64,000 nt of DNA from contig NZ_CAMFHB010000012.1 of assembly GCF_945952055.1 (NCBI RefSeq), positions 1 to 64,000 on the forward strand, given 5' to 3'. The stretch comes from an uncultured Alsobacter sp. Lineage in GTDB: Bacteria > Pseudomonadota > Alphaproteobacteria > Rhizobiales > Beijerinckiaceae. Position 1 is the first letter of the stretch, and each line of letters begins with the position of its first letter. Below the pieces are notes generated by a model. It made no database searches, was not told the origin of the DNA, and was given only the letters and a program-made list of their open reading frames with translations. The position numbers and the translations under genes are program-made. This document shows, piece after piece, positions 1 to 64,000 of the stretch.

Positions 1-100
1 CCCGAACGAGTGTTCACCATGTCTCCGGTCTGTACACCAAGCCCGGCCATGACGGCGGAAACAACGAGGGAACTGGCAGGAGCGTTTCGGGCAAGCCCGC

Positions 101-952
101 CTAAACCCCATACGTCCTGATCGCGGTGTCCCGCCAGAACGCCTTCTGCTCGGTCTCGCTGGCCGTGCCGACGATGCCGTCGAGGATCGCCACCCAGTCG
201 GGGTAGCGGTGGGTGAGTTCCGACACCGTCCAGTCGCTGCCGAACAAAGCGCGGTCGAAGCCGAAGCTGTCGAGCACGTGCTCGACATAGGGCTTCACCG
301 TCGCAGGCGTCCAGGTTTCACGGTCCGTCTCCGTGATCACGCCCGAGACCTTGCAGACCACGTTGGGCAGGCGCGCGAGCTCGCGGATCTGGGCGCGCCA
401 GGGCTCGATCATGCCGTTGCGGATGTCGGGCTTGCCGATGTGGTCGAGCACGAAGCGGACGTCCGGGCAGCGGCGCGCGAGCTCGACGGCGTAGGCGAGC
501 TGCCAGCTTTTGACGCAGATGTCGAAGGTGAGACCGTGGGCGGCGAGGCGGCGCACGCCGGCGATGAAGTTCGGGGCGATGCAGACGGACGGGTCGGGCT
601 CCCCCTGGATGAGCCGGCGGATGCCCACCAGCGACCGGTTCTTCTTCAGCGCCACGAGGTCGTCCTCGACCGCGTCGCCCTTGTCGACCGGCGCGTGGGC
701 GACCATGGCTGCGATGCGAGGGTCGCGGTCGGCAAGCCCCTGCACGAAGGCCGCTTCCTGCAGGTGCAAGCCGGGATCGACGGCCACCTCGACGAAGACG
801 AGCTTCTCGACGGCGACGGGACCCCGCGCCACGTCGAACTCCGCCATGCCGTGGCTGCTGTTGATCCGGGGGACGCTCGCCAGCCAGCCGTAGGACAGGC
901 GCGCGACGTCGTAGAGGTGGACGTGCGAGTCGATGATGGGAAAGGCGGGCAT
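101..952 (-). CDS. Amidohydrolase, fuconolactonase-type (COG3618-like)
   Basis: A 283-residue TIM-barrel metal-dependent hydrolase of the amidohydrolase-2 family. The HxH metal motif is at residues 10-12 close to the N-terminus, a second His is in the DHIGKPD stretch (H171), and the late metal Asp is in GSDW (D240). The family hydrolyses sugar lactones such as L-fuconolactone, or aromatic dicarboxylate lactones, in the cytoplasm. The ATG at 952 was chosen because GAGGAG lies 7-8 bases before it. It faces the same way as the MFS gene ending at 1027 and may be co-transcribed with it. L-fuconolactonase is plausible because a fucoside locus lies at 46-57 kb, but the distance makes that link weak. 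The fold assignment is firm and the substrate is not. Confidence 0.8.
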   Translation of the reverse strand: MPAFPIIDSHVHLYDVARLSYGWLASVPRINSSHGMAEFDVARGPVAVEKLVFVEVAVDPGLHLQEAAFVQGLADRDPRIAAMVAHAPVDKGDAVEDDLVALKKNRSLVGIRRLIQGEPDPSVCIAPNFIAGVRRLAAHGLTFDICVKSWQLAYAVELARRCPDVRFVLDHIGKPDIRNGMIEPWRAQIRELARLPNVVCKVSGVITETDRETWTPATVKPYVEHVLDSFGFDRALFGSDWTVSELTHRYPDWVAILDGIVGTASETEQKAFWRDTAIRTYGV

Positions 953-1026
953 GCGGGCACTCCTCGATCGTTCTCGCCATTTCACCCGCTTGCGGGCGCG
1001 AGGCAAGCCGCGACGCGCGGCGGACC

Positions 1027-2346
1027 TCAGCGCTTCGGCGAAATGGCGAGCGAGGCACCTTTCGGCGCCGTCGGGTCGGGGGCCTGCAGGGGTGTCGCAA
1101 TGGCGAAGGGGGTTCCCTGGCGGCTCTTGCGCAGGAAGTACAGGCCGGCCATCAGCATGCCGACGGCGCACATGACGCCGTTCAGGCCGACCGCGAACCA
1201 CACGGCCGCGTTGCTGGCGACGGCGCCCGTGAGGAGCTGTCCGATGGGCGATGAGCCGGCGCCGAGAAGATGCAGCATGGACGCGAAGCGGCCGCGCATC
1301 TCCGGCGGCGCCTGCATCTGCATCGACGTCTGGACGGAGGCGTTGAAGGTGATCACCGAGGCGCCGACGCCGGCAAAGAAAAGGCAGCTCAGCGGCAGCC
1401 AGGACGACTGGCTGACGGCGACGAGGAACAGCGCGAAGCAGCAGCCCGCCAGCAGGATCCTGCCGATCGAGGGCGGTCCGCTCATGCTCATGACGAAGGC
1501 CGCGAGCATCGACCCCGTGCCGAGCCCCGAGTTCAGGAGGCCGAACTGCGCCGCGTCCGCATGGACGAGGTAGATCGCGACGAGCGGCACCATGGTCGCG
1601 AAGTTCTGCCCGAACATGCCGATGAAGGCCGCGCCGATGAGCAGCACGAGAATCGAGGGCTGAGACCAGGCGAAATGGGCCGCCTCGCCGATCTGCCGGA
1701 AGACGTTGCCGCGCGGGCGGGTGCCGGCCACGTGAAGGGCCGAGGGGTCGAGGAGCAGGAGCGCGATGATCGTTCCCGAGAAGGTCGCGGCATTGATGAA
1801 GAAGGCCGCGCCCACGCCGAAGCCCGCGATCGTGAGTCCGCCGAGGGTGGGCCCCAGGATGCGTCCGAGGTTCTGGGCCATCGAGTTGAGCGCGATGGCG
1901 TTCGGCAGGACCGAGACCGGAACGAGCTCGCCGATGAAGGATTGGCGCACTGGATTGTCGAGGGCGTTGATGAGCCCGAGCCCGATCGCCAGCACGTAGA
2001 TGTGCCAGACCTCGGCGATCCCGTGCAGGGCCAGCGCACCCAGGGCGACGGCCTGCAGCGCCCCGAGTCCCTGGGTCACATACAGGAGCTTGCGGCGGGG
2101 CAGCCGGTCGGCGACCGCGCCCCCGAACAGCGTCAGCAGCATGACCGGAAGGGATTGGAGCGCGGCGACCGTCCCCAGCGCCAGGGGCGAGTCGGTCAGC
2201 TTGAGCACCAGCCAGGCCTGCGCGGTGGACTGCATCCAGGTGCCGCTGATCGACACCATCAGGCCGGCGAAATAGATCCGGAAGTTTCGGATGCCGAGAG
2301 CTCGGCCGGCACCGCCGCCGCGAAGCGCATCCAGAAGTCCGGCCAT
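1027..2346 (-). CDS. MFS transporter (EntS/MFS_3-like)
   Basis: A 439-residue inner-membrane protein with about 12 hydrophobic segments. It has the MFS loop-2/3 motif GGAVADRLPRRK around residues 57-68 and an NALDNPVRQSFIGELV stretch typical of the MFS_3/enterobactin-exporter-like branch. These are proton-driven exporters of unknown small molecules. The start at 2346 is preferred because a longer frame would run back into the terminator of the tRNA-Pro gene upstream. The ribosome site is weak (GGAAAGG about 12 bases away). It lies 74 bases upstream of the amidohydrolase and faces the same way. Its substrate is not known. Confidence 0.8.
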   Translation of the reverse strand: MAGLLDALRGGGAGRALGIRNFRIYFAGLMVSISGTWMQSTAQAWLVLKLTDSPLALGTVAALQSLPVMLLTLFGGAVADRLPRRKLLYVTQGLGALQAVALGALALHGIAEVWHIYVLAIGLGLINALDNPVRQSFIGELVPVSVLPNAIALNSMAQNLGRILGPTLGGLTIAGFGVGAAFFINAATFSGTIIALLLLDPSALHVAGTRPRGNVFRQIGEAAHFAWSQPSILVLLIGAAFIGMFGQNFATMVPLVAIYLVHADAAQFGLLNSGLGTGSMLAAFVMSMSGPPSIGRILLAGCCFALFLVAVSQSSWLPLSCLFFAGVGASVITFNASVQTSMQMQAPPEMRGRFASMLHLLGAGSSPIGQLLTGAVASNAAVWFAVGLNGVMCAVGMLMAGLYFLRKSRQGTPFAIATPLQAPDPTAPKGASLAISPKR

Positions 2347-2442
2347 GCTTCTGCGCGCCTTTCCGCGGCACCCTTGCTCGTCACCCAACCCATAGGACCG
2401 GCGCGGCCCCGGCGGAAGAGCGTCCAGCGCATGGCCCGGCCA

Positions 2443-2470
2443 AGAAAAAAGGGCGGCCCGAGGGCCGCCC
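2443..2470 (-). terminator. Rho-independent terminator of tRNA-Pro
   Basis: Read on the minus strand, a perfect 9-bp GC stem (GGGCGGCCC / GGGCCGCCC, 2-base loop) is followed directly by six T residues. It lies 22 bases downstream of the tRNA-Pro 3' end. It therefore separates the tRNA from the MFS gene that starts at 2346. Confidence 0.85.
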
Positions 2471-2492
2471 CTTCTTTTCACAAGCGAAACGA

Positions 2493-2569
<77 letters not shown>

Positions 2570-2589
2570 CCGTTCCGTTGCGAGGCCGG

Positions 2590-2618
2590 CTTATAGCCGT
2601 GCCCATCCGATCCCGCAA
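2590..2618 (-). promoter_or_regulatory. sigma-70-type promoter of tRNA-Pro
   Basis: On the minus strand TTGCGG (2613-2618) and TATAAG (2590-2595) are separated by 17 bases. The -10 box ends 20 bases upstream of the mature tRNA 5' end, which leaves a leader of about a dozen bases. Both the spacing and the position suit a stable-RNA promoter. Confidence 0.65.
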
Positions 2619-2736
2619 GCCCGGAACATCCGCCATCGGCAATTCTCCGCTCCGGGCTCGCGCGATCGGGGCGGGCGACCTTGGCTCCTGCCCCATTCCC
2701 GTGCTTTCTGGCCACCCATGCCCGGGAACGCTCCAC

Positions 2737-3894
2737 ATGCCGACGCGTGACGATCCGGTTCGGCTGGCGCTGGGGGGCCTCGTGGCCCTCGCCGCCGCCA
2801 TGGGCGTGGGTCGTTTCGTGTACACGCCCCTCCTGCCGATGATGGCCGCCGACCTGGGTCTTTCCGGCAGCACGGCGGGCCTCGTCGCCTCGGCGAACTT
2901 CCTCGGCTACGTGGCCGGGGCCTTCGCCGCCGGCTATCCGGGGCTCAAGGGCTCCCGGCGGGCCTGGATGATGGGCGCGCTCGCCATCAGCGCGTCGACC
3001 ACGGGCCTCATGGGGCTCGCTCCATCGCTTGCGCCGTGGCTCGTGCTGCGCTTCGCGGGCGGCGTCGCCAGCGCCTTCGTCCTCGTCTTCGCCTCGACGC
3101 TGGTGCTGGACCGCCTGCGTCGCCTGCAGCGTCCCGGGCTCTCCACGGTCCATTTCGCGGGCGTGGGCACGGGAATCGCCGTCTCCGCCGCCTTCGTCTC
3201 GGCCGGCGCCGCGGCCGGCTTGGGATGGCGCGGGCTCTGGATGGCCTGCGGAGTGATTTCGGTCCTGGCGCTGGGGGCCGTGTGGCGCCTCGTGCCCGAC
3301 GCGGAGGGCGGTGTGGCGCCGGCTGCCGTCACCGCGGGGCCGCGCCGGCCCGGCGCCCTGGCGATGAGCGTGGCCTACGGGCTGTTCGGGTTCGGCTACG
3401 TCGTCACGGCGACGTTCCTGGTGCTCATCGTCCGCGGCACGCCGGCCGTCAGCGCCCTCGAGCCGATGATCTGGCTCGTGGTCGGGGTGGCCGCGATTCC
3501 CTCCGTGGCGCTGTGGACGGCGCTGGCGCGGCGAACCGGACTGGCCTTGGCCTTCGCCGTGGCCTGCGTGGTCGAGGCGGTCGGCGTGGGCTCGAGCGTG
3601 CTGTGGCCGACCGCGCCGGGGATCGTCCTGGCGGCTGCGCTGCTGGGCGGCACCTTCATGGGGCTGACCGCGCTCGGCATCGGCGCGGCGCGGGCCCTGG
3701 CCGTGGGCGACCCGCGGACGCTGACGGCGGTGATGACCGCGTCCTTCGGCATCGGGCAGATGATCGGCCCGCTGGTGGGCGGATTTCTCTCGGATCGGTC
3801 GGGCTCGTTCGTGCAGGCGAGCCTTGTCGCCGCCGCGGCCCTGGTGGGCGCCGCGGGCCTCGCTCTCCACGTCCGGCGCGTTGCGGCCATCTGA
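2737..3894 (+). CDS. MFS transporter, YbfB/YjiJ-like
   Basis: A 385-residue protein with about 12 membrane segments. The N-terminal pattern, a Gly/Ala-rich helix ending in GVGRFVYTPLLPMM, is characteristic of the YbfB/YjiJ branch of the major facilitator superfamily, whose substrates are mostly unknown. A later GIGQMIGPLVGG segment matches the family's second half. The ATG at 2737 places TM1 at residues 9-27. An in-frame start further upstream would overlap the tRNA and its promoter. No clear ribosome site is visible. It lies 61 bases before the M29 aminopeptidase and faces the same way. Confidence 0.8.
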   Translation: MPTRDDPVRLALGGLVALAAAMGVGRFVYTPLLPMMAADLGLSGSTAGLVASANFLGYVAGAFAAGYPGLKGSRRAWMMGALAISASTTGLMGLAPSLAPWLVLRFAGGVASAFVLVFASTLVLDRLRRLQRPGLSTVHFAGVGTGIAVSAAFVSAGAAAGLGWRGLWMACGVISVLALGAVWRLVPDAEGGVAPAAVTAGPRRPGALAMSVAYGLFGFGYVVTATFLVLIVRGTPAVSALEPMIWLVVGVAAIPSVALWTALARRTGLALAFAVACVVEAVGVGSSVLWPTAPGIVLAAALLGGTFMGLTALGIGAARALAVGDPRTLTAVMTASFGIGQMIGPLVGGFLSDRSGSFVQASLVAAAALVGAAGLALHVRRVAAI

Positions 3895-3955
3895 AAGGCT
3901 GACCGCGCGCTTTCGCGAGGCTATGGTCTGCGCATCCGCATTCGAGGCGAAGTCC

Positions 3956-5206
3956 ATGACCCATCCGAGCAACGTTCCGTCCATCGATCCCGCCAAGCTC
4001 GACCGTCTCGCCGAAGTGGCGATCAAGATCGGCCTGAGGCTGCAGCCGGGGCAGGACGTGTTCCTCACCGCGCCGTCCGCCGCCCTGCCGCTCGTGCGCC
4101 GCATCGCCGAGCATGCCTACAAGGCCGGCGCGGGCATCGTGACCCCCATCCTCTCCGACGAGGAGGTCACCCTGGCGCGCTACAAGTACGGCGCCGACGC
4201 GAGCTTCGACCGCGCCCCCACCTGGCTCTACGAGGGCGTGGCCAAGGCCTTCGGCGACAACACCGCACGCCTCGCCATCGTCGGCGACAACCCGATGCTG
4301 CTGTCCAACGAGGATCCGGCCAAGGTCTCGCGCGCCAGCAAGGCGAACTCGATCGCCTACCAGCCCGCGCTGGAGAAGATCGCCGGCTTCGACATCAACT
4401 GGAACATCATCGCTTTCCCGGGTGCGTCCTGGGCGAAGCAGGTGTTCCCGGACGACGAGGAGGAGGTGGCCATCGCCCGCCTCGCCGACGCGATCTTCGC
4501 CGCGTCGCGCGCCGACCAGCCCGACCCGATCGCGGCCTGGGAGGCCCACAACGCCGCACTCCACGAGCGTACCCGCTGGCTGAACTCCCACCGCTTCGCC
4601 TCGCTGCATTTCACGGGTCCGGGCACGGATCTCGTGGTGGGCCTGGCCGACGGCCACCAGTGGATGGGCGGCGCGTCCATGGCCAAGAACGGCATCACCT
4701 GCAATCCGAACATCCCGACGGAGGAGGTGTTCACGACGCCGCATGCCCGCCGGGTCAGCGGCACGGTAGCGAGCACCAAGCCGCTCTCCTACCAGGGCAC
4801 GCTCATCGACAACATCGCCGTGCGCTTCGAGGACGGTCGCATCGTGGACGCCACGGCGAGCCGCGGCGCCGAGGTGCTGGGCAAGGTTCTCGACACCGAC
4901 GAGGGCTCGCGCCGTCTGGGCGAGGTCGCCCTGGTGCCGCACTCCTCGCCGATCTCGCAGAGCGGGCTCCTGTTCTACAACACGCTCTTCGACGAGAACG
5001 CCGCCTGCCACATCGCGCTCGGCCAGTGCTACTCGAAGTGCTTCGTCGACGGCGCCACGCTCACGCCGGAGCAGATCGCGGCGCAGGGCGGCAACAAGAG
5101 CTTCATCCACATCGACTGGATGATCGGCTCCGACCAGATCGACATCGACGGCATCACGCCCGACGGCGGCCGCGTGCCGGTGTTCCGCAAGGGCGAATGG
5201 GCCTGA
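3956..5206 (+). CDS. M29-family aminopeptidase
   Basis: A 416-residue protein that matches the length and motifs of the thermophilic-metalloprotease (AmpS/AmpT) family, cytoplasmic two-metal aminopeptidases. The expected ligands line up: E257 (TEEVFT), E323 (LGEVALV), H352 (ACHIALG), Y359, and H385/D387 (FIHIDW). All key residues are present, so it should be active. The start at 3956 is preceded by GAGGCGAAG. An in-frame ATG at 3923 is an alternative and would add 11 residues. With the M20 peptidase at 7.2 kb and the peptide importer at 8.7 kb it suggests peptide use, but it is not in one operon with them. Confidence 0.9.
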   Translation: MTHPSNVPSIDPAKLDRLAEVAIKIGLRLQPGQDVFLTAPSAALPLVRRIAEHAYKAGAGIVTPILSDEEVTLARYKYGADASFDRAPTWLYEGVAKAFGDNTARLAIVGDNPMLLSNEDPAKVSRASKANSIAYQPALEKIAGFDINWNIIAFPGASWAKQVFPDDEEEVAIARLADAIFAASRADQPDPIAAWEAHNAALHERTRWLNSHRFASLHFTGPGTDLVVGLADGHQWMGGASMAKNGITCNPNIPTEEVFTTPHARRVSGTVASTKPLSYQGTLIDNIAVRFEDGRIVDATASRGAEVLGKVLDTDEGSRRLGEVALVPHSSPISQSGLLFYNTLFDENAACHIALGQCYSKCFVDGATLTPEQIAAQGGNKSFIHIDWMIGSDQIDIDGITPDGGRVPVFRKGEWA

Positions 5207-5220
5207 GCCGAACACCAGGT

Positions 5221-5243
5221 CGGGCCGTTTCGTGAACGGCCCG
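5221..5243. terminator. Stem-loop after the aminopeptidase
   Basis: A perfect 9-bp stem (CGGGCCGTT / AACGGCCCG) with a 5-base loop starts 14 bases after the aminopeptidase stop. No T-tract follows, so it could be a Rho-independent terminator of the weak GC-rich kind or simply a 3' mRNA-stabilising hairpin. Confidence 0.45.
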
Positions 5244-5307
5244 GCTTGACCATGGCCGCGGGCCGGGCTCCCATGGCCGTAGGTGTTGCGGGCGGGGGCT
5301 GCCCTTC

Positions 5308-5682
5308 ATGGTTGCGTTTCGGGTGGGTGTGTCGGCGGTTGCCGTGCTGGGGACGGCCTCTGCCGCGCTGGCTTGGAGCGACACGATGGATCGTGTCGTC
5401 AAGCGCCGGCAATCGGTCATCGTCTCGCAGTTCTCGCTCCTGAAGGAGTTCTGCCAGCCCGGCCACATCGGCCGGATCGGCATCGATCCGGCCCCGAAGC
5501 TGGGCACGCTGCGGGTCGAGACCGGCACGTCCACCCGCAACCCGGCCTGCCCGGGCGTCGCTGTTCCCTACACCCGCGTGACGTATGTGGCCGGCCGGGT
5601 GGCCGGGGAAGACGCCTTTACCCTGTGGGTCACCAACGGGGAGGCCCTTGAGCCGATCAAGGTCACGGCTACGGTACGCTGA
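5308..5682 (+). CDS. Small secreted protein of unknown function
   Basis: I do not recognise this 124-residue protein. It begins with a clear Sec signal peptide: a short basic start, a hydrophobic core at residues 6-20, and a likely cut after ALA at about residue 22. The predicted mature part is about 100 residues, mostly beta-like and polar, with two cysteines that could form a periplasmic disulfide. No lipobox is seen. The ribosome site is poor. It lies between the aminopeptidase hairpin and the dioxygenase gene, with 24 bases to the latter, so it may be co-transcribed with the dioxygenase. Confidence 0.6.
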   Translation: MVAFRVGVSAVAVLGTASAALAWSDTMDRVVKRRQSVIVSQFSLLKEFCQPGHIGRIGIDPAPKLGTLRVETGTSTRNPACPGVAVPYTRVTYVAGRVAGEDAFTLWVTNGEALEPIKVTATVR

Positions 5683-5693
5683 CGCAACGACGA

Positions 5694-5705
5694 GGGGGGG
5701 GGGGG
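5694..5705. repeat. Homopolymeric G tract (12 G)
   Basis: Twelve consecutive G residues end one base before the ATG of the dioxygenase gene at 5707. They replace the normal ribosome-binding sequence. Tracts of this length can gain or lose bases during replication, and any change would alter the Shine-Dalgarno region. Confidence 0.9.
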
Positions 5706-5706
5706 C

Positions 5707-6483
5707 ATGTCCGAGGTGCTGACGCGGGAGGGTGAGCAGCTTCGCCCGGCCTTCGACCGGGATGGCTACGTCTGCGTGTCGCCCCTTCACGACAGGGCGA
5801 CGATGACCGCCATCGTCGCCGAGATGGACCGCGTCCTGCGCGACGTCGTGCCGACCATGCCCCGGGAGCGCGTCTACCTGGAGGACAAGGACGACCCGAC
5901 GAGCGTGAAGCAGCTCCAGAAGCTCTTCGAGTACAGCGATCTCTTCCATGACCTGATGTTCGACGGGCCGGCCCGGCGCATCGCCGAGGAGGTGCTGCGC
6001 GACGAGGTCGTGCCGATGAACATGCAGTACTTCAACAAGCCGCCGGGCATCGGCCAGCCGACCCCGCCCCACCAGGACGGCTACTATTTCCACCTCGATC
6101 CCTGCGAGGCGGTGACCGGCTGGCTGGCGCTGGAGGACGTCGACGACGAGAACGGCTGCATTCACTACGTCCGCGGCTCGAATCGCGCGGAAGGTTTCCG
6201 TGCCCACGGGTTCTCGGGTGTCCTGGGCTTCTCGCAGGGCATGACCGATTTCGGATCCGACGCGGACAAGGCGAACACCGTCGCCTTTCCGGGCGGCCCG
6301 GGGACGTTCCTCATGCACCACGCCCGCACGATCCACTGGGCCGGGCCCAACCGCTCGCCCACCCGCTCGCGCCGCGCGCTGGGCTTCATCTACTACGGCA
6401 AGCGCGCCAGGCTCGATGTGGCCGCCAAGGAAGCCTACCAGAAGCGCCTCGACGAGCGGCTGAAGGCCGAGGGGAAGATTTGA
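5707..6483 (+). CDS. Phytanoyl-CoA dioxygenase (PhyH)-family oxygenase
   Basis: A 258-residue Fe(II)/2-oxoglutarate-dependent oxygenase. The iron-binding HxD is at H122/D124 (PHQDGYYF) and the distal His is H210 (TIHWAGPN). The co-substrate Arg is probably R222 or R223 in the SRRALGF strand. Family members hydroxylate fatty acyl-CoAs, amino acids, ectoine or other small molecules, and the substrate cannot be told here. The start codon follows a 12-G run that serves as the only ribosome-binding sequence. No cofactor or pathway genes are adjacent. Confidence 0.85.
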   Translation: MSEVLTREGEQLRPAFDRDGYVCVSPLHDRATMTAIVAEMDRVLRDVVPTMPRERVYLEDKDDPTSVKQLQKLFEYSDLFHDLMFDGPARRIAEEVLRDEVVPMNMQYFNKPPGIGQPTPPHQDGYYFHLDPCEAVTGWLALEDVDDENGCIHYVRGSNRAEGFRAHGFSGVLGFSQGMTDFGSDADKANTVAFPGGPGTFLMHHARTIHWAGPNRSPTRSRRALGFIYYGKRARLDVAAKEAYQKRLDERLKAEGKI

Positions 6484-6515
6484 TCCTGGGGCCCGATCTG
6501 GGTCTGGCTCCATCT

Positions 6516-6610
6516 CTCCGCGTCATGGCCGGGCTTGGCCCGGCCACCCACGACTTCAGGGCGGACCCGGCAAAGTCGTGGATGCCCGGGCCGAGCCCGG
6601 GCAGGACGCG
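6516..6610. repeat. Intergenic palindromic repeat, copy 1
   Basis: An imperfect inverted repeat of about 95 bp. The left arm contains GGCCGGGCTTGGCCCGGCC and CCACGACTT, and the right arm AAGTCGTGG and CCCGGGCC-CCCGGGC. The two ~35-base arms can pair almost fully around a loop of about 20 bases. This copy lies between the convergent dioxygenase and deaminase genes and could end transcription from both sides. Confidence 0.9.
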
Positions 6611-6664
6611 CGCAGGGGAAAGCGCCATTTCGCTGACCCGTCAGCAACGAGAGGGCCGGCCCGC

Positions 6665-7096
6665 TCACCCCTCCAGCCAGCGCATCTCGACCCCGCCTTC
6701 CTCCAGGATCACGCGTGACCGGAGGAATGCGGCCCCCCACACCGGATCCTCGAGCGCGGGGGGAGGGGTGTCGACGCAGGCGAAGCCTGCCAGCACGATC
6801 GCCCGGGCGCAGTCGATGCAGGGGAAAAACGTCGTCGTGATGTGAGCGCCTTCCAGCGCCACGCCGCGGCGGGTGGCGGCGAAGATGGCGTTGCGCTCGG
6901 CGTGCTCCATCCACACGAAGCGCCCGTCGCCCTCGTGACGCTCGGGGAGGTCGCGCACGCCCGGCGGGAAGGTGTTGCAGGCGGCGATCTCGGTGCCGTC
7001 GCGGGCCACGATCACCGCACCGACCTGGCGCACCTTGTTCGGGCTGCCACCGGCCGCCTGCCGTGCCGCAGCCCATCGCTCGCCGAGCCTGATCAT
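6665..7096 (-). CDS. Cytidine/dCMP-type deaminase
   Basis: A 143-residue single-domain zinc deaminase. The zinc and proton-shuttle motif HAE is at H65-E67 and the PCxxC motif at C93/C96, as in dCMP and cytosine deaminases. The insertion between strand 2 and HAE (about residues 45-62) resembles the dCMP-deaminase branch. The likely role is pyrimidine nucleotide deamination in the cytoplasm. The ATG at 7096 has a G-rich stretch about 8 bases upstream. It is divergent from the M20 peptidase 99 bases away. The substrate could equally be a modified or free base. Confidence 0.8.
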   Translation of the reverse strand: MIRLGERWAAARQAAGGSPNKVRQVGAVIVARDGTEIAACNTFPPGVRDLPERHEGDGRFVWMEHAERNAIFAATRRGVALEGAHITTTFFPCIDCARAIVLAGFACVDTPPPALEDPVWGAAFLRSRVILEEGGVEMRWLEG

Positions 7097-7195
7097 CCGT
7101 GAACCCCCATCGCGCGTGAGGGGCCAATCTTGCAGGTCGGGCGGCGGACCGCCACTGTGCGCGCTCCCGTGACCATCCTGGTTCGAAATCCCGCC

Positions 7196-8581
7196 ATGTC
7201 CCGCGACGCCGCCATCGCCACCGCCGCCTCCCGCATCTCCTCCGGCTCCTTCGCCACGCTGCTCGCGCGCCTCGTCGCGATTCGCAGCGCAAGCCGGGAG
7301 CCGTCGCTCCGGGAAGCGCTGTCCGACTACCTCGGGGTGGAGATTGTCCCGTGGGTGGAACGCATGGGGTTCGTGACGCGCACGCTCACCGATGCGGCGG
7401 CGCCGGGTCCATTCCTGCTCGCCGAGCGGATCGAGGACCCGGCATTGCCCACGGTGCTCGTCTATGGCCACGGCGACGTGGTCACGGGCCTCGACGAGCA
7501 TTGGAGCGCGGGGCTGTCGCCCTGGGTCCTCACCGAGCGGGACGGGCGCTGGTATGGCCGCGGCACCGCCGACAACAAGGGCCAGCACGCCGTCAATCTC
7601 GCCGCGCTGGAGGACGTGCTCGCGGCGCGCGGACGGCTCGGCTTCAACTGCAAGATCCTGCTGGAGATGGGCGAGGAGAGCGGGTCGCTCGGGCTCGACA
7701 CCATCTGCGAGGCGCATCGCGAGGCGCTCGCCGCCGACGTCCTGATCGCCTCGGACGGCCCGCGCCTCGCGCTCGACAGGCCGACGATCTTCCTCGGTGC
7801 CCGGGGCGGCCTGAGCTTCCATCTCACCCGGACCGCGCGCGAGGGCTTCCACCATTCCGGCAACTGGGGTGGGCTCCTGTCCAACCCCGGCGTCGAACTC
7901 GCCCACGCCATCGCCTGCCTCGTCGGGCGCAACGGCGAGATCCGCGTGCCGGAGCTGAAGCCGGCCTTCATCCCCGACAACGTCCGCAAGGCGCTCGAGG
8001 ACTGCACGCCGGAGCCGACGCCCGAGGACCCGGAGATCGAGCCCTGGTGGGGCGAGCCGGGGCTCACCGCGGCCGAGAAGGTGTTCGGCTGGAGTTCGCT
8101 CGAGGTCATGGAGTTCTCCTGCGGCAATCTCGAGCGTCCGCTCTATGCCATCCCGCCCAGCGCCACGGCGCGCATGCAGCTGCGCTTCCCGGTGGGGGTC
8201 GATCCCAAGGCGGTCGTGCCGGCCGTCCGACGCAACCTCGATGCTCACGGTTTCGAAAGCGTCGAGGTGAGGGCGCATTCGGACGCCATGTTCCTGGCGA
8301 GCCGCATCGATCCGGACCATCCGTGGGTGCGGGCCGTCGCCGGATCGTTGGCGCGCACGCTCGGCCGGCCACCCGCCATCCTGCCCAATCTGGGCGGCTC
8401 GCTGCCCAACAACCTGTTCTGCGACGGGCTCGGCCTGCCCACGATCTGGATCCCGCACTCCTATCCGGGCTGCCGCCAGCATGGCGCCGACGAGCACCTG
8501 CCCATCGCCGTGGCCGAGGAGGGCCTGCGCATGATGGCCGGCCTGTTCTGGGACCTGGGCGAGCCCGGCTTCGCTCCCTGA
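7196..8581 (+). CDS. M20-family metallopeptidase
   Basis: A 461-residue two-zinc exopeptidase or amidase of the M20/ArgE/carboxypeptidase-G2 type. The ligands are all visible: H92 and catalytic D94 (GHGDVV), D126 (TADNKG), E160-E161 (MGEES), D187 (SDGPR) and the late H434 (HGADEH). A lid/dimerisation domain lies between them. There is no signal peptide, so it acts inside the cell. It lies 144 bases upstream of the binding protein of a peptide-type ABC importer on the same strand, so it probably cleaves a product of that importer (dipeptide or N-acyl amino acid). Confidence 0.88.
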   Translation: MSRDAAIATAASRISSGSFATLLARLVAIRSASREPSLREALSDYLGVEIVPWVERMGFVTRTLTDAAAPGPFLLAERIEDPALPTVLVYGHGDVVTGLDEHWSAGLSPWVLTERDGRWYGRGTADNKGQHAVNLAALEDVLAARGRLGFNCKILLEMGEESGSLGLDTICEAHREALAADVLIASDGPRLALDRPTIFLGARGGLSFHLTRTAREGFHHSGNWGGLLSNPGVELAHAIACLVGRNGEIRVPELKPAFIPDNVRKALEDCTPEPTPEDPEIEPWWGEPGLTAAEKVFGWSSLEVMEFSCGNLERPLYAIPPSATARMQLRFPVGVDPKAVVPAVRRNLDAHGFESVEVRAHSDAMFLASRIDPDHPWVRAVAGSLARTLGRPPAILPNLGGSLPNNLFCDGLGLPTIWIPHSYPGCRQHGADEHLPIAVAEEGLRMMAGLFWDLGEPGFAP

Positions 8582-8629
8582 ACGGCGCGAATCCTGCAAG
8601 GCATCGCGGGAGCGTGATTGATTCCGCAT

Positions 8630-8647
8630 ATCGTATACTGTTACGAT
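8630..8647. promoter_or_regulatory. Inverted repeat overlapping a -10-like box
   Basis: ATCGTA and TACGAT face each other across 6 bases, and the repeat overlaps TATACT (8634-8639), a good -10 match. No convincing -35 box is seen 16-18 bases upstream. It lies 79 bases before the binding-protein start and may be an operator for a regulator encoded outside the window. Confidence 0.4.
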
Positions 8648-8725
8648 CCGGCACCTCCGGGGGAGCGGCCTGAAGGCCGTCGCCGGAGCGTCACAAAAGC
8701 GGGTCAGAGGGGAAGGGCCATAGCC

Positions 8726-10315
8726 ATGTCGCGATCGTCGTTTGCCAAGGTTGCCGCCGTCGGCGGCGTTCTGTGCGCCAGCCTCCTGGCAGGGGTGTCC
8801 GCGCAGGCCGCGAGCTTCAAGTTCGCCGGACCGCTCGATGCCTACACGCTCGACCCGCACGCCGTGTCGAACACGCTGATCTTCGCGATCCTGAGCAACG
8901 TCTACGAGCCGCTGGTGCGCCGCGGCGCCGACCTCAAGATCGAGCCGGCGCTCGCCACGAGCTGGAAGCAGATCGACGACGGCTGGCGCTTCGAGCTGCG
9001 CAAGGGCGTCAAGTTCGCCGACGGGTCCGACTTCAACGCCGACGACGTGGTGTTCTCCTTCAACCGCGCCAAGGCCGGCGGCGTGAAGAGCAACCTCGCC
9101 ACGATCGCATCGGCCGTGAAGGTCGACGACTACACGGTCGATCTCAAGACCACCGGCATCGACCCGATCGTGCCGTTCGAGATCGTCAACTGGTTCATCA
9201 TGGACAAGGAGTGGTCGGAGAAGAACAACACGGTCCAGCCCGGCTCCGCCGACAACAAGACCGAGACCTTCGCCAACCGCAACGTCAACGGCACCGGGCC
9301 CTACCGCATCGCCTCGCGCGACCCGGGCGTGAAGATCGAGTTCGAGAAGAACCCGACCTGGTGGGACAAGCTCACCGGCAACGTCGACAAGGCGACCTTC
9401 TTCGTCATCCCGAACAACGCCACCCGCGTCTCGGCGCTGATCTCCGGCGAGGTCGACATGATCGACTCGCTCCCGGCCCAGGACACCCAGCGCGTCGCCG
9501 CCGACCCGAACCTCAAGGTCCAGGCCGGTCCCGACCTGCGCACCGTCTACATCCAGCCGGATGTCGCCCGCGACGAGCTGCAGTTCAGCGACGTGAAGGG
9601 CAAGAACCCCTTCAAGGACATCCGCGTCCGCCAGGCGATGCAGCTCGCCATCGACATCGAAGGCATCAAGCAGAAGGTCATGCGCGGCTATTCCGTGCCG
9701 GTCGGCCTGCCGATCGCCAAGGAAGTGAACGGCTTCGACCCGGTACTCGGCGAGCCGACGAAGCCCGACGTGGACAAGGCCAAGGCGCTGATGGCCGAGG
9801 CCGGCTACAAGGACGGTTTCGCGGTCACCCTCGACTGCACCAACGACCGCTTCATGGGTGACGAGGCGACCTGCCTCGCGATCGCCCAGTCGCTGGCGCG
9901 CATCAACATCAAGGTCGAGCCGCGCGCGCAGACGACCGGCAAGTGGGCCCAGCAGATCAACCCGCCGGGCTACAACACGAGCCTGGCGATGCTCGGCTAT
10001 TCGCCCTCGACCTATGACGCGCACCTGTTCCTGAGCTCGATCGTGGCCACCCGCGATCCCAAGTCCGGCCGCGGCACCTTCAACATCGGCGGCTTCTCCG
10101 ACGAGAAGCTCGACGACCTGATCACCAAGATCCAGAACGAGAAGGACCCGACGGCCCGCAACGCGCTGCTCAAGCAGGCGATGACGCGCCTGAAGGAGAC
10201 CGCCGGCTTCATCCCGCTCCACCAGCTCAACATCCTGTGGGGCGTGAAGAAGAACGTCGACGTCGTGCAGCCCGCCGACCTCGGCTTCCCGCTGCGCTAC
10301 TACGTCGTGAAGTGA
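8726..10315 (+). CDS. ABC peptide-type substrate-binding protein (SBP family 5)
   Basis: A 529-residue periplasmic binding protein of the DppA/OppA family. It has a Sec signal peptide (cut near residue 28 after AQA) and the family patterns LDPHAV, YEPLV, FELRKGVKFADG and NGTGPYR. It captures peptides or related solutes and hands them to the permeases encoded downstream. A good ribosome site (GAGGGGAAGG) precedes the ATG. A 283-base gap with a large palindromic repeat separates it from the first permease. That probably lets the binding protein be made in excess. The ligand cannot be read from sequence, though the M20 peptidase upstream favours a peptide or acyl-amino acid. Confidence 0.9.
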   Translation: MSRSSFAKVAAVGGVLCASLLAGVSAQAASFKFAGPLDAYTLDPHAVSNTLIFAILSNVYEPLVRRGADLKIEPALATSWKQIDDGWRFELRKGVKFADGSDFNADDVVFSFNRAKAGGVKSNLATIASAVKVDDYTVDLKTTGIDPIVPFEIVNWFIMDKEWSEKNNTVQPGSADNKTETFANRNVNGTGPYRIASRDPGVKIEFEKNPTWWDKLTGNVDKATFFVIPNNATRVSALISGEVDMIDSLPAQDTQRVAADPNLKVQAGPDLRTVYIQPDVARDELQFSDVKGKNPFKDIRVRQAMQLAIDIEGIKQKVMRGYSVPVGLPIAKEVNGFDPVLGEPTKPDVDKAKALMAEAGYKDGFAVTLDCTNDRFMGDEATCLAIAQSLARINIKVEPRAQTTGKWAQQINPPGYNTSLAMLGYSPSTYDAHLFLSSIVATRDPKSGRGTFNIGGFSDEKLDDLITKIQNEKDPTARNALLKQAMTRLKETAGFIPLHQLNILWGVKKNVDVVQPADLGFPLRYYVVK

Positions 10316-10391
10316 GCTTGTGAGCCGTCATCTGCTTCAACCCGCCCCCATCTCCCTCAATAAGGGGCGGGTCTCCAGCTTGCGCCACCTT

Positions 10392-10492
10392 CTCCGCGTC
10401 CTGGCCGGGCTTGGCCCGGCCATCCACGACTGGAGGATGACCCCGGCAAAGTCGTGGATGCCCGGGCCAGGCCCGGGCAGGACGGCGGAGAG
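10392..10492. repeat. Intergenic palindromic repeat, copy 2
   Basis: A full-length copy of the ~100-bp palindrome family, placed between the binding-protein gene and the first permease gene of the same operon. The stem would form in the mRNA between the two cistrons. Confidence 0.9.
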
Positions 10493-10598
10493 GTGGTCGC
10501 GAAAGCGACATGCGCGCTGCTGGGAAGTTCGCGAGATGGGCGCTCACGCCTCAGGGATGAAGAGCCGGCTTGTCTCGATAGCACCCGGGGAGGCCTGA

Positions 10599-11570
10599 GT
10601 GCTCGCCTATGCCTCGGGCCGTCTCGTGCAGACGGTCCTCGTCCTGGTCATCATCAGCTTCATCGGCTTCCTGCTGGTCTCCAACCTCGGCGATCCGCTG
10701 GCATCGTTGCTGACGGCCGATTCCACCGCGGCCGACCGGGCGGCGATGATCAAGGCCCTGCACCTCGACGAGCCGATCACCACGCGGTTCCTGAGCTTCT
10801 TCGGCGGCCTGCTGCAGGGCGACTTCGGCATCTCCTACCGCTCGCACGAGCCGGTGGCCAAGCTCATCGCGGAGCGCCTGCCCGCGACGGTCGAGCTGGC
10901 TCTGGCGAGCCTGTTCATCACCCTGCTCGTGGCCGTGCCGGCCGGCGTCCATTGCGGCGTGCATCCGCGCTCGGCGCTGGCCAAGGCCATCATGTTCGGC
11001 TCCATCGCCGGCGTGACGCTGCCGAACTTCGTGGTCGGCATCGCGCTCATCGGCATCTTCTCGGTGAAGCTCGGCTGGCTGCCGTCCTTCGGGCGCGGAC
11101 AGGTCGTCGACCTCGGCTTCTGGCGCACGGGGCTGCTGACGGCCTCGGGCCTCAAGGCCATCATCCTGCCCGCGATCGCGCTCTCCACCTTCCAGGTGGC
11201 GCTCGTCATCCGGCTCATCCGCACGCAGCTCATGGAAGTGGGCCTCAGCGACCACGTGCGCTTCGCCCGTGCCCGCGGCCTCACCGACAACCGCATCTGG
11301 TACGTCTACGCGCTGCGCAACACGCTGCTGCCGGTCGTCACCATGCTCGGCCTCCAGCTCGGCAACATCATCGCCTTCTCGGTCGTCACCGAGAACGTCT
11401 TCGCCTGGCCCGGCCTCGGCTCGCTGTTCCTGCAGTCGATCCAGGCGGCCGACATGCCGGTGATCTCCATCTACCTCATCCTGATCGGTGCCATGTTCAT
11501 GGTCATCAACCTCTTCGTGGAGCTCAGCTATCCGCTGATCGATCCGCGCGTGCTGAGGCGCAAGGCATGA
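10599..11570 (+). CDS. ABC importer permease, DppB-type
   Basis: A 323-residue inner-membrane subunit with about six hydrophobic helices and the BPD-transporter-1 pattern of DppB/OppB, including the EAA-loop region near residues 200-225 and the terminal DPRVLRRK tail. It begins at a GTG with GGGGAGG 5-10 bases upstream. It pairs with the next gene, whose start overlaps its stop by 4 bases (ATGA), which indicates translational coupling. Confidence 0.9.
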   Translation: MLAYASGRLVQTVLVLVIISFIGFLLVSNLGDPLASLLTADSTAADRAAMIKALHLDEPITTRFLSFFGGLLQGDFGISYRSHEPVAKLIAERLPATVELALASLFITLLVAVPAGVHCGVHPRSALAKAIMFGSIAGVTLPNFVVGIALIGIFSVKLGWLPSFGRGQVVDLGFWRTGLLTASGLKAIILPAIALSTFQVALVIRLIRTQLMEVGLSDHVRFARARGLTDNRIWYVYALRNTLLPVVTMLGLQLGNIIAFSVVTENVFAWPGLGSLFLQSIQAADMPVISIYLILIGAMFMVINLFVELSYPLIDPRVLRRKA

Positions 11571-12501
11571 GCGCGGTCCCATCCCCCGCCACGCCGGCCC
11601 GTCCCTCCGCCGTCCTGCGCCTGTTCGAGGCCGCGAAGGGCGCGCCCGGTCCGACCCTGGCCGCCATCGTCGGCATCCTGCTCGCAGCCTTCGCCTTCAT
11701 CGTCCCGCTGTTCGCGCCCGACCCGTTCAACCTGGCTTCGACCTCGGTGATGGACGCCTTCACCCCACCGATGTGGATGGCGGACGGCAGCAAGGTCTTC
11801 CCGCTCGGCACCGACGACCAGGGCCGCAACATGCTGACCGCGCTCGCCTTCGGGCTGCGCACCTCGCTCATCGTCGGCCTCGCCTCGGTCGCCATCGGGC
11901 TCCTGGTCGGCGGGGCTCTCGGCCTCACCGCGGGCTTTGCCGGCGGCTGGGTCGATTCCCTGATCATGCGCGTCGCCGACGTGCAGCTCGCCTATCCGGC
12001 GCTGCTGCTGGCCATGATCATCGATGGCGCGGCGCGGTCCGCGCTCGGCCAGCAGCGCGACGTGAAGACGGCCATCGCCATCGTCATCATCTCGATCGGC
12101 GTGGCCTTCTGGGTGCAGTACGCGCGCACCATCCGTTCGTCGGTGCTGGTGGAGCGCGACCAGGACTACGTGGCGGCGGCGCGCGTCACCGGGCGCAGCG
12201 CGCTCGGCATCGTCGTCCTGCACATCCTGCCCAACGTCATGGCGCCGGTGCTGGTCATCGCCACGATCAATCTCGGCGTTGCCATCATCACGGAGGCGAC
12301 GCTCAGCTTCCTCGGCATCGGCATCCCGCTGACGCAGCCCTCGCTCGGCACGCTCATCCGCAACGGCAACAACTTCCTGCAGTCGGGAGAGTGGTGGATC
12401 GCGGTGTGGCCCTGCGCGCTGCTGATCGCCTTCGTGGTCTCGGTCAACGTGCTCGGCGACCACCTGCGCGACGTGTTCAACCCGCGCCTCAGGGGCCGGT
12501 C

Positions 12502-12505
<4 letters not shown>
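11567..12505 (+). CDS. ABC importer permease, DppC-type
   Basis: A 312-residue partner permease with an N-terminal cytoplasmic tail, one membrane segment at residues 32-52, the periplasmic PLGTDDQGRNM motif typical of DppC/OppC, and five further helices. The EAA loop contains AARVTGRSALGIVVLHILPN. It overlaps both the preceding permease and the following ATPase by 4 bases. Together the two permeases form the channel. Confidence 0.92.
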
Positions 12506-13478
<973 letters not shown>

Positions 13479-13482
<4 letters not shown>

Positions 13483-14432
13483 GTGCGGCGGACATGCTCG
13501 TCGTCGACGGGGTCAGCAAGGTCTTCGCGGGCGAGGCGGGGTTCGTCGGCAAGCTGCTCGGCCGCAGCGGGGTCGGCACGCGCGCCGTCGACGAGGTGTC
13601 GCTCACGATCCGCCGCGGCGAGATGTTCGGGCTCGTGGGGGAGAGCGGCTGCGGCAAGTCCACGCTGGCGCGCATGATCGCCGGACTGACCCCGCCGACG
13701 CAGGGGCAGATCGCGCTGACCGGCGTCTCGGGCCACAAGCCGCGCCTGCAGATGATCTTCCAGGATCCGTTCTCGTCCCTGAACGGCCGCTGGACGGTGG
13801 GCCGCATCGTCGCCGAGCCCATTCGCGTTCACGGCCTGCGCGAGGGCAAGGCCGTCGAAGCGCGGGTGCACGAACTGCTGGAGCATGTCGGGCTTTCGGC
13901 GGCCGATGCCTACAAGTACCCGCAGGAGTTCTCCGGCGGCCAGCGCCAGCGCATCTCCATCGCCCGCGCACTCGCCGGCGAGCCGGACTTCCTCGTGCTC
14001 GACGAGCCGACCTCGGCGCTCGACGTCTCGGTGCAGGCGCAGATCCTGAAGCTCCTCGACACGCTGCAGTCGGAACTGCACCTGACGAGCCTCTTCATCA
14101 CCCACAATCTCTCGATCGTGCGGCTGATGACGGACCGGCTCGCGGTCATGTATCTCGGGCGCATCGTGGAGGAGGGGCCGACCGAGCAGCTCTTCCGCTC
14201 GCCGCGCCATCCCTACACGCGGCTCCTGATGGACGCGGCGCCGGACCTCGACACCGAGGACCGCAGCCTGCATCCCATCCCGGGCGACCTGCCCAAGCCC
14301 GGCACCCCGATGCCCGGCTGCCGCTTCGCCAATCGCTGCCCGCGCGCCGCGGACCTGTGCAAGGCGCAGGAGCCGGCGATGACGGCGGGGGAGGGCGGTG
14401 AGCGTTTTCGGTGTCACTTCCCGCTGGATTGA
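13479..14432 (+). CDS. ABC importer ATPase, DppF-type
   Basis: A 317-residue second ATPase with Walker A GESGCGKST (residues 54-62), FSGGQRQR signature, DEPTSALDVS and a C-terminal oligo_HPY extension with PGCRFANRC. It overlaps the preceding ATPase by 4 bases and ends the operon. A palindromic repeat 43 bases later separates it from the convergent rhodanese gene. Confidence 0.92.
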
Positions 14433-14475
14433 GCGGGCTGGACGATCCTGTCGGCCTTATCCGTCCCGCCTCCAT

Positions 14476-14578
14476 CTCACGGCGTCCTGGCCGGGCTTGG
14501 CCCGGCCATCCACGACTTTGCCGAGGCCGCCCCGAAGTCGTGGGTGCCCGGGCCAAGCCCGGGCATGACGCGCGGAGG
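14476..14578. repeat. Intergenic palindromic repeat, copy 3
   Basis: A full-length copy of the repeat family in the 173-base convergent gap between the DppF-type ATPase and the rhodanese gene. At this position it could act as a bidirectional terminator. Confidence 0.9.
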
Positions 14579-14605
14579 GAGTGAGGCGTTACTCCGAGAG
14601 GGCCC

Positions 14606-14986
14606 TCACACCTTCTCGATCTCGATCCCGGTCGCCGCCAGGTCCTTGAAGCCGCCGATGTTGTAGACGTCGGAATAGCCCATGGCCTTCAGCGTCTGGC
14701 CGGCCAGCGCCGAGCGGCCGCCCGAGGCGCAGTGGACCAGCACGGTGGCGTCCTTGCGGAAGGCGGGGTCGTGGTAGGGGCTCTCGGGGTCGGCGCGGAA
14801 CTCGAGCATGCCGCGCGACACGGCGACCGCGCCCTTCAGCTTGCCGGACTGCTGGACCTCGGTCGGGTCGCGGACGTCCAGCACGAGCACGTTGCCGGAC
14901 TTCATCTTCTCGGCGGCCTCGATGGGCGACAGCTTGGGGACGGCCGCGTTGGCGGCGGCGAGCATGTCCTTCACGGATGCGGGCAT
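14606..14986 (-). CDS. Single-domain rhodanese-like protein
   Basis: A 126-residue sulfurtransferase-type domain. The active-site loop CASGGR starts at C86 after VLVH, and the upstream CH2A motif LDVRDPTE is at residues 36-43. The protein should carry a persulfide on Cys86. Small stand-alone rhodaneses take part in sulfur trafficking or cyanide/thiosulfate detoxification. The ATG at 14986 has GAGGA at a suitable distance. An in-frame ATG two codons earlier touches that GAGGA and is less likely. It is divergent from the second importer operon. Confidence 0.88.
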   Translation of the reverse strand: MPASVKDMLAAANAAVPKLSPIEAAEKMKSGNVLVLDVRDPTEVQQSGKLKGAVAVSRGMLEFRADPESPYHDPAFRKDATVLVHCASGGRSALAGQTLKAMGYSDVYNIGGFKDLAATGIEIEKV

Positions 14987-15111
14987 GGGCATTCCTCGAT
15001 GGTTGTGACGATCGAGCCGGTCGCGGCCGGCAACGGACGATGAGCCTGCGCCCGGCACACGTCAACGCGGGCCGCCTCCATTGACGATCCCGTCGACTTG
15101 AGTCCACTATA

Positions 15112-15145
15112 CCATAATAAGGTTGCAAGTTCCACAATAATGGAA
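15112..15145. promoter_or_regulatory. Tandem operator-like sites upstream of second importer
   Basis: In a locally AT-rich stretch, TTCCA and TGGAA face each other across 6 bases (15130-15145). A related half-like sequence, CCATAATAAGG, begins 20 bases before the matching CCACAATAATGG. The TTCCA/TGGAA arms resemble operators of IclR-family regulators, and an IclR gene lies at the end of this operon (22396-23172). No well-spaced -35/-10 pair could be fixed. Confidence 0.45.
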
Positions 15146-15158
15146 TGAGGAGGGTCGC

Positions 15159-16703
15159 TTGAAGGTACTTCGTCGCACGCTTCTGGCCGGTACCGTCGCC
15201 CTGGCGGGCGTGGCCGCGCTGTCCACCGCTCCGGCCTGGGCCCAGGCCAAGGGTGGCGTCATCAACGTCGCCACCGTCGGCGAGCCGCCGACCCTCGACC
15301 CGATGGTCTCCACGGCCGACCTGGTCGGCATCATCACGCAGCATTTCTACGAGACGCTGTTCACCTTCGACAAGAACTGGAAGGTGACGCCGCTCCTCGC
15401 CGAGACGATGCCCGACATCTCGGCCGACGGAAAGGTCTACACGATCAAGTTGCGCCAGGGCGTGACCTTCCACGACGGCTCGACGATGACGTCGGCCGAC
15501 GTCGTGGCGTCCCTCAAGCGCTGGATGGACCTCGCCTCGCGCGGCAAGCAGGCTGCCGGCTTCATCGCCGGCGTCGAGGCCGTCGACGGCGCGACCGTGA
15601 AGCTGACGCTGAAGGAGCCCTATGCGCCGCTCCTCGCGCTGCTGGCCTTCAACAACGCGGCAGCCGTCATCATGCCTGCCGGCAAGATGGAGAACCCGCT
15701 CAAGGAGCCGGTCGGCACCGGGCCCTACAAGCTCAAGGAGCGCAAGGCGGACCAGTACATCCAGCTGGTGCGCCACGATGGCTACAAGTCCCGCGCCGGC
15801 GAGCCGGACGGCTATGGCGGCGCCCGCAAGCAGCTCCTCGACGAGATCCGCTTCGTGCCGGTCCCGGACCCGAACACCCGCGTCGAGGGCGCCATCTCCG
15901 GCCAGTACGACTATGTCGACGCGCTGCCGGTCGAGGCCTTCCCGCGCCTGCAGAACCAGAAGGCCACGCAGCCCGTGATGCTGAAGCCCTTCGGCTGGCC
16001 GGTGTTCGTGATGAACACCAAGCAGGGCATCATGTCGAACCTCGACGCGCGCCTCGCGGTCCGCACCGCGCTGAGCGAGGAGGACATGCTGACGGCCGCC
16101 TTCGGCTCGAAGGACTTCTTCGCGCTGAACGCCGCCTACTTCCCCAAGGGCTACGTCTGGAACACGGACGCCGGCACCGAGGGCGCCTACAACATCGCCG
16201 ATCCGGAGAAGGCCAAGGGCCTTCTCAAGAAGGCCGGCTCCGAGGGCAAGCCGCTGCGCATCCTCACGAGCCGCCAGTACGAGTTCCACTACAAGATGGC
16301 GCAGGTCGCCGCCGAGTACCTGAAGCAGGCGGGTTTCGCGGTCGAGCTGATGGTCGTGGACTGGGCGACGCTGACCCAGCGCCGCACCGACCCGGCGCTC
16401 TGGGACATCTACATCACCCACAGCCCCTTCCTGCCCGAGCCCGCGCTCACCGGCATCCTGTCGGAAGCCTCGCCCGGCTGGTGGTCGACGCCGGGCCGCA
16501 AGAAGGCCGTGGATGCCTTCAACTCCGAGCCCGATCCGTCAAAGCGCCCGGCGCTGTGGGCGGAGGTCCAGAAGGTCATCTACGCCGAAGTCCCGGCCAT
16601 CAAGATCGGTGACTTCAACGCGCTCTCGGCCCAGGCGCCGAAGGTGACGGGCGTGGACCCGGCCCCCTGGCCCTACTTCTGGAACGCCTCGGTTTCGAAG
16701 TGA
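15159..16703 (+). CDS. ABC peptide-type substrate-binding protein (SBP family 5)
   Basis: A 514-residue periplasmic binding protein with a Sec signal peptide cut after AQA near residue 29, followed by GEPPTLDPM, YETLFTF, LRQGVTFHDG and GTGPYKL motifs of the DppA/OppA family. The start is a TTG at 15159 with GAGGAGGG 4-6 bases upstream; no ATG or GTG fits better. It heads an operon running to 22390. The permeases follow after a 172-base gap holding a palindromic repeat. An amidohydrolase and a RidA protein in the operon suggest an acylated amino acid or amino-sugar-like substrate. Confidence 0.9.
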   Translation: MKVLRRTLLAGTVALAGVAALSTAPAWAQAKGGVINVATVGEPPTLDPMVSTADLVGIITQHFYETLFTFDKNWKVTPLLAETMPDISADGKVYTIKLRQGVTFHDGSTMTSADVVASLKRWMDLASRGKQAAGFIAGVEAVDGATVKLTLKEPYAPLLALLAFNNAAAVIMPAGKMENPLKEPVGTGPYKLKERKADQYIQLVRHDGYKSRAGEPDGYGGARKQLLDEIRFVPVPDPNTRVEGAISGQYDYVDALPVEAFPRLQNQKATQPVMLKPFGWPVFVMNTKQGIMSNLDARLAVRTALSEEDMLTAAFGSKDFFALNAAYFPKGYVWNTDAGTEGAYNIADPEKAKGLLKKAGSEGKPLRILTSRQYEFHYKMAQVAAEYLKQAGFAVELMVVDWATLTQRRTDPALWDIYITHSPFLPEPALTGILSEASPGWWSTPGRKKAVDAFNSEPDPSKRPALWAEVQKVIYAEVPAIKIGDFNALSAQAPKVTGVDPAPWPYFWNASVSK

Positions 16704-16753
16704 TCGGACGGAGGGCGCGCTCGGCGCGTCTTCCGAGTAGCTCGCCTCAACCT

Positions 16754-16852
16754 CTCCGCGTCCTGGCCGGGCTTGGCCCGGCCATCCACGACTTCGGGAT
16801 GGCCCAAGCAAAGTCGTGGGTGCCCGGGCCAAGCCCGGGCATGACGGAGAGA
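16754..16852. repeat. Intergenic palindromic repeat, copy 4
   Basis: A full-length copy of the repeat family between the binding-protein gene and the first permease of the second peptide-type importer, the same place as copy 2 in the first importer. Confidence 0.9.
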
Positions 16853-16875
16853 AGGGTGTCAAACCAAGGTCCGCG

Positions 16876-17817
16876 ATGAACCGCTACATCCTCCAGCGCT
16901 TCCTCGGCATGCTGGCCGTGATGTTCGTCGTGGTGACGGTGGTCTTCGTCATCGTGCGCATCGCGCCGGGCGATCCGGCCTCGGTGATGCTGGGGCCCGA
17001 CGCCACGCCGGCCGACGTCGCGGCGCTCAGGACACGGCTGGGGCTCGATCGGCCGCTGGTGGTGCAGTACGTGCTCTTCCTCGGCCAGCTCCTGCGCGGC
17101 GACCTCGGCGAGTCGATCTTCCTGAACAAGCCCGTGCTCAGCGCCATCGCAGACCGCGCCGAGCCGACCTTCTTCCTGACGCTGTTCTCGCTGGCCATCG
17201 CCTCGTTCATCGCCATCCCGGTCGGCATCTACGCGGCCTACCGGCGCGGCTCGCTGTTCGACCAGGCCACCACCACGGTCGCCATGCTGGCGGCCTCCAT
17301 CCCGAGCTTCTGGCTGGGGCTCCTTCTGATCCAGTGGCTCGCCGTGCGCTTCGGCGTGTTCCCGGTCTCCGGCTATGGCGGGCCCGGCGCCAGCCTCGCC
17401 ACGCGGCTCTACCATCTCGTGCTGCCGGCCATCGCGCTCGGCATCGTCTCGTCGGCGCTGATCCTGCGCTTCACGCGGGCCAGCATGCTCGACGTGCTCG
17501 GCGACGATTACATACGCACCGCCCGCTCCAAGGGCATGGGCGAGTTCCGCGTGGTCATGCGCCACGCCTTCAAGAACGCGCTGATCCCGATCCTGACCGT
17601 GCTCGGTCTCACCGCCGCGCTGCTCGTCTCGGGGGCCGTGGTCACCGAGACGGTGTTCAGCCTGCCGGGCGTCGGCAGCCTCGTCGTCTCGGCCGTGCTG
17701 CGACGTGACTACCCGGTCATCCAGGGCGCGCTGCTGGTCGTGGCCGCGCTCTACGTCATCATCAACTTCCTGATCGACATGCTCTATCTCGTGGTCGATC
17801 CGCGGGTGCGCTACTGA
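16876..17817 (+). CDS. ABC importer permease, DppB-type
   Basis: A 313-residue membrane subunit with the N-terminal YILQRFLGMLAVMF helix and the DppB-like IAPGDPASVMLGPDATP region. The EAA loop (ARSKGMGEFRVVMRHAFKNA) is near residues 215-234 and the tail is DPRVRY. The ribosome site is weak (AAGG about 7 bases upstream), as expected if it relies on read-through from the binding-protein transcript. Its stop overlaps the next start (TGATG). Confidence 0.9.
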   Translation: MNRYILQRFLGMLAVMFVVVTVVFVIVRIAPGDPASVMLGPDATPADVAALRTRLGLDRPLVVQYVLFLGQLLRGDLGESIFLNKPVLSAIADRAEPTFFLTLFSLAIASFIAIPVGIYAAYRRGSLFDQATTTVAMLAASIPSFWLGLLLIQWLAVRFGVFPVSGYGGPGASLATRLYHLVLPAIALGIVSSALILRFTRASMLDVLGDDYIRTARSKGMGEFRVVMRHAFKNALIPILTVLGLTAALLVSGAVVTETVFSLPGVGSLVVSAVLRRDYPVIQGALLVVAALYVIINFLIDMLYLVVDPRVRY

Positions 17818-18680
17818 TGGCCGCCGTCGCCGCAGACGCCCCGACGCGCGGGCAGGCGTTGCGCCAGCTCCTGCGCCGCCGCACCGTGCTCATCGGCATC
17901 CTGATCCTGCTGGTGATCGCCACCGCCGCGATCCTGGCGCCGTGGATCGCGCCGTTCCCGCCGAACCGCCTGTCGATCGTCAACCGCCTGAAGCCGCCGA
18001 GCGCCACCTACTGGTTCGGCACCGACGAGTTCGGCCGCGACGGCTTCACCCGCACGCTCTACGCCGGCCGCCTGTCGCTGCTGGTCGGCATCTGCGTCGT
18101 CGTCTTCGCCTGCGTGGTCGGAATCACGCTCGGCCTCGTGGCCGGCTTCTTCCGCCGCCTCGACACGCCGATCGCGCGCATCATCGACGCGATGATGGCG
18201 TTTCCCGACATCCTGCTCGCCATCGCTCTCGTCGCCGCGCTCGGGCCCTCGCTCGCCACCGTCATCGTGGCGCTCGGCATCGTCTACGCGCCCCGCCTCG
18301 CGCGCGTCGTGCGCGCCTCGACGCTGGTGATCCGAGAGCTGCCCTATGTCGAAGCGGCGCGGGCGCTGGGCGTGCCGACCTGGCGCATCATGACGCGCCA
18401 CGTGCTGCGCAACCTCGTCTCGCCCATCCTCGTGCAGGGCACCTTCATCTTCGCCTACGCCATGTTGGCGGAGGCGGGGCTCTCGTTCCTCGGCGTCGGC
18501 GTCAGCCCCGAGATCCCGACCTGGGGCACGATGATCGCCGCCGGCCGGCAATATGTCGGCCAGGCCGACTGGATGACCCTGTTCCCGGGCATCGCCATCG
18601 TGCTCAGCGTTTTGTCGCTGCAGCTCGTCGGCGACGGCCTGCGCGACCTCCTCGATCCGCGTCTCAGAAAGGATCTGTGA
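17817..18680 (+). CDS. ABC importer permease, DppC-type
   Basis: A 287-residue partner permease with FGTDEFGRDGFTR, the DppC signature after the first membrane segment, and an EAA loop around ARALGVPTWRIMTRHVLRN. About six helices are predicted. It overlaps the preceding permease and the following amidohydrolase by a single base each (TGATG), so all three are probably translated as a coupled unit. Confidence 0.92.
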   Translation: MAAVAADAPTRGQALRQLLRRRTVLIGILILLVIATAAILAPWIAPFPPNRLSIVNRLKPPSATYWFGTDEFGRDGFTRTLYAGRLSLLVGICVVVFACVVGITLGLVAGFFRRLDTPIARIIDAMMAFPDILLAIALVAALGPSLATVIVALGIVYAPRLARVVRASTLVIRELPYVEAARALGVPTWRIMTRHVLRNLVSPILVQGTFIFAYAMLAEAGLSFLGVGVSPEIPTWGTMIAAGRQYVGQADWMTLFPGIAIVLSVLSLQLVGDGLRDLLDPRLRKDL

Positions 18681-19893
18681 TGATCCCGTTCCCGCCCGAA
18701 ACCGGGCCCATCCTCATCGCCGGCGCCACGCCCGTGGCACTGGGCGTCCCGCAGAGCCCCACCGACATCCTCGTGGATGCGCAGGGCAAGGTGCAGGCGA
18801 CCGGCCAGGGCCTCTCCGCGCCAGATGGCGCGCGCCGCATCGATGCCGCGGGCCTCTTCATCTCGCCCGGCTGGGTCGATCTGCACGCCCATGTCTGGTA
18901 CGGCGGCACGGACATCTCGATCCGCCCGGCGCTGTGCGGGCTGGAGCGCGGCGTCACCACCATCGTCGACGCGGGCTCTGCGGGCGAAGCCAATTTCCAC
19001 GGCTTCCGGGAATACGTGATCGATCCGGCGCGCGAGCGCATCAAGGCGTTCCTGAACGTCGGGTCGATCGGCCTCGTCGCGTGCAACCGCGTCAGCGAGC
19101 TCATCGACATGCGCTCGATCGACCTCGACCGGACCATCGCGGTGGTCGAGGCGAACCGCGACGTCATCATCGGCATCAAGGTGCGCGCCAGCGGCGTCAT
19201 CGTCGGCGCCTGGGGCATCACGCCGGTCAAGATCGCCAAGAAGCTCGCCCGCGTCCTGAAGCTGCCGATGATGGTGCATGTCGGCGAGCCGCCGCCCCTC
19301 TACGACGAGGTGCTCGACTTGCTCGATCCGGGCGACGTCGTCACCCACTGCTTCAACGGCAAGGCCGGCGGCAGCATCGTCGAGGACGACATGCTGTTCG
19401 CGCTCGCCGAGCGCTGCGCGGGGGAGGGGATCCGCCTCGACGTCGGCCATGGCGGCGCGTCCTTCTCGTTCCGCACGGCCGAGATCGCCATCCAGCGCGG
19501 GCTGCTGCCGTTCTCGATCTCGACCGACCTGCACAACCGCTCGATCGACAGCCCCGTCTGGGACATGGGCACCACCATGTCGAAGCTGCTGGCCGTCGGC
19601 ATGCCGTTCGAGAAGGTCATCGAGGCCTCGACGCTGGCGCCCATGAGCGTCATCGGCATGGCGACCGAAGGGCTCCTGAAGCCGGGTGCGCGGGCCGAGT
19701 TCACCGTGTTCTCGCGTGACCCGAGCGACCTCTCGATCCGCGACTCAATGGGGCACGAAGCGGTGCTGCGCGAGCTGCTCGTTCCGCGCTGGGCGGTGAT
19801 GGGCGACCTCGTCGTGAAGGCGAGCCCGTACCGTCCGCACGAGACGACGGCGGGGCCGAACGGCTGCCCGCATTGCGGCTGGGCACCCGGCCG

Positions 19894-19897
<4 letters not shown>
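18680..19897 (+). CDS. Binuclear-zinc amidohydrolase (Atu3266/EF0837-like deacetylase group)
   Basis: A 405-residue amidohydrolase-superfamily enzyme with a complete binuclear site: H69/H71 (DLHAH), carboxylated K167 (GIKVRAS), H200 (MMVHVGE), H223 (VTHCFNG) and catalytic D283 (STDLH). The pattern matches the dihydroorotase-related metallohydrolases that tend to sit beside SelA-like PLP enzymes and that cleave N-acyl or O-acetyl groups. It is embedded in the importer operon between a permease and an ATPase. A SelA-like gene lies at 23262. The likely role is to deacylate the imported compound in the cytoplasm. The exact substrate is unknown. Confidence 0.85.
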
Positions 19898-20903
<1,006 letters not shown>

Positions 20904-20907
<4 letters not shown>

Positions 20908-21935
20908 GCGCCGCTCCAAAGAGTGCTCCGGCCGACGTCCTGCTCTCGGTGCAGGGCCTGACCAAGACCTTCGACGTCCGTGGCGGCCTCGTCCGCGCGG
21001 TCGACGACGTCAGCTTCGACGTCCGGCGCGGCACCATCGTCGGGCTCGTCGGGGAATCTGGATCCGGCAAGACCACGATCGGCCGCACTGTGCTGCGCCT
21101 CGTCGAGCCCTCGGGCGGCAAGATCGTCTATGACGGCGTCGACATCGCGGCGCTGCCCGAAGGCGCCATGCGCGCCTACCGGCGGCGCATGCAGATCGTC
21201 TTCCAGGATCCCTATTCGAGCCTCAACCCGCGCATGCGGATCGAGGACATCATCGGCGAGGCGATCGACACGCACGGCCTCGCGCGCGGATCGGCGCGGC
21301 GCGATCGCATCGCCGACCTGCTCGCGCGGGTGGGACTGGCGCCCGAGCACGCGCGGCGCTTCCCGCACGAGTTCTCCGGCGGGCAGCGCCAACGCATCGG
21401 CATCGCCCGGGCGCTGGCCGTCGAGCCGGAGTTCATCGTCGCCGACGAGCCCGTCTCCGCCCTCGACGTGTCGGTGCAGGCGCAGGTCCTCAACCTCATC
21501 CAGGACCTGCAGCAGGCCTTCGGTCTGACGCTGCTCTTCATCGCCCACGACCTCTCGGTCGTCGAGTATCTCTGTGACGAGGTGGTGGTGCTCTATCTCG
21601 GTCGGGTTATGGAGCGCGGCCCCAGTCGGCAGGTCTATGCCGCCCCGCGCCATCCCTACACGCAGGCGCTGCTCTCGGCCGCGCCCGTGCCGGACCCGCG
21701 CGCGCCGCGCAACCGCGTGGTTCTGCAGGGCGACATCCCGAGCCCGATCAACCCGCCGTCCGGCTGCGTCTTCCGCACCCGCTGCCCGTCGGCCGCCGCC
21801 GCCTGTGCCGAGGTCGTGCCGCCGCTCGATGGCGTCGGCCCGAGCCACGCGGTCGCCTGCATCCGCAAGGACGAGCCCGACGTGCTCGCCCGCATCCACC
21901 CCGCCGCCGGCGGGCCCACACGGAGTTCGCCATGA
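20904..21935 (+). CDS. ABC importer ATPase, DppF-type
   Basis: A 343-residue ATPase with Walker A GESGSGKT (residues 50-57), FSGGQRQR signature, [10 protein letters not shown] and a C-terminal oligo_HPY region with [10 protein letters not shown]. It overlaps both neighbours by 4 bases and forms the motor heterodimer with the preceding gene. Confidence 0.92.
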
Positions 21936-22390
21936 CCACGCCTTACGACCGGCTCAAGGCCCTCGGGATCGTGCTGCCCACGCCGCCGACCCCGATCGCC
22001 AATTTCGTCACCCATGTGGAGGCCTCGGGCCTGCTGTTCCTCTCGGGCCAGGGGCCGCGCGAGGCGGACGGGCGCATGCACACCGGCAAGGTCGGCGGCG
22101 GCGTCTCGGTCGAGGAGGCCTACCAGCACGCCCGTGTCACCGGCATCAACCTGCTGGCCGTGATGCACGCGGCGCTCGGCGACCTCGGCCGCGTGAAGCG
22201 CGTCGTGAAGCTGCTCGGCATGGTCAACGCCACGCCGGAGTTCGGCGATCACCCCAAGGTCATCAACGGCTGTTCGGACCTGATGGTCGAGGTGTTCGGC
22301 GATGCCGGCCGGCATGCCCGCTCGGCGGTCGGCTTCGGCTCGCTCCCCGGCCAGATCACCGTCGAGATCGAGGCCGTGGTCGCGATCTGA
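21932..22390 (+). CDS. RidA/YjgF-family protein
   Basis: A 152-residue protein of the RidA superfamily, in the longer YjgH/Rid-like size class. It has the LFLSGQGPRE strand, a GRVKRVVKLLGMVN helix-strand and the R-SAVGFGSLPG loop that supplies the substrate Arg in hydrolytic members. RidA hydrolyses reactive enamines and imines released by PLP enzymes. It is coupled (ATGA) to the end of the importer operon, and a SelA-like PLP enzyme is divergent nearby. This supports a pathway with an ammonia-eliminating step. Confidence 0.88.
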   Translation: MTTPYDRLKALGIVLPTPPTPIANFVTHVEASGLLFLSGQGPREADGRMHTGKVGGGVSVEEAYQHARVTGINLLAVMHAALGDLGRVKRVVKLLGMVNATPEFGDHPKVINGCSDLMVEVFGDAGRHARSAVGFGSLPGQITVEIEAVVAI

Positions 22391-22395
22391 TGGAC

Positions 22396-23172
22396 CTACT
22401 GCCAGCCCAGCTGAGCCTCGATGCGCGCCGCGGCCTCCTGGACCGCGGCGACGTAGCCGTCGCGGTTCTCGCGGACCTTGTGCTCCGGCAGAACGATCGA
22501 GATCGTCGCCGTGCAGGCACCGGCGCTGTCGCGAATGGGCGAGGCGATGCAGGCGACCGAGAAGTCGGACTCGCTCATCTGGATGCAGAGCCTGTCGGCC
22601 AGGGCTTCGCGGCTCTGCTCGGCGAGGATGGCGGGATCCGTCTCCGCCCGGCCGGTCGGCGACAGTTTCACCGAGCGGCGATAGAGGCCGACGAGTTCGT
22701 CTTGCGGGCGATGCCCGACGAGCAAACGGCCCGAGGCCGTCCAGTTGAGGGGCACACGGGTGCCGACCCGCGACGTCACGCGGAAATGGCCTGGGCCGTC
22801 CGCCATCGCCAAGACGATCATGTGGTCGTCGTCGAGGCCGCAGATCTGCACCGTCTCGCCGACGGCGCGGCAGAGGTCGTGCATCTCGTGCGTGGCGACG
22901 TCGAGGACGTCGAGCGACTGCGCGTAGGCGAGGCCATAGTGGTAGAGCCGGGCACCGAGCCACACCGTGCCGTCGGACCGGCGCTGCAGCATGCGCTTGT
23001 CCACGAGGTCGTCGATGATGCTGTAGACGGTCGAGAGCGGCGCGCCGACGGCCTTGGCGATGGCATAGGCGGAGGCGGGCTTTCCCTCCTCGCGCAGCAC
23101 GTCGAGGACCTGCAGGGCGCGGTCGATGCCGCTGACGCGGGTGCGGCGGCCGTCCTTCACGCTCGCATCCAT
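22396..23172 (-). CDS. IclR-family transcriptional regulator
   Basis: A 258-residue regulator with an N-terminal winged helix-turn-helix (about residues 15-75, with [22 protein letters not shown] as turn and recognition helix) and a C-terminal IclR effector domain ([15 protein letters not shown]). It converges on the importer operon, ending 6 bases from the RidA stop, and is divergent from the SelA-like gene. The ATG at 23172 has AAGGA 9 bases upstream; an in-frame TTG at 23181 directly abuts that site and is rejected. It probably controls both the SelA-like gene and the operon starting at 15159. Confidence 0.92.
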
Positions 23173-23214
23173 CGCCCGCAATCCTTCTTCCGCAATTGCA
23201 AAAGCTCATCCCTT

Positions 23215-23246
23215 GGGGCGGAATATACCCGAGGGGTTTCCACCCC
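23215..23246. promoter_or_regulatory. Inverted repeat in the IclR/SelA-like divergent gap
   Basis: GGGGCGGAA (23215-23223) and TTCCACCCC (23238-23246) form a near-perfect inverted repeat with 9-base arms and a 14-base spacer, just upstream of the SelA-like gene. The inner GGAA/TTCC bases recall IclR-family sites. It is a candidate binding site for the adjacent IclR protein. Confidence 0.45.
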
Positions 23247-23261
23247 GCAAAGGACATGACC

Positions 23262-24458
23262 ATGGCCACCGACATCCGCGCCAAGCTCGGGCTGCGTCCC
23301 GTCATCAACGTCTCGGGCACGATGACCTTCCTGGGGGCGTCGATCGTGCCGCCGTCCGTCGTCGAGGCGGTCGCCGCCGTTCTTCCGCAGTTCGTCGAGA
23401 TCGACCATCTGCAGAAGCTCGCCAGCAAGACCATCGCGCGGCTCTGCGGGGCGGAGGCGGGCTTCGTCACCGCCTCCTGCTCGGCCGGCATCAGCGTCGC
23501 CGTGGCGGGCGCCATGACGGGCACGGATCTCCTGGCCATCGAGCGGCTGCCGGACACGACGGGCCTCAAGAACGAGGTCCTGATCATGACGGGGCACATG
23601 GTGTCCTACGGCGCCCCGGTGGCGCAGGGCATCGCGCTCACCGGCGCCAAGGTCGTGCCGGTCGGCCAGTCCACGCAGGCCCGCCGCTACCAGCTCGAAA
23701 GCTCGATCACGCCGCAGACCGCGGCGGCCGTCTACGTCGTCTCGCACCACGCCGTGCAGTACGGCATGATCCCGCTCGACGAGTTCTGCGAGATCTGCCA
23801 CGCGCACGGCGTGCCGGTGATCGTCGACGCCGCGTCCGAGTACGACCTGAAGGGCTTCATCGCCCAGGGCGCGGACCTCGCGCTCTACTCCTCGCACAAG
23901 TTCCTCGGCGGCCCCACGGGCGGCATCGTCGCCGGCCGCAAGGACCTGGTGCGCGCCGCCTACCTGCAGAATGGCGGCATCGGCCGCGGCATGAAGGTCG
24001 GCAAGGAAGGCATGGTCGGCACCATCGCTGCGCTCGAGGCCTGGGAGACGCGCGACCACGAAGGCATCCGCAAGCTGGAGACCTCCTACCTCGAGCTCTG
24101 GACCCGCACGCTCGCCGACCGTGCCGGCATCCGCGCCGAGTGGGAGGCCGATCCGACCCACAATCCCCTCGACCGGCTCAAGGTGCACGTCGACCCCGTG
24201 GGCGCCCACATCACCGCCTGGGACCTCGCCAGCGCGCTGGCCAGCGGCCCCCGGCCGGTGATCGTGCGTGATCACGAGATCGAGCACGGCTTCTTCTACA
24301 TGGACCCCTGCAACCTCCACCCCGGCGAGGCCGAGGTCGTCGCCGCCCGCCTCGTCGAGGAACTCGACAAGGCCGCGCGCTCCAACGAGGTCATCGCCAC
24401 CCCGCTCGAACGCCGCCGCAACAAGCGCGCGGAGGCTGCGCAGACCTGGCCGGATTGA
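23262..24458 (+). CDS. SelA-like PLP-dependent enzyme (DgaE/ammonia-lyase type)
   Basis: A 398-residue fold-type-I PLP enzyme related to selenocysteine synthase SelA. The PLP lysine is K213 ([12 protein letters not shown]) and the ring-binding Asp is D189 (VIVDAAS). Close relatives act on non-tRNA substrates, for example D-glucosaminate-6-phosphate ammonia-lyase (DgaE), eliminating ammonia or water to give 2-keto-3-deoxy acids. AAAGGA lies 7 bases before the ATG at 23262; an ATG 6 bases earlier is also possible. The context of deacetylase-like amidohydrolase, RidA and importer supports breakdown of an amino acid or amino-sugar-acid derivative. Confidence 0.85.
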
Positions 24459-24472
24459 GTGGCGGGGAGACG

Positions 24473-24511
24473 GTGCGTCCTTCGACACGGCCGCTCCGCG
24501 GCCTGCTCGGA
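24473..24511. repeat. Half copy of the second palindrome family
   Basis: GTGCGTCCTTCGACACGG followed by a GCCGCTCCGCGGCC hairpin matches one arm of the larger inverted repeat at 42900-43021. Only one arm is present here, just after the SelA-like gene. Confidence 0.7.
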
Positions 24512-24550
24512 ACAAGCGAACGCTTTCGCCGATCCAGCTTGCGCCACCCC

Positions 24551-24650
24551 CTCCGCGTCCTGGCCGGGCTTGGCCCGGCCATCCACGACTGAGGATGGCC
24601 CCGGCAAAGTCGTGGATGCCCGGGCCAAGCCCGGGCAGGACGGCTGAGAG
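24551..24650. repeat. Intergenic palindromic repeat, copy 5
   Basis: A full-length copy of the ~100-bp palindrome in the convergent 221-base gap between the SelA-like and YdcF-like genes. Confidence 0.9.
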
Positions 24651-24679
24651 GTGGTGCAAACGCGAAAGCGAAGCTTTCG

Positions 24680-25441
24680 TCATTCCGCCTCGGGAAGCGG
24701 GTGACCTTGGAGAAGCCGTTCCCCGTACCCTGCATCCACTAGCATCCGCATGGCCCGCACCACGTCGGCCGGAACGTCCTGCGGCACCGAGAAGCCGAGT
24801 GATGGGTAGACCATGATGCGGTGCAGGTCGCCGACCATGGCGAGGATCGTGCGTCGCGGGTCCGCTTCGCGGGCGAGGTAGGCGTGGACGCCGATGTCCT
24901 CGCAGTGCATCCGCAGTTCGGGCTCCGGCCAGACGCGGCGGCCGGTCGCGAAGCCGCGGCGCGTCATGTAGGGCTTCGCCACCACGGTGAGCCGTTTCGG
25001 CCGGATGCCGGCCGCTTCGGCGACCTGCCGGCCGAGCGAGAAATTCTGGCCGGTGTTCTGGGCCTTGTCCTCGATGAGGATCGCGTCGCGGGGCACGCCC
25101 ATGGCCATGGCGCGGTCTGCGAAGACCTCGGCCTCGGAACGGTCCCAGCCGGTCTCGAGCAGGCCGCCGACATGGGCGACGCCGCCGGACATGATGAGGA
25201 CCGGGGCGATCTTCTCGTGCCACAGCCGAGCCGCCGCGGACGCCGCCTCCACGTCGAAGCTGCCCAGGACGAGGATGGCGTCCGAGGGCAGGGGCTCGTG
25301 CGTGAGGCGCATGTAGTCCCACACGCGCTCCAGGGCTTTTGAAAGGGGCGGGCCTGACAAGGGGCGCTGGTTGTTTTCAGACACGTCGGAGGCTCGGACC
25401 GGAGACGGGGATAGTTGCACAGTCTTGCCATATTGGCGCAC
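24680..25441 (-). CDS. YdcF/ElyC-family (DUF218) protein
   Basis: A 253-residue protein with the DUF218 pattern: DAILVLGSFDVEAA, GVPRDAILIEDKAQNTGQNF and a late VAKPYMTRRGFAT segment. E. coli YdcF binds S-adenosylmethionine, and ElyC/SanA relatives act on the envelope, but this protein has no signal peptide and its function is unknown. The GTG at 25441 keeps the frame longest but sits inside a repeat. A GTG near residue 20 (SENNQRP) would give a more typical start. It is downstream of the enolase gene on the same strand. Confidence 0.7.
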   Translation of the reverse strand: MRQYGKTVQLSPSPVRASDVSENNQRPLSGPPLSKALERVWDYMRLTHEPLPSDAILVLGSFDVEAASAAARLWHEKIAPVLIMSGGVAHVGGLLETGWDRSEAEVFADRAMAMGVPRDAILIEDKAQNTGQNFSLGRQVAEAAGIRPKRLTVVAKPYMTRRGFATGRRVWPEPELRMHCEDIGVHAYLAREADPRRTILAMVGDLHRIMVYPSLGFSVPQDVPADVVRAMRMLVDAGYGERLLQGHPLPEAE

Positions 25442-25444
25442 GCC

Positions 25445-25533
25445 TCTCAGCCGTCCTGGCCGGGCTTGGCCCGGCCATCCACGACTTTGGCCCAGCGCTG
25501 CAAAGTCGTGGGTGCCCGGGCATGACGCGGAGA
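25445..25533. repeat. Intergenic palindromic repeat, copy 6 (shortened right arm)
   Basis: A member of the palindrome family whose right arm lacks the inner CCAAGCCCGGGC part, so the hairpin is incomplete. It lies between the enolase and YdcF-like genes and overlaps the region where the latter would need its ribosome site. Confidence 0.85.
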
Positions 25534-25568
25534 GGAGGAGCGCTTCTGAAGGCGGACCAAGCGCCCTC

Positions 25569-26729
25569 TCAATACGCCGGCTTCATCGGGAACCAACCTC
25601 GCCGCGCCGGGTCCAGGTAGGCCCCCTCGATCCGGGCGACGGCATACTTCTCCACCAGAGCCTCGTCGGGCGTGACGCCCAATCCGGGAGCCTTCGGCAC
25701 GTCGAAGGCGCCGTCGCGCAGGACGGGCGTGTCGGGGGCGATGTCGTCGGCGAGGTAGGTGCGCTCGGTGTCGATGGCGAGGTGCATGTTGGGGATCGAG
25801 GCGGCGAGGTGGACGTAGGCGGCCTGTGACAGGGCGAGTTCGCCGCCCGAATGCAGGGTCACCGGGATGCCGACGGATTCGCATACGCCGGCCTGCTTGA
25901 TCACGGGCCAGACGCCGCCTGCCTCGTGCGGGTCGAGCAGGACCACGTCGGCCGCGCCCATGCGCACGATGTTGCCGACGTCGGCGAGCGTGTAGGCGCT
26001 CTCGTCGAGCGCGATCGGCACCGGGAGAACCTGGCGCAGCTCGGCATGACCCTGGAGGTCGTCGAGTTCGAGCGGCTGCTCGACATAGGCGAGGTCGAAG
26101 CCGGCGAGGCGGGCCAGCTGCCGGCGCGCCGTGCCTGGTGTCCAGGCGCCGTTCACGTCGGCGCGCAGGTCCCGGTCGCCGACGACCTTGCGCACGGCTT
26201 CCACGAGAGTGATGTCGCTCTCGCGGTCGACGCCGATCTTCACCTTGAACGTCGAGAAGCCGAGGTCGAGGAAGCGGCGGGCGTCCTCGGCGACGCGCTT
26301 GGGATCGTTGACGAAGAGGTAGGCCGACGCCGGCGTGCGGTCCCGCCACAGGCCGCCCCACAGGGCGTGCAGCGGCGCGCCGAGACGCTTGCCGAGCGCG
26401 TCCCACATGGCCATCTCGACGGCGGCCAGCGCCATCACGGCGGCGCGCTTGTGGTGGTAGTAGCCGGCACCGAAGACGTTGCGGTGGAAGCGCTCCACGT
26501 CGGCGACGTCGTAGCCGATGGCCAGCGGAGCCACGATCTCGCGCAGGACGGCCGGGACGTTGTCGATCAGGGCGATCGTCTCGCCCCAGCCGGTCACGCC
26601 CGCGTCCGTCTCCAGGCGCACGATCATGCGCGTCGCGCCGGACCGGCGGCCGGAGCCCCACAGGATGTCCTCGCGAAAGGGCATGCGGACGAGCCAATGG
26701 TCGACGCGGGTGATGCGGGCTCCAGACAC
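25569..26729 (-). CDS. Enolase-superfamily enzyme, mandelate-racemase subgroup
   Basis: A 386-residue enolase-superfamily protein with an N-terminal capping domain and a C-terminal barrel. K162/K164 form the KxK base, and the magnesium ligands are D191, E217 and D242. The D266-H293 pair sits at the spacing of the mandelate-racemase Asp-His dyad. This supports racemase or acid-sugar dehydratase chemistry rather than muconate lactonisation. The GTG start at 26729 has GGAGG 7-8 bases upstream. It is divergent from the IclR-lactonase fusion, and may serve the same sugar-acid pathway from the other side of that promoter region. Confidence 0.85.
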   Translation of the reverse strand: MSGARITRVDHWLVRMPFREDILWGSGRRSGATRMIVRLETDAGVTGWGETIALIDNVPAVLREIVAPLAIGYDVADVERFHRNVFGAGYYHHKRAAVMALAAVEMAMWDALGKRLGAPLHALWGGLWRDRTPASAYLFVNDPKRVAEDARRFLDLGFSTFKVKIGVDRESDITLVEAVRKVVGDRDLRADVNGAWTPGTARRQLARLAGFDLAYVEQPLELDDLQGHAELRQVLPVPIALDESAYTLADVGNIVRMGAADVVLLDPHEAGGVWPVIKQAGVCESVGIPVTLHSGGELALSQAAYVHLAASIPNMHLAIDTERTYLADDIAPDTPVLRDGAFDVPKAPGLGVTPDEALVEKYAVARIEGAYLDPARRGWFPMKPAY

Positions 26730-26835
26730 GACGTTCCTCCAGTTTCACGATGCGGAACTGTGGTCCGCATTCGACGATGTCTTGGCGAGCCTCGTTCCGG
26801 TAAGCGGCCGCCTGGATGTGCCAGACGGTGTCGGA

Positions 26836-26888
26836 TTGACAGGAACGCAATCTCGCGACTAACGTGGAACATAAGTCCAAAATATGGA
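26836..26888 (+). promoter_or_regulatory. Promoter and IclR-like operator of the fusion gene
   Basis: TTGACA (26836-26841) and TAACGT (26860-26865) are separated by 18 bases and form a plausible sigma-70 promoter. Just downstream lie three alternating half sites: TGGA (26865), TCCA (26876) and TGGA (26885). The last two form the palindrome TCCA-N5-TGGA. Such TGGA/TCCA sites are typical of IclR-family operators and would suit autoregulation by the protein encoded next. Confidence 0.55.
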
Positions 26889-26900
26889 AACGCCAAGCCC

Positions 26901-28628
26901 GTGCGCCTCAAGGTCCTTCCCACCGCCGACCAGACGGATGCGACCGACTCGCCCCGCGAGGTGCCGGGCGCGCAGGCGCTTCGTCGCGGACTTGCCCTCC
27001 TGGACATCGTGGCCGACAGCGCCCGGCCGTTGCGCTTCACCGAAATCGCCGACCGGTCGGGGCTCGCTCGCCCGACCGCGCACCGCATGCTCGCCACCCT
27101 CGTGGAGGCGGGCCTGCTGCGGGTCGACGATCGCGACCAGACCTACCGGCTCGGGCTGCGCCTGTTCGAGATGGCGCACCGCGTGTGGGATGACTTCGAC
27201 CTGCGCAGCGCCGCCGAGCCCGAACTCGAGCGCCTGCGCGACCTGACCGGGGAGGCTGTCCGCCTCGCCGTGCTCGACGGGCGCGACGTGCTCACCGTGG
27301 ACCAGCGCGAGAGCCAGCAGCCGGTCCGCCTCGGCAACGGCGTCGGCGCGCGTTCGGCCGCGCACGCCTCGGGTGCCGGCAAGGCCATTCTCGCCCATCT
27401 CGATCCGCTCGAGCTGCGCCAGCGCTGGGCTGGCAACGACCTTCCCCGCTTCACGCCGAATACCATCGTCTCGGCGGACGAACTCTTCTCCGAGCTGACG
27501 CTGGCGAAGGGCCGTGGCTACGCCGTCTCGATGGAAGAGCAGCACCCGGGAGTCGCCTCCGTGGCCGCTCCCATCCTCGACCATCGCGCCCGGGCCATCG
27601 GCGCCATCGCCGTCGTCGGCCCCTCCTTCCGCCTCGGGCCGGACCGTCTCCACGCGCTCGGCCGCGACGTGATGGAGGCCGCCCGCCGCATTTCCGGGAA
27701 CGCCGGCCAGATTGCCATGTCCATCACCATCGCCCCCCGCCCCCTCGGCCCCGACCGCGAGGACGTCCGCGTCGTCTTTCCGTCGTCCTGCTTCCTCGGG
27801 GAGGGGCCGTACTGGTCGGCCGCCGATGGCCGCCTCACCTGGGTCGACATCCTGGCGCCGGCCATCCTCACCGGCGATCCCGCCACCGGGACCTTCACGT
27901 CGCATCCGATGCCCGAGCTCGTCAGCGCGGTGATCCCCCGCCGACGCGGCGGCTGGGTGGCCGCCATGCAGAGCGGCATCAAGGCCGTCGACCTGGACAG
28001 CCGCAGCGTCGTGGCGCTCGCCTCCCCGGAGGCCGACAAGCCGGGCAACCGTTTCAACGACGCCAAGTGCGACCGCCGCGGCCGTCTCTTCGCCGGAACC
28101 CTCGCCATCGACACGACGCCGGGCGAAGGGTCGCTGTGGCGGCTCGATCCCGACGGCCGCGTGACTGCCATGGACCGCGGCTTCCAGGTCTCGAACGGCC
28201 TTGGCTGGTCGCCCGACAACCGGCTCTTCTACTTCACCGACAGCGCGGCCCGGACGATCTGGGTCTACGACTACGACATCGAGACCGGCTCCATCGCCAA
28301 CCGGCGGCCGTTCGTCGTCCTTCCGGAAGGGCAGGGGACGCCCGACGGGCTCGCGGTGGATGCCGAGGGCTTCGTGTGGAGCGCGCATTGGGACGGCTGG
28401 TGCGTGAGCCGCTACGCGCCCGACGGCAGCGTCGAGCGCGTCATCAACATGCCCGTGCCGCGGCCGACCAGCTGCGTGTTCGGCGGGCCCGACATGTCGA
28501 CCCTCTACGTGACGTCGGCCCGCATCCGTCTGTCGGCGCACCAGCTCGCCGAGGCGCCCCTGTCCGGCGCCGTCTTCGCCATCGACGCCCGCGTCCGCGG
28601 GCTCCCCGACACCCCCTTCGCCGGTTGA
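26901..28628 (+). CDS. IclR regulator fused to SMP-30/gluconolactonase domain
   Basis: A 575-residue two-part protein in one uninterrupted frame. Residues 24-86 are an IclR winged helix-turn-helix ([18 protein letters not shown]), 87-270 an IclR effector domain, and 285-575 a six-bladed SMP-30/gluconolactonase propeller. The propeller keeps the expected metal ligands: E301 (LGEGPYW), N386 (RFNDAKC), N432 (SNGLGWS) and D482 (TPDGLAVD). It should both bind DNA and open sugar lactones. The GTG at 26901 is the best start in frame, with only a weak GGAAA upstream. It heads a sugar-acid import and catabolism operon. A sequencing error fusing two genes is possible but no stop or ribosome site is seen at the join. 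Confidence 0.85.
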
Positions 28629-28639
28629 GGAGACCCGCC

Positions 28640-29731
28640 ATGGCCACACTCACCCTGCGCGGCGTGAAGAAGACCTTCGACAAGACCCATGTGCTGCACG
28701 GCATCGACCTGGACGTGCCCGACGGCGCCTTCGTCGTCTTCGTCGGCCCGTCTGGCTGCGGCAAGTCCACCCTACTGCGGCTGATCTGCGGGCTCGACGA
28801 GGTATCCGCCGGCACCATCGCCATCGACGGCGAGAAGGTGAACGACGTGCCGCCCGCGCGTCGCGGCATCGCCATGGTGTTCCAGAGCTACGCGCTCTAC
28901 CCGCACATGACGGTCGCCCAGAACATGGGCTACGCGCTGCGCCTCGCCGGCACGCCCGCCGGCGAGATCGAAACGCGGGTGAAGGCCGCCGCCGGCGTGC
29001 TGCGCCTCGATGCGCTGCTGCAGCGCAAGCCCAGGCAGCTCTCCGGCGGGCAGCGCCAGCGTGTCGCCATCGGCCGGGCCATCGTGCGCGAGCCGCGCAT
29101 CTTCCTCTTCGACGAGCCCCTGTCCAACCTCGACGCCGCGCTGCGCGTCGACATGCGTGGCGAGATCGCGCGGCTGAAGGCGCGGCTCGGCACCACCATG
29201 GTCTATGTCACGCATGACCAGACCGAGGCCATGACGCTCGCCGACATGATCGTGGTCATGAACGGCGGTCGCGTGGAGCAGGTGGGATCGCCGCTGGACC
29301 TTTACCGGCGCCCCGCCAACCGCTTCGTCGCCGGCTTCATCGGCTCTCCGCGCATGAACATGCTGCCCGCCACCGTCGCCGAGAACGGCACGGTCGTGCT
29401 GCCGGGGAGTGTGCGCTCGGCGGTCGGCATCGCCGCGCGCCCCGGCGAGCGCGCCGAGATCGGCATCCGGGCCGAGCACCTCGTGCTGGGCGACCCCAGC
29501 GCCGGCGTGATCACCGGTGCTGTCACCATGGTCGAGCACCTGGGTGCCGACGTCTTCGCGTCCGTCGCGGTCGAGGGCGTGGATGCTCCGGTGATCGTGC
29601 GCCTCGACGGCGACAGCGTGGTCCGGCCCGGCCTTCCCGTCGGCCTGACCTTCGATCCCGCCCGGGCCCATCCCTTCGATACGCAGGGGCTTCGCGCCGA
29701 TGGCGCAGACGCCGTCAGGAGTGCCGCATGA
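28640..29731 (+). CDS. ABC importer ATPase, UgpC/MalK-type
   Basis: A 363-residue carbohydrate-importer ATPase with Walker [10 protein letters not shown] (residues 36-44), LSGGQRQR signature, [10 protein letters not shown]-loop [10 protein letters not shown] and a C-terminal MalK-type OB-fold (TOBE) domain from about residue 240. It follows the fusion gene by 11 bases and has GAGGAG as ribosome site. It pairs with the permeases at 32015-33797. Proteins of this type often energise several sugar importers, so it might also serve the ATPase-less importer at 48-51 kb. Confidence 0.92.
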
Positions 29732-30495
29732 CCGCCCGCTATCCCGACCTCGACGGGTTGCCCGTCCTCATCACCGGCGGTGGCTCCGGCATCGGCGCCT
29801 CGATCGTCGAGCATTTCGCCGCGCAGGGCGCGCGGGTCGGGGCCATCGAGGTGAACGCGGCCACGGCCGAGCGCACCCGTGCGGCGGTCCGCGAAGCCAC
29901 GGGCCGCGACGTCGCCTTTGCCGTCGTGGATCTGCGCGACATTGCAGCCACCCGCGAGGCGGTGGCCGAACTCGCCGCGAAGACCGGCCCGTTCCGCGTC
30001 CTCGTCAACAATGCCGGCGACGACGAGCGGCACGCCTGGGACACGATGACCCCCGAGCTCTGGGACGACCGCTTCGCGGTCAACCTGCGCCACCAGTTCT
30101 TCGTCGCCCAGGCCGTCGCGCCCGGCATGATCGCGGCCGGTGGCGGTTCGATCATCAACCTGAACTCGATCTCGTGGATGTTCGGGGCGGCGACCGTCAT
30201 CGCCTACACGACGGCCAAGTCGGCCGTGTCCGGCCTGACGAAGTCGCTGGCCCGTGAACTCGGGATCCACAAGATCCGGGTCAACGGCATCGCGCCGGGC
30301 TGGGTTCTGACGGAGAAGCAGGTCAACCGCGCCAACGCGGCCGACCCGTCCAAGTTCAAGGCCTATCTCGACCGCCAGTGCCTCAAGGAGCACCTCGCCC
30401 CGGCCGACATCGCCCGCATGGCGCTGTGGCTGGCCAGCGAGGAGTCCCGCCTGTGTACGGGCCAGACCTTCATCGTCGATGGAGGGGTCGTCTGA
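29728..30495 (+). CDS. SDR-family dehydrogenase
   Basis: A 255-residue short-chain dehydrogenase with the NAD(P) motif TGGGSGIG (residues 16-23), NNAG (94-97), catalytic Ser near 147, Y160 and K164 (YTTAK), and the IAPGWVLT segment. An acidic E41 at the end of strand 2 points to NAD. It overlaps the ATPase gene by 4 bases. In this operon it most likely oxidises the imported sugar to a lactone or a sugar acid to a keto acid. Confidence 0.9.
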
Positions 30496-30509
30496 GCCCG
30501 ACGTCATAA

Positions 30510-30531
30510 CCGGAGCCTCGCGGAGCTCCGG
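30510..30531. other. Small stem-loop between SDR and binding-protein genes
   Basis: CCGGAGC and GCTCCGG pair around an 8-base loop in the 84-base gap between the SDR and binding-protein genes. No T-tract follows. It may mark a processing site at the 5' end of the binding-protein message. Confidence 0.4.
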
Positions 30532-30579
30532 ACAACCAACGCGACCGACCGCGCGGTCGACCCGAGAGGAGACACCACC

Positions 30580-31863
30580 ATGGCAAAGATTTCACGGCGC
30601 ACGTTCGGCGCCCTCGGGCTGGGGGCAGCCACGGCCGCGCTCTCTGGCCGCGGCGCCTTCGCCCAGAGCGGCGGCGCCAGCTTCATGAGCTTCACCTTTG
30701 CGGAGGAGCCCAACAAGCCGTTCATCGACAAGTTGATCGCCGACTTCAAGGCGTCCAGCGGCATCGCCGTCGAGCCGATCGGCACGGCCTGGGGCGACGC
30801 GCAGAAGAACATCGTGCTGCGCCAGCGCTCCAAGACGCTGCCCGACACCGCGCAGCTGCAGGACCGCTGGGTCCCGGCCATGGCGACCCTGCCCGAGATC
30901 GTCGACCTCACCCCGGTGCTCGGCGCCGCCACGCTCGGCGCCATCGATCCGGGCGCGAGCTCGCTCGGCAAGGTCGACGGCAAGCAGGTCGCGATTCCGC
31001 TGATCTCCGGTTCCGTCGGCTTCGTCGCCAACAAGGAAGTGCTCGCCAAGGCCGGCGTCGAGAAGCTGCCGGTGACGCTGGACGAGTTCCGCGCCGCGCT
31101 GGTCGCCGTGCGCGACAAGGTGCCGAACTCGGTGCCCTACACCATGGCCACCAAGAACCCCGGCGCCGTGCCGCTCGACGCGCTGCTGATCTTCTGGGCC
31201 CACAACGCCCGCATGATCGACGAGAGCGGCAAGGTGCTGGTCAACAGCCCCGAGGGGCGCGCCGCCATGGCCTTCATGGCCGGCCTGATGAAGGACCGCC
31301 TGATCGCCCCCGAGTTCGACCGTCCGGACTCGCGCCGGCTCTTCGGCCAGGGTGGCTCGGCCTTCTACGTCGACGCGCCGCAGGCCCGCACCTTCGCCCG
31401 CAACTTCTCCGGTCGCGGCGAGGCGATGGACGTCAACGTCATCCCCATGAAGACGCCGATCCTGAAGGCCGGCGACACGCCGAAGTCGGTCGAGTGGGGC
31501 CACACGGTCGCGATGTTCAAGAACGCCAACGCCATCGGCCCGGACACGCCCGCCTCCAAGTGGATGAAGTACCTGCTCTCCGACGCCGTGCAGACGACGC
31601 TCCCGCTGGCGTTGGGCGGCCTGCCGGTGACGACGGCCGGGCGCAACGCACCGGTCGTCGCCAACGACGCCTACCTCAAGGCCTGGGGCGCCACGGTGGT
31701 GCAGGCCATGAAGCACGAGGTTGGCGTGTGGTCGAACGGCCCCGAGCTGTCCTCGATCCTCACGGAAGAGATCCAGGCCTGCATCCTCGGCCAGAAGACC
31801 GCCGACGCCGCCACCGCCTCCATGCAGACCCGCATGGAAGCCTCCATGGCCAAGCGCGGCTAA
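30580..31863 (+). CDS. ABC carbohydrate-type substrate-binding protein (SBP family 1)
   Basis: A 427-residue periplasmic binding protein. The N-terminus has a twin-arginine motif (SRRTFGALG) before a hydrophobic stretch ending in AFA-Q, so Tat export is likely. The body has SBP-1 features (LPDTAQLQDRW, PLISGSVGFVANKEVL, DAPQARTF). A good AGGAG ribosome site precedes the ATG. It sits between the SDR and the permeases, and a repeat copy separates it from the first permease. The ligand is presumably the sugar or sugar acid consumed by the surrounding enzymes. Confidence 0.9.
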   Translation: MAKISRRTFGALGLGAATAALSGRGAFAQSGGASFMSFTFAEEPNKPFIDKLIADFKASSGIAVEPIGTAWGDAQKNIVLRQRSKTLPDTAQLQDRWVPAMATLPEIVDLTPVLGAATLGAIDPGASSLGKVDGKQVAIPLISGSVGFVANKEVLAKAGVEKLPVTLDEFRAALVAVRDKVPNSVPYTMATKNPGAVPLDALLIFWAHNARMIDESGKVLVNSPEGRAAMAFMAGLMKDRLIAPEFDRPDSRRLFGQGGSAFYVDAPQARTFARNFSGRGEAMDVNVIPMKTPILKAGDTPKSVEWGHTVAMFKNANAIGPDTPASKWMKYLLSDAVQTTLPLALGGLPVTTAGRNAPVVANDAYLKAWGATVVQAMKHEVGVWSNGPELSSILTEEIQACILGQKTADAATASMQTRMEASMAKRG

Positions 31864-31900
31864 GCGACAGTCATCGTCGGTATGGGCACCCATCCTTCAG

Positions 31901-31988
31901 TTCGTCATGCCCGGGCTTGGCCCGGGCACCCACGACTTGAGCACGGCCCAGGCAAAGTCGTGGATGGCCGGGCCATGACGGCGGAGGG
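31901..31988. repeat. Intergenic palindromic repeat, copy 7 (inverted, shortened)
   Basis: This copy lies in reverse orientation to the others: its first arm equals the complement of their right arm, and its second arm is a shortened version of their left arm. It occupies the 151-base gap between the binding-protein and permease genes. Confidence 0.85.
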
Positions 31989-32014
31989 GTGGGCGCAAGC
32001 GTTCGCAGGACCAC

Positions 32015-32959
32015 ATGGCAGTCCATGACATGAGTGCCTCCACCGCACAGACCACCTTCCCCGTCTCGGCGCTCGCGCGCCGGGGCGGGCTGAAGGCCGG
32101 CGAACGGCGCATCGGCTGGCTGTTCCTGCTGCCGGCCGTCGCCGCCTTCGTGCTGGTCATCGCGGTCCCGTTCCTGCGGGCGCTGGGCTACGCCTTCACG
32201 CGCTATGACCTGCAGACCCCCGAGCCCGTGTTCATCGGGCTCGGGAATTTCCGGGCGCTCGCGGCCTCGCCGGAGGTGCTCGGATCCTTTGTCACGACCC
32301 TCCTCTACGTCGTGCTGGCCACCGGGTTCACGGTCATTCTCGGACTCGCCTGGGCGATCGTGCTCAACCAGACCTTCCGCGGGCGCGCGGCGCTGCGCGC
32401 CATGTCGCTCCTGCCCTGGGTGCTGCCCTCCACGGTCTGCGCCTTCGTCTGGGGCTGGATCTTCAACAGCCGCTTCGGCCTGCTCAACGCGGTGCTGCTC
32501 GACCTCGGGCTGATCCCGTTCCCGACGGCGTGGCTCTCGACCACCTCCGGCGCCATGAGCGCCATCGTCGTTACCAAGGTCTGGCTGTCGATCCCGCTCT
32601 ACATGTCGTTCTTCCTCGCTGGCCTGCAGGGCCTCGACCGCGAGCAGATCGACGCCGCTCGAGTCGACGGCGCCGGCAACCTCGCCATCCTGCGCGACCA
32701 CGTGCTGCCGCACCTGCGGCCGGTGCTTCTGGTCGTTGTCGTGCTCGGCGTCATCGGCAACCTGCAGCAGTTCGACACCATCTTCGCGCTCACCGGCGGC
32801 GGGCCCGTGCGGGCCACCACGGTGCTCTCCATCGAGGTCTACCGGCGTGCCTTCGACCAGTGGGACGTCGGCATGGCCGCGGCCATCGGACTCCTGTGGG
32901 TCGCGACGATCCTGCCGGCGGCCTACCTCTATCTCCGTCACCTCCTGAAGGGCGTGTGA
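32015..32959 (+). CDS. ABC importer permease, MalF/UgpA-type
   Basis: A 314-residue membrane subunit with six hydrophobic helices and an EAA loop (IDAARVDGAGNLAILRDHVLPHL) near residues 210-235. The start at 32015 has GCAGGA 4 bases upstream; the ATG at 32030 is an alternative. It is followed one base after its stop codon by the second permease. Confidence 0.9.
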   Translation: MAVHDMSASTAQTTFPVSALARRGGLKAGERRIGWLFLLPAVAAFVLVIAVPFLRALGYAFTRYDLQTPEPVFIGLGNFRALAASPEVLGSFVTTLLYVVLATGFTVILGLAWAIVLNQTFRGRAALRAMSLLPWVLPSTVCAFVWGWIFNSRFGLLNAVLLDLGLIPFPTAWLSTTSGAMSAIVVTKVWLSIPLYMSFFLAGLQGLDREQIDAARVDGAGNLAILRDHVLPHLRPVLLVVVVLGVIGNLQQFDTIFALTGGGPVRATTVLSIEVYRRAFDQWDVGMAAAIGLLWVATILPAAYLYLRHLLKGV

Positions 32960-32960
32960 G

Positions 32961-33797
32961 ATGCTCGACCTCTCCGCCCCGCTCGCGCGCGGCATCTTCC
33001 TCCTCGTGCTGGCCGTGATCGGGCTCTTCCTGTTCTTCCCGATCTACTGGCTCGCGATCTCGGCGCTGAAGGGCAACGCCGAGCTCTACCGCATCGACCC
33101 GACCTTCTATCCGCACGCGCTGTCGTGGGAGCACTTCGCGACCGCCTTCGGCCGCGGCAAGCTCTTGCTGCACCTGCAGAACAGCCTCGTGGTGTCGGGT
33201 TCGGCGGCGGCGCTCAACACCGCGCTCGCCATGTATGCCGGCTACTCCTTCGCCAAGTTCCGCTTCGCCGGGCGCCGCCCGGTGATGCTGATGCTGCTCT
33301 CGGCGCAGGTGTTCCCCTTCGGCCTGCTGCTCATCAGCCTCTACCCGATCATGTCGTCGCTGGGCCTGCTCGACACCCGGCCGGGGCTCGTCATCGCCTC
33401 GATCGTCTTCGCGCTGCCGGTGTCGACCTACATGCTCTACAGCTACTTCAGCCAGGTGCCGGACGAGCTCATCGAGGCGGCGCGCGCCGACGGCGCGGGC
33501 GAGCTGCGCATCTTCCACACCATCGTCCTGCCGGTCTCCATCCCTGCGCTCGTGACCGTGTTCCTCTACGGCTTCATGTGGTCGTGGAACGACCTCCTCT
33601 ACGCGATGACGCTCATCGTGTCCGAGGACAAGCGCACGGTCGGTCCGGGCCTGCTGCTCAGCTACCTCAACGAGACGAACGCGGACTGGGGCGGGGCCAT
33701 GGCGGCCTCCCTCGTGGCCTCGCTGCCCGTCGTCGTCGCCTTCGCCATCCTTCAGCGCTGGTTCATCCAGGGCGTCACTGCCGGAGCCGTGAAATGA
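32961..33797 (+). CDS. ABC importer permease, MalG/UgpE-type
   Basis: A 278-residue partner permease of typical length with about six helices, a FFPIYWLAISALKG first segment and an EAA loop (IEAARADGAGELRIFHTIVLPVS) near residues 172-195. Its stop overlaps the start of the following DapA-family gene (ATGA), tying transport to catabolism. Confidence 0.92.
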   Translation: MLDLSAPLARGIFLLVLAVIGLFLFFPIYWLAISALKGNAELYRIDPTFYPHALSWEHFATAFGRGKLLLHLQNSLVVSGSAAALNTALAMYAGYSFAKFRFAGRRPVMLMLLSAQVFPFGLLLISLYPIMSSLGLLDTRPGLVIASIVFALPVSTYMLYSYFSQVPDELIEAARADGAGELRIFHTIVLPVSIPALVTVFLYGFMWSWNDLLYAMTLIVSEDKRTVGPGLLLSYLNETNADWGGAMAASLVASLPVVVAFAILQRWFIQGVTAGAVK

Positions 33798-34705
33798 CCA
33801 CTCTGTCGGGCGTGCTGCCCGTCGTCCCCACGCCCTTCACGCCGGACGGCGCGGTGGACCAAGCCGCCTTCCTGCGCCTCGTCGACTTCGCCCTCGAGGC
33901 CGGCGTCGACGGCCTCGTCTTCCCAGGCATGGCGAGCGAGGTCGAGACGCTGACGCCGGAGGAGCGGGCCGGCCTCGTGGCCGCGCTCGGCCAGCGCGTG
34001 GCGGGGCGCGTCCCGATCGTGGTCGGCGCCAGCGACCCCGATCCCGAGCGCGCCGCCGCGCGCGCCGAGGAAGGGCGCCGTGCGGGCGCCGTCGCGGCGA
34101 TGATCATGGCGCCGAACCGGCTCGGTGCGGACGTCGCCGCACACATCGACTTCTACAGCCGCGTGGCCGCGGCGACGTCGCTGCCGATCATGCTCCAGAA
34201 CGCACCGGCGCCGATGGGGGCAGGGCTCTCCGACAGCGCCGTGGTGGCGGTGGCCAAGGCCGTCCCCCAGGTCCGCTTCGTGAAGGAAGAGACGCTGCCC
34301 TGCGGCCAGCACATCAGCGCCATGATCGCCGAGGCGGGCGATGCGCTCGACGCCGTCTACGGCGGGGCCGGCGCCCGCTACGTCATCGACGAGTTCGAGC
34401 GCGGCGCGGCCGGCACCATGCCGGCGCTGGAGTTCGCCGACGTGCACGTCGCCATGGCCCGCGCCTTCAAGGCGGGGGACAAGGCCACCGCCCGTCGGCT
34501 CTATTCGCGCACGCTGCCCTTCCTGCTGTTCCAGGCGATCTTCCGGGTGCGCGCCACCAAGCGCGTGCTGGCCGCCCGCGGCCTGCTCTCCTCCGTCCAC
34601 GCCCGTGCGGGCGGCCCGGGGCTCGATCGCCACGACGAGCAGGAGGTCGCGGCGCTGATCGCCGAGGCCGCCGATCTCTTCGCCATCCATCCGGTCAGGA
34701 CCTGA
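33794..34705 (+). CDS. DapA-family lyase (2-keto-3-deoxy-acid aldolase/dehydratase type)
   Basis: A 303-residue class-I aldolase-fold protein. The Schiff-base lysine is K164 (FVKEET). At the position of the catalytic Tyr of E. coli DapA (YNVP) this protein has Q135 (LQNAP), so it is not a true dihydrodipicolinate synthase. Family members with sugar-acid context cleave or dehydrate 2-keto-3-deoxy sugar acids. It overlaps the MalG-type permease gene and precedes the enolase-superfamily gene by 4 bases. Confidence 0.85.
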   Translation: MTTLSGVLPVVPTPFTPDGAVDQAAFLRLVDFALEAGVDGLVFPGMASEVETLTPEERAGLVAALGQRVAGRVPIVVGASDPDPERAAARAEEGRRAGAVAAMIMAPNRLGADVAAHIDFYSRVAAATSLPIMLQNAPAPMGAGLSDSAVVAVAKAVPQVRFVKEETLPCGQHISAMIAEAGDALDAVYGGAGARYVIDEFERGAAGTMPALEFADVHVAMARAFKAGDKATARRLYSRTLPFLLFQAIFRVRATKRVLAARGLLSSVHARAGGPGLDRHDEQEVAALIAEAADLFAIHPVRT

Positions 34706-34709
34706 CACC

Positions 34710-35879
34710 ATGCCGCTCGACGCCATCACGAAGGTCGAGACCTTCATCGTCTCCATCCCGCGCGACATGCCCTATCTTGGGCCGCTGCGGGAAGGCGAGC
34801 GCATCAACGAGCGCGGCTACCTGATCCGCAAGGGCAACCGCTCGATCTATCCCGCGACCGACATGTCGGTGCTGGTGAAGATCACCGCGGAGAGTGGCGC
34901 GGTCGGCTGGGGCGAGACCTACGGCATCGTCGCGCCGAACGCCGTGAAGTCGATCATCGACGACGTGCTGGGCCCGGTGATCATCGGCCGTGACCCTGGC
35001 GATCCGGTCGTGATCCACGAGGACCTCTACGACCTCATGCGCGTGCGCGGCTTCTTCGGCGGCTACTACGTCGACAGCCTCGCCGGCGTCGATATCGCCA
35101 TCTGGGACCTGCTGGGGCGCATCACCAACCGGTCGCTGGCCAGCCTCGTCGGCGGCCAGCGCCATGCGAGCCTGCCGGCCTATGTGTCGGGCCTGCCCAA
35201 GGCGACGCTGCAGGAGCGGTGCGACCTCGCGGTCGAGTGGGTGGGCAAGGGCTACAAGGCGGTGAAGTTCGCCGCCGCGATGTCGGACGACGGCATCGTC
35301 AAGGAAATGGCGGCGTTGCGCGAGGCGGTGGGGCCTGGAATCCACCTGATGGTCGACCTGCACTGGAAGTTCACGGCGCCGGAAGCCATCCGCATCATCC
35401 GCAAGCTCGAGCCCTACGACCTCTACTTCGCAGAGGCGCCCTGCGAGCCGGAAGACATCGACGGACAGGCGGCGGTCGCCGCCGGCATCGGCACGCCTCT
35501 CGCGCTGGGCGAGGAATGGCGCACGGTGTTCGAGTATCGCCCGCGCTTCCAGCGCCAGTGCATGGGCGTGATCCAGCCGGAGATGGGCCACACCGGCGTC
35601 ACCGAGTTCATGGGCATCGGCCGCATGGCCCATGCCTTCCACGTCGACACCATACCGCATGCCTCGATCGGCATCGGCGTCTTCATGGCGGCGAGCCTGC
35701 ATGCGACGGCGGCGCTGAAGCGCGTGCCCTACCACGAGTATCAGCACTCGATCTTCGACAAGAACCTGCGCTACGTGACCGGCGACATGGACTGCAAGGC
35801 GGGGTTCTACACGATCCCGTCCGGCGCGGGCCACGGCGTCGTGCCGCACGACAGCGTGTTCAACCACGTGGTGGGCTGA
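34710..35879 (+). CDS. Enolase-superfamily sugar-acid dehydratase-like enzyme
   Basis: A 389-residue enolase-superfamily protein. The barrel has a lysine at K186 (KAVKF), metal ligands D216 (MVDLHW), E242 (FAEAP) and E268 (ALGEEW), and a general acid/base H317 (IPHASIG), here with E291 where the usual dyad Asp would be. The second lysine of the KxK motif seems to be absent. That points to a dehydratase whose base is the His, as in galactonate-type dehydratases. It lies between the two DapA-family genes and would make the 2-keto-3-deoxy acid they use. Confidence 0.83.
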   Translation: MPLDAITKVETFIVSIPRDMPYLGPLREGERINERGYLIRKGNRSIYPATDMSVLVKITAESGAVGWGETYGIVAPNAVKSIIDDVLGPVIIGRDPGDPVVIHEDLYDLMRVRGFFGGYYVDSLAGVDIAIWDLLGRITNRSLASLVGGQRHASLPAYVSGLPKATLQERCDLAVEWVGKGYKAVKFAAAMSDDGIVKEMAALREAVGPGIHLMVDLHWKFTAPEAIRIIRKLEPYDLYFAEAPCEPEDIDGQAAVAAGIGTPLALGEEWRTVFEYRPRFQRQCMGVIQPEMGHTGVTEFMGIGRMAHAFHVDTIPHASIGIGVFMAASLHATAALKRVPYHEYQHSIFDKNLRYVTGDMDCKAGFYTIPSGAGHGVVPHDSVFNHVVG

Positions 35880-35882
35880 GCC

Positions 35883-36809
35883 ATGGCCGGTCGACGCTTC
35901 GAAGGCATCTATCCGGTCCTCTACGCCTTCTTCGACGGCGAGGGCCGGCTCGACCGGCACGCCATGGCGCTGCAGGTGGAGCACTGCATTGCCGCCGGCG
36001 CCCACGGCATCATGGTGCTGGGCCTCGTCACCGAGGTGCACAAGCAGACGACGGCCGAGCGCCTGCACCTCGTGGAGATGGTCGGTGGGCTCATCGCCGG
36101 ACGGGTGCCCTATGCTGTGACGATCGGCGAGCCGACGCCGGATGCGCAGGTGGATTTCGCCCGCGCCGCCAAGGCCGCCGGGGCCGACTGGGTGATCCTG
36201 CAGCCTCCTCCCGGCAAGGGCCATACGGACGCCGACCTGCAGCGCCATTTCGGCGGCATCGCCGATCGGCTCGACATGCCGGCGGCGATCCAGAACAACC
36301 CGGTCAACCTCGACAGCTCGCTGTCGCCGGACGGACTGACCGCCCTGCTGCGCGCCCACCCCACCATCTCGCTCCTCAAGGCCGAGGGCTGGTCCGTGGA
36401 CATCGCCCGCGTCATCGAGAGCCTCGGCGGCGCGGTGCAAGCCTTCGGCGGCCATGGCGGCCTCGAATTCCCCAGCCTGATGCGCAGCGGCGGTGCGGGC
36501 CTCATTCCGGCGCCCGACTGCGTGGCGCTGCAGGTCGCCATGTTCGAGGCCTACACATCCGGCGATCCCGCCCGCATCGCGCAAGCCGACGCCATCCACC
36601 AGCGCATCCTGCCGCTGATCGTCTTCATGACCCGCTCCATCCCGGGCCTGCTGTGCTACGGAAAGCGCCTGATGGCGCGACGGCTGGGCCTGCCCGAGCC
36701 GCACGACCGCGCCCCGGCCATCGCGCCCACCGCCTTCGGCCTCGCCGAAATGGACCGCGTGTTCGCCGACGTGCTGGCGGCGGAGCGGGAGTTCCTGTCC
36801 CGGGGCTGA
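35883..36809 (+). CDS. Second DapA-family lyase
   Basis: A 308-residue DapA-fold protein with Schiff-base lysine K166 (LLKAEGW) and, again, Gln (Q137, AIQNNP) in place of the catalytic Tyr of DapA. It is clearly different from the DapA-like gene 1.2 kb upstream and not a recent duplicate. The two may act on successive intermediates or on different stereoisomers. It starts 3 bases after the enolase stop and ends 20 bases from the convergent phosphodiesterase gene. Confidence 0.83.
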   Translation: MAGRRFEGIYPVLYAFFDGEGRLDRHAMALQVEHCIAAGAHGIMVLGLVTEVHKQTTAERLHLVEMVGGLIAGRVPYAVTIGEPTPDAQVDFARAAKAAGADWVILQPPPGKGHTDADLQRHFGGIADRLDMPAAIQNNPVNLDSSLSPDGLTALLRAHPTISLLKAEGWSVDIARVIESLGGAVQAFGGHGGLEFPSLMRSGGAGLIPAPDCVALQVAMFEAYTSGDPARIAQADAIHQRILPLIVFMTRSIPGLLCYGKRLMARRLGLPEPHDRAPAIAPTAFGLAEMDRVFADVLAAEREFLSRG

Positions 36810-36829
36810 GAGGCGGTCGCGAAACCGCG

Positions 36830-37636
36830 TCAGCCCTTTCCCTTGGCCTGCGCCAGCGCCACGACGGCCGTCACGTCGTCACCGGCCAGCACGTCGATCA
36901 CGTCGGCCGCCAGCCCCTCGTTCACCCGTGCCAGCGGATCGAGACCCGCGGCACGGCGCAGGGCGATGCGCTCCGGGCGGGGCACCGTGACGCGCGTGGC
37001 GACGCCCGCCGCACGCAGGGCGCGCGCGTCGTCCGGGTGGAACATGTCCGCCTCGATGGCGACGGAAGCGGCCCCCGCGCGCCTGGCCATCTCGACGGGA
37101 TCGACGTGGCGGGCGTGGGTGATGAGCTCGGTGCGCAGGCCCGGAATCCGCCGCTGCGCGGCCACCAGCGAAGGATGGTCGAAGGAGATGACCAGCACCT
37201 CTTCGAGCGCCTCGTGATCCGCCAAGACACCCGCCAGCCTGTCGATGAGCCTGTCCGGGCGCTGGCGTTCCTTGATCTCGACCAGCAGGCCGACGCCGGC
37301 GCCCTTCGCCGCGTCCAGCGCCTCGCCCAATGTCGGCACGCGCGTGCCGGCGAACGCGGGGGAAAACCATGCACCGGCGTCGAGCGCCCGGACTTCGGCG
37401 AGCGTCAGCGCGGCGGCGCGGCCCTTGCCGTTGGTGGTGCGGTCGACGACCTCGTCGTGGAGCAGGACGAGGGCATCGTCCGCCGTGAGGACGATGTCGA
37501 TCTCGCAGACCGTGGCGCCCCGCCGCGCGGCCTCGACGATGGCCGGCACCGTGTTCTCCGGCGCCCCGATGCTGTGGCCGCGGTGACCGCAGATGTGGAT
37601 GCGGCCGGGGCCTGCGTTCAGCGGGTCATAGGGCAT
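36830..37636 (-). CDS. Glycerophosphodiester phosphodiesterase (GDPD) 1
   Basis: A 268-residue cytoplasmic TIM-barrel phosphodiesterase with the full GDPD signature: HRG (residues 18-20), PENT, the metal ligands E45 and D47, and H60-D61. It should cleave glycerophosphodiesters to glycerol-3-phosphate and an alcohol. GGAGG lies 7 bases before the ATG. It is on the same strand as, and downstream of, the importer operon with a second GDPD, separated from it by a 304-base gap holding a repeat. Confidence 0.92.
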   Translation of the reverse strand: MPYDPLNAGPGRIHICGHRGHSIGAPENTVPAIVEAARRGATVCEIDIVLTADDALVLLHDEVVDRTTNGKGRAAALTLAEVRALDAGAWFSPAFAGTRVPTLGEALDAAKGAGVGLLVEIKERQRPDRLIDRLAGVLADHEALEEVLVISFDHPSLVAAQRRIPGLRTELITHARHVDPVEMARRAGAASVAIEADMFHPDDARALRAAGVATRVTVPRPERIALRRAAGLDPLARVNEGLAADVIDVLAGDDVTAVVALAQAKGKG

Positions 37637-37728
37637 GGGCGACCTCCGGGTACGATGACAGCGAGCATGACCTCAACGACCTCTTCCTGAAAGGGTGTGA
37701 ATCTTTCGGCCGTCCAGCTTGCCTCTCT

Positions 37729-37829
37729 CTCCGCGTCATGGCCGGGCTTGGCCCGGCCACCCACGACTTGAGAATGGCGCAGGCAAAGTCGTGGGTCCCC
37801 GGGCCAAGCCCGGGGATGACGGCTGAGAG
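37729..37829. repeat. Intergenic palindromic repeat, copy 8
   Basis: A full-length copy of the palindrome family, and the last one in the window. It lies in the 304-base gap between the EEP-family gene and GDPD 1. The rest of that gap holds only a half copy of the second palindrome family (37880-37920). Confidence 0.9.
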
Positions 37830-37879
37830 GTCGGTTTGAGCTGGACTGCCAATCCTTCGGTAAAAAATTCACAAGCTCT

Positions 37880-37920
37880 GAGCAGCCCGCTTCAGCCGCT
37901 GCTCAGGATGAGGAGTTTTG
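37880..37920. repeat. Fragment of the second palindrome family
   Basis: GAGCAGC..., CAGCCGCTGCTCAGGATGAG matches the inner part of the inverted repeat at 42900-43021 but lacks the outer GTGCGTCCTTC arm. It ends 20 bases before the EEP-family stop codon. Confidence 0.6.
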
Positions 37921-37940
37921 GAGGATGCACGAACGAGCTC

Positions 37941-39002
37941 TCACGCCGGCCTGATCGTCACCGCCAGAGCCTCGTGATCGGACACGGCCACGCCGTCGCT
38001 GTCCACGGCCGGCAGCACGGCGGCATCCGTGCAGACGAGACCGCGGGAGAACAGCCAGTCGATCTTGCCGAAGGGCGGCTTTGGCGTGCCGTCGGGACGG
38101 GTGCGCTGGGTGGCGGTCTTCAGGACGTTGCAGGTCTCCCAGTCGTAGCCGCAGTCCTCGAGCAGCGCGAACATCGGCTCATAGCGCTCGGGCGATACAA
38201 GGCGGTCCGGGTCTACGGCGAGGGAGCGGGCAACGTGGGCCTCGTCGCGCTTCTGCTCCAGCGTGAAGGTGGAGGTGTTGAAGTCGCCCCCGATGAGCAC
38301 GGGCTTGCCCTGCGCGTAGTCGTCGATGGCATCCAGCATGACCTGCGTCTGCAGCAGCCGGTCTGCTGTGTCGGTATGGCTCTCGTAGTGCGCCGTCACA
38401 AGCACCACGGGAGAGCCGCCGACATCCAGTTCGGCCAGCATGGCGATGCGTCCGCCGACGCGGCGCTCGTGGAAGGCGCCGTCGAACCAGCGCCCCGAGG
38501 TCTCCAGCCTCACGAGGGCCGGTCGGCCGAGCCGGCTGCGGGACACGAAGCCGGCGCCGTGGAGGCCGGACACGTTGCTCTGGCCGGCGAAGGTCGCCTG
38601 CTCGCGCAGGTCGCCGAGGCCCAGTTCCAGGAACTCGGTGCCGAAGACGTAGCCGGCGCCCAGCGCGTCGGCCAGCGCCGTCATCGTGTGCTTGTTGCCG
38701 GTGCGGGCCATGCCGACGTCGATCTCGCAGAGCACCAGCGCGTCGGCGGGCGTTGCGGTGAGCATCCGGATCGAGCCGTCGAGATATTTGAGGCGCTCGG
38801 CGTTCCAGAACACGATTCGGGCCGGCGAGCCGGCCTTCACGGGCGCGGTCGGCTCGCGCACCTCGACCCCGTGCAGGATCGGCAGGCGGGCAAAGGCCTT
38901 CTCGAAGCTCTCGTACCGCACCGGCTCGTCGAGGATGGCCTGGCGCTCGGCGAGTGAGGGCGCGGGCAGGCCCTCGAAGACGCGGGTGACGAGCTCAGGC
39001 AC
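37941..39002 (-). CDS. Endonuclease/exonuclease/phosphatase (EEP)-family protein
   Basis: A 353-residue protein with EEP-fold motifs in order: FWNAER, the metal Glu in LCEIDVG, TAHYES, the catalytic GGDFNTS, and the C-terminal SDHEAL. Members hydrolyse phosphodiesters in nucleic acids, phospholipid head groups or inositol phosphates. It starts at a GTG at 39002 that overlaps the end of GDPD 2 by 8 bases. It has no signal peptide. Its position after an importer and a GDPD suggests a small-molecule phosphodiester rather than DNA as substrate. Confidence 0.82.
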   Translation of the reverse strand: MPELVTRVFEGLPAPSLAERQAILDEPVRYESFEKAFARLPILHGVEVREPTAPVKAGSPARIVFWNAERLKYLDGSIRMLTATPADALVLCEIDVGMARTGNKHTMTALADALGAGYVFGTEFLELGLGDLREQATFAGQSNVSGLHGAGFVSRSRLGRPALVRLETSGRWFDGAFHERRVGGRIAMLAELDVGGSPVVLVTAHYESHTDTADRLLQTQVMLDAIDDYAQGKPVLIGGDFNTSTFTLEQKRDEAHVARSLAVDPDRLVSPERYEPMFALLEDCGYDWETCNVLKTATQRTRPDGTPKPPFGKIDWLFSRGLVCTDAAVLPAVDSDGVAVSDHEALAVTIRPA

Positions 39003-39812
39003 GGGCGATCTCCTGCAGCAAGGGGCCGAGGGTTTCGGGGTCGTTGGTGGTGATCTGCCCGCAGCCGGCGGCCACGAGGCGCGACAGCACGCGGGAAAGG
39101 TCCGGCCGGCTGGGATCAACCGTCCAGGCATCGACCAGTGCCCCGCGACCGGTGACCATCTCGACCATGTTCACGCCGGCGTCGAGCGCGGCGAGCAGCA
39201 TCGAGGCCTCGAGATAGAAGATGGAGGCGTCCGGCGCGATGGCGAAGGTGTAGGCCCCCAGCGCGCGGAAAGCCTCGGCGCTGAGGCGCCAGGAGCGCGG
39301 GTAGAGCCGCAGCGGGTCGAAGCCACCGGCGAGCCCCGGGGCGGCGGCCTGCAGGTTCTGCACCGCTTCCCACTCGGTGCCGCCGGCGATGAAGGCGGGC
39401 GCCATGGTCCCTAAGGTGCCGCCCAGCCGGTCGAGGACCGCTGGCGTGAGGTCGCGGCCTGGCACCTTGATGTCGAGTTGCACGAGGGCAGGCGCGACCG
39501 GGCCGGCCGCCCGCACGCGCTCGACGATCTCGTCGAGGAACAGCGGCGGCGTGGCGAGCACCTCCCCACCGGCCCCGCGCTGCCGCAGCCGCTCGATCTC
39601 GCGACGTGGCAAGGCCGCAGCCAGCCCCGTGCCCGTCGTCTCGCGGTCCAGCGCCAGGTCGTGCAGGCAGACGAAGTGACCGTCGGCGGAGAGCACGAGG
39701 TCAACCTCGCAAGCCGCTCCCGCCGCCAGCGCCGCGTCGAGGTTCTCGCGCAGGAACGCCGGATCGCCGGCACGCCGGCGCAGCATGTGCCATTTCAGCC
39801 GGGGCATGGTCG

Positions 39813-39816
<4 letters not shown>
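38995..39816 (-). CDS. Divergent glycerophosphodiester phosphodiesterase (GDPD) 2
   Basis: A 273-residue GDPD-family barrel with an altered N-terminus. Where GDPD 1 has HRG, this protein has HML (residues 10-12), though EN (residues 24-25), E37/D39 (CEVDLVLSADG) and H52-D53 are kept. Loss of the phosphate-binding Arg may change specificity. It starts at a GTG overlapping the ATPase stop (GTGA), so it is part of the importer operon. A shifted specificity toward another phosphodiester or a phosphonate is possible. Confidence 0.8.
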
Positions 39817-40871
<1,055 letters not shown>

Positions 40872-40879
40872 GGTCGTCG

Positions 40880-41959
40880 TTAGCCCTTGATCCCGCCGAC
40901 GGTCATCTGGGTGAGGTATTTCTGGCACGCGGTGTAGAGGATCACCGAGGGCAGGACGTAGAAGACGCCGATGGCCGAGACGAGCGCGTAGTCGGTGCCC
41001 ATCACGTCCTCGTACATCCAGTAGAGGTAGAGGCTCATCGTCCAATTCGCCTTCTCGAAGAGGAGCGTGCGGACGAAGACGTATTCCTCCCAGCCGCGCA
41101 GGAAGGCGAAGACGCCCACCGCGATGAGGCCGACCTTCACCTGCGGCAGGACCACCAGGAAGAAGGCCTGCCGGCGCGTGGCGCCGTCGGTGAGCGCGCT
41201 CATCTCGATGTCCCACGGCACGGCGTCGAAGAAGCCCTTCATCACGAAGATGGCGAAGGGCAGTTCGAGCGCGACGATGACCAGGATGACGCCGGTGAGC
41301 GTGTCCAGGAGCCCGATCCAGTGCATGAGCAGGAAGATCGGGATGATCAGCGTCATCGCCGGGAAGGCGTGCAGGATCAGGAGCCCGCGCAGGTAGCCGG
41401 CCCGGCCGCGGAAGTCGAAGCGCGACAGGTAGTAGCCGGCGAGCGTCGCCACGGTGACGACGAGCATCATCTGGACGACGGCCAGGATCAGCGAGTTGGC
41501 GAAAGCCGACCAGACGCTCGGATAGGTGCCGCCCACGCCGCTCGCGCCTTTCAGGTCGTCGGCGATGTTCTTGTTCCACAGGAAGCGCCAGTTCTGGGCG
41601 TGCAGGTACGGGCCCGTGATCACCGCGATGGCGATCAGCGTGACGACCCCCAGAGCGAGTTCGAGCCTCATGAGCCGCTTCGCGTCGGCAATGGTGACCC
41701 GCAAGATCGACCAGGCCAGCAGCGCGGGAAGCAGGATCGCCAGCGTCCGCCAGAGCACCACGGTCGTCGCGCCGGTGCGGCCCGAGACGGACACGGTGAA
41801 CAGCCAGAGATAGGGCACGACGATGGGCAGGGAGCCCAGCACCAGGACCGCATAGAGGAACGCCGTGGTGGCGCGGCGCCGCGAGCGGCCCTTGGCCGCC
41901 AGGCGGTCCCAGTATTCGCGCTGGGCGGGGGCCGCCAGCGTGGTGGGGGAGGCGTCCAT
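40880..41959 (-). CDS. ABC importer permease, MalG-type with extra membrane segments
   Basis: A 359-residue permease, about 80 residues longer than the two other MalG-type permeases in the window (278 and 283). Between the first helix (about residues 33-56) and the canonical periplasmic region it carries two further hydrophobic segments (about 68-88 and 96-118). That gives about eight helices. The normal EAA loop (MSALTDGATRRQAFFLVVLPQVK) is present near residues 250-275. It overlaps the MalF-type gene by one base (TGATG). Confidence 0.88.
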   Translation of the reverse strand: MDASPTTLAAPAQREYWDRLAAKGRSRRRATTAFLYAVLVLGSLPIVVPYLWLFTVSVSGRTGATTVVLWRTLAILLPALLAWSILRVTIADAKRLMRLELALGVVTLIAIAVITGPYLHAQNWRFLWNKNIADDLKGASGVGGTYPSVWSAFANSLILAVVQMMLVVTVATLAGYYLSRFDFRGRAGYLRGLLILHAFPAMTLIIPIFLLMHWIGLLDTLTGVILVIVALELPFAIFVMKGFFDAVPWDIEMSALTDGATRRQAFFLVVLPQVKVGLIAVGVFAFLRGWEEYVFVRTLLFEKANWTMSLYLYWMYEDVMGTDYALVSAIGVFYVLPSVILYTACQKYLTQMTVGGIKG

Positions 41960-42864
41960 CACTTCACCTCGATGCGCGGGCGCTGCAGCAGGGCGCGCAT
42001 GTCGAAGAAGCGCCAGAGGACGAGGGCCACCGCCATGCCGACCACCACGAGACCCAGCGCGAGCGCTGCGCCGTAGGCGTATTGCCCGTTCTCGAAGGCG
42101 CGGCGATAGACGTAGAGGGCATAGACGGTCGTGTCGAAGAAGGGGCCACCATTGGTGATGAGCCAGATGTATTCGAAGCTCACCAGCAGCGCGAGCGCCT
42201 GGTAGATCGTCACGAAGCTCAGTTGCCAGCGGATGGCCGGCAGCGTGATGTGGCGGATGATCGAGAGCCCGCCGGCCCCGTCCACCCGCGCCGCGTAGAA
42301 CAGGTGCTGCGGGATCGAGCGGATGGCGCTGGTGAAGATGATCATGCCGAACGACGCCCCGATGAAGCCGTTCGCCAGGATGATCAGCACCATCGGGGCG
42401 TTGCTCTTCATGTCGGCGAGCGGCAGCCCGAGCCCTTGCAGGATCTGGTTCAGCAGGCCGTAGTTGGTCGGTGCCACCACCCAGGTCCACAGCAGCGCGT
42501 AGACCACCGAGGGGCTCATGCGCGGCAGCAGCCAGACGGCGCGGAAGAAGCCGCCGGCGCGGTCGGGGAGGGCGGTCGTCATCAAGGCGAGCAGCAGCCC
42601 GTAGCCGATGTTGAAGATGGCTAGCGTGCACAGCACGTAGGTCAACGTCACGCCCATGATACTGGTGAGACGGCTGTCGCCGCCCAGCAGGCGCCGGACG
42701 TTGTCGGTGGTGAACTCGGTCACCTTCAGGTTCCGGCCCATGTCGGAGAAGGCGATCGCCACGTCGACGATGACCGGCACGACGAAGAACAGGAACAGGA
42801 GGGCAGTCGCCGGCCCGAGAAAGATCAGGCGGTCGACGAGGGCGCGGCTGGAGCGTGTGCTCAC
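41959..42864 (-). CDS. ABC importer permease, MalF-type
   Basis: A 301-residue permease with six helices and an EAA loop (FYAARVDGAGGLSIIRHITLPAI) near residues 190-215. The GTG at 42864 is preferred; an in-frame GTG at 42915 lies inside the inverted repeat. The ribosome site is weak, in keeping with lower synthesis than the binding protein encoded 210 bases upstream. Confidence 0.9.
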   Translation of the reverse strand: MSTRSSRALVDRLIFLGPATALLFLFFVVPVIVDVAIAFSDMGRNLKVTEFTTDNVRRLLGGDSRLTSIMGVTLTYVLCTLAIFNIGYGLLLALMTTALPDRAGGFFRAVWLLPRMSPSVVYALLWTWVVAPTNYGLLNQILQGLGLPLADMKSNAPMVLIILANGFIGASFGMIIFTSAIRSIPQHLFYAARVDGAGGLSIIRHITLPAIRWQLSFVTIYQALALLVSFEYIWLITNGGPFFDTTVYALYVYRRAFENGQYAYGAALALGLVVVGMAVALVLWRFFDMRALLQRPRIEVK

Positions 42865-42899
42865 GGGCGGATCCGGATTTTCAGGCTTGCAGAGGCAGT

Positions 42900-43021
42900 G
42901 TGCGTCCTTCGACACGGCCGCTGCGCGGCCGGCTCAGGATGAGGACGATTGTTGCTTGGCAGGACGCTACAACAATCCTCATCCTGAGCAGCGGCCGAAG
43001 GCCGCGTGTCGAAGGACGCAC
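42900..43021. repeat. Large inverted repeat (second palindrome family)
   Basis: A 122-base inverted repeat with outer arms GTGCGTCCTTCGACACG and its complement, inner GCGGCCG-rich hairpins and CAGGATGAGGA / TCCTCATCCTG. The two ~50-base halves can fold into one long hairpin. It occupies the binding-protein/permease gap. Partial copies occur at 24473 and 37880. Confidence 0.88.
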
Positions 43022-43042
43022 CAACTCGGTGCGCGAACGGAT

Positions 43043-43068
43043 CGGGCCGGCTGTCTCCAGCCGGCCCG
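43043..43068. terminator. Strong stem-loop after the binding-protein gene
   Basis: An 11-bp perfect stem (CGGGCCGGCTG / CAGCCGGCCCG) with a 4-base loop starts 7 bases after the stop of the minus-strand binding-protein gene. There is no T-tract. It is more likely a 3' mRNA-protecting or attenuating hairpin than a full terminator, since the permeases follow. Confidence 0.6.
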
Positions 43069-43074
43069 TCCTGA

Positions 43075-44454
43075 TCAGTTCAGCTTTTCCACGACCTTGA
43101 TCGAGCCCTTGAACTCGCTCTTGGCCTCGTCCTCGAGGAACTCCACCGCCTGGTCGGGCTTCATGCGGCCGGTCTCCACGCCCTGCAGGGCCTTGAAGAT
43201 GATCGCGTTGTAGCGGCCGAAGTCGGGGTGGTTCGGGATGAAGGTCGAGCGCGCCAGCATCGGCGTCGCGGCCTCGAGATACCAGGCGTTCTGGTACTCG
43301 GGCATCGAGCGCTGGCCGTTCAGGATCGCCGTGTGGGCGGTCGTGACCGCGTGCTTGGTGTTGTAGTAGGGCAGCGTCGCATAGGCGACGAGCTGCGCGG
43401 CGAGCTCGGCGTTCTTCGACTTCGGGTTCACCACGTAGACGATCGGGTGCGAGAGGTTGGCCGGCTGGCCGCCCTTCGTCGCCGCCGGCATGTGCATCCA
43501 GCCGACCTTCTTGAAGAAGAAGTTCTTGTCGTTGGGCCAGTTGGCGCCCTTGTTGTCGCCCAGCATCCATTCACCGACGGCCCAGACGCCCTGGTGGTAG
43601 ATGAAGGCCTTCTCGGTCTTGAAGGCGCCCTGGATCTCGTCCCAGGACATGGCGGTGTTGTTCTTCGGCGTGACGCCGTTGGCGGCGTTCCAGGCGTACC
43701 ATTCCAGGGTCTTCTTGACCTCGGCCTTGGGCAGGATCAGCTGGTTGGTCGCCTCGTCGACAAACTTCGCGCCGAACGTGGCGAAGTTCATGATGTAGTC
43801 GGGGCCGGCATTGGGGCGGTGCAGGATGCCCATGCTGGCCGCGCCCTTGTCGACGACCTCCTTGGTGAGCTTGGAGATGTCCTCCATCGTGAACTCACCC
43901 TTCTCGACGGCGCCCTGCAGCCCCTCGATGAAGGCCTCGTCCTTGCCGATCTTGCGCAGCATGTCCTTGTTGAAGAACATCATGCGGATTTCGGAATCCT
44001 GCGGGACCGCGTAGATCTTGCCCTGGTACTTGGTGGAGTTCCACAGCGCGGGAATCACGTCGGCGAAGGCCCACGGATTGCGCTTGATGAAGTCCTCCAT
44101 GTTCATGGCGTAGCCGGACTTGGCGAACTCGCCGACCCACTCGTGGGCGGCGACGTAGACGTCCGGCCCCTTGTCGACGGCGAAGGCCTTGAGGATGTCG
44201 AGCGCGTCGGCGTCGAAGCCGGAGGCTGGGCCCTCGAACACCTCGACCTTCACGGTCTTGTCGGATCCGGCGGCCTTCAGGGCGGCATTGAGCGGCTCGG
44301 CTGCGGCGACGATGTTGCCGGCGCGCAGCGGACCGGACCGGTCGGCCCGGGCCCAGAGCTTCACCACGATCTCCTCGGCGAAGGCCGAAGCGGTGGCTCC
44401 GAAGAGGAAGGTGCTCGCAAGCGCTGCCGCCGCGATCTTCGACACGTGTTTCAT
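43075..44454 (-). CDS. ABC carbohydrate-type substrate-binding protein (SBP family 1)
   Basis: A 459-residue periplasmic binding protein with a Sec signal peptide cut after AFA near residue 26 and SBP-1 body motifs (GKIYAVPQDSEIRMMFFNKDML, GVWAVGEWMLGDN). It begins the importer operon that runs to the GDPD and EEP genes. It is not close to UgpB by eye, but the downstream enzymes make a phosphodiester such as a glycerophosphodiester the best guess for the ligand. A palindrome lies about 127 bases upstream of the start. Confidence 0.88.
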   Translation of the reverse strand: MKHVSKIAAAALASTFLFGATASAFAEEIVVKLWARADRSGPLRAGNIVAAAEPLNAALKAAGSDKTVKVEVFEGPASGFDADALDILKAFAVDKGPDVYVAAHEWVGEFAKSGYAMNMEDFIKRNPWAFADVIPALWNSTKYQGKIYAVPQDSEIRMMFFNKDMLRKIGKDEAFIEGLQGAVEKGEFTMEDISKLTKEVVDKGAASMGILHRPNAGPDYIMNFATFGAKFVDEATNQLILPKAEVKKTLEWYAWNAANGVTPKNNTAMSWDEIQGAFKTEKAFIYHQGVWAVGEWMLGDNKGANWPNDKNFFFKKVGWMHMPAATKGGQPANLSHPIVYVVNPKSKNAELAAQLVAYATLPYYNTKHAVTTAHTAILNGQRSMPEYQNAWYLEAATPMLARSTFIPNHPDFGRYNAIIFKALQGVETGRMKPDQAVEFLEDEAKSEFKGSIKVVEKLN

Positions 44455-44580
44455 CCCTGTCTTCCCTTATCCGTTGCGGACGAGGCCCCGTGCGCCCCCG
44501 CGCACGTTTTCCCATGATGGGCGAACCTCACTCCGGGGCGACGATGATCGACCCGCGTGCGGCAAGAATCAATCCTAGGT

Positions 44581-44594
44581 TGTCACAAGTGACA
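44581..44594. promoter_or_regulatory. TGTCAC-N2-GTGACA palindrome upstream of binding protein
   Basis: Perfect 6-base arms separated by AA lie 127 bases upstream of the binding-protein start at 44454. On the minus strand the site is close to TTGTGA, which could be part of a -35 box. The arm sequence recalls CRP/FNR-family half sites (TGTGA-like) but is not diagnostic. Confidence 0.4.
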
Positions 44595-44640
44595 CGCACG
44601 TGACGCAAAACGGCTGCCCCGGGGCCGTACCGGGGCGTCG

Positions 44641-45054
44641 TCAGTCGTTGGGATTTTGCAATGTCGTCTGGATGAAGGTGTCGCCGGTCGGTCGTTCGAA
44701 GACGACGTCCAGGGGATCGCGTGGCGGCGTCTCGATGGCCAGCACCACGAAGGGGCCATCGAGGATCTCGGGGAAAGCGTGCCACGTGCCCCGCTCGAAG
44801 AAGACGGCGTGACCCGGCTCGAGCGTGCGGGGCGGTTCCTCGCCGACGGTGAACAGGGCCCGGCCGCAAACGACGAGAAGATACTCGTCGCAGGCCCGGT
44901 GCAGATGCCGTGGCAGCGGGGCGTTCAGGCGGAACAGGCGCATGCCGGCTTCGGGGCGATCCACGAGCCGCATGTCGGAGACGAGGCTCGCAGCCTCGCG
45001 CGGCAGCTGCCGCGCGAGAGCCAGGAGATCGAAGGCGGCGGGTGGCTGCGTCAC
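44641..45054 (-). CDS. Small cupin-domain protein
   Basis: A 137-residue single cupin. The metal-binding motif has H50, H52 and E57 ([12 protein letters not shown]) with the later His at H92 (GTWHAF). Small cupins of this kind bind Fe, Mn or Zn and act as sugar isomerases, epimerases or sensors. It starts at a GTG overlapping the aldo/keto reductase stop (GTGA), so it ends the minus arm of the LacI-associated locus. Confidence 0.85.
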
Positions 45055-46058
45055 GCCCGCCACATGTGGTCGTAGGGGTAGGGCAGCGGCTTGCGGCTTG
45101 CCGTGTCGAGCCGCTCCGTCTGGGTGTTCTCCAGCGTCCAGCCGACCGCGCCGAGATTGTCGTCGAGCTGCTGCACGCTTCTCGCCCCGATGATGGGCGA
45201 GGACACGCCGGGCCGCTCGATCAGCCAGCGCAGGGCGACCTGGGCATGGCTGCGTCCGGTTTCCTGCGCCACCGCGCCCAGCGCGTCGACCACACCCCAG
45301 GTGTGCTCGTTGGCGTACTTGGCCCAGGTCTCGCTGCCGCCGCGCTGGGGGGCCAGCTCGACACGGGTCCCGGCCGGCGGCGCGTTCAGGCCGCGGTGGA
45401 ACTTGCCCGTCAGCCACCCGCCTCGCAGTGGGCTCCAGGGAATGATCCCGAGGCCCTCCGACCGGCACAGGCCAACGATCTCCCATTCCAGTTCGCGGTC
45501 GAGCAGGTTGTAGAGGGCCTGCAGCGAGACGAAGCCGTGGAGATTGTAGCGGCGGGCATGGTCCACCGACTTCTGCAGCTGCCAGCTCGCGTAGTTGCTG
45601 GCACCGACATAGCGGACCTTGCCGCTGCGGACGAGGTCGTCGAGCGCCGCGATGGTCTCCTCGACGGGCGTCACCGAGTCCCACAGGTGGGTCTGGTAGA
45701 GGTCGATGTAGTCGGTGCGCAGCCGCTTCAGGCTCGCCTCGACGGCCGCGATGATGTGCTTGCGGCCGAGACCGAAGCGGTTGGGTCGGCGCTGGGCGGG
45801 GTCGTCGGTGCCCCAGCGGACCTTCGTCGCGATGACGAGCCCGTCGCGGTCCTGACGCTCCAGCCACTTGCCGACGATCTCCTCCGACAGGCCGCGGCTG
45901 TAGACGTCCGCAGTGTCGATGAAGTTGCCGCCGGCCGCCACGAACCGGTCGAGCATGGCGAAGCTTTCGGCCTCCGTGGCCTCTCGGCCGAAGGTCATGG
46001 CTCCCAGGCAAAGTTCGCTGACCTTGAGGCCGGTGCGGCCGAGGGTGCGGTACTGCAT
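45051..46058 (-). CDS. Aldo/keto reductase
   Basis: A 335-residue NADP-type aldo/keto reductase with the catalytic tetrad D48, Y53, K79 and H124 and the [15 protein letters not shown] strand. It belongs to the YghZ/Tas-like group that reduces or oxidises sugars and aldehydes. The ATG at 46058 has AAGGGA 9 bases upstream, while an in-frame GTG at 46067 abuts that site. It lies 14 bases after the glycosidase-like gene. Confidence 0.9.
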
Positions 46059-46072
46059 GGCGATCACTCCCT

Positions 46073-48070
46073 TCAGCCGGCGATCTCGATCATTGCGTGG
46101 CCGCGCAGGGCGGGGACCGTGAAGGTCACGCGTCCTTCCTCCACCCGGAAGTGCACCGGCTTGCCCTCCGGCACGAGGCGGACGGACTTGGCCGGGCCTC
46201 CCACGTCCACGCAGACCGTGACGTCGGTCAGCGTGACGAGATCCTGGATCGGCTGGACGTTCTCGTTGCGGATGTTGCCGCGCAGCACCGGATTGGCATG
46301 CAGCAAGTGCACGACGTGGCGGCCCTTGTCGGCCTGCCGGCGCAAGGTGGCGCGGGCGGCCCGGGGCAGCGACGTCTCGATCCGCCGCCGCCCGCCGAGC
46401 GCGAAAGCCACCACACGCTCGACGATGTCGAGCATGGCGACGGCACCGATGCGCTTGTAGGTGCTGAACAGGGGATGGGCCATGTAGGTGAAGGCGCCCT
46501 TCTGCACGCCGGCGTCGTAGCCAGACGGATCCGGCTGGCTCGGCGTGTTGACGTGCCCGCTGAAGTGCTGCGGAGCGCGGTCGAAATAGGGGTCGTGGAC
46601 GACGCCGAGCGAACGCCCGTCCGTCGCCTTGATCCGCTGGGAGGGGGTGTAGGTGAACAGCGGGTCGTTCACGAACGGCGCCCGCAACTCCGCGATGGGC
46701 AGGATGTAGTCGCCGTTGCTGTTGGGCGAAACGCCCTCGAACGTCGCGCCGACGTCGAAGAGGGGCTCGCCGCCGGACGTGAGGCCGCTGCGTCCCGTGA
46801 GCAGCACCCGTCCGCCGCCGGCGGCAAAGGCCTTGATTTTCGTGGCCAGCGCGTCTGTCACGACGACGGCGTCCGGCAGGATCAGCAGGCGATAGGGGGT
46901 GAAGTCGGAGTCCGGGTCGAGCACGTCGAAGGTGAACTTGCTCTCCAGCAGCGCGCGCACCACGCCTTCGTCGGCGTCGTCATGGTGGCGCGGGGTGCCG
47001 GCGAGGCGCGGATGGATCGAGCCCTCGACGCTGAGGACGCCGATCTCGGCCACGTTGGTCGATCCTTCGGCCCACGGCTCGCACGCCTCGACATGGGCAT
47101 AGGCGTGGCCCACGGCGGCGTAGGTCGTCTCGTCGAAGGAGCCCGTCGGGTGCAGGTGGTCGCCGATCAGGCAGCGAGCCCCCTGGGCGATCATCGCGGC
47201 GCATTCGTAGAACAGGGCATCCGGCACCTTGTAGCCGCCGACCTCGCCCCAGACGTGGTGGAACTTGCCGGTCTGGCCGAGGAACGGGATGCCGAGCGTC
47301 TCCACGTAGCGCGCCGAGACGGGGAAGTGCTCGTAGCCCCAGAAGGCGGTGGGCAGGGACTCGATCTCCAGGTGGCTGAAATACTTCAGGATGTCGCGCC
47401 GCCCGCGGCGGACGTGGCCGAAATTGAAGAACAGCCGCTTCTTGGGATCGTGCTTGCGGACCGCGTCGGTGACGCGCTCGAAGAACTCGATCTGCTTGCG
47501 CTCGGTGTAGACGAGCCGGTCCTCGGCATTGGTCCAGTCGAGGCCGATCTCCGCCATGCCCCGCTGGGCCCAGGTGCTCGCGGAGATCTGCTGCGAGCAG
47601 ATGTCGATGAAGATGCCGTCCCCGTCGGGATACTTCACCATGACCTCCTCGACCTGGCGGCACAGGTAGTCGAGGTAGGGCGAGCCGAAATCGAGCCACG
47701 CCCAGCCCGCGCCCATCGGCTCCGCCCGCTGCCTGATCAGGACGCCTTCCGGCGTCACGACCCGCCAGCCGGGCTCCTCGCGGGCGGCGAGTTCGTCCCA
47801 GCCGGCGGACACGTAGATCGGGGCCAGGATCCCGTTGCGGTGCAGGGCGTCGAGCTGGGCCCGCATCAGGTCGAAGTCGAGGTGGGGATGCATCTTGCCG
47901 ACGTCGGTCGGGTGATAGGACCAGCCGTGGTGGCACTTCGAGAAGATCGTGACGCTGTCGACATGCGCCTGCTTGAACCCGCGGCCGAAGGCCTCCGCAT
48001 CGAAGCGGCTGCCGATGCCCGGAATGAGCTCGGAGGTGTGGAAATCGAGATGGATCTGGCGAAAGCGCAT
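46073..48070 (-). CDS. Large glycosidase-like protein (GHL6 plus beta-galactosidase trimerisation-like)
   Basis: A 665-residue cytoplasmic protein. Residues 1-350 form a TIM-barrel-like region ([40 protein letters not shown]) similar to hypothetical glycosyl hydrolase 6 proteins. Residues about 360-560 resemble a beta-galactosidase trimerisation/GATase-like domain ([23 protein letters not shown]). A beta-sandwich tail follows. No signal peptide is present. It sits directly after the importer permeases and opposite a GH29 fucosidase, so it probably acts on an imported oligosaccharide. Catalytic residues and substrate are uncertain. Confidence 0.75.
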
Positions 48071-48117
48071 GACGGTACCTCGGACTGCGGGAGGAAGAAG
48101 GGTGCCGGGCCGCGGGC

Positions 48118-48969
48118 CTAGCGGCCGCCGAAGCCGGCGCCGATGGCGATGCCCTTGAAGATGTAGCGGTGCATGAGGACGGTGAGGGCGAAGCCCGGCA
48201 CCATGGCGATGGTGGCGCCGGCCATCATGTAGCTCCACTGCGTGCCCTGCTGGCCCTGGAACAGCGTGAGGCCGAGCGGGAGCGTCGCGTGGTCGGGGCC
48301 GTTGACCACGATGAGCGGCCACAGGAACGCGTTCCATTGGCCGGTGAAGGTGAACAGCGCGAGGAGCCCGAGTGCCGGCTTGGCCAGCGGCACGAAGATC
48401 GTGACGAGGATGCGCAGGTGGCTCGCCCCGTCCATCAGGGCCGCCTCCTCGAGCTCGGCCGGAATGGTGAGGAAGAACTGCCGCAGCAGAAACGTCCCGA
48501 ACGAGCTGAACGCCATGGGGATGATGAGGCCCCAGTAGGTGTCGATCCAGCCCAGCACGCCCATCATCAGGAAGAGCGGGATGACGAGCACGGCCTGGGG
48601 CACCATCAAGGTCCCGAGATAGACCACGAACAGGCTGTCGCGTCCCACCCAGCGCAGGCGGGAGAAGGCGTAGGCGGCGAGGCTCGACACCACCAGCGTG
48701 ATCAGCGTCACCGTCGCCGAGACGAAGAGGCTGTTCAGGAAGAAACGGCCGAACGGAAGGTACAGCCAGGCATCGACGAAGTTCTTCCAGACCAGTGTCT
48801 CGGGCACGAAGATCGGCGGGTGCGCGAAGATCTCGGCGTCGCGGCGCAAGGCGTTCGACACCATCCAGAAGAACGGGAACAGGAACACCATGGCGGCCAC
48901 GACGATGCCGCCGTGAATCATGATCCCGCCGAAGGTGAAACGCGGCGCGGTGCTGCCATCAGATCTCAT
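48118..48969 (-). CDS. ABC importer permease, MalG-type
   Basis: A 283-residue permease of normal length with about six helices, a FFWMVSNALRRDAEIF segment and an EAA loop (EEAALMDGASHLRILVTIFVPLAKP) near residues 170-195. It overlaps the preceding MalF-type gene by 11 bases. No ATPase gene follows; the next gene is the glycosidase-like protein. Confidence 0.92.
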   Translation of the reverse strand: MRSDGSTAPRFTFGGIMIHGGIVVAAMVFLFPFFWMVSNALRRDAEIFAHPPIFVPETLVWKNFVDAWLYLPFGRFFLNSLFVSATVTLITLVVSSLAAYAFSRLRWVGRDSLFVVYLGTLMVPQAVLVIPLFLMMGVLGWIDTYWGLIIPMAFSSFGTFLLRQFFLTIPAELEEAALMDGASHLRILVTIFVPLAKPALGLLALFTFTGQWNAFLWPLIVVNGPDHATLPLGLTLFQGQQGTQWSYMMAGATIAMVPGFALTVLMHRYIFKGIAIGAGFGGR

Positions 48970-49924
48970 AGTGCACCCACTTCTTCTGGAGGTGGAGCTG
49001 CAGGGCCGTCAGCATCATGATGATGGCGAAGAGGACCCAGGCGATCGCGGAGGCGTAGCCGAGCTTGTAGGTGACGAAGCCCTGGCTGTAGATCGCGTAG
49101 CCCAGCGTGGTGGTCGCCGAGCCCGGCCCGCCATGGGTCAGCGCATAGACCTGGTCGAAGGTCTGCAGGCTGTTGATCGCGGTGAGCACCGTCCCGAAGA
49201 ACAGGGACGGGGAGATCAGGGGCAGCTTGATCCGCCAGAACTGCTGCCAGGCCGTCGCACCGTCGATGGCGGCCGCGTCGAGATAGGACTGCGGGACGGA
49301 TTCGAGCGCGGCGCCGAACAGAAGCATGTTGTAGCCGAAGTGCGACCACAGCGAGACCAGCACCACCGCCTGCAGGGCGTAGTCGGCATTGGTGACGAGG
49401 TTCGGGATCTTCAGGCCGATGCCCGCCATCATCCAGTCGAAGACGCCTCCCGGCGTCAGGATGAGGAGCCAGACGAGCGCCACGCCGACCAGCGGCATGA
49501 AGGTCGGCAGGAAGAAGATGATGCGGAAGATCGTCTTGCCCCAGGCGAGCCGGCTGATCCACACGGCGATCGTGAGCGAGAGCACGATGTTCAGAACCAG
49601 GTATTCGGCGGTGTAGAGCAGCGTCGTGCGCAGGATCTTCCAGAAGATCGGGTCGATCGTGAGCAGGTTCACGTAGTTGGTGAAGCCGACGAACCGCGTC
49701 GTTCCGATGACCTGCCAGTTGGTGAAGCTCAGGACGAGCGAGGCCACCAGCGGGCCGATCAGGAAGATCGTCAGGCCGAGCAGGCTCGGCAGGAGGAAAA
49801 GGACGGCGAGCCCGAAGCTGCCACGCACCGACGGCTTGCGATCGGTGCTTCCGGGCCGCACCCGCCGCGACGCCAAGGGCGCCGCCGCCGTGTCGTGCCG
49901 CATCGCTGCGTAGTCGACGCTCAT
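48959..49924 (-). CDS. ABC importer permease, MalF-type
   Basis: A 321-residue permease with an N-terminal cytoplasmic tail, six helices and an EAA loop (LDAAAIDGATAWQQFWRIKLPLISP) near residues 215-240. It follows the binding-protein gene after a 67-base gap that is mostly a 12-bp stem-loop. Confidence 0.92.
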   Translation of the reverse strand: MSVDYAAMRHDTAAAPLASRRVRPGSTDRKPSVRGSFGLAVLFLLPSLLGLTIFLIGPLVASLVLSFTNWQVIGTTRFVGFTNYVNLLTIDPIFWKILRTTLLYTAEYLVLNIVLSLTIAVWISRLAWGKTIFRIIFFLPTFMPLVGVALVWLLILTPGGVFDWMMAGIGLKIPNLVTNADYALQAVVLVSLWSHFGYNMLLFGAALESVPQSYLDAAAIDGATAWQQFWRIKLPLISPSLFFGTVLTAINSLQTFDQVYALTHGGPGSATTTLGYAIYSQGFVTYKLGYASAIAWVLFAIIMMLTALQLHLQKKWVHYEI

Positions 49925-49948
49925 GAAGACCTCGCTGACGGTATGGGG

Positions 49949-49983
49949 GGCGCCGGGGACCGGGAAGGGACGTCCCCGGCGCC
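49949..49983. other. 12-bp stem-loop between binding-protein and permease genes
   Basis: GGCGCCGGGGAC and GTCCCCGGCGCC pair perfectly around an 11-base loop. It fills the gap between the binding-protein stop (49992, minus strand) and the MalF-type start (49924). It is unrelated in sequence to the repeat families. Confidence 0.75.
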
Positions 49984-49991
49984 GCAGCGGC

Positions 49992-51257
49992 TCACTGGTT
50001 GGCGAGCTGCTGGATCGTCTCCAGGACCTTCTCGGGCTTCTCCGAGCCCGCGAACGCCAGTGGCGCGTACTGTTCGAACAGCGAGGCGACCGTCGACCAG
50101 TTGGGCGTCGTCACATAAGGCTCCGCCGTCTTGATCGCCGCATCGATCCCCTCGCGGGCGCCGACGACGTCCTGGGCCGCGGTGTCGTACCAGAACTTCT
50201 GGAATTCCTTGCGGGCCGAGAAGGCCCGGCCGGCCTCGGCCAGGTACTTGGCGGCGTCCGGGCCGGTCATGACCTGCACGGCCTTCCAGGCGGCGTCCTT
50301 GTTCTGGCTCGTCCGGGAGATGCCGAAGCCCGAGCCGGCGCTGACCGAGATGCTGCCCGCCTCACGCACCGGGACCGGCGCGACGCCGACCTTGAACGAC
50401 GACTTGCGCTTCACGTTGATGAGCTGCCAGGGGCCGTCGACATACATGGCCGCCGACCCCGCCGTCAGCCGTCCGTTCGCCAGGTTGGACGACAGCGTGC
50501 CGGATGCCGGGAAGAGGGGCGCCACCTTGTCGTCGGCGACGAGCCTGGCGTAGGAGGCGAAGGCCGCCTTGAGCGCCGGGTTGACCAGATCGAGCTCGCC
50601 CTTGGCGTTGAGGTAGGGCGCGCCCTTGGAGCGGGCATAGACCACGAAGGCGTCGGGCACGCTGATGGCCAGGCCGTGGCGGCCGTCCTTGGTGAGGGCG
50701 CGGGCCGCCGCCATGAATTCCGCTTCCGTCCAGCCGGGCTTGGGCAGGGGCAGGCCGGCCTGCGTGAACAGGTCGTGGTTGTAGAACAGGATCAGCGGGC
50801 CGAAGTCGTAGGGCAGGGCGAACTGCTTGCCGCCACGCTGCAGGGCCTTGAAGATCGACGGCTCGAAGGCGCCGACATCGAGCTTGTCGGCGGCGATGCG
50901 GGCGTCGAGCGGATCCATCAGTTCCGCGAAGCCCGGCGCCCGCAGGCTCTGCAGGCTGACGATGTCGGGCAGCTTGCCCGAGGCGGCGAGCGCGGGAAGC
51001 TTGGTCCAGTAGTCCGGGAAGGACGTGGTCTGGAACTCGACGGTGATGTCGGGGTGCTTCTCGTTCACCAGCGCGGCGATGCGCTTCCAGGCCGTGACCT
51101 CCGGCTCGGAGCCGGACCACATGAACCAGGTGAGGTTCGTGGCCGCCCGGGCCGGCCGGGACAGCATGCCCGTGGCGGCCAACGCGGCCGTCGCTCCCAG
51201 GGCCAGCGCCTTGCGGCGCGATACGCCATGCGTCTTCGCAGTGTCCTCGGTCTTCAT
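49992..51257 (-). CDS. ABC carbohydrate-type substrate-binding protein (SBP family 1)
   Basis: A 421-residue periplasmic binding protein with a twin-arginine signal (SRRKALALG at about residues 13-21) and a cut near ARA (residue 38). The mature part has SBP-1 motifs (WFMWSGSEPEVTAWKRI, LPYDFGPLILFYNHDLF, AMYVDGPWQLINV). A strong GGGAGGA ribosome site lies 6 bases before the ATG. It is divergent from a LacI regulator across a region with two operator-like palindromes. It probably binds a fucosylated or galactosylated oligosaccharide, judging by the enzymes nearby. Confidence 0.9.
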   Translation of the reverse strand: MKTEDTAKTHGVSRRKALALGATAALAATGMLSRPARAATNLTWFMWSGSEPEVTAWKRIAALVNEKHPDITVEFQTTSFPDYWTKLPALAASGKLPDIVSLQSLRAPGFAELMDPLDARIAADKLDVGAFEPSIFKALQRGGKQFALPYDFGPLILFYNHDLFTQAGLPLPKPGWTEAEFMAAARALTKDGRHGLAISVPDAFVVYARSKGAPYLNAKGELDLVNPALKAAFASYARLVADDKVAPLFPASGTLSSNLANGRLTAGSAAMYVDGPWQLINVKRKSSFKVGVAPVPVREAGSISVSAGSGFGISRTSQNKDAAWKAVQVMTGPDAAKYLAEAGRAFSARKEFQKFWYDTAAQDVVGAREGIDAAIKTAEPYVTTPNWSTVASLFEQYAPLAFAGSEKPEKVLETIQQLANQ

Positions 51258-51399
51258 CGTGTCCTCCCTCTCACGGCATCTGAGCGCCGCTGTGGATCCG
51301 CGTGCCGCACGACCGCCTGCGCCGGAGCGCGGAGGTCCGTCGCCCGGAATGCCATCCCGGGCGCCTCCGAGGCTCCGAAGCCTCGGCCAACGTCGTGCT

Positions 51400-51409
51400 G
51401 AAACGTTTC
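51400..51409. promoter_or_regulatory. LacI-type operator 1 (GAAACGTTTC)
   Basis: A perfect 10-base palindrome with central CG, within TGAAACGTTTCG, matches the GalR/LacI-family operator style. It lies 142 bases upstream of the binding-protein start and 186 bases upstream of LacI. The 338-base divergent region (51258-51595) also has a TTCGCAT/ATGCGAA inverted repeat at 51470-51497 and no gene. Confidence 0.6.
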
Positions 51410-51469
51410 GTCACGCTAGCTGCGGTTCGTTCGACTCTGCAAGCCGGATTCGATTGTGCGGCGCAAAAA

Positions 51470-51497
51470 TTCGCATTTGACGGAGCGGAGATGCGAA
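51470..51497. promoter_or_regulatory. TTCGCAT / ATGCGAA inverted repeat
   Basis: Seven-base arms 14 bases apart lie in an AT-richer part of the divergent region, with TTGACG (51477-51482) starting just after the first arm. It could be a promoter with a second regulator site. Confidence is low because no good -10 box is seen. Confidence 0.3.
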
Positions 51498-51559
51498 ATT
51501 CTTGCCTTGCGAGCGGTTTTTGGGCTTGATCTGGCCGGCCTGTCTGCTCAGGATATGAC

Positions 51560-51569
51560 GAAACGTTAT
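51560..51569. promoter_or_regulatory. LacI-type operator 2 (GAAACGTTAT)
   Basis: This repeats operator 1 with one mismatch in the right half (GAAACGTTAT against GAAACGTTTC). It lies 27 bases before the LacI start, a position suited to autorepression. The two sites are 160 bases apart, which would allow looping. Confidence 0.55.
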
Positions 51570-51595
51570 TTCATCTTGGCGAGTGTCTCAGCTCC

Positions 51596-52636
51596 ATGGC
51601 CACCATCCGCGATGTCGCGAAAGCCGCCGGCGTGTCGATCGCCTCGGTTTCCGCCGTGCTGAACAAGAGCGGTCGGGTGGGCCCTGAGGCCACCGAGCGG
51701 ATCTGGGCCGCCGTGGAGGCCGTCGGCTACTCGCCCAACCCGATCGCCCGCAGTCTGAGGCGCGGGCACAGCGCTCTCGTGGGCATGATCGTCGGTGACA
51801 TCACCAACCCGTTCTCCGCCGAACTCGTGCGGGTGGTGGAGCACCGCGTGCGCTCGAAGGGCTTCTCCGTGATCGTGGGCAATCTCGACTCGGACGCCAG
51901 CCGTCTTCCCGTCCTCGCCGAGCAGATGCGCAACCAGATGGTCGCCGGCATCCTCGTGGCGCCCACCGGGCACGGCCCCGAGGTCGCCGAGGTTCTGGCG
52001 GCGCAGCCCTCGCCCCCCGTCGTCACCTACGACCAGCGCGTTCCGGGGCTCGACTGCGACTTTGTCGGCGTCGACAACCGCGAGGCGATGAGGCTGCTCG
52101 TCGACTATCTGGCGCGCATGGGGCATCGCCGGATCGGCCTGGTGAGCGGCGATGGCGGCAACTGGACCTCCGACGAGCGCATGGCCGGATTCCTGAACGC
52201 CATCGACGGAGCCGGCCTGGAGGCGGATCCCGCGCTGTGCGTCCGGGCGAGCTACCACGGGCGGGCGAGCTACGATGCCGCGCTGACCCTGATGACGCGT
52301 GCCGACCGGCCCACCGCGGTGGTGGGCGCCAACAACGTCATCTCGCTGTGCGTTCTCCAGGCCTGCCTGGACCTCGGTTTCCGCTGCCCGCAGGACGTGT
52401 CGATCGTGGGGGTCGACGACGTGCCGTGGAGCGGGCTCGTTCGGCCGAACCTGACGATCGCGGCTCAGCCTCTCAACGAGATCGCCGAGAGGGCCATCGA
52501 CTGGCTGATCGAGCGCGTCGAGAACCCCGATGCGGCGATCCCGCCGCGCGAGCACATCGTCATGCCGACGCTGCGGATCGGCGAGTCGTGCCAGCCCCTG
52601 CTGCGGGACACCTCGCAAGGCAGCGCGGTCGCCTGA
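51596..52636 (+). CDS. LacI-family transcriptional regulator
   Basis: A 346-residue regulator with a textbook N-terminal LacI helix-turn-helix (TIRDVAKAAGVSIASVSAVLN, residues 3-23), the hinge (ARSLRRGHSALVGMI) and a periplasmic-binding-protein-like sensor domain. Two GAAACGTT-type palindromes lie upstream. It should repress both the importer operon on the minus strand and its own fucosidase operon until the sugar is present. Confidence 0.93.
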   Translation: MATIRDVAKAAGVSIASVSAVLNKSGRVGPEATERIWAAVEAVGYSPNPIARSLRRGHSALVGMIVGDITNPFSAELVRVVEHRVRSKGFSVIVGNLDSDASRLPVLAEQMRNQMVAGILVAPTGHGPEVAEVLAAQPSPPVVTYDQRVPGLDCDFVGVDNREAMRLLVDYLARMGHRRIGLVSGDGGNWTSDERMAGFLNAIDGAGLEADPALCVRASYHGRASYDAALTLMTRADRPTAVVGANNVISLCVLQACLDLGFRCPQDVSIVGVDDVPWSGLVRPNLTIAAQPLNEIAERAIDWLIERVENPDAAIPPREHIVMPTLRIGESCQPLLRDTSQGSAVA

Positions 52637-52700
52637 CGGACGGCGGCGGCTGCCGCCTTCCCCCAACCACGACACCAACGAACCAACACGGAGGAAACCC

Positions 52701-53966
52701 ATGGCCGACGTGGCCCGATTCCTGTCCTGGCGCTTTGGACTGTTCCTGCACTGGGGCCCCTGCTCGGTCATCGGGACCGAGCTCAGCTGGGGGCGCGACA
52801 ACCAGCATCAGCCGGAACGGTTGAACCAGTCGCCGCGCGACCGCGGCTCCACGCCCCGCGTGCGGGTGCCGGCGGCGCTCTACGACACGCTCTACAAGCA
52901 CTTCAACCCGATCTATTTCGATGCCGACCGCTGGGTGCGCACGGCCAAGGCCGCGGGCATGAAGTACCTCGTCTTCACCTCGAAGCATCATGACGGCTTC
53001 TGCAACTTCGACACCGAGACGACCGACTACAAGATCACCTCGGCCGAGTCGCCTTTCGGCCGCGACATCGTGAAGGAGCTCGCGGACGCCTGTCACCGCC
53101 ACGATTTCGGGCTGGGCTTCTACTATTCACAGCCGGACTGGCGCCATCCCGACTACGGCACGGCCAATCACGCGCGCTACGTCGAATACTTCCACAAGCA
53201 CGTCGAGGAGATCTGCACGAAATACGGCAAGATCGACATCTTCTTCTTTGACGGGCTGTTCGACGAGAGCAAGACGCGGGTGTCCAAGACGCCCCCGATC
53301 TACGGCCGCAAGGACGGGGCCGACTGGTGGGATTCGGAGCGGCTGATCGCCCGAATGCGCCAGTGGCAGCCCGACATGGTGATCAACGACCGGGCCGGTG
53401 TCGCCGGCGACTACGAGACGCCCGAGCAGCGCGTAGGTGCCTACCAGCCCGACAAGCCCTGGGAGAGCAACATCACGCTCACCAAGCGCTGGTCCTACGG
53501 GTTCGACGAACAGACGAAGTCGGCCGAGGAGTGCATCCGCATGCTCCTCAACACGGTGACGGGCGGCGGCAACCTGCTCCTCAACGTGGGACCCGATCCC
53601 CTCGGCCTGTTCCCGCCCGCCTCCGTGCAGGTGCTCGAGGCCATGGGCCGCTTCCTCGCGGCCTACGGTGAGAGCATCTACGACACCCGCGGCGGCCCCT
53701 ATCCGAGCTGGACCTGGGGTGGCTCGACCCACCGCGGCAACGTCGTCTACGTCCACGTCCAGCACTGGCCGCTGATCGAGGACCGGCTGCGCCTGCCGAT
53801 CTCGGCCGGCACGACCCTCCTGTCGGCGGAACTGCTGACCGGCGGCACCGTCGATGCGTCGGTCAAGGACGGCCTGATCCATCTCGTCGTGCCGACGGAC
53901 CAGCTCCACCCGATCGACACGATCGTGAAGCTCACCTTCGACAAGCCCCTCGTCTTCGAGGGCTGA
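52701..53966 (+). CDS. GH29 alpha-L-fucosidase
   Basis: A 421-residue family GH29 glycosidase. The conserved FGLFLHWG (residues 12-19) and KHHDGF (95-100) motifs bracket the substrate pocket, and the nucleophile is D184 (FFFDGLF). A C-terminal beta-sandwich follows. There is no signal peptide, so it works on imported fucosides in the cytoplasm. GGAGG lies 6 bases before the ATG. It follows LacI by 64 bases and leads the sugar-oxidation genes. Some GH29 proteins use other glycosides, but fucose is the best reading given the next gene. Confidence 0.88.
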   Translation: MADVARFLSWRFGLFLHWGPCSVIGTELSWGRDNQHQPERLNQSPRDRGSTPRVRVPAALYDTLYKHFNPIYFDADRWVRTAKAAGMKYLVFTSKHHDGFCNFDTETTDYKITSAESPFGRDIVKELADACHRHDFGLGFYYSQPDWRHPDYGTANHARYVEYFHKHVEEICTKYGKIDIFFFDGLFDESKTRVSKTPPIYGRKDGADWWDSERLIARMRQWQPDMVINDRAGVAGDYETPEQRVGAYQPDKPWESNITLTKRWSYGFDEQTKSAEECIRMLLNTVTGGGNLLLNVGPDPLGLFPPASVQVLEAMGRFLAAYGESIYDTRGGPYPSWTWGGSTHRGNVVYVHVQHWPLIEDRLRLPISAGTTLLSAELLTGGTVDASVKDGLIHLVVPTDQLHPIDTIVKLTFDKPLVFEG

Positions 53967-54030
53967 ACGCGCAGCGCGGATGCGGAGGAGGGGCCGCATC
54001 CGCACCCGCAAGGGCCATGAGGAGTTCATC

Positions 54031-55053
54031 GTGCAGCACCACTCCCCCGTGCGGTCGACGCGCCGCGCCATTCCCCTCGACACCCGGCTCGGTTTTGGTG
54101 CCAGCGGCCTCGGGACACTCACCTGGGACGTGACGGACGACGTCGCGCAAGCCCTGCTCGAGGAGGCCTGGACGGCCGGCATCCGCTACTTCGACACGTC
54201 GCCGCTCTACGGCTTCGGGCTGAGCGAACTCCGCCTGGGCCGCTTCCTGCGTGACCGCCCGCGGGAGGAGTATCTCCTCTCCACGAAGATCGGCCGGTGG
54301 TTCAGGGCGCCCGCGCCCGGCGAGACGCTCGACAGGGGAGGCTGGGTGCGGCCGCAACCGCTTGTCCCGGTCCTCGACTACACCTACGACGGCGTGATGC
54401 GTGCCCTGGAGCAGTCGCACAACAGGCTGGGCGTCTCCTCCATCGACATGGTCCTGATCCATGACCTGGACAGGCGCAATCTCGGCGCGGATTTCGACCG
54501 TCACTATCGCGACGCCACCGGCAGCGGCTATCGGGCTCTCGACGAACTGCGCCGCGCGGGGGTCGTGCAGGCGATCGGTGCCGGCATCAACGAGGCCGAC
54601 GTGGCCGCCGATCTGGTGCGCGACCTCGACCTCGACCTCGTCATGCTGGCCGGCCGCTACACCTTGCTGGAGCAGCCTGCCCTGGACGCGTTCCTGCCGG
54701 CCGCCGTCGAGAGGAAGGTCGGGGTCATCGCCGTGGGCGTCTTCAATTCGGGCATCCTGCTGAAGCCGCCGGAGCAGGGCGGGACCTACGACTATGGCGC
54801 CGCGCCGGCGGACGTGGTCGAACGGGCCCGCGCCATGGCCGATGCCTGCGCGAGGTTCGACATTCCGGTCGCCGCCGCGGCGCTCCAGTTTCCGTTAGCC
54901 CATCCGGCGGTGCAGGCTGTCGTGGTGGGGGCGAGTCGGCCGGGCTCGGCCCGCCAGGCTGCGGCCTGGATGGGGCTGCCGATCCCGGAAGCCCTCTGGC
55001 ATGAACTCAAGGCGCGGGGCCTTCTTGCGGCAAACGCCCCGACGCCCTCCTGA
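54031..55053 (+). CDS. Aldo/keto reductase, D-threo-aldose (L-fucose) dehydrogenase-like
   Basis: A 340-residue aldo/keto reductase of the D-threo-aldose 1-dehydrogenase group, which oxidises L-fucose to L-fuconolactone. The tetrad residues are D55, Y60 and K86 with the His in MVLIHDLD. The group-typical LGFGASGLG start and YDTSPLYG-like FDTSPLYG segment are present. It begins at a GTG with GAGGAG 6 bases upstream. The position after a fucosidase strongly supports the assignment. Confidence 0.87.
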   Translation: MQHHSPVRSTRRAIPLDTRLGFGASGLGTLTWDVTDDVAQALLEEAWTAGIRYFDTSPLYGFGLSELRLGRFLRDRPREEYLLSTKIGRWFRAPAPGETLDRGGWVRPQPLVPVLDYTYDGVMRALEQSHNRLGVSSIDMVLIHDLDRRNLGADFDRHYRDATGSGYRALDELRRAGVVQAIGAGINEADVAADLVRDLDLDLVMLAGRYTLLEQPALDAFLPAAVERKVGVIAVGVFNSGILLKPPEQGGTYDYGAAPADVVERARAMADACARFDIPVAAAALQFPLAHPAVQAVVVGASRPGSARQAAAWMGLPIPEALWHELKARGLLAANAPTPS

Positions 55054-55080
55054 TGCGCTTATCGGAAGAGGACGACGACG

Positions 55081-56097
55081 ATGCGGGCATTGATGATCGA
55101 AGCGGTGGGCGTGAGCGCGATGCACGACGTCGCGGAGCCCACGCCGGGCCCGGGCGAGGTTCTCCTGGCCGTCCGGCACGTCGGGCTGTGCGGCTCCGAT
55201 CTCGCGACGTTCACCGGGCTCAATCCGCTGGTGGCCCTGCCGCGGATCCCGGGCCACGAACTGGGCTGCGAGATCGTCGCGGCGGGGGAGGGCGTTCCGG
55301 CCGACTATGCGGCGGGGCGCCGCGCCATCGTCGTGCCCTACACCACCTGCGGCCAGTGCTCGTCGTGCCGCCGCGGCCGGGTCAACGCGTGCCGCTACAA
55401 CCGGACCCTCGGCGTCCAGCAGGATGGCGGTCTGGCCGAAAGGCTCGTCGTCCCCCATGGCAAGCTGATCCTGAACGACACGCTCGCCCCGCGTCACCTC
55501 GCCCTCGTGGAGCCGCTCTCGGTCGGCTTCCATGCCGTGGAGCGCGGCCGGGTCGGTCGGGCCGACCGCGTCGTCGTGCTCGGCTGCGGCATGATCGGCA
55601 TGGGCGCTATCGCCGGCGCGGCCCATCGCGGGGCCAGCGTCATCGCGGTCGACGTGAGCCCCGGCAAGTTCGACCTCGCCCGTCGCTGGGGTGCTTCGCA
55701 CGTCGTCGACGCGTCGCGCGAGGACGTGGTCCAGCGCGTCATGGATTTGACCGACGGCGACGGCGCCGACGTGGTGATCGAGGCGGTCGGACTGCCGGCG
55801 ACCTTCCGGCAGGCGATCGACGCCGTGTGCTTCGCGGGCAGGGTCGTCTACATCGGCTACGCCAAGGTCGAAGTGGCCTACGACACCAAGTTCTTCAACC
55901 TCAAGGAGCTCGACATCATGGGCTCGCGCAACGCCACGGCGGAGGATTTCCGGGCGGTGATCGCCTTTCTCGAGGCGCCCGGCCGCAACCCCGACGATCT
56001 CATCACCCGCGTCTTCCCGTTCGACCAGGCGCACGAGGCGCTACCCTACTGGGTGCGCGAGCGCGCCGACGTGCTGAAGATCATGATCGAGCGCTGA
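55081..56097 (+). CDS. Zinc-dependent alcohol/polyol dehydrogenase (MDR)
   Basis: A 338-residue medium-chain dehydrogenase with catalytic-zinc ligands C37, H59 and E60, a structural-zinc lobe (C90, C93, C96, C104) and the Rossmann motif GCGMIGMG. It resembles L-galactonate-5-dehydrogenase and sorbitol-dehydrogenase-like enzymes that oxidise a secondary hydroxyl of sugars or sugar acids. GGAAGAGG lies 9-10 bases before the ATG. It is part of the plus-strand fucoside operon. Confidence 0.88.
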   Translation: MRALMIEAVGVSAMHDVAEPTPGPGEVLLAVRHVGLCGSDLATFTGLNPLVALPRIPGHELGCEIVAAGEGVPADYAAGRRAIVVPYTTCGQCSSCRRGRVNACRYNRTLGVQQDGGLAERLVVPHGKLILNDTLAPRHLALVEPLSVGFHAVERGRVGRADRVVVLGCGMIGMGAIAGAAHRGASVIAVDVSPGKFDLARRWGASHVVDASREDVVQRVMDLTDGDGADVVIEAVGLPATFRQAIDAVCFAGRVVYIGYAKVEVAYDTKFFNLKELDIMGSRNATAEDFRAVIAFLEAPGRNPDDLITRVFPFDQAHEALPYWVRERADVLKIMIER

Positions 56098-56128
56098 TGG
56101 ACCGGCGGGGCAGCGAAGGAGCAGCAGG

Positions 56129-56992
56129 ATGATCGTCGTCACGGGAGGAAGCGGGAAGCTCGGCCGGTTCGTGGTCGAAGAGCTCGCCGCGCACGGCTTC
56201 GACGTCGTGAACCTCGATGCCGTCCCGCCGCCGCCCGGCGCACCGGGGCGCTTCGTGCGCACCGACGTGACCGACTTCGGCCAGGTGATCGCAGCCTTCG
56301 CCGGCATCGACGAGCGGACCCGCGACGTCGCCGGCGTGGTTCACCTCGCCGCCATTCCCGCGCCCGGCCGGGCGCCGAACCAGGTGATCTTCGGCGTCAA
56401 CACGATCTCGACCTACAACGTCTTCGAGGCCGCCCGGCAGCTGCGGATCCGCAACCTCGTCTGGGCCTCCTCCGAGACGGTTTTCGGCGTGCCGTTCACC
56501 GAGGGCGCCGTTCCCTCGCAGGTGCCGCTCGACGAGAGCGTGACGGCGCCGCACAGTTCCTACGCGCTGTCGAAGACGCTCGGCGAGACCATGGCAGGGC
56601 ATTACTGCGCCTGGGACCCGGCGCTGAAGATCGTCAGCCTGCGTTTCTCCAACGTCCTGGCCGGCGCGGACTACGACCGCATTCCCGCCGACGGCGATCC
56701 GGCGTCCCGGCGCTTCAACTGCTGGGCCTATATCGACGCGCGCGATGGTGCGCTCGCGACCCGGCTGGCGCTGGAAGCGCAACTCGTCGGCCATCATGTC
56801 TTCGGCATCGCCAACGCGGATTCGGTGATGGCGACGGATAACGATGCGCTGGTCGATCGCTTCTTTCCCGGTACGCCGCGCCACGGCAGCTATGGCCCCA
56901 CCGACAGCCTCATCTCCATCGAGGCCGCGCGGCGGGTGCTGGGCTTCGAGCCGCGTCATTCCTGGCGGACGCCGCCCGGATCCAAGGCGTAG
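56129..56992 (+). CDS. NAD-dependent epimerase/dehydratase-family protein
   Basis: A 287-residue extended-SDR protein with the NAD motif TGGSGKLG (residues 5-12), acidic D30 for the ribose, the WASSETVFG strand, and Y145/K149 (YALSK). It may oxidise or epimerise a sugar or sugar acid, for instance like uronate dehydrogenase. It closes the plus-strand operon; the next gene begins 257 bases later. I see nothing convincing in that gap. Confidence 0.85.
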
Positions 56993-57249
56993 CCTGGCCC
57001 AGCCCCGAGCAACCCCCGCGGGTTCCCGACGGCCCCATCGCGAAAAGCGTCCCGAGCCCAAGCCCGATTGTCTTGGACGGGAAAGGGTGCGTCCGGCTTG
57101 ATGGACCTCAGGTGAGACGGTGCGCGGCGGGTTTGCCCGCGTGCCGGCTCTGGAGAGGAAACGCGTGGGAGCGGCAGCCGAATGACCAGCCGGCCGAACG
57201 AGACGGCGATACCAGGCGACGGGACGCGCGCTGCATGAAGGGGACCGCC

Positions 57250-58098
57250 ATGGCTGGCGACACGCCTCCCATCGACGCTCGCGGGCCCGGCGCCGGCGAC
57301 CCGTTGCTCGTCGTTGACGACGTTTCGGTTCGCTTCGACACCCCGCAAGGTCCCGTCACGGCGGTCGACCGGATGTCCTTCGACGTCCGGCCGGGCGAAT
57401 TCATCTCCGTCATCGGCCCGTCGGGCTGCGGGAAGTCCACCCTCTTCAACGTCATCGGCGGCCTGCTGGACTGCTCGGCCGGCCGCGTGACGGTGGGTGG
57501 TGCCACCGTTCGCGGTCCGCATCCCTCGATCGGCATGGTGTTCCAGGAGGAATCGACGTTTCCCTGGCGGACCGTCATCGACAACGTCGCCTTTCCGCTG
57601 GAGGTCCGCGGCGTCCCGAAGGCCGAGCGGCTCGACCGCGCGCGGCAGACGATCGCGCTGGTCGGACTGGCCGGCTTCGAGCAGCGCTTTCCCTCGGAGC
57701 TGTCGGGCGGCATGCGCCAGCGCGTCTCGATCGCGCGCACCCTCGTCTTCCAGCCGGGGATCCTGCTGATGGACGAGCCGTTCGCGGCGCTCGACGAGCA
57801 GACCCGGTTGCTGCTGGGCGACAAGGTCCTGCAGATCCAGCAGGACCTGAAGCAGACCACGCTGCTCATCACCCACAGCATCACCGAGGCGGTCCAGCTC
57901 TCGGACCGGATCGTGGTCATGACCTATCGGCCCGGCAAGCTGAAGCGCATCGTCCGGATCGAGCTTCCACGCCCACGCACGTCGGACGTGGTCAGCAGCC
58001 CGGCCTTCGGACACTACGTCGCGCAGATCTGGGGCGACCTGAGGGAAGAGGCCAGCCGGGGCATGGCCGAGTCCGAGACGGCGGGGAGGAGTCCGTGA
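57250..58098 (+). CDS. ABC importer ATPase, NitT/TauT-type
   Basis: A 282-residue ATPase of the TauB/SsuB/NrtD group with Walker [10 protein letters not shown] (residues 56-64), the group-typical Q-loop [20 protein letters not shown] signature, [10 protein letters not shown] and H-loop [10 protein letters not shown]. The ATG at 57250 has AAGGGGA 5-6 bases upstream; an ATG at 57235 is possible. It overlaps the next permease (GTGA). Confidence 0.92.
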
Positions 58099-58859
58099 CC
58101 GCGCTGCTGCGCAGCCGCCACGCACCACCCGTGGTCGGATTCCTGTCGCTCGTCGGCCTGCTGGCGCTCGTGGAGGTCGGGATCCGCGTCGGCTTGATCA
58201 ACCGCTTCGTCGTGCCCCCTCCGTCGTCCGTCGTCGCCAGCCTCGGTCGGGTCGTCACCGAGGAGGGGATCCCGGAGCGCTTTTCCCAGACGGCGTTCGA
58301 GGCGGCGGGCGCCGCCCTGCTGATCACGCTCGTGGGCGTGCCTGCCGGCGTCCTGCTCCATCGGTTCACGCGCCTGCGGCTCGCGGTGGAGGGCTGGGTC
58401 GCCGCCTTCGCGGCCGCACCGCTCGTCCTCGCCTACCCGTTGTTCCTCGTCATCTTCGGGCGCAGCCAGTTCACCATCATCATGATGGGCTTCGCCTCGG
58501 GCGTGGCGCCCGTCATCCTCAAGACGCTCGAGGGCCTGAGCGGCGTGCGCCGGGTGCTGGTCGACGTGGGCCGCAGCCTCAAGCTCACCCCGTTCCAGCA
58601 GTTCCGCATGGTTCTGCTGCCGGCCGCCGTCCCGACCATCTTCGTCGGGCTTCGCCTCGGGCTGATCTTCGCGCTCATCAACATCGTCGGCCTCGAGTTC
58701 CTGATCAATTTCGGCGGGCTCGGGCAACTCATCAACGAGCTGGCGGAGCGCTACGACCTGCCGGGCACCTACGCGGCCATCGTCTTCGTGGTGCTGGTGA
58801 GCGTGGTCTTCTTCCTGCTGCTGCAAAGGATCGAGCAATGGCTGAGACCGGGGTCCTGA
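58095..58859 (+). CDS. ABC importer permease 1, NitT/TauT-type
   Basis: A 254-residue permease of the TauC/SsuC group with about six helices and an EAA-like loop ([25 protein letters not shown]). It starts at a GTG overlapping the ATPase stop and itself overlaps the second permease by 22 bases. Having two different permeases is less usual for this group, where one permease often forms a homodimer. Confidence 0.9.
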
Positions 58860-59626
58860 AGCCGCCGGGCGTGCTCGGCCGGCTCGGACCGGTCGGGCGG
58901 CTGCGGCTCGTCATCATCGCGGCGGTGCTCCTGTCGTGGGAGGCGCTCGCGGCGTCCGGGCTCCTCTTCCGGGACGTCGTGCCCTCGCTGCACCGGGTGG
59001 CCTTCGCGCTGGTGCGCCTGCTCGCTTCCGGGGAGTTCTGGTCGAATGCCGCCGTGACGGCGCTGGAAGTCGCGGGGGCGCTGGCCATCGGCGGTACGGC
59101 GGGCGTCGCCGTCGGGCTCCTGCTCGGCGGCAGCCGCTTCGCCGAGCGGGCCTTCGAGCCCTACCTCAACTATCTGGGGCCGACCCCGAAGATCATCTTC
59201 TTCCCCGTGATGATCATGGGGTTCGGCGTAGGCTGGGGCTCCAAGATCGCCATGGGCGCCCTGTCGAGCTTCTTTCCGGTGGCGCTGAGCACGGCGGCCG
59301 GCCGGCGCGGGGTCGACCGGGTGCTCGTGCGCGTGGGCCGCAGCTTCCACCTCACGCCCTGGCAGATGGTCACGAAGATCTACCTGCCGGCGATCCGCGT
59401 TCCGGTGCTGAACGGCCTTCGCCTGGGCTTCGGCGTGTCCGTCATCGGCGTCCTGCTGGCGGAGACCAAGCTGTCGAACCAGGGCCTCGGCTACCTCGTC
59501 ATGCAGGCCTATTCGCGCTTCGACATGCCGCAGATGTACGCGGCGCTCATCGTCGTCTTCGCGGCGGCGGTAGCCCTCAACGCCTTCATCGAACGTTTCA
59601 CGGTGCCGCGAGGGCGCCGGACATGA
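58838..59626 (+). CDS. ABC importer permease 2, NitT/TauT-type
   Basis: A 262-residue second permease with the same loop (VRVGRSFHLTPWQMVTKIYLPAIR) and about six helices. The two permeases are clearly related but well diverged, so the channel is probably a heterodimer. The stop lies 47 bases before the binding-protein gene. Confidence 0.9.
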   Translation: MAETGVLKPPGVLGRLGPVGRLRLVIIAAVLLSWEALAASGLLFRDVVPSLHRVAFALVRLLASGEFWSNAAVTALEVAGALAIGGTAGVAVGLLLGGSRFAERAFEPYLNYLGPTPKIIFFPVMIMGFGVGWGSKIAMGALSSFFPVALSTAAGRRGVDRVLVRVGRSFHLTPWQMVTKIYLPAIRVPVLNGLRLGFGVSVIGVLLAETKLSNQGLGYLVMQAYSRFDMPQMYAALIVVFAAAVALNAFIERFTVPRGRRT

Positions 59627-59673
59627 CCGTCGGCAACGGATCCGACACCCAACCGTCCACAGGGAGGACACCC

Positions 59674-60645
59674 ATGACACACGCCTTCACCCGCCGCGCG
59701 GCCACGGGGCTCGTGGCCGGCGCCATGGTCGCGGCCGCGCTCGGATCGGCCAGCGCGCAGGACGTCCTCAAGGTCGCCGCGGGCCAGCGCGGAAACTGGG
59801 ACACCGCGGTCGTGGAAATGGGCATGCGCTCGGGGATCTTCCCCAAGCACGGCCTGAAGCTGGAGATCCTCTGGACGGCTGGCGGCGGGGAGACGCAGCA
59901 GGCGGTGCTGTCGAACAGCGTCGATGTCGGCGTCGCGGCCGGCACGCTGGGCGTGCTGGGCGCCTTCTCGAAGGGGGCTCCGGTGCGCATCCTCGGCGCA
60001 CAGGCGACCGGCGCGGCCGACTTCTGGTACGCGCGCGCCGACTCCAAGCTCAAGTCGATCAAGGACGCCGACGCCAACACCACGCTGGCGTTCTCGACCA
60101 ACGGCTCCTCCACCCAGAGCGTCGTGCTCGGGTTCCTCGCGGCTTACGGGCTGAAGGCCAAGCCGGTGGCGACCGGCAGCCCGCCGGCGACGTTCACTCA
60201 GGTGATGTCCGGCCAGATCGACGTGGGCTGGTCCTCGCCACCCTTCGGCTTCGACGCCCTGGAGGAGGGAAAGATCAGGATCATCGCGCGCGCCAACGAT
60301 CTTCCCGAGATCCGCAACCAGAGTATCCGCACGCTCATCACCAACGTGCAGGCGCTGCAGGGCAAGAAGGAGCAACTGACGCGCTTCATGAAGGCGTATC
60401 GCGAGACGATCGACTGGATGTACTCCAATCCGGCCGCGCTGACCCAGTATGCCGACTTCGCCAAGACGACCGAGGTCTACGCCAAGCGGATCCGCGAGGA
60501 GTTCTTCCCGAAGTCCCTCATCGATCCCGACGAGATGAAGGGCATGGACCTCGTGATGCGCGACGCCGTGCAGTTCAAGGCCATTCCCGCGCCTCTCACG
60601 CCCGACCAGCTGAAAGAGCTCATCCAGATTCCGCCCCGCTCCTGA
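59674..60645 (+). CDS. ABC substrate-binding protein, NMT1/TauA-like
   Basis: A 323-residue periplasmic binding protein with a signal peptide ending ASA-Q near residue 28 and an NMT1/SsuA-like fold (VEMGMRSGIFPKHGLKLEI, TQQAVLSNSVDVGVA, AFSTNGSSTQS). Here the binding protein is last in the operon, unlike the other five importers. AGGGAGGA lies 6 bases before the ATG. Ligands of the group include sulfonates, aromatic acids and pyrimidine precursors; the neighbouring decarboxylase-like gene favours an aromatic acid. Confidence 0.87.
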   Translation: MTHAFTRRAATGLVAGAMVAAALGSASAQDVLKVAAGQRGNWDTAVVEMGMRSGIFPKHGLKLEILWTAGGGETQQAVLSNSVDVGVAAGTLGVLGAFSKGAPVRILGAQATGAADFWYARADSKLKSIKDADANTTLAFSTNGSSTQSVVLGFLAAYGLKAKPVATGSPPATFTQVMSGQIDVGWSSPPFGFDALEEGKIRIIARANDLPEIRNQSIRTLITNVQALQGKKEQLTRFMKAYRETIDWMYSNPAALTQYADFAKTTEVYAKRIREEFFPKSLIDPDEMKGMDLVMRDAVQFKAIPAPLTPDQLKELIQIPPRS

Positions 60646-60735
60646 GCCGGCACGCGCGGGGCGGTTGCCGTCCCGCACGCGAAGTCTGATAGGCTCACGG
60701 AACAGAGGATCAGCCGCGGCCACGGCCGCGGCTGC

Positions 60736-61689
60736 ATGCGTCGGGAGGCATCCCTGAATCTTCGACAGCTGCGCTATTTCATCAAGGTGATCGAGGTCGG
60801 CAACATCACCCGGGCCTCCGAGCAGCTCTATGTGGCCCAGCCCGCCCTGGGCCTGCAGATCCGCCAGCTGGAGCAGGATCTCGGCGTGCCGCTCCTGGTG
60901 CGCCATTCGCGTGGCGTGACCGCGACGGATGCCGGCCGCCTGCTCTACGACAAGGCCCAGGCGATCCTCCAGTCGGTCGAGGAGACGCGGCGAGAGGTGA
61001 TGGCGCTCGGCGAGGCCTCGCGCGAGACCGTCGTGCTGGGCCTCACGCCCAGCATCATGAACCAGGTCGGCTCCGACCTGCTCATCGATGCCCGCGAGAC
61101 CATGCCGCACGTCTTCATCAGCCTGGTGGAGGAGTTGAGCTTCGCACTGGTGGAGGCCCTCGAGCGTGAGGACATCGACCTCGCCCTGGCCTACGATGTG
61201 CCGGACCGCCCCGCCTTCCTGAGGCGCCCCGTGCTCGCGGAGGAGGTCCTGTTCATGAGCCGCCCGGGCGGCGAACCGACCGCGCCGACGATCACGCTGG
61301 CGGAGGCCCTGGGGCACGACCTGGTGCAGGCGGGCGAGAAGGATCCGGTGCGCCGCCTGGTGCAGGCGGAGGGCGACCGCAGGGGGCTGGCCATGAAAGT
61401 GGCCTACGAGGCCCAGTCGATCTCGCTCATGAAGTCGATGGCGCTGCGCGGCAAGGCGGCGACCTTCATGCCCTACGGGTCCGCGCTCGAGGAGCTGCGG
61501 GCCGGGACGCTCGTGGCGCGCCGGGTTGTCGACCCGTCGATCCGCCGCACGCTGTATCTGGTCCGGCTCGCCCGCCGCCCGCCGTTCCGCAACGAGGAGG
61601 CGATCGCCGAGGTGCTCGACGCGGCGTGCCGGCGCCTGCGGGAGGCACTCGGCGACCTCGCGGCCGACGCCGACGAGCCGGTCGCCTGA
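60736..61689 (+). CDS. LysR-family transcriptional regulator
   Basis: A LysR protein of 317 residues from the ATG at 60736, with the N-terminal helix-turn-helix (LRQLRYFIKVIEVGNITRAS, AQPALGLQIRQLE) and a two-lobe effector domain. The only good ribosome site (GGGAGG, 60743-60748) lies after that ATG and 5 bases before an in-frame CTG at 60754. A start there would give the usual MNLRQLRYF and 311 residues. It probably controls the importer upstream and the two convergent genes. Confidence 0.9.
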   Translation: MRREASLNLRQLRYFIKVIEVGNITRASEQLYVAQPALGLQIRQLEQDLGVPLLVRHSRGVTATDAGRLLYDKAQAILQSVEETRREVMALGEASRETVVLGLTPSIMNQVGSDLLIDARETMPHVFISLVEELSFALVEALEREDIDLALAYDVPDRPAFLRRPVLAEEVLFMSRPGGEPTAPTITLAEALGHDLVQAGEKDPVRRLVQAEGDRRGLAMKVAYEAQSISLMKSMALRGKAATFMPYGSALEELRAGTLVARRVVDPSIRRTLYLVRLARRPPFRNEEAIAEVLDAACRRLREALGDLAADADEPVA

Positions 61690-61692
61690 CGG

Positions 61693-62682
61693 TCAGACGA
61701 CGGTCGCCTCGAGCGTCGAGGCGGGGAAGAGTTCGTCGACGGCCACGCGCCGGGCCGACAGGCCCTGCCGATGGTGGGCGTCCAGGAAGGCCTCGAGCGT
61801 GTGCCGGTTGGCCGGCACGCCGTAGGACCAGTAGTCCTGCCCCATGAGCCGCCGGGCGGCGGCGAGCTGCTCCTCGATGAACGGCAGGGTGACCTTCGTG
61901 GCCGAGGTGTCCGACAGCCGCACGAGGGCCGCGGCCTTGGACTGCTCGAACGCCTTCAGAAGGGCCGCGGGCAGCCAGGGATTGGCCTCGACGATCGTGC
62001 GACGGACCCCGATGACGTGCATGATCGGGAAGATGCGCGTGCGACGGAACCAGTCCTCGGCCGCGGCGGTGGGGTCCTCGAACAGCCAGCGCAACTGCGG
62101 ATGACCCTGGTCGAAGCAGGACGGCGTGCGGGGGCCCAGGAACCCGTCGATCTCTCCGGCCGCCAGCAGGGCGTTGAGCGACTGGGTCTCGGGCGCCACC
62201 TCGACGCGGATGTCCGGGGGCAGCTGCAGCGGGATCTTCTCCGGGCGCCCGGGCGTCTCGATGCCGCCGCGCACCCAGGTCACGTCGGAGGCCTTCACCC
62301 CGTGTTCCTCGAGGATCATGCGGGCCCACACGCAGGCCGTCAGCTGGTACTCCGGCAGGCCGATGCGCTTGCCCTTGAGGTCGGCGGGCCCCTGGATGCC
62401 GCGGTCCGTCCGCACGACGATGGAGGTGTGGCGGAAGGCCCGCGAGACGAAGGCCGGCACCCCGACATAGGGGCAATCGCCGCGCGACGTCTTCACCGTG
62501 AAGCTGGACAGCGACATCTCGCAGACGTCGAACTCGGCGTGCCGGAAGGCGCGGAAAAAGATCTCCTCGGGCTCCAGCGTCATCACCACCGGATCGACGC
62601 CGTCGATGCGGATGCGTCCGTCGATGAGCGGCCGGTTGCGGTCGTAGTCGCCGATGGCGACGGACAGGCGGAGCGGCGCCAT
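61693..62682 (-). CDS. 4,5-dihydroxyphthalate decarboxylase-like protein
   Basis: A 329-residue protein with the pattern of the Pht5/4,5-dihydroxyphthalate decarboxylase family, which has a periplasmic-binding-protein fold (GDYDRNRPLIDGRI, FDVCEMSLSSF, LKGKRIGLPEYQLTACVWARMIL, RRTIVEANPWLP). No signal peptide is seen, so it is cytoplasmic. It might decarboxylate an aromatic acid or serve as a solute sensor. AGGGAGGA lies 6 bases before the ATG. It converges on LysR and lies downstream of the enolase gene. Confidence 0.82.
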   Translation of the reverse strand: MAPLRLSVAIGDYDRNRPLIDGRIRIDGVDPVVMTLEPEEIFFRAFRHAEFDVCEMSLSSFTVKTSRGDCPYVGVPAFVSRAFRHTSIVVRTDRGIQGPADLKGKRIGLPEYQLTACVWARMILEEHGVKASDVTWVRGGIETPGRPEKIPLQLPPDIRVEVAPETQSLNALLAAGEIDGFLGPRTPSCFDQGHPQLRWLFEDPTAAAEDWFRRTRIFPIMHVIGVRRTIVEANPWLPAALLKAFEQSKAAALVRLSDTSATKVTLPFIEEQLAAARRLMGQDYWSYGVPANRHTLEAFLDAHHRQGLSARRVAVDELFPASTLEATVV

Positions 62683-62802
62683 CGGATCCTCCCTGGTGCG
62701 CAGGGACGCGCGGCGTCCCATGCCAGCGAGGTCTAGGATCGCATCCGATGGGCGTCCAAGAGTTTGTCTCGTCCGCTGCCAGACCGCGACGCTATGGAGC
62801 CG

Positions 62803-64000
62803 TCACGGGAGCTGGCCCCCCTGTGGTTCCTCGCTCTCCTTCTGCGCTGCGCCCTGCAGCACGGCCGGGATGGCGTAGCCGCGGCGCGGGAACTCCTGCC
62901 AGTGGTGGCGCAGGCCCTTGCGGGGGAACTGGCGGTGGGGCCTGGCGCGCAGCCGTGCGACGTCGATGTCGATGCCGAGCCCCGGGGCCGTCGGCAGGTC
63001 GATCCACCCCTCGTCCACGCGGATCGACGCCAGGGCGATGTCCTCGCACACGTCGAGCCGGTTCACGAAGCACTCGGCGATGACGAAATTCGGCATCACC
63101 GCGCAGGCGTGGACGGTGGCCGCCAGGCCCGCCAGCGTGCTGTTGTTGTTGTGGGGCGCGATGCCCACCGCGTGGGGCTGCGACAGGACGGCGATGTCGA
63201 GCATGCCGGTGATGCCGCCCACGGCGCAGATGTCCGGGTTGAAGTAGTCCGCCGCCTTGGCCTGCAGGGCGCGCTGGAAGTCCTCGCGGGTGTAGAGCGT
63301 TTCGCCGGTCACCACGGGGATGTCGATGGCGCGGCGCACCTGCGCGACGAGCTCGATGTTATCGGCGAGGCAGGGCTCCTCGAAGATCGCCACGTCGAAG
63401 GCTTCGAGGCGGCGGGCGAGGCGGATGGCGTGGGTCGGCGAGAGCCGCCGGTGGATGTCGAGCTGGATCTCGATCGCGGGCCCGAGCGCCTCGCGCATGC
63501 GTCGGACGTAGTCGACGGCGAAGTCCTCGTCCTCGCGATGGATGAAGGTGCGCCAGGGGCCGGGCAGCGGATCGAACTTCAGCGCCCTGTAGCCCTTCGC
63601 GACGACGGCCTGGGCCCGGCCGATGTTGTCGTCGATGGTGCCGGGCGCGTCGCCCCAGCCGTTCGCATAGACCTTGATGCGCTCGCGCGACGGCCCGCCG
63701 AGCAGGTTGTAGACCGGCTGTCCGGCGGCCTTGCCCACGATGTCCCACAGCGCCATCTCGATGGCGCTCCAGGCGGACAGGAACCCGACCGACGAGCGCC
63801 GGATGACGAAGTCGTCGAACAGCACCTGGCCCGTATGGCGGATCGCGAAGGGATTGCGGCCGATCAGGTGCGGGGCGATGCCGCGCAGGATCTCGTCGAC
63901 CGCCTTCTCGATCTCGGCCGTGACATAGGCCTCGCCCCAGCCGTGGTGCCCTTCGTCCGTCTCGATGCGCAGAAAGAGGAGATTGCGGGTGCTGCCCGGA
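62803..64000 (-). CDS. Enolase-superfamily sugar-acid dehydratase-like enzyme, partial (5' end outside window)
   Basis: At least 399 codons are open to the right edge, so the N-terminus is missing. The visible part includes the end of the capping domain (EGHHGWGEAYVTAEI) and the whole barrel: K in LKFDPL, D in QLDIHRR, E in FEEPC, E in TGETLYT, D in NPDICAVGG and H in APHNNN. The Asp and His fit the mandelate-racemase-type dyad, and overall it resembles galactonate-type dehydratases. It is 120 bases upstream of the decarboxylase-like gene on the same strand. Confidence 0.87.
   Translation of the reverse strand, partial: PGSTRNLLFLRIETDEGHHGWGEAYVTAEIEKAVDEILRGIAPHLIGRNPFAIRHTGQVLFDDFVIRRSSVGFLSAWSAIEMALWDIVGKAAGQPVYNLLGGPSRERIKVYANGWGDAPGTIDDNIGRAQAVVAKGYRALKFDPLPGPWRTFIHREDEDFAVDYVRRMREALGPAIEIQLDIHRRLSPTHAIRLARRLEAFDVAIFEEPCLADNIELVAQVRRAIDIPVVTGETLYTREDFQRALQAKAADYFNPDICAVGGITGMLDIAVLSQPHAVGIAPHNNNSTLAGLAATVHACAVMPNFVIAECFVNRLDVCEDIALASIRVDEGWIDLPTAPGLGIDIDVARLRARPHRQFPRKGLRHHWQEFPRRGYAIPAVLQGAAQKESEEPQGGQLP

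Follow-up and report, generated by a model that had tools for sequence, protein, structure and literature searches.

An IclR regulator fused to an SMP-30-type lactonase in Alphaproteobacteria: a probable autoregulated repressor-lactonase with relatives that lost the metal site

Enzymes that also repress the genes of their own pathway are few, and the textbook cases, PutA and BirA, use other DNA-binding and enzyme folds than the protein described here. PutA is a proline dehydrogenase and its own repressor, and BirA is a biotin enzyme and repressor (accessible part of PMC6978683). Like these two, the protein encoded at 26901-28628 on the forward strand of the 64,000-nucleotide stretch analyzed here (the window) would be a single protein acting as metabolic enzyme and repressor of its own genes; unlike them, it consists of a lactonase attached to an ordinary IclR regulator that has an effector domain of its own. 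IclR-family regulators such as BlcR and T. maritima IclR share its HTH_IclR and IclR_C domains but not the about 290 extra residues which form the enzyme domain. The SMP-30/regucalcin lactonases of known structure (3g4e, 7plb/7plc) have the six-bladed fold of its C-terminal half, but they are stand-alone chains of under 300 residues. In the blcABC operon of Agrobacterium, the IclR regulator BlcR is paired with a lactonase of an unrelated fold, encoded by a separate gene; the operon in the window shows the same pairing, except that the two are fused. Regulators built on non-catalytic enzyme folds are also known (GabR/MocR, ROK) and resemble those fusions of the present family which lost metal ligands (L086, L087, L090-L096, L102 and Bradyrhizobium L161), whereas the window protein has an intact site and its family holds both states. 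In the literature covered, with subscription papers and preprints mostly outside its scope, we found no description of an IclR-SGL fusion and no work pairing IclR with SMP-30 or IclR with regucalcin. Such a description was also not found in the accessible parts of PMC6321122 and PMC3927591, and the words 'gluconolactonase', 'SMP' and 'fused' are absent from the accessible main text of the IclR family review PMC8222616. We propose, with a probability of roughly two in three, that the window gene encodes a bifunctional, autoregulated repressor-lactonase, that is, a trigger enzyme.

The gene forms one continuous frame of 575 codons, from a GTG start at 26901 to a stop codon at 28626-28628, just as the original prediction had it. 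Because the same unbroken frame occurs in orthologs from complete and draft genomes, a frameshift or an assembly artefact was rejected. Pfam assigned an HTH_IclR DNA-binding domain to residues 26-76 (26976-27128; E-value 3.4e-18, 65.6 bits against a cut-off of 22), an IclR_C effector/oligomerisation domain to residues 95-265 (27183-27695; 1.5e-41, 142.3 bits against 24) and an SGL six-bladed propeller to residues 299-541 (27795-28523; 5.2e-89, 298.5 bits, profile positions 1-246 of 246), and thus, by domain content, DNA-binding and enzyme parts are present in one protein. None of the named IclR equivalogs (BhcR, IclR, AllR and KdgR) scored above its NCBIfam cut-off, the best being BhcR with 195.5 bits against 350. 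When aligned with human SMP30 and with other fusions, the metal ligands E301 (27801-27803), N432 (28194-28196) and D482 (28344-28346) and the metal/substrate-site residue N386 (28056-28058) correspond to E18, N154, D204 and N103 of the human enzyme, and R384 corresponds to R101, so that the claim of a complete IclR region followed by a complete SGL domain with all four metal ligands was confirmed. In the AlphaFold model (29 sequences, pLDDT 83.3, pTM 0.59), the IclR and propeller parts are mostly confident, with low confidence at residues 1-19, 93-99 and 267-277. By structure comparison, the C-terminal half matches human SMP30 (3g4e) and Caulobacter xylonolactonase (7plb/7plc) with 37-38% identity, and the N-terminal half matches BlcR (3mq0) and T. 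maritima IclR (1mkm); a VIA-align search with the model returned mainly propeller matches, with IclR rows only at ranks 49 and 50.

Low confidence at residues 267-277 together with a pTM of 0.59 means that no fixed arrangement of the two parts is predicted, and this would also suit two independent functions which were joined for co-expression or channelling, without allosteric coupling. However, the linker (residues 266-288, 27696-27764) is strongly conserved in the ortholog clade, with the consensus RRISGNxGxxAMSIxxNPRPLGxDRxDV, the fusion halves group together in both the IclR and the SGL trees, and the propeller is kept even where the metal site was lost, and we therefore regard such an uncoupled protein as unlikely. 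The linker also contains Met273 (27717-27719), at the start of the lactonase half, from which a free lactonase might be translated in addition, so that the gene would give both the fusion and a separate enzyme. This methionine is present in all 28 other rows of the window clade, and the predicted Shine-Dalgarno pairing in front of it has a median of -6.4 kcal/mol compared with -2.9 kcal/mol for 210 other in-frame ATGs in 29 genes (L097 left out), reaching about -9.6 in Microvirga. In the window gene itself, however, the site is weak (-1.7, with an equally strong site at 78% of codons), only one of 19 fusions outside the clade (L097) has a methionine at position 273, and the encoded Gly-Glu/Gln by itself produces purine-rich codons at this place. 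Strong predicted pairing in several orthologs, and not in the window, is only a hint of an internal start, and we consider a second product of this kind very improbable.

The original prediction had left to be seen whether the domain order is conserved in homologous operons or whether relatives always have two separate genes. A scan of species genomes yielded 41 related loci, of which 25 carried the IclR-SGL fusion with 59-74% identity, a count which includes L036, frame-split in its SGL half, and L017, L029 and L030, which are cut by contig ends; the remaining 16 loci had an SGL match alone. Many relatives thus keep the fusion, and since the sampled stand-alone SGLs lie outside the fusion group in the tree, the possibility that relatives carry the two parts as separate genes was rejected. 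Matches spanning both halves were found in at least 9 of 59 relatives and at least 3 of 398 genomes of the phylum, the own genome counted in each, and in at least 13 of 297 genomes of the order (E<=1e-65), and these numbers are lower bounds because few candidates were scored per genome. A match was found in 192 plasmid records and extends over at least 80% of the query in 132 of them, including records of Sinorhizobium, Agrobacterium, Labrenzia, Roseibium and Marinovum. The genome of the window itself has six SGL domains, three of them in IclR fusions. Faunimonas pinastri has two fusions about 5 kb apart (L025, 8001-9689 and 15007-16680 minus strand), 64% and 48% identical to the window protein and both with an intact metal site. 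In the metagenome-assembled genome Rhizobiales bacterium 65-9 (L036, 8001-9606), the SGL half is split over two frames with a shortened gap, which can be either a real loss or an assembly error.

The fusion was said to head a sugar-acid operon, and the gene order over 28640-36809, all on the forward strand, agrees with this. It is followed by an ABC transporter ATPase (28640-29731, locus comparison), an SDR dehydrogenase (29728-30495, Pfam), the solute-binding protein of the transporter (30580-31863, Pfam), two ABC permeases (32015-32959 and 32961-33797, locus comparison), a DHDPS-family enzyme whose nearest solved relative is L-2-keto-3-deoxyarabonate dehydratase (33794-34705), a member of the MR_MLE sugar-acid dehydratase family (34710-35879, Pfam; nearest solved structures 4h1z, 2ppg and 2nql) and a second DHDPS-family enzyme (35883-36809, Pfam). 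A divergent gene of the same MR_MLE family lies at 25569-26729 on the minus strand (Pfam, NCBIfam, locus comparison). The nearest NCBIfam model of the SDR is D-xylose 1-dehydrogenase (275.4 bits, cut-off 400), and its nearest models and structures also include sulfoquinovose 1-dehydrogenase and unnamed SDRs. The order fusion, ABC ATPase, SDR, binding protein, two permeases and DHDPS-family gene recurs in 17 of the 25 fusion loci, with an MR_MLE gene next in 16 of these 17, and the divergent MR_MLE gene is present in 12 of the 25. The fusion loci outside the 17 are for the most part short or truncated; the order is incomplete in L010 and L049, and L025 has its second fusion where the later genes would be. 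The fusion need not come first, as an oxidoreductase gene lies directly upstream of it in L010, L036, L049 and L104. In Agrobacterium tumefaciens 15955 it is located mid-operon, directly before an SDR gene, and in Marinovum it precedes a gene named 3-oxoacyl-reductase. The MR_MLE protein of the Agrobacterium fusion operon (L153, 2585-3751) is nearly identical to a solved 'isomerase/lactonizing enzyme' (2nql, 4dn1), and thus a crystal structure of a pathway partner exists. Apart from Agrobacterium, 13 loci from 12 distinct genomes have a relative of 2-keto-3-deoxygalactonokinase nearby, for which there was no match in the window. The operon fits a route in which a sugar is taken up and oxidized to a lactone, which is then hydrolyzed, dehydrated and cleaved; the fusion would supply the hydrolysis. 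By tblastn, in a search for the SGL fold only, a second SGL gene was not found in any of the 36 intact-fusion loci, six of which are under 9 kb. On contig C12, the fusion gave the sole SGL match at E<=1e-10. Elsewhere in the window, an unfused IclR gene (22396-23181, minus strand) sits between a RidA-like gene (21932-22390) and the gene of a SelA-like PLP enzyme (23196-24458), and a third MR_MLE-like stretch near the end (62971-63978, minus strand) has 25% identity to the Agrobacterium enzyme.

TGGA/TCCA half sites after the promoter had been taken to suggest autoregulation. These half sites are present and form the palindrome TGGAACATAAGTCCA (TGGA-N7-TCCA, 26865-26879), conserved in many orthologs with the consensus TGGAAC-N3-GTTCCA upstream of the fusion, and of a type that resembles the E. 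coli IclR box. As for the promoter, a TTGACA, a possible -35 box, is located at 26836-26841 on the forward strand, but a consensus scan did not find a sigma-70 promoter in the region upstream of the fusion. The exact TGGA-N7-TCCA precedes the window gene as well as 17 of 47 other fusions, three of the 47 having no usable upstream region; one of the 17 is L095, a fusion with lost metal ligands. For ranking, the window and 25 close orthologs were used, and the motif was always built without the tested group (leave-one-out). The predicted operator of the window ranked first in the whole 64 kb, with a score of 16.8 against 9.7 for the next site, and in 19 of the 26 (the window and 18 of the 25 other orthologs) the fusion promoter ranked first in its locus; the site was not locus-best in L104, L011, L013, L015, L016, L018 and L049. 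In 20 of the 26 upstream regions only 0 to 2.5% of shuffles matched the consensus as well, and a chance motif was rejected for these, whereas 11 to 64% did so in the other six (L104, L011, L013, L015, L016 and L018). L016 and L018, which fail both the ranking and the shuffle test, are the nearest IclR relatives of the window protein by path, and no clear operator was found for the mid-operon fusion of the Agrobacterium type. L024 and L031 have a second motif site immediately ahead of the binding-protein gene, L027 has two there, and L106 and L107 have such a site at an equal distance. In Labrenzia L154, which is outside the motif set, the best three matches in 19.6 kb are at 8838, preceding the gene start at 8905, and at 12549 and 12605, preceding the start of the binding-protein gene at 12641. 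The window had no such second site before its binding-protein gene in the ranking over 64 kb. Speculatively, a weak second palindrome, TGCGGAACTGTGGTCCGCA, lies by the start of the divergent gene (26751-26769; motif score 8.0 versus 17.0) and is absent from the best matches listed in the whole-window ranking. The conserved palindrome at its own promoter suggests that the fusion is autoregulated, and the position of the predicted operator between TTGACA and the start codon would favor repression.

Taken together as a repressor-lactonase, the IclR half would repress the operon by binding TGGAAC-N3-GTTCCA immediately in front of its own start codon, the SGL half would hydrolyze the sugar lactone made by the SDR dehydrogenase of the operon, and the resulting acid would go to the MR_MLE dehydratase. 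As the fusion comes first in the window operon and under its own predicted operator, the amount of repressor would also be the dose of lactonase, and on induction the lactonase would rise together with the pathway. Repression rather than activation, a lactone as substrate and catalysis itself are what we infer here; the fusion with its conservation, the operon, the predicted operator and the ligand conservation are read from the DNA and protein sequences. That the protein destroys its own inducer, as the original prediction had offered by way of example, is one of several options. The inducer may be the lactone, the acid or a later product, and either a ligand in the propeller may alter DNA binding or turnover may merely lower the inducer. 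Lactones can also open spontaneously, and the lactonase may therefore be dispensable.

The original prediction did not mention two further IclR-SGL fusions in the same genome, which are 37% (L086, 8034-9677, contig C5) and 33% (L087, 8701-10260, minus strand, contig C2) identical to the window protein. Both lost all four ligands, and thus some paralogs keep the propeller without an intact catalytic site. All four ligands are kept in 36 of 47 other aligned fusions and at least one is lost in 11: L086, L087, L090, L091, L096 and L102 lost all four, L092 three, L093, L094 and L095 two, and L101 only D482. This alignment leaves out the window's own locus copy, the IclR-only loci L006-L008, the frame-split L036, pieces under 400 residues and duplicate tails, and eight frames over 620 residues were trimmed to the last 620. 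The fusion of Bradyrhizobium guangdongense (L161) also lost all four ligands, with only the last third of the SGL profile still matching, and no ligand is missing from those of Agrobacterium, Labrenzia, S. medicae and Marinovum. All 34 counted stand-alone SGLs (36-51% identity) keep the four ligands, in a sample which leans towards intact sites because it was picked as the best matches to the window protein; a 35th aligned row (15% identity over 210 columns) was not counted. In the clade of five with L086 and L087, 14 of the 53 positions invariant in intact fusions (L029 left out) are lost in all five members, ligands included, and 24 of the 53, for the most part Gly, Pro, Trp and Asp, persist in four or more. 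In two genomes which hold both kinds, the intact partners are 73% (IclR) and 71% (SGL) identical and the partners without the metal site 69% and 45%; a second genome pair gave a weaker contrast (75% and 69% versus 54% and 41%). This drop in SGL identity indicates that the propeller changes faster after ligand loss while the frame stays open. A separate SGL gene with four intact ligands lies nearby in two of the 11 ligand-loss loci (L091, L102) and was not found in the other nine, and the neighbors in L086, L087, L091, L095 and L102 include dehydratases for sugar acids, SDRs and ABC transporters of the peptide or sugar type.

That the propeller was retained when the metal site was lost argues for a role in regulation in those paralogs and, by the same token, perhaps in the window protein, where the metal site could bind the lactone or the acid as a signal without any need for turnover. 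The 11 fusions with lost ligands, two of them in the same genome, and the propeller scaffold residues retained in the clade of five are in line with such a sensor. However, the window clade keeps all four ligands and R384 at 59-74% identity, and no other SGL gene was found in the loci of intact fusions, so a propeller that only senses is improbable for the window protein, and a working repressor-lactonase is preferred. With regard to the history of the family, the IclR halves of 47 fusions, window included, are split from 23 stand-alone IclRs (SH-aLRT 93), and 48 SGL halves are split from 35 other SGLs, human SMP30 among them (SH-aLRT 86), in two quick trees with SH-aLRT only and long branches. 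A single fusion event is the simplest reading of both. The ligand state changed at least three times on either tree when gains and losses are counted alike, and the four broken groups on the SGL tree (L095 with the clade of five, L092 with L102, L093 with L094, and L101) amount to four losses if loss cannot be reversed. We tentatively suggest that one proteobacterial fusion event may have given rise to a repressor-lactonase and that several lines then lost the metal site and kept the propeller, so that the family would comprise a working trigger enzyme, as in the window, and derived regulators that use the old active site as a second pocket for sugar ligands and control the IclR half through it; this is a plausible scenario, less secure than the proposal for the window protein.

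In conclusion, members of two common families, one of regulators and one of lactonases, have been joined in one protein which is kept in many Alphaproteobacteria, and this fusion would add a new variant to the trigger enzymes, not a new class. The present annotation hides the family: RefSeq lists the fusion proteins under half-names, in the records examined the intact ones mostly as lactonase and the one broken form checked (Bradyrhizobium) as IclR regulator. The S. meliloti pair SMa0059 (SDR) and SMa0060 (gluconolactonase/regucalcin homolog), listed in the accessible part of PMC12542648, could be the SDR and its IclR-SGL fusion. The family may document how an enzyme turned into a sensor, and as forms with and without the metal site coexist in the genome of the window, they would, if this is true, allow a comparison across that step, in which natural variants could serve to test how enzymes become transcriptional sensors.
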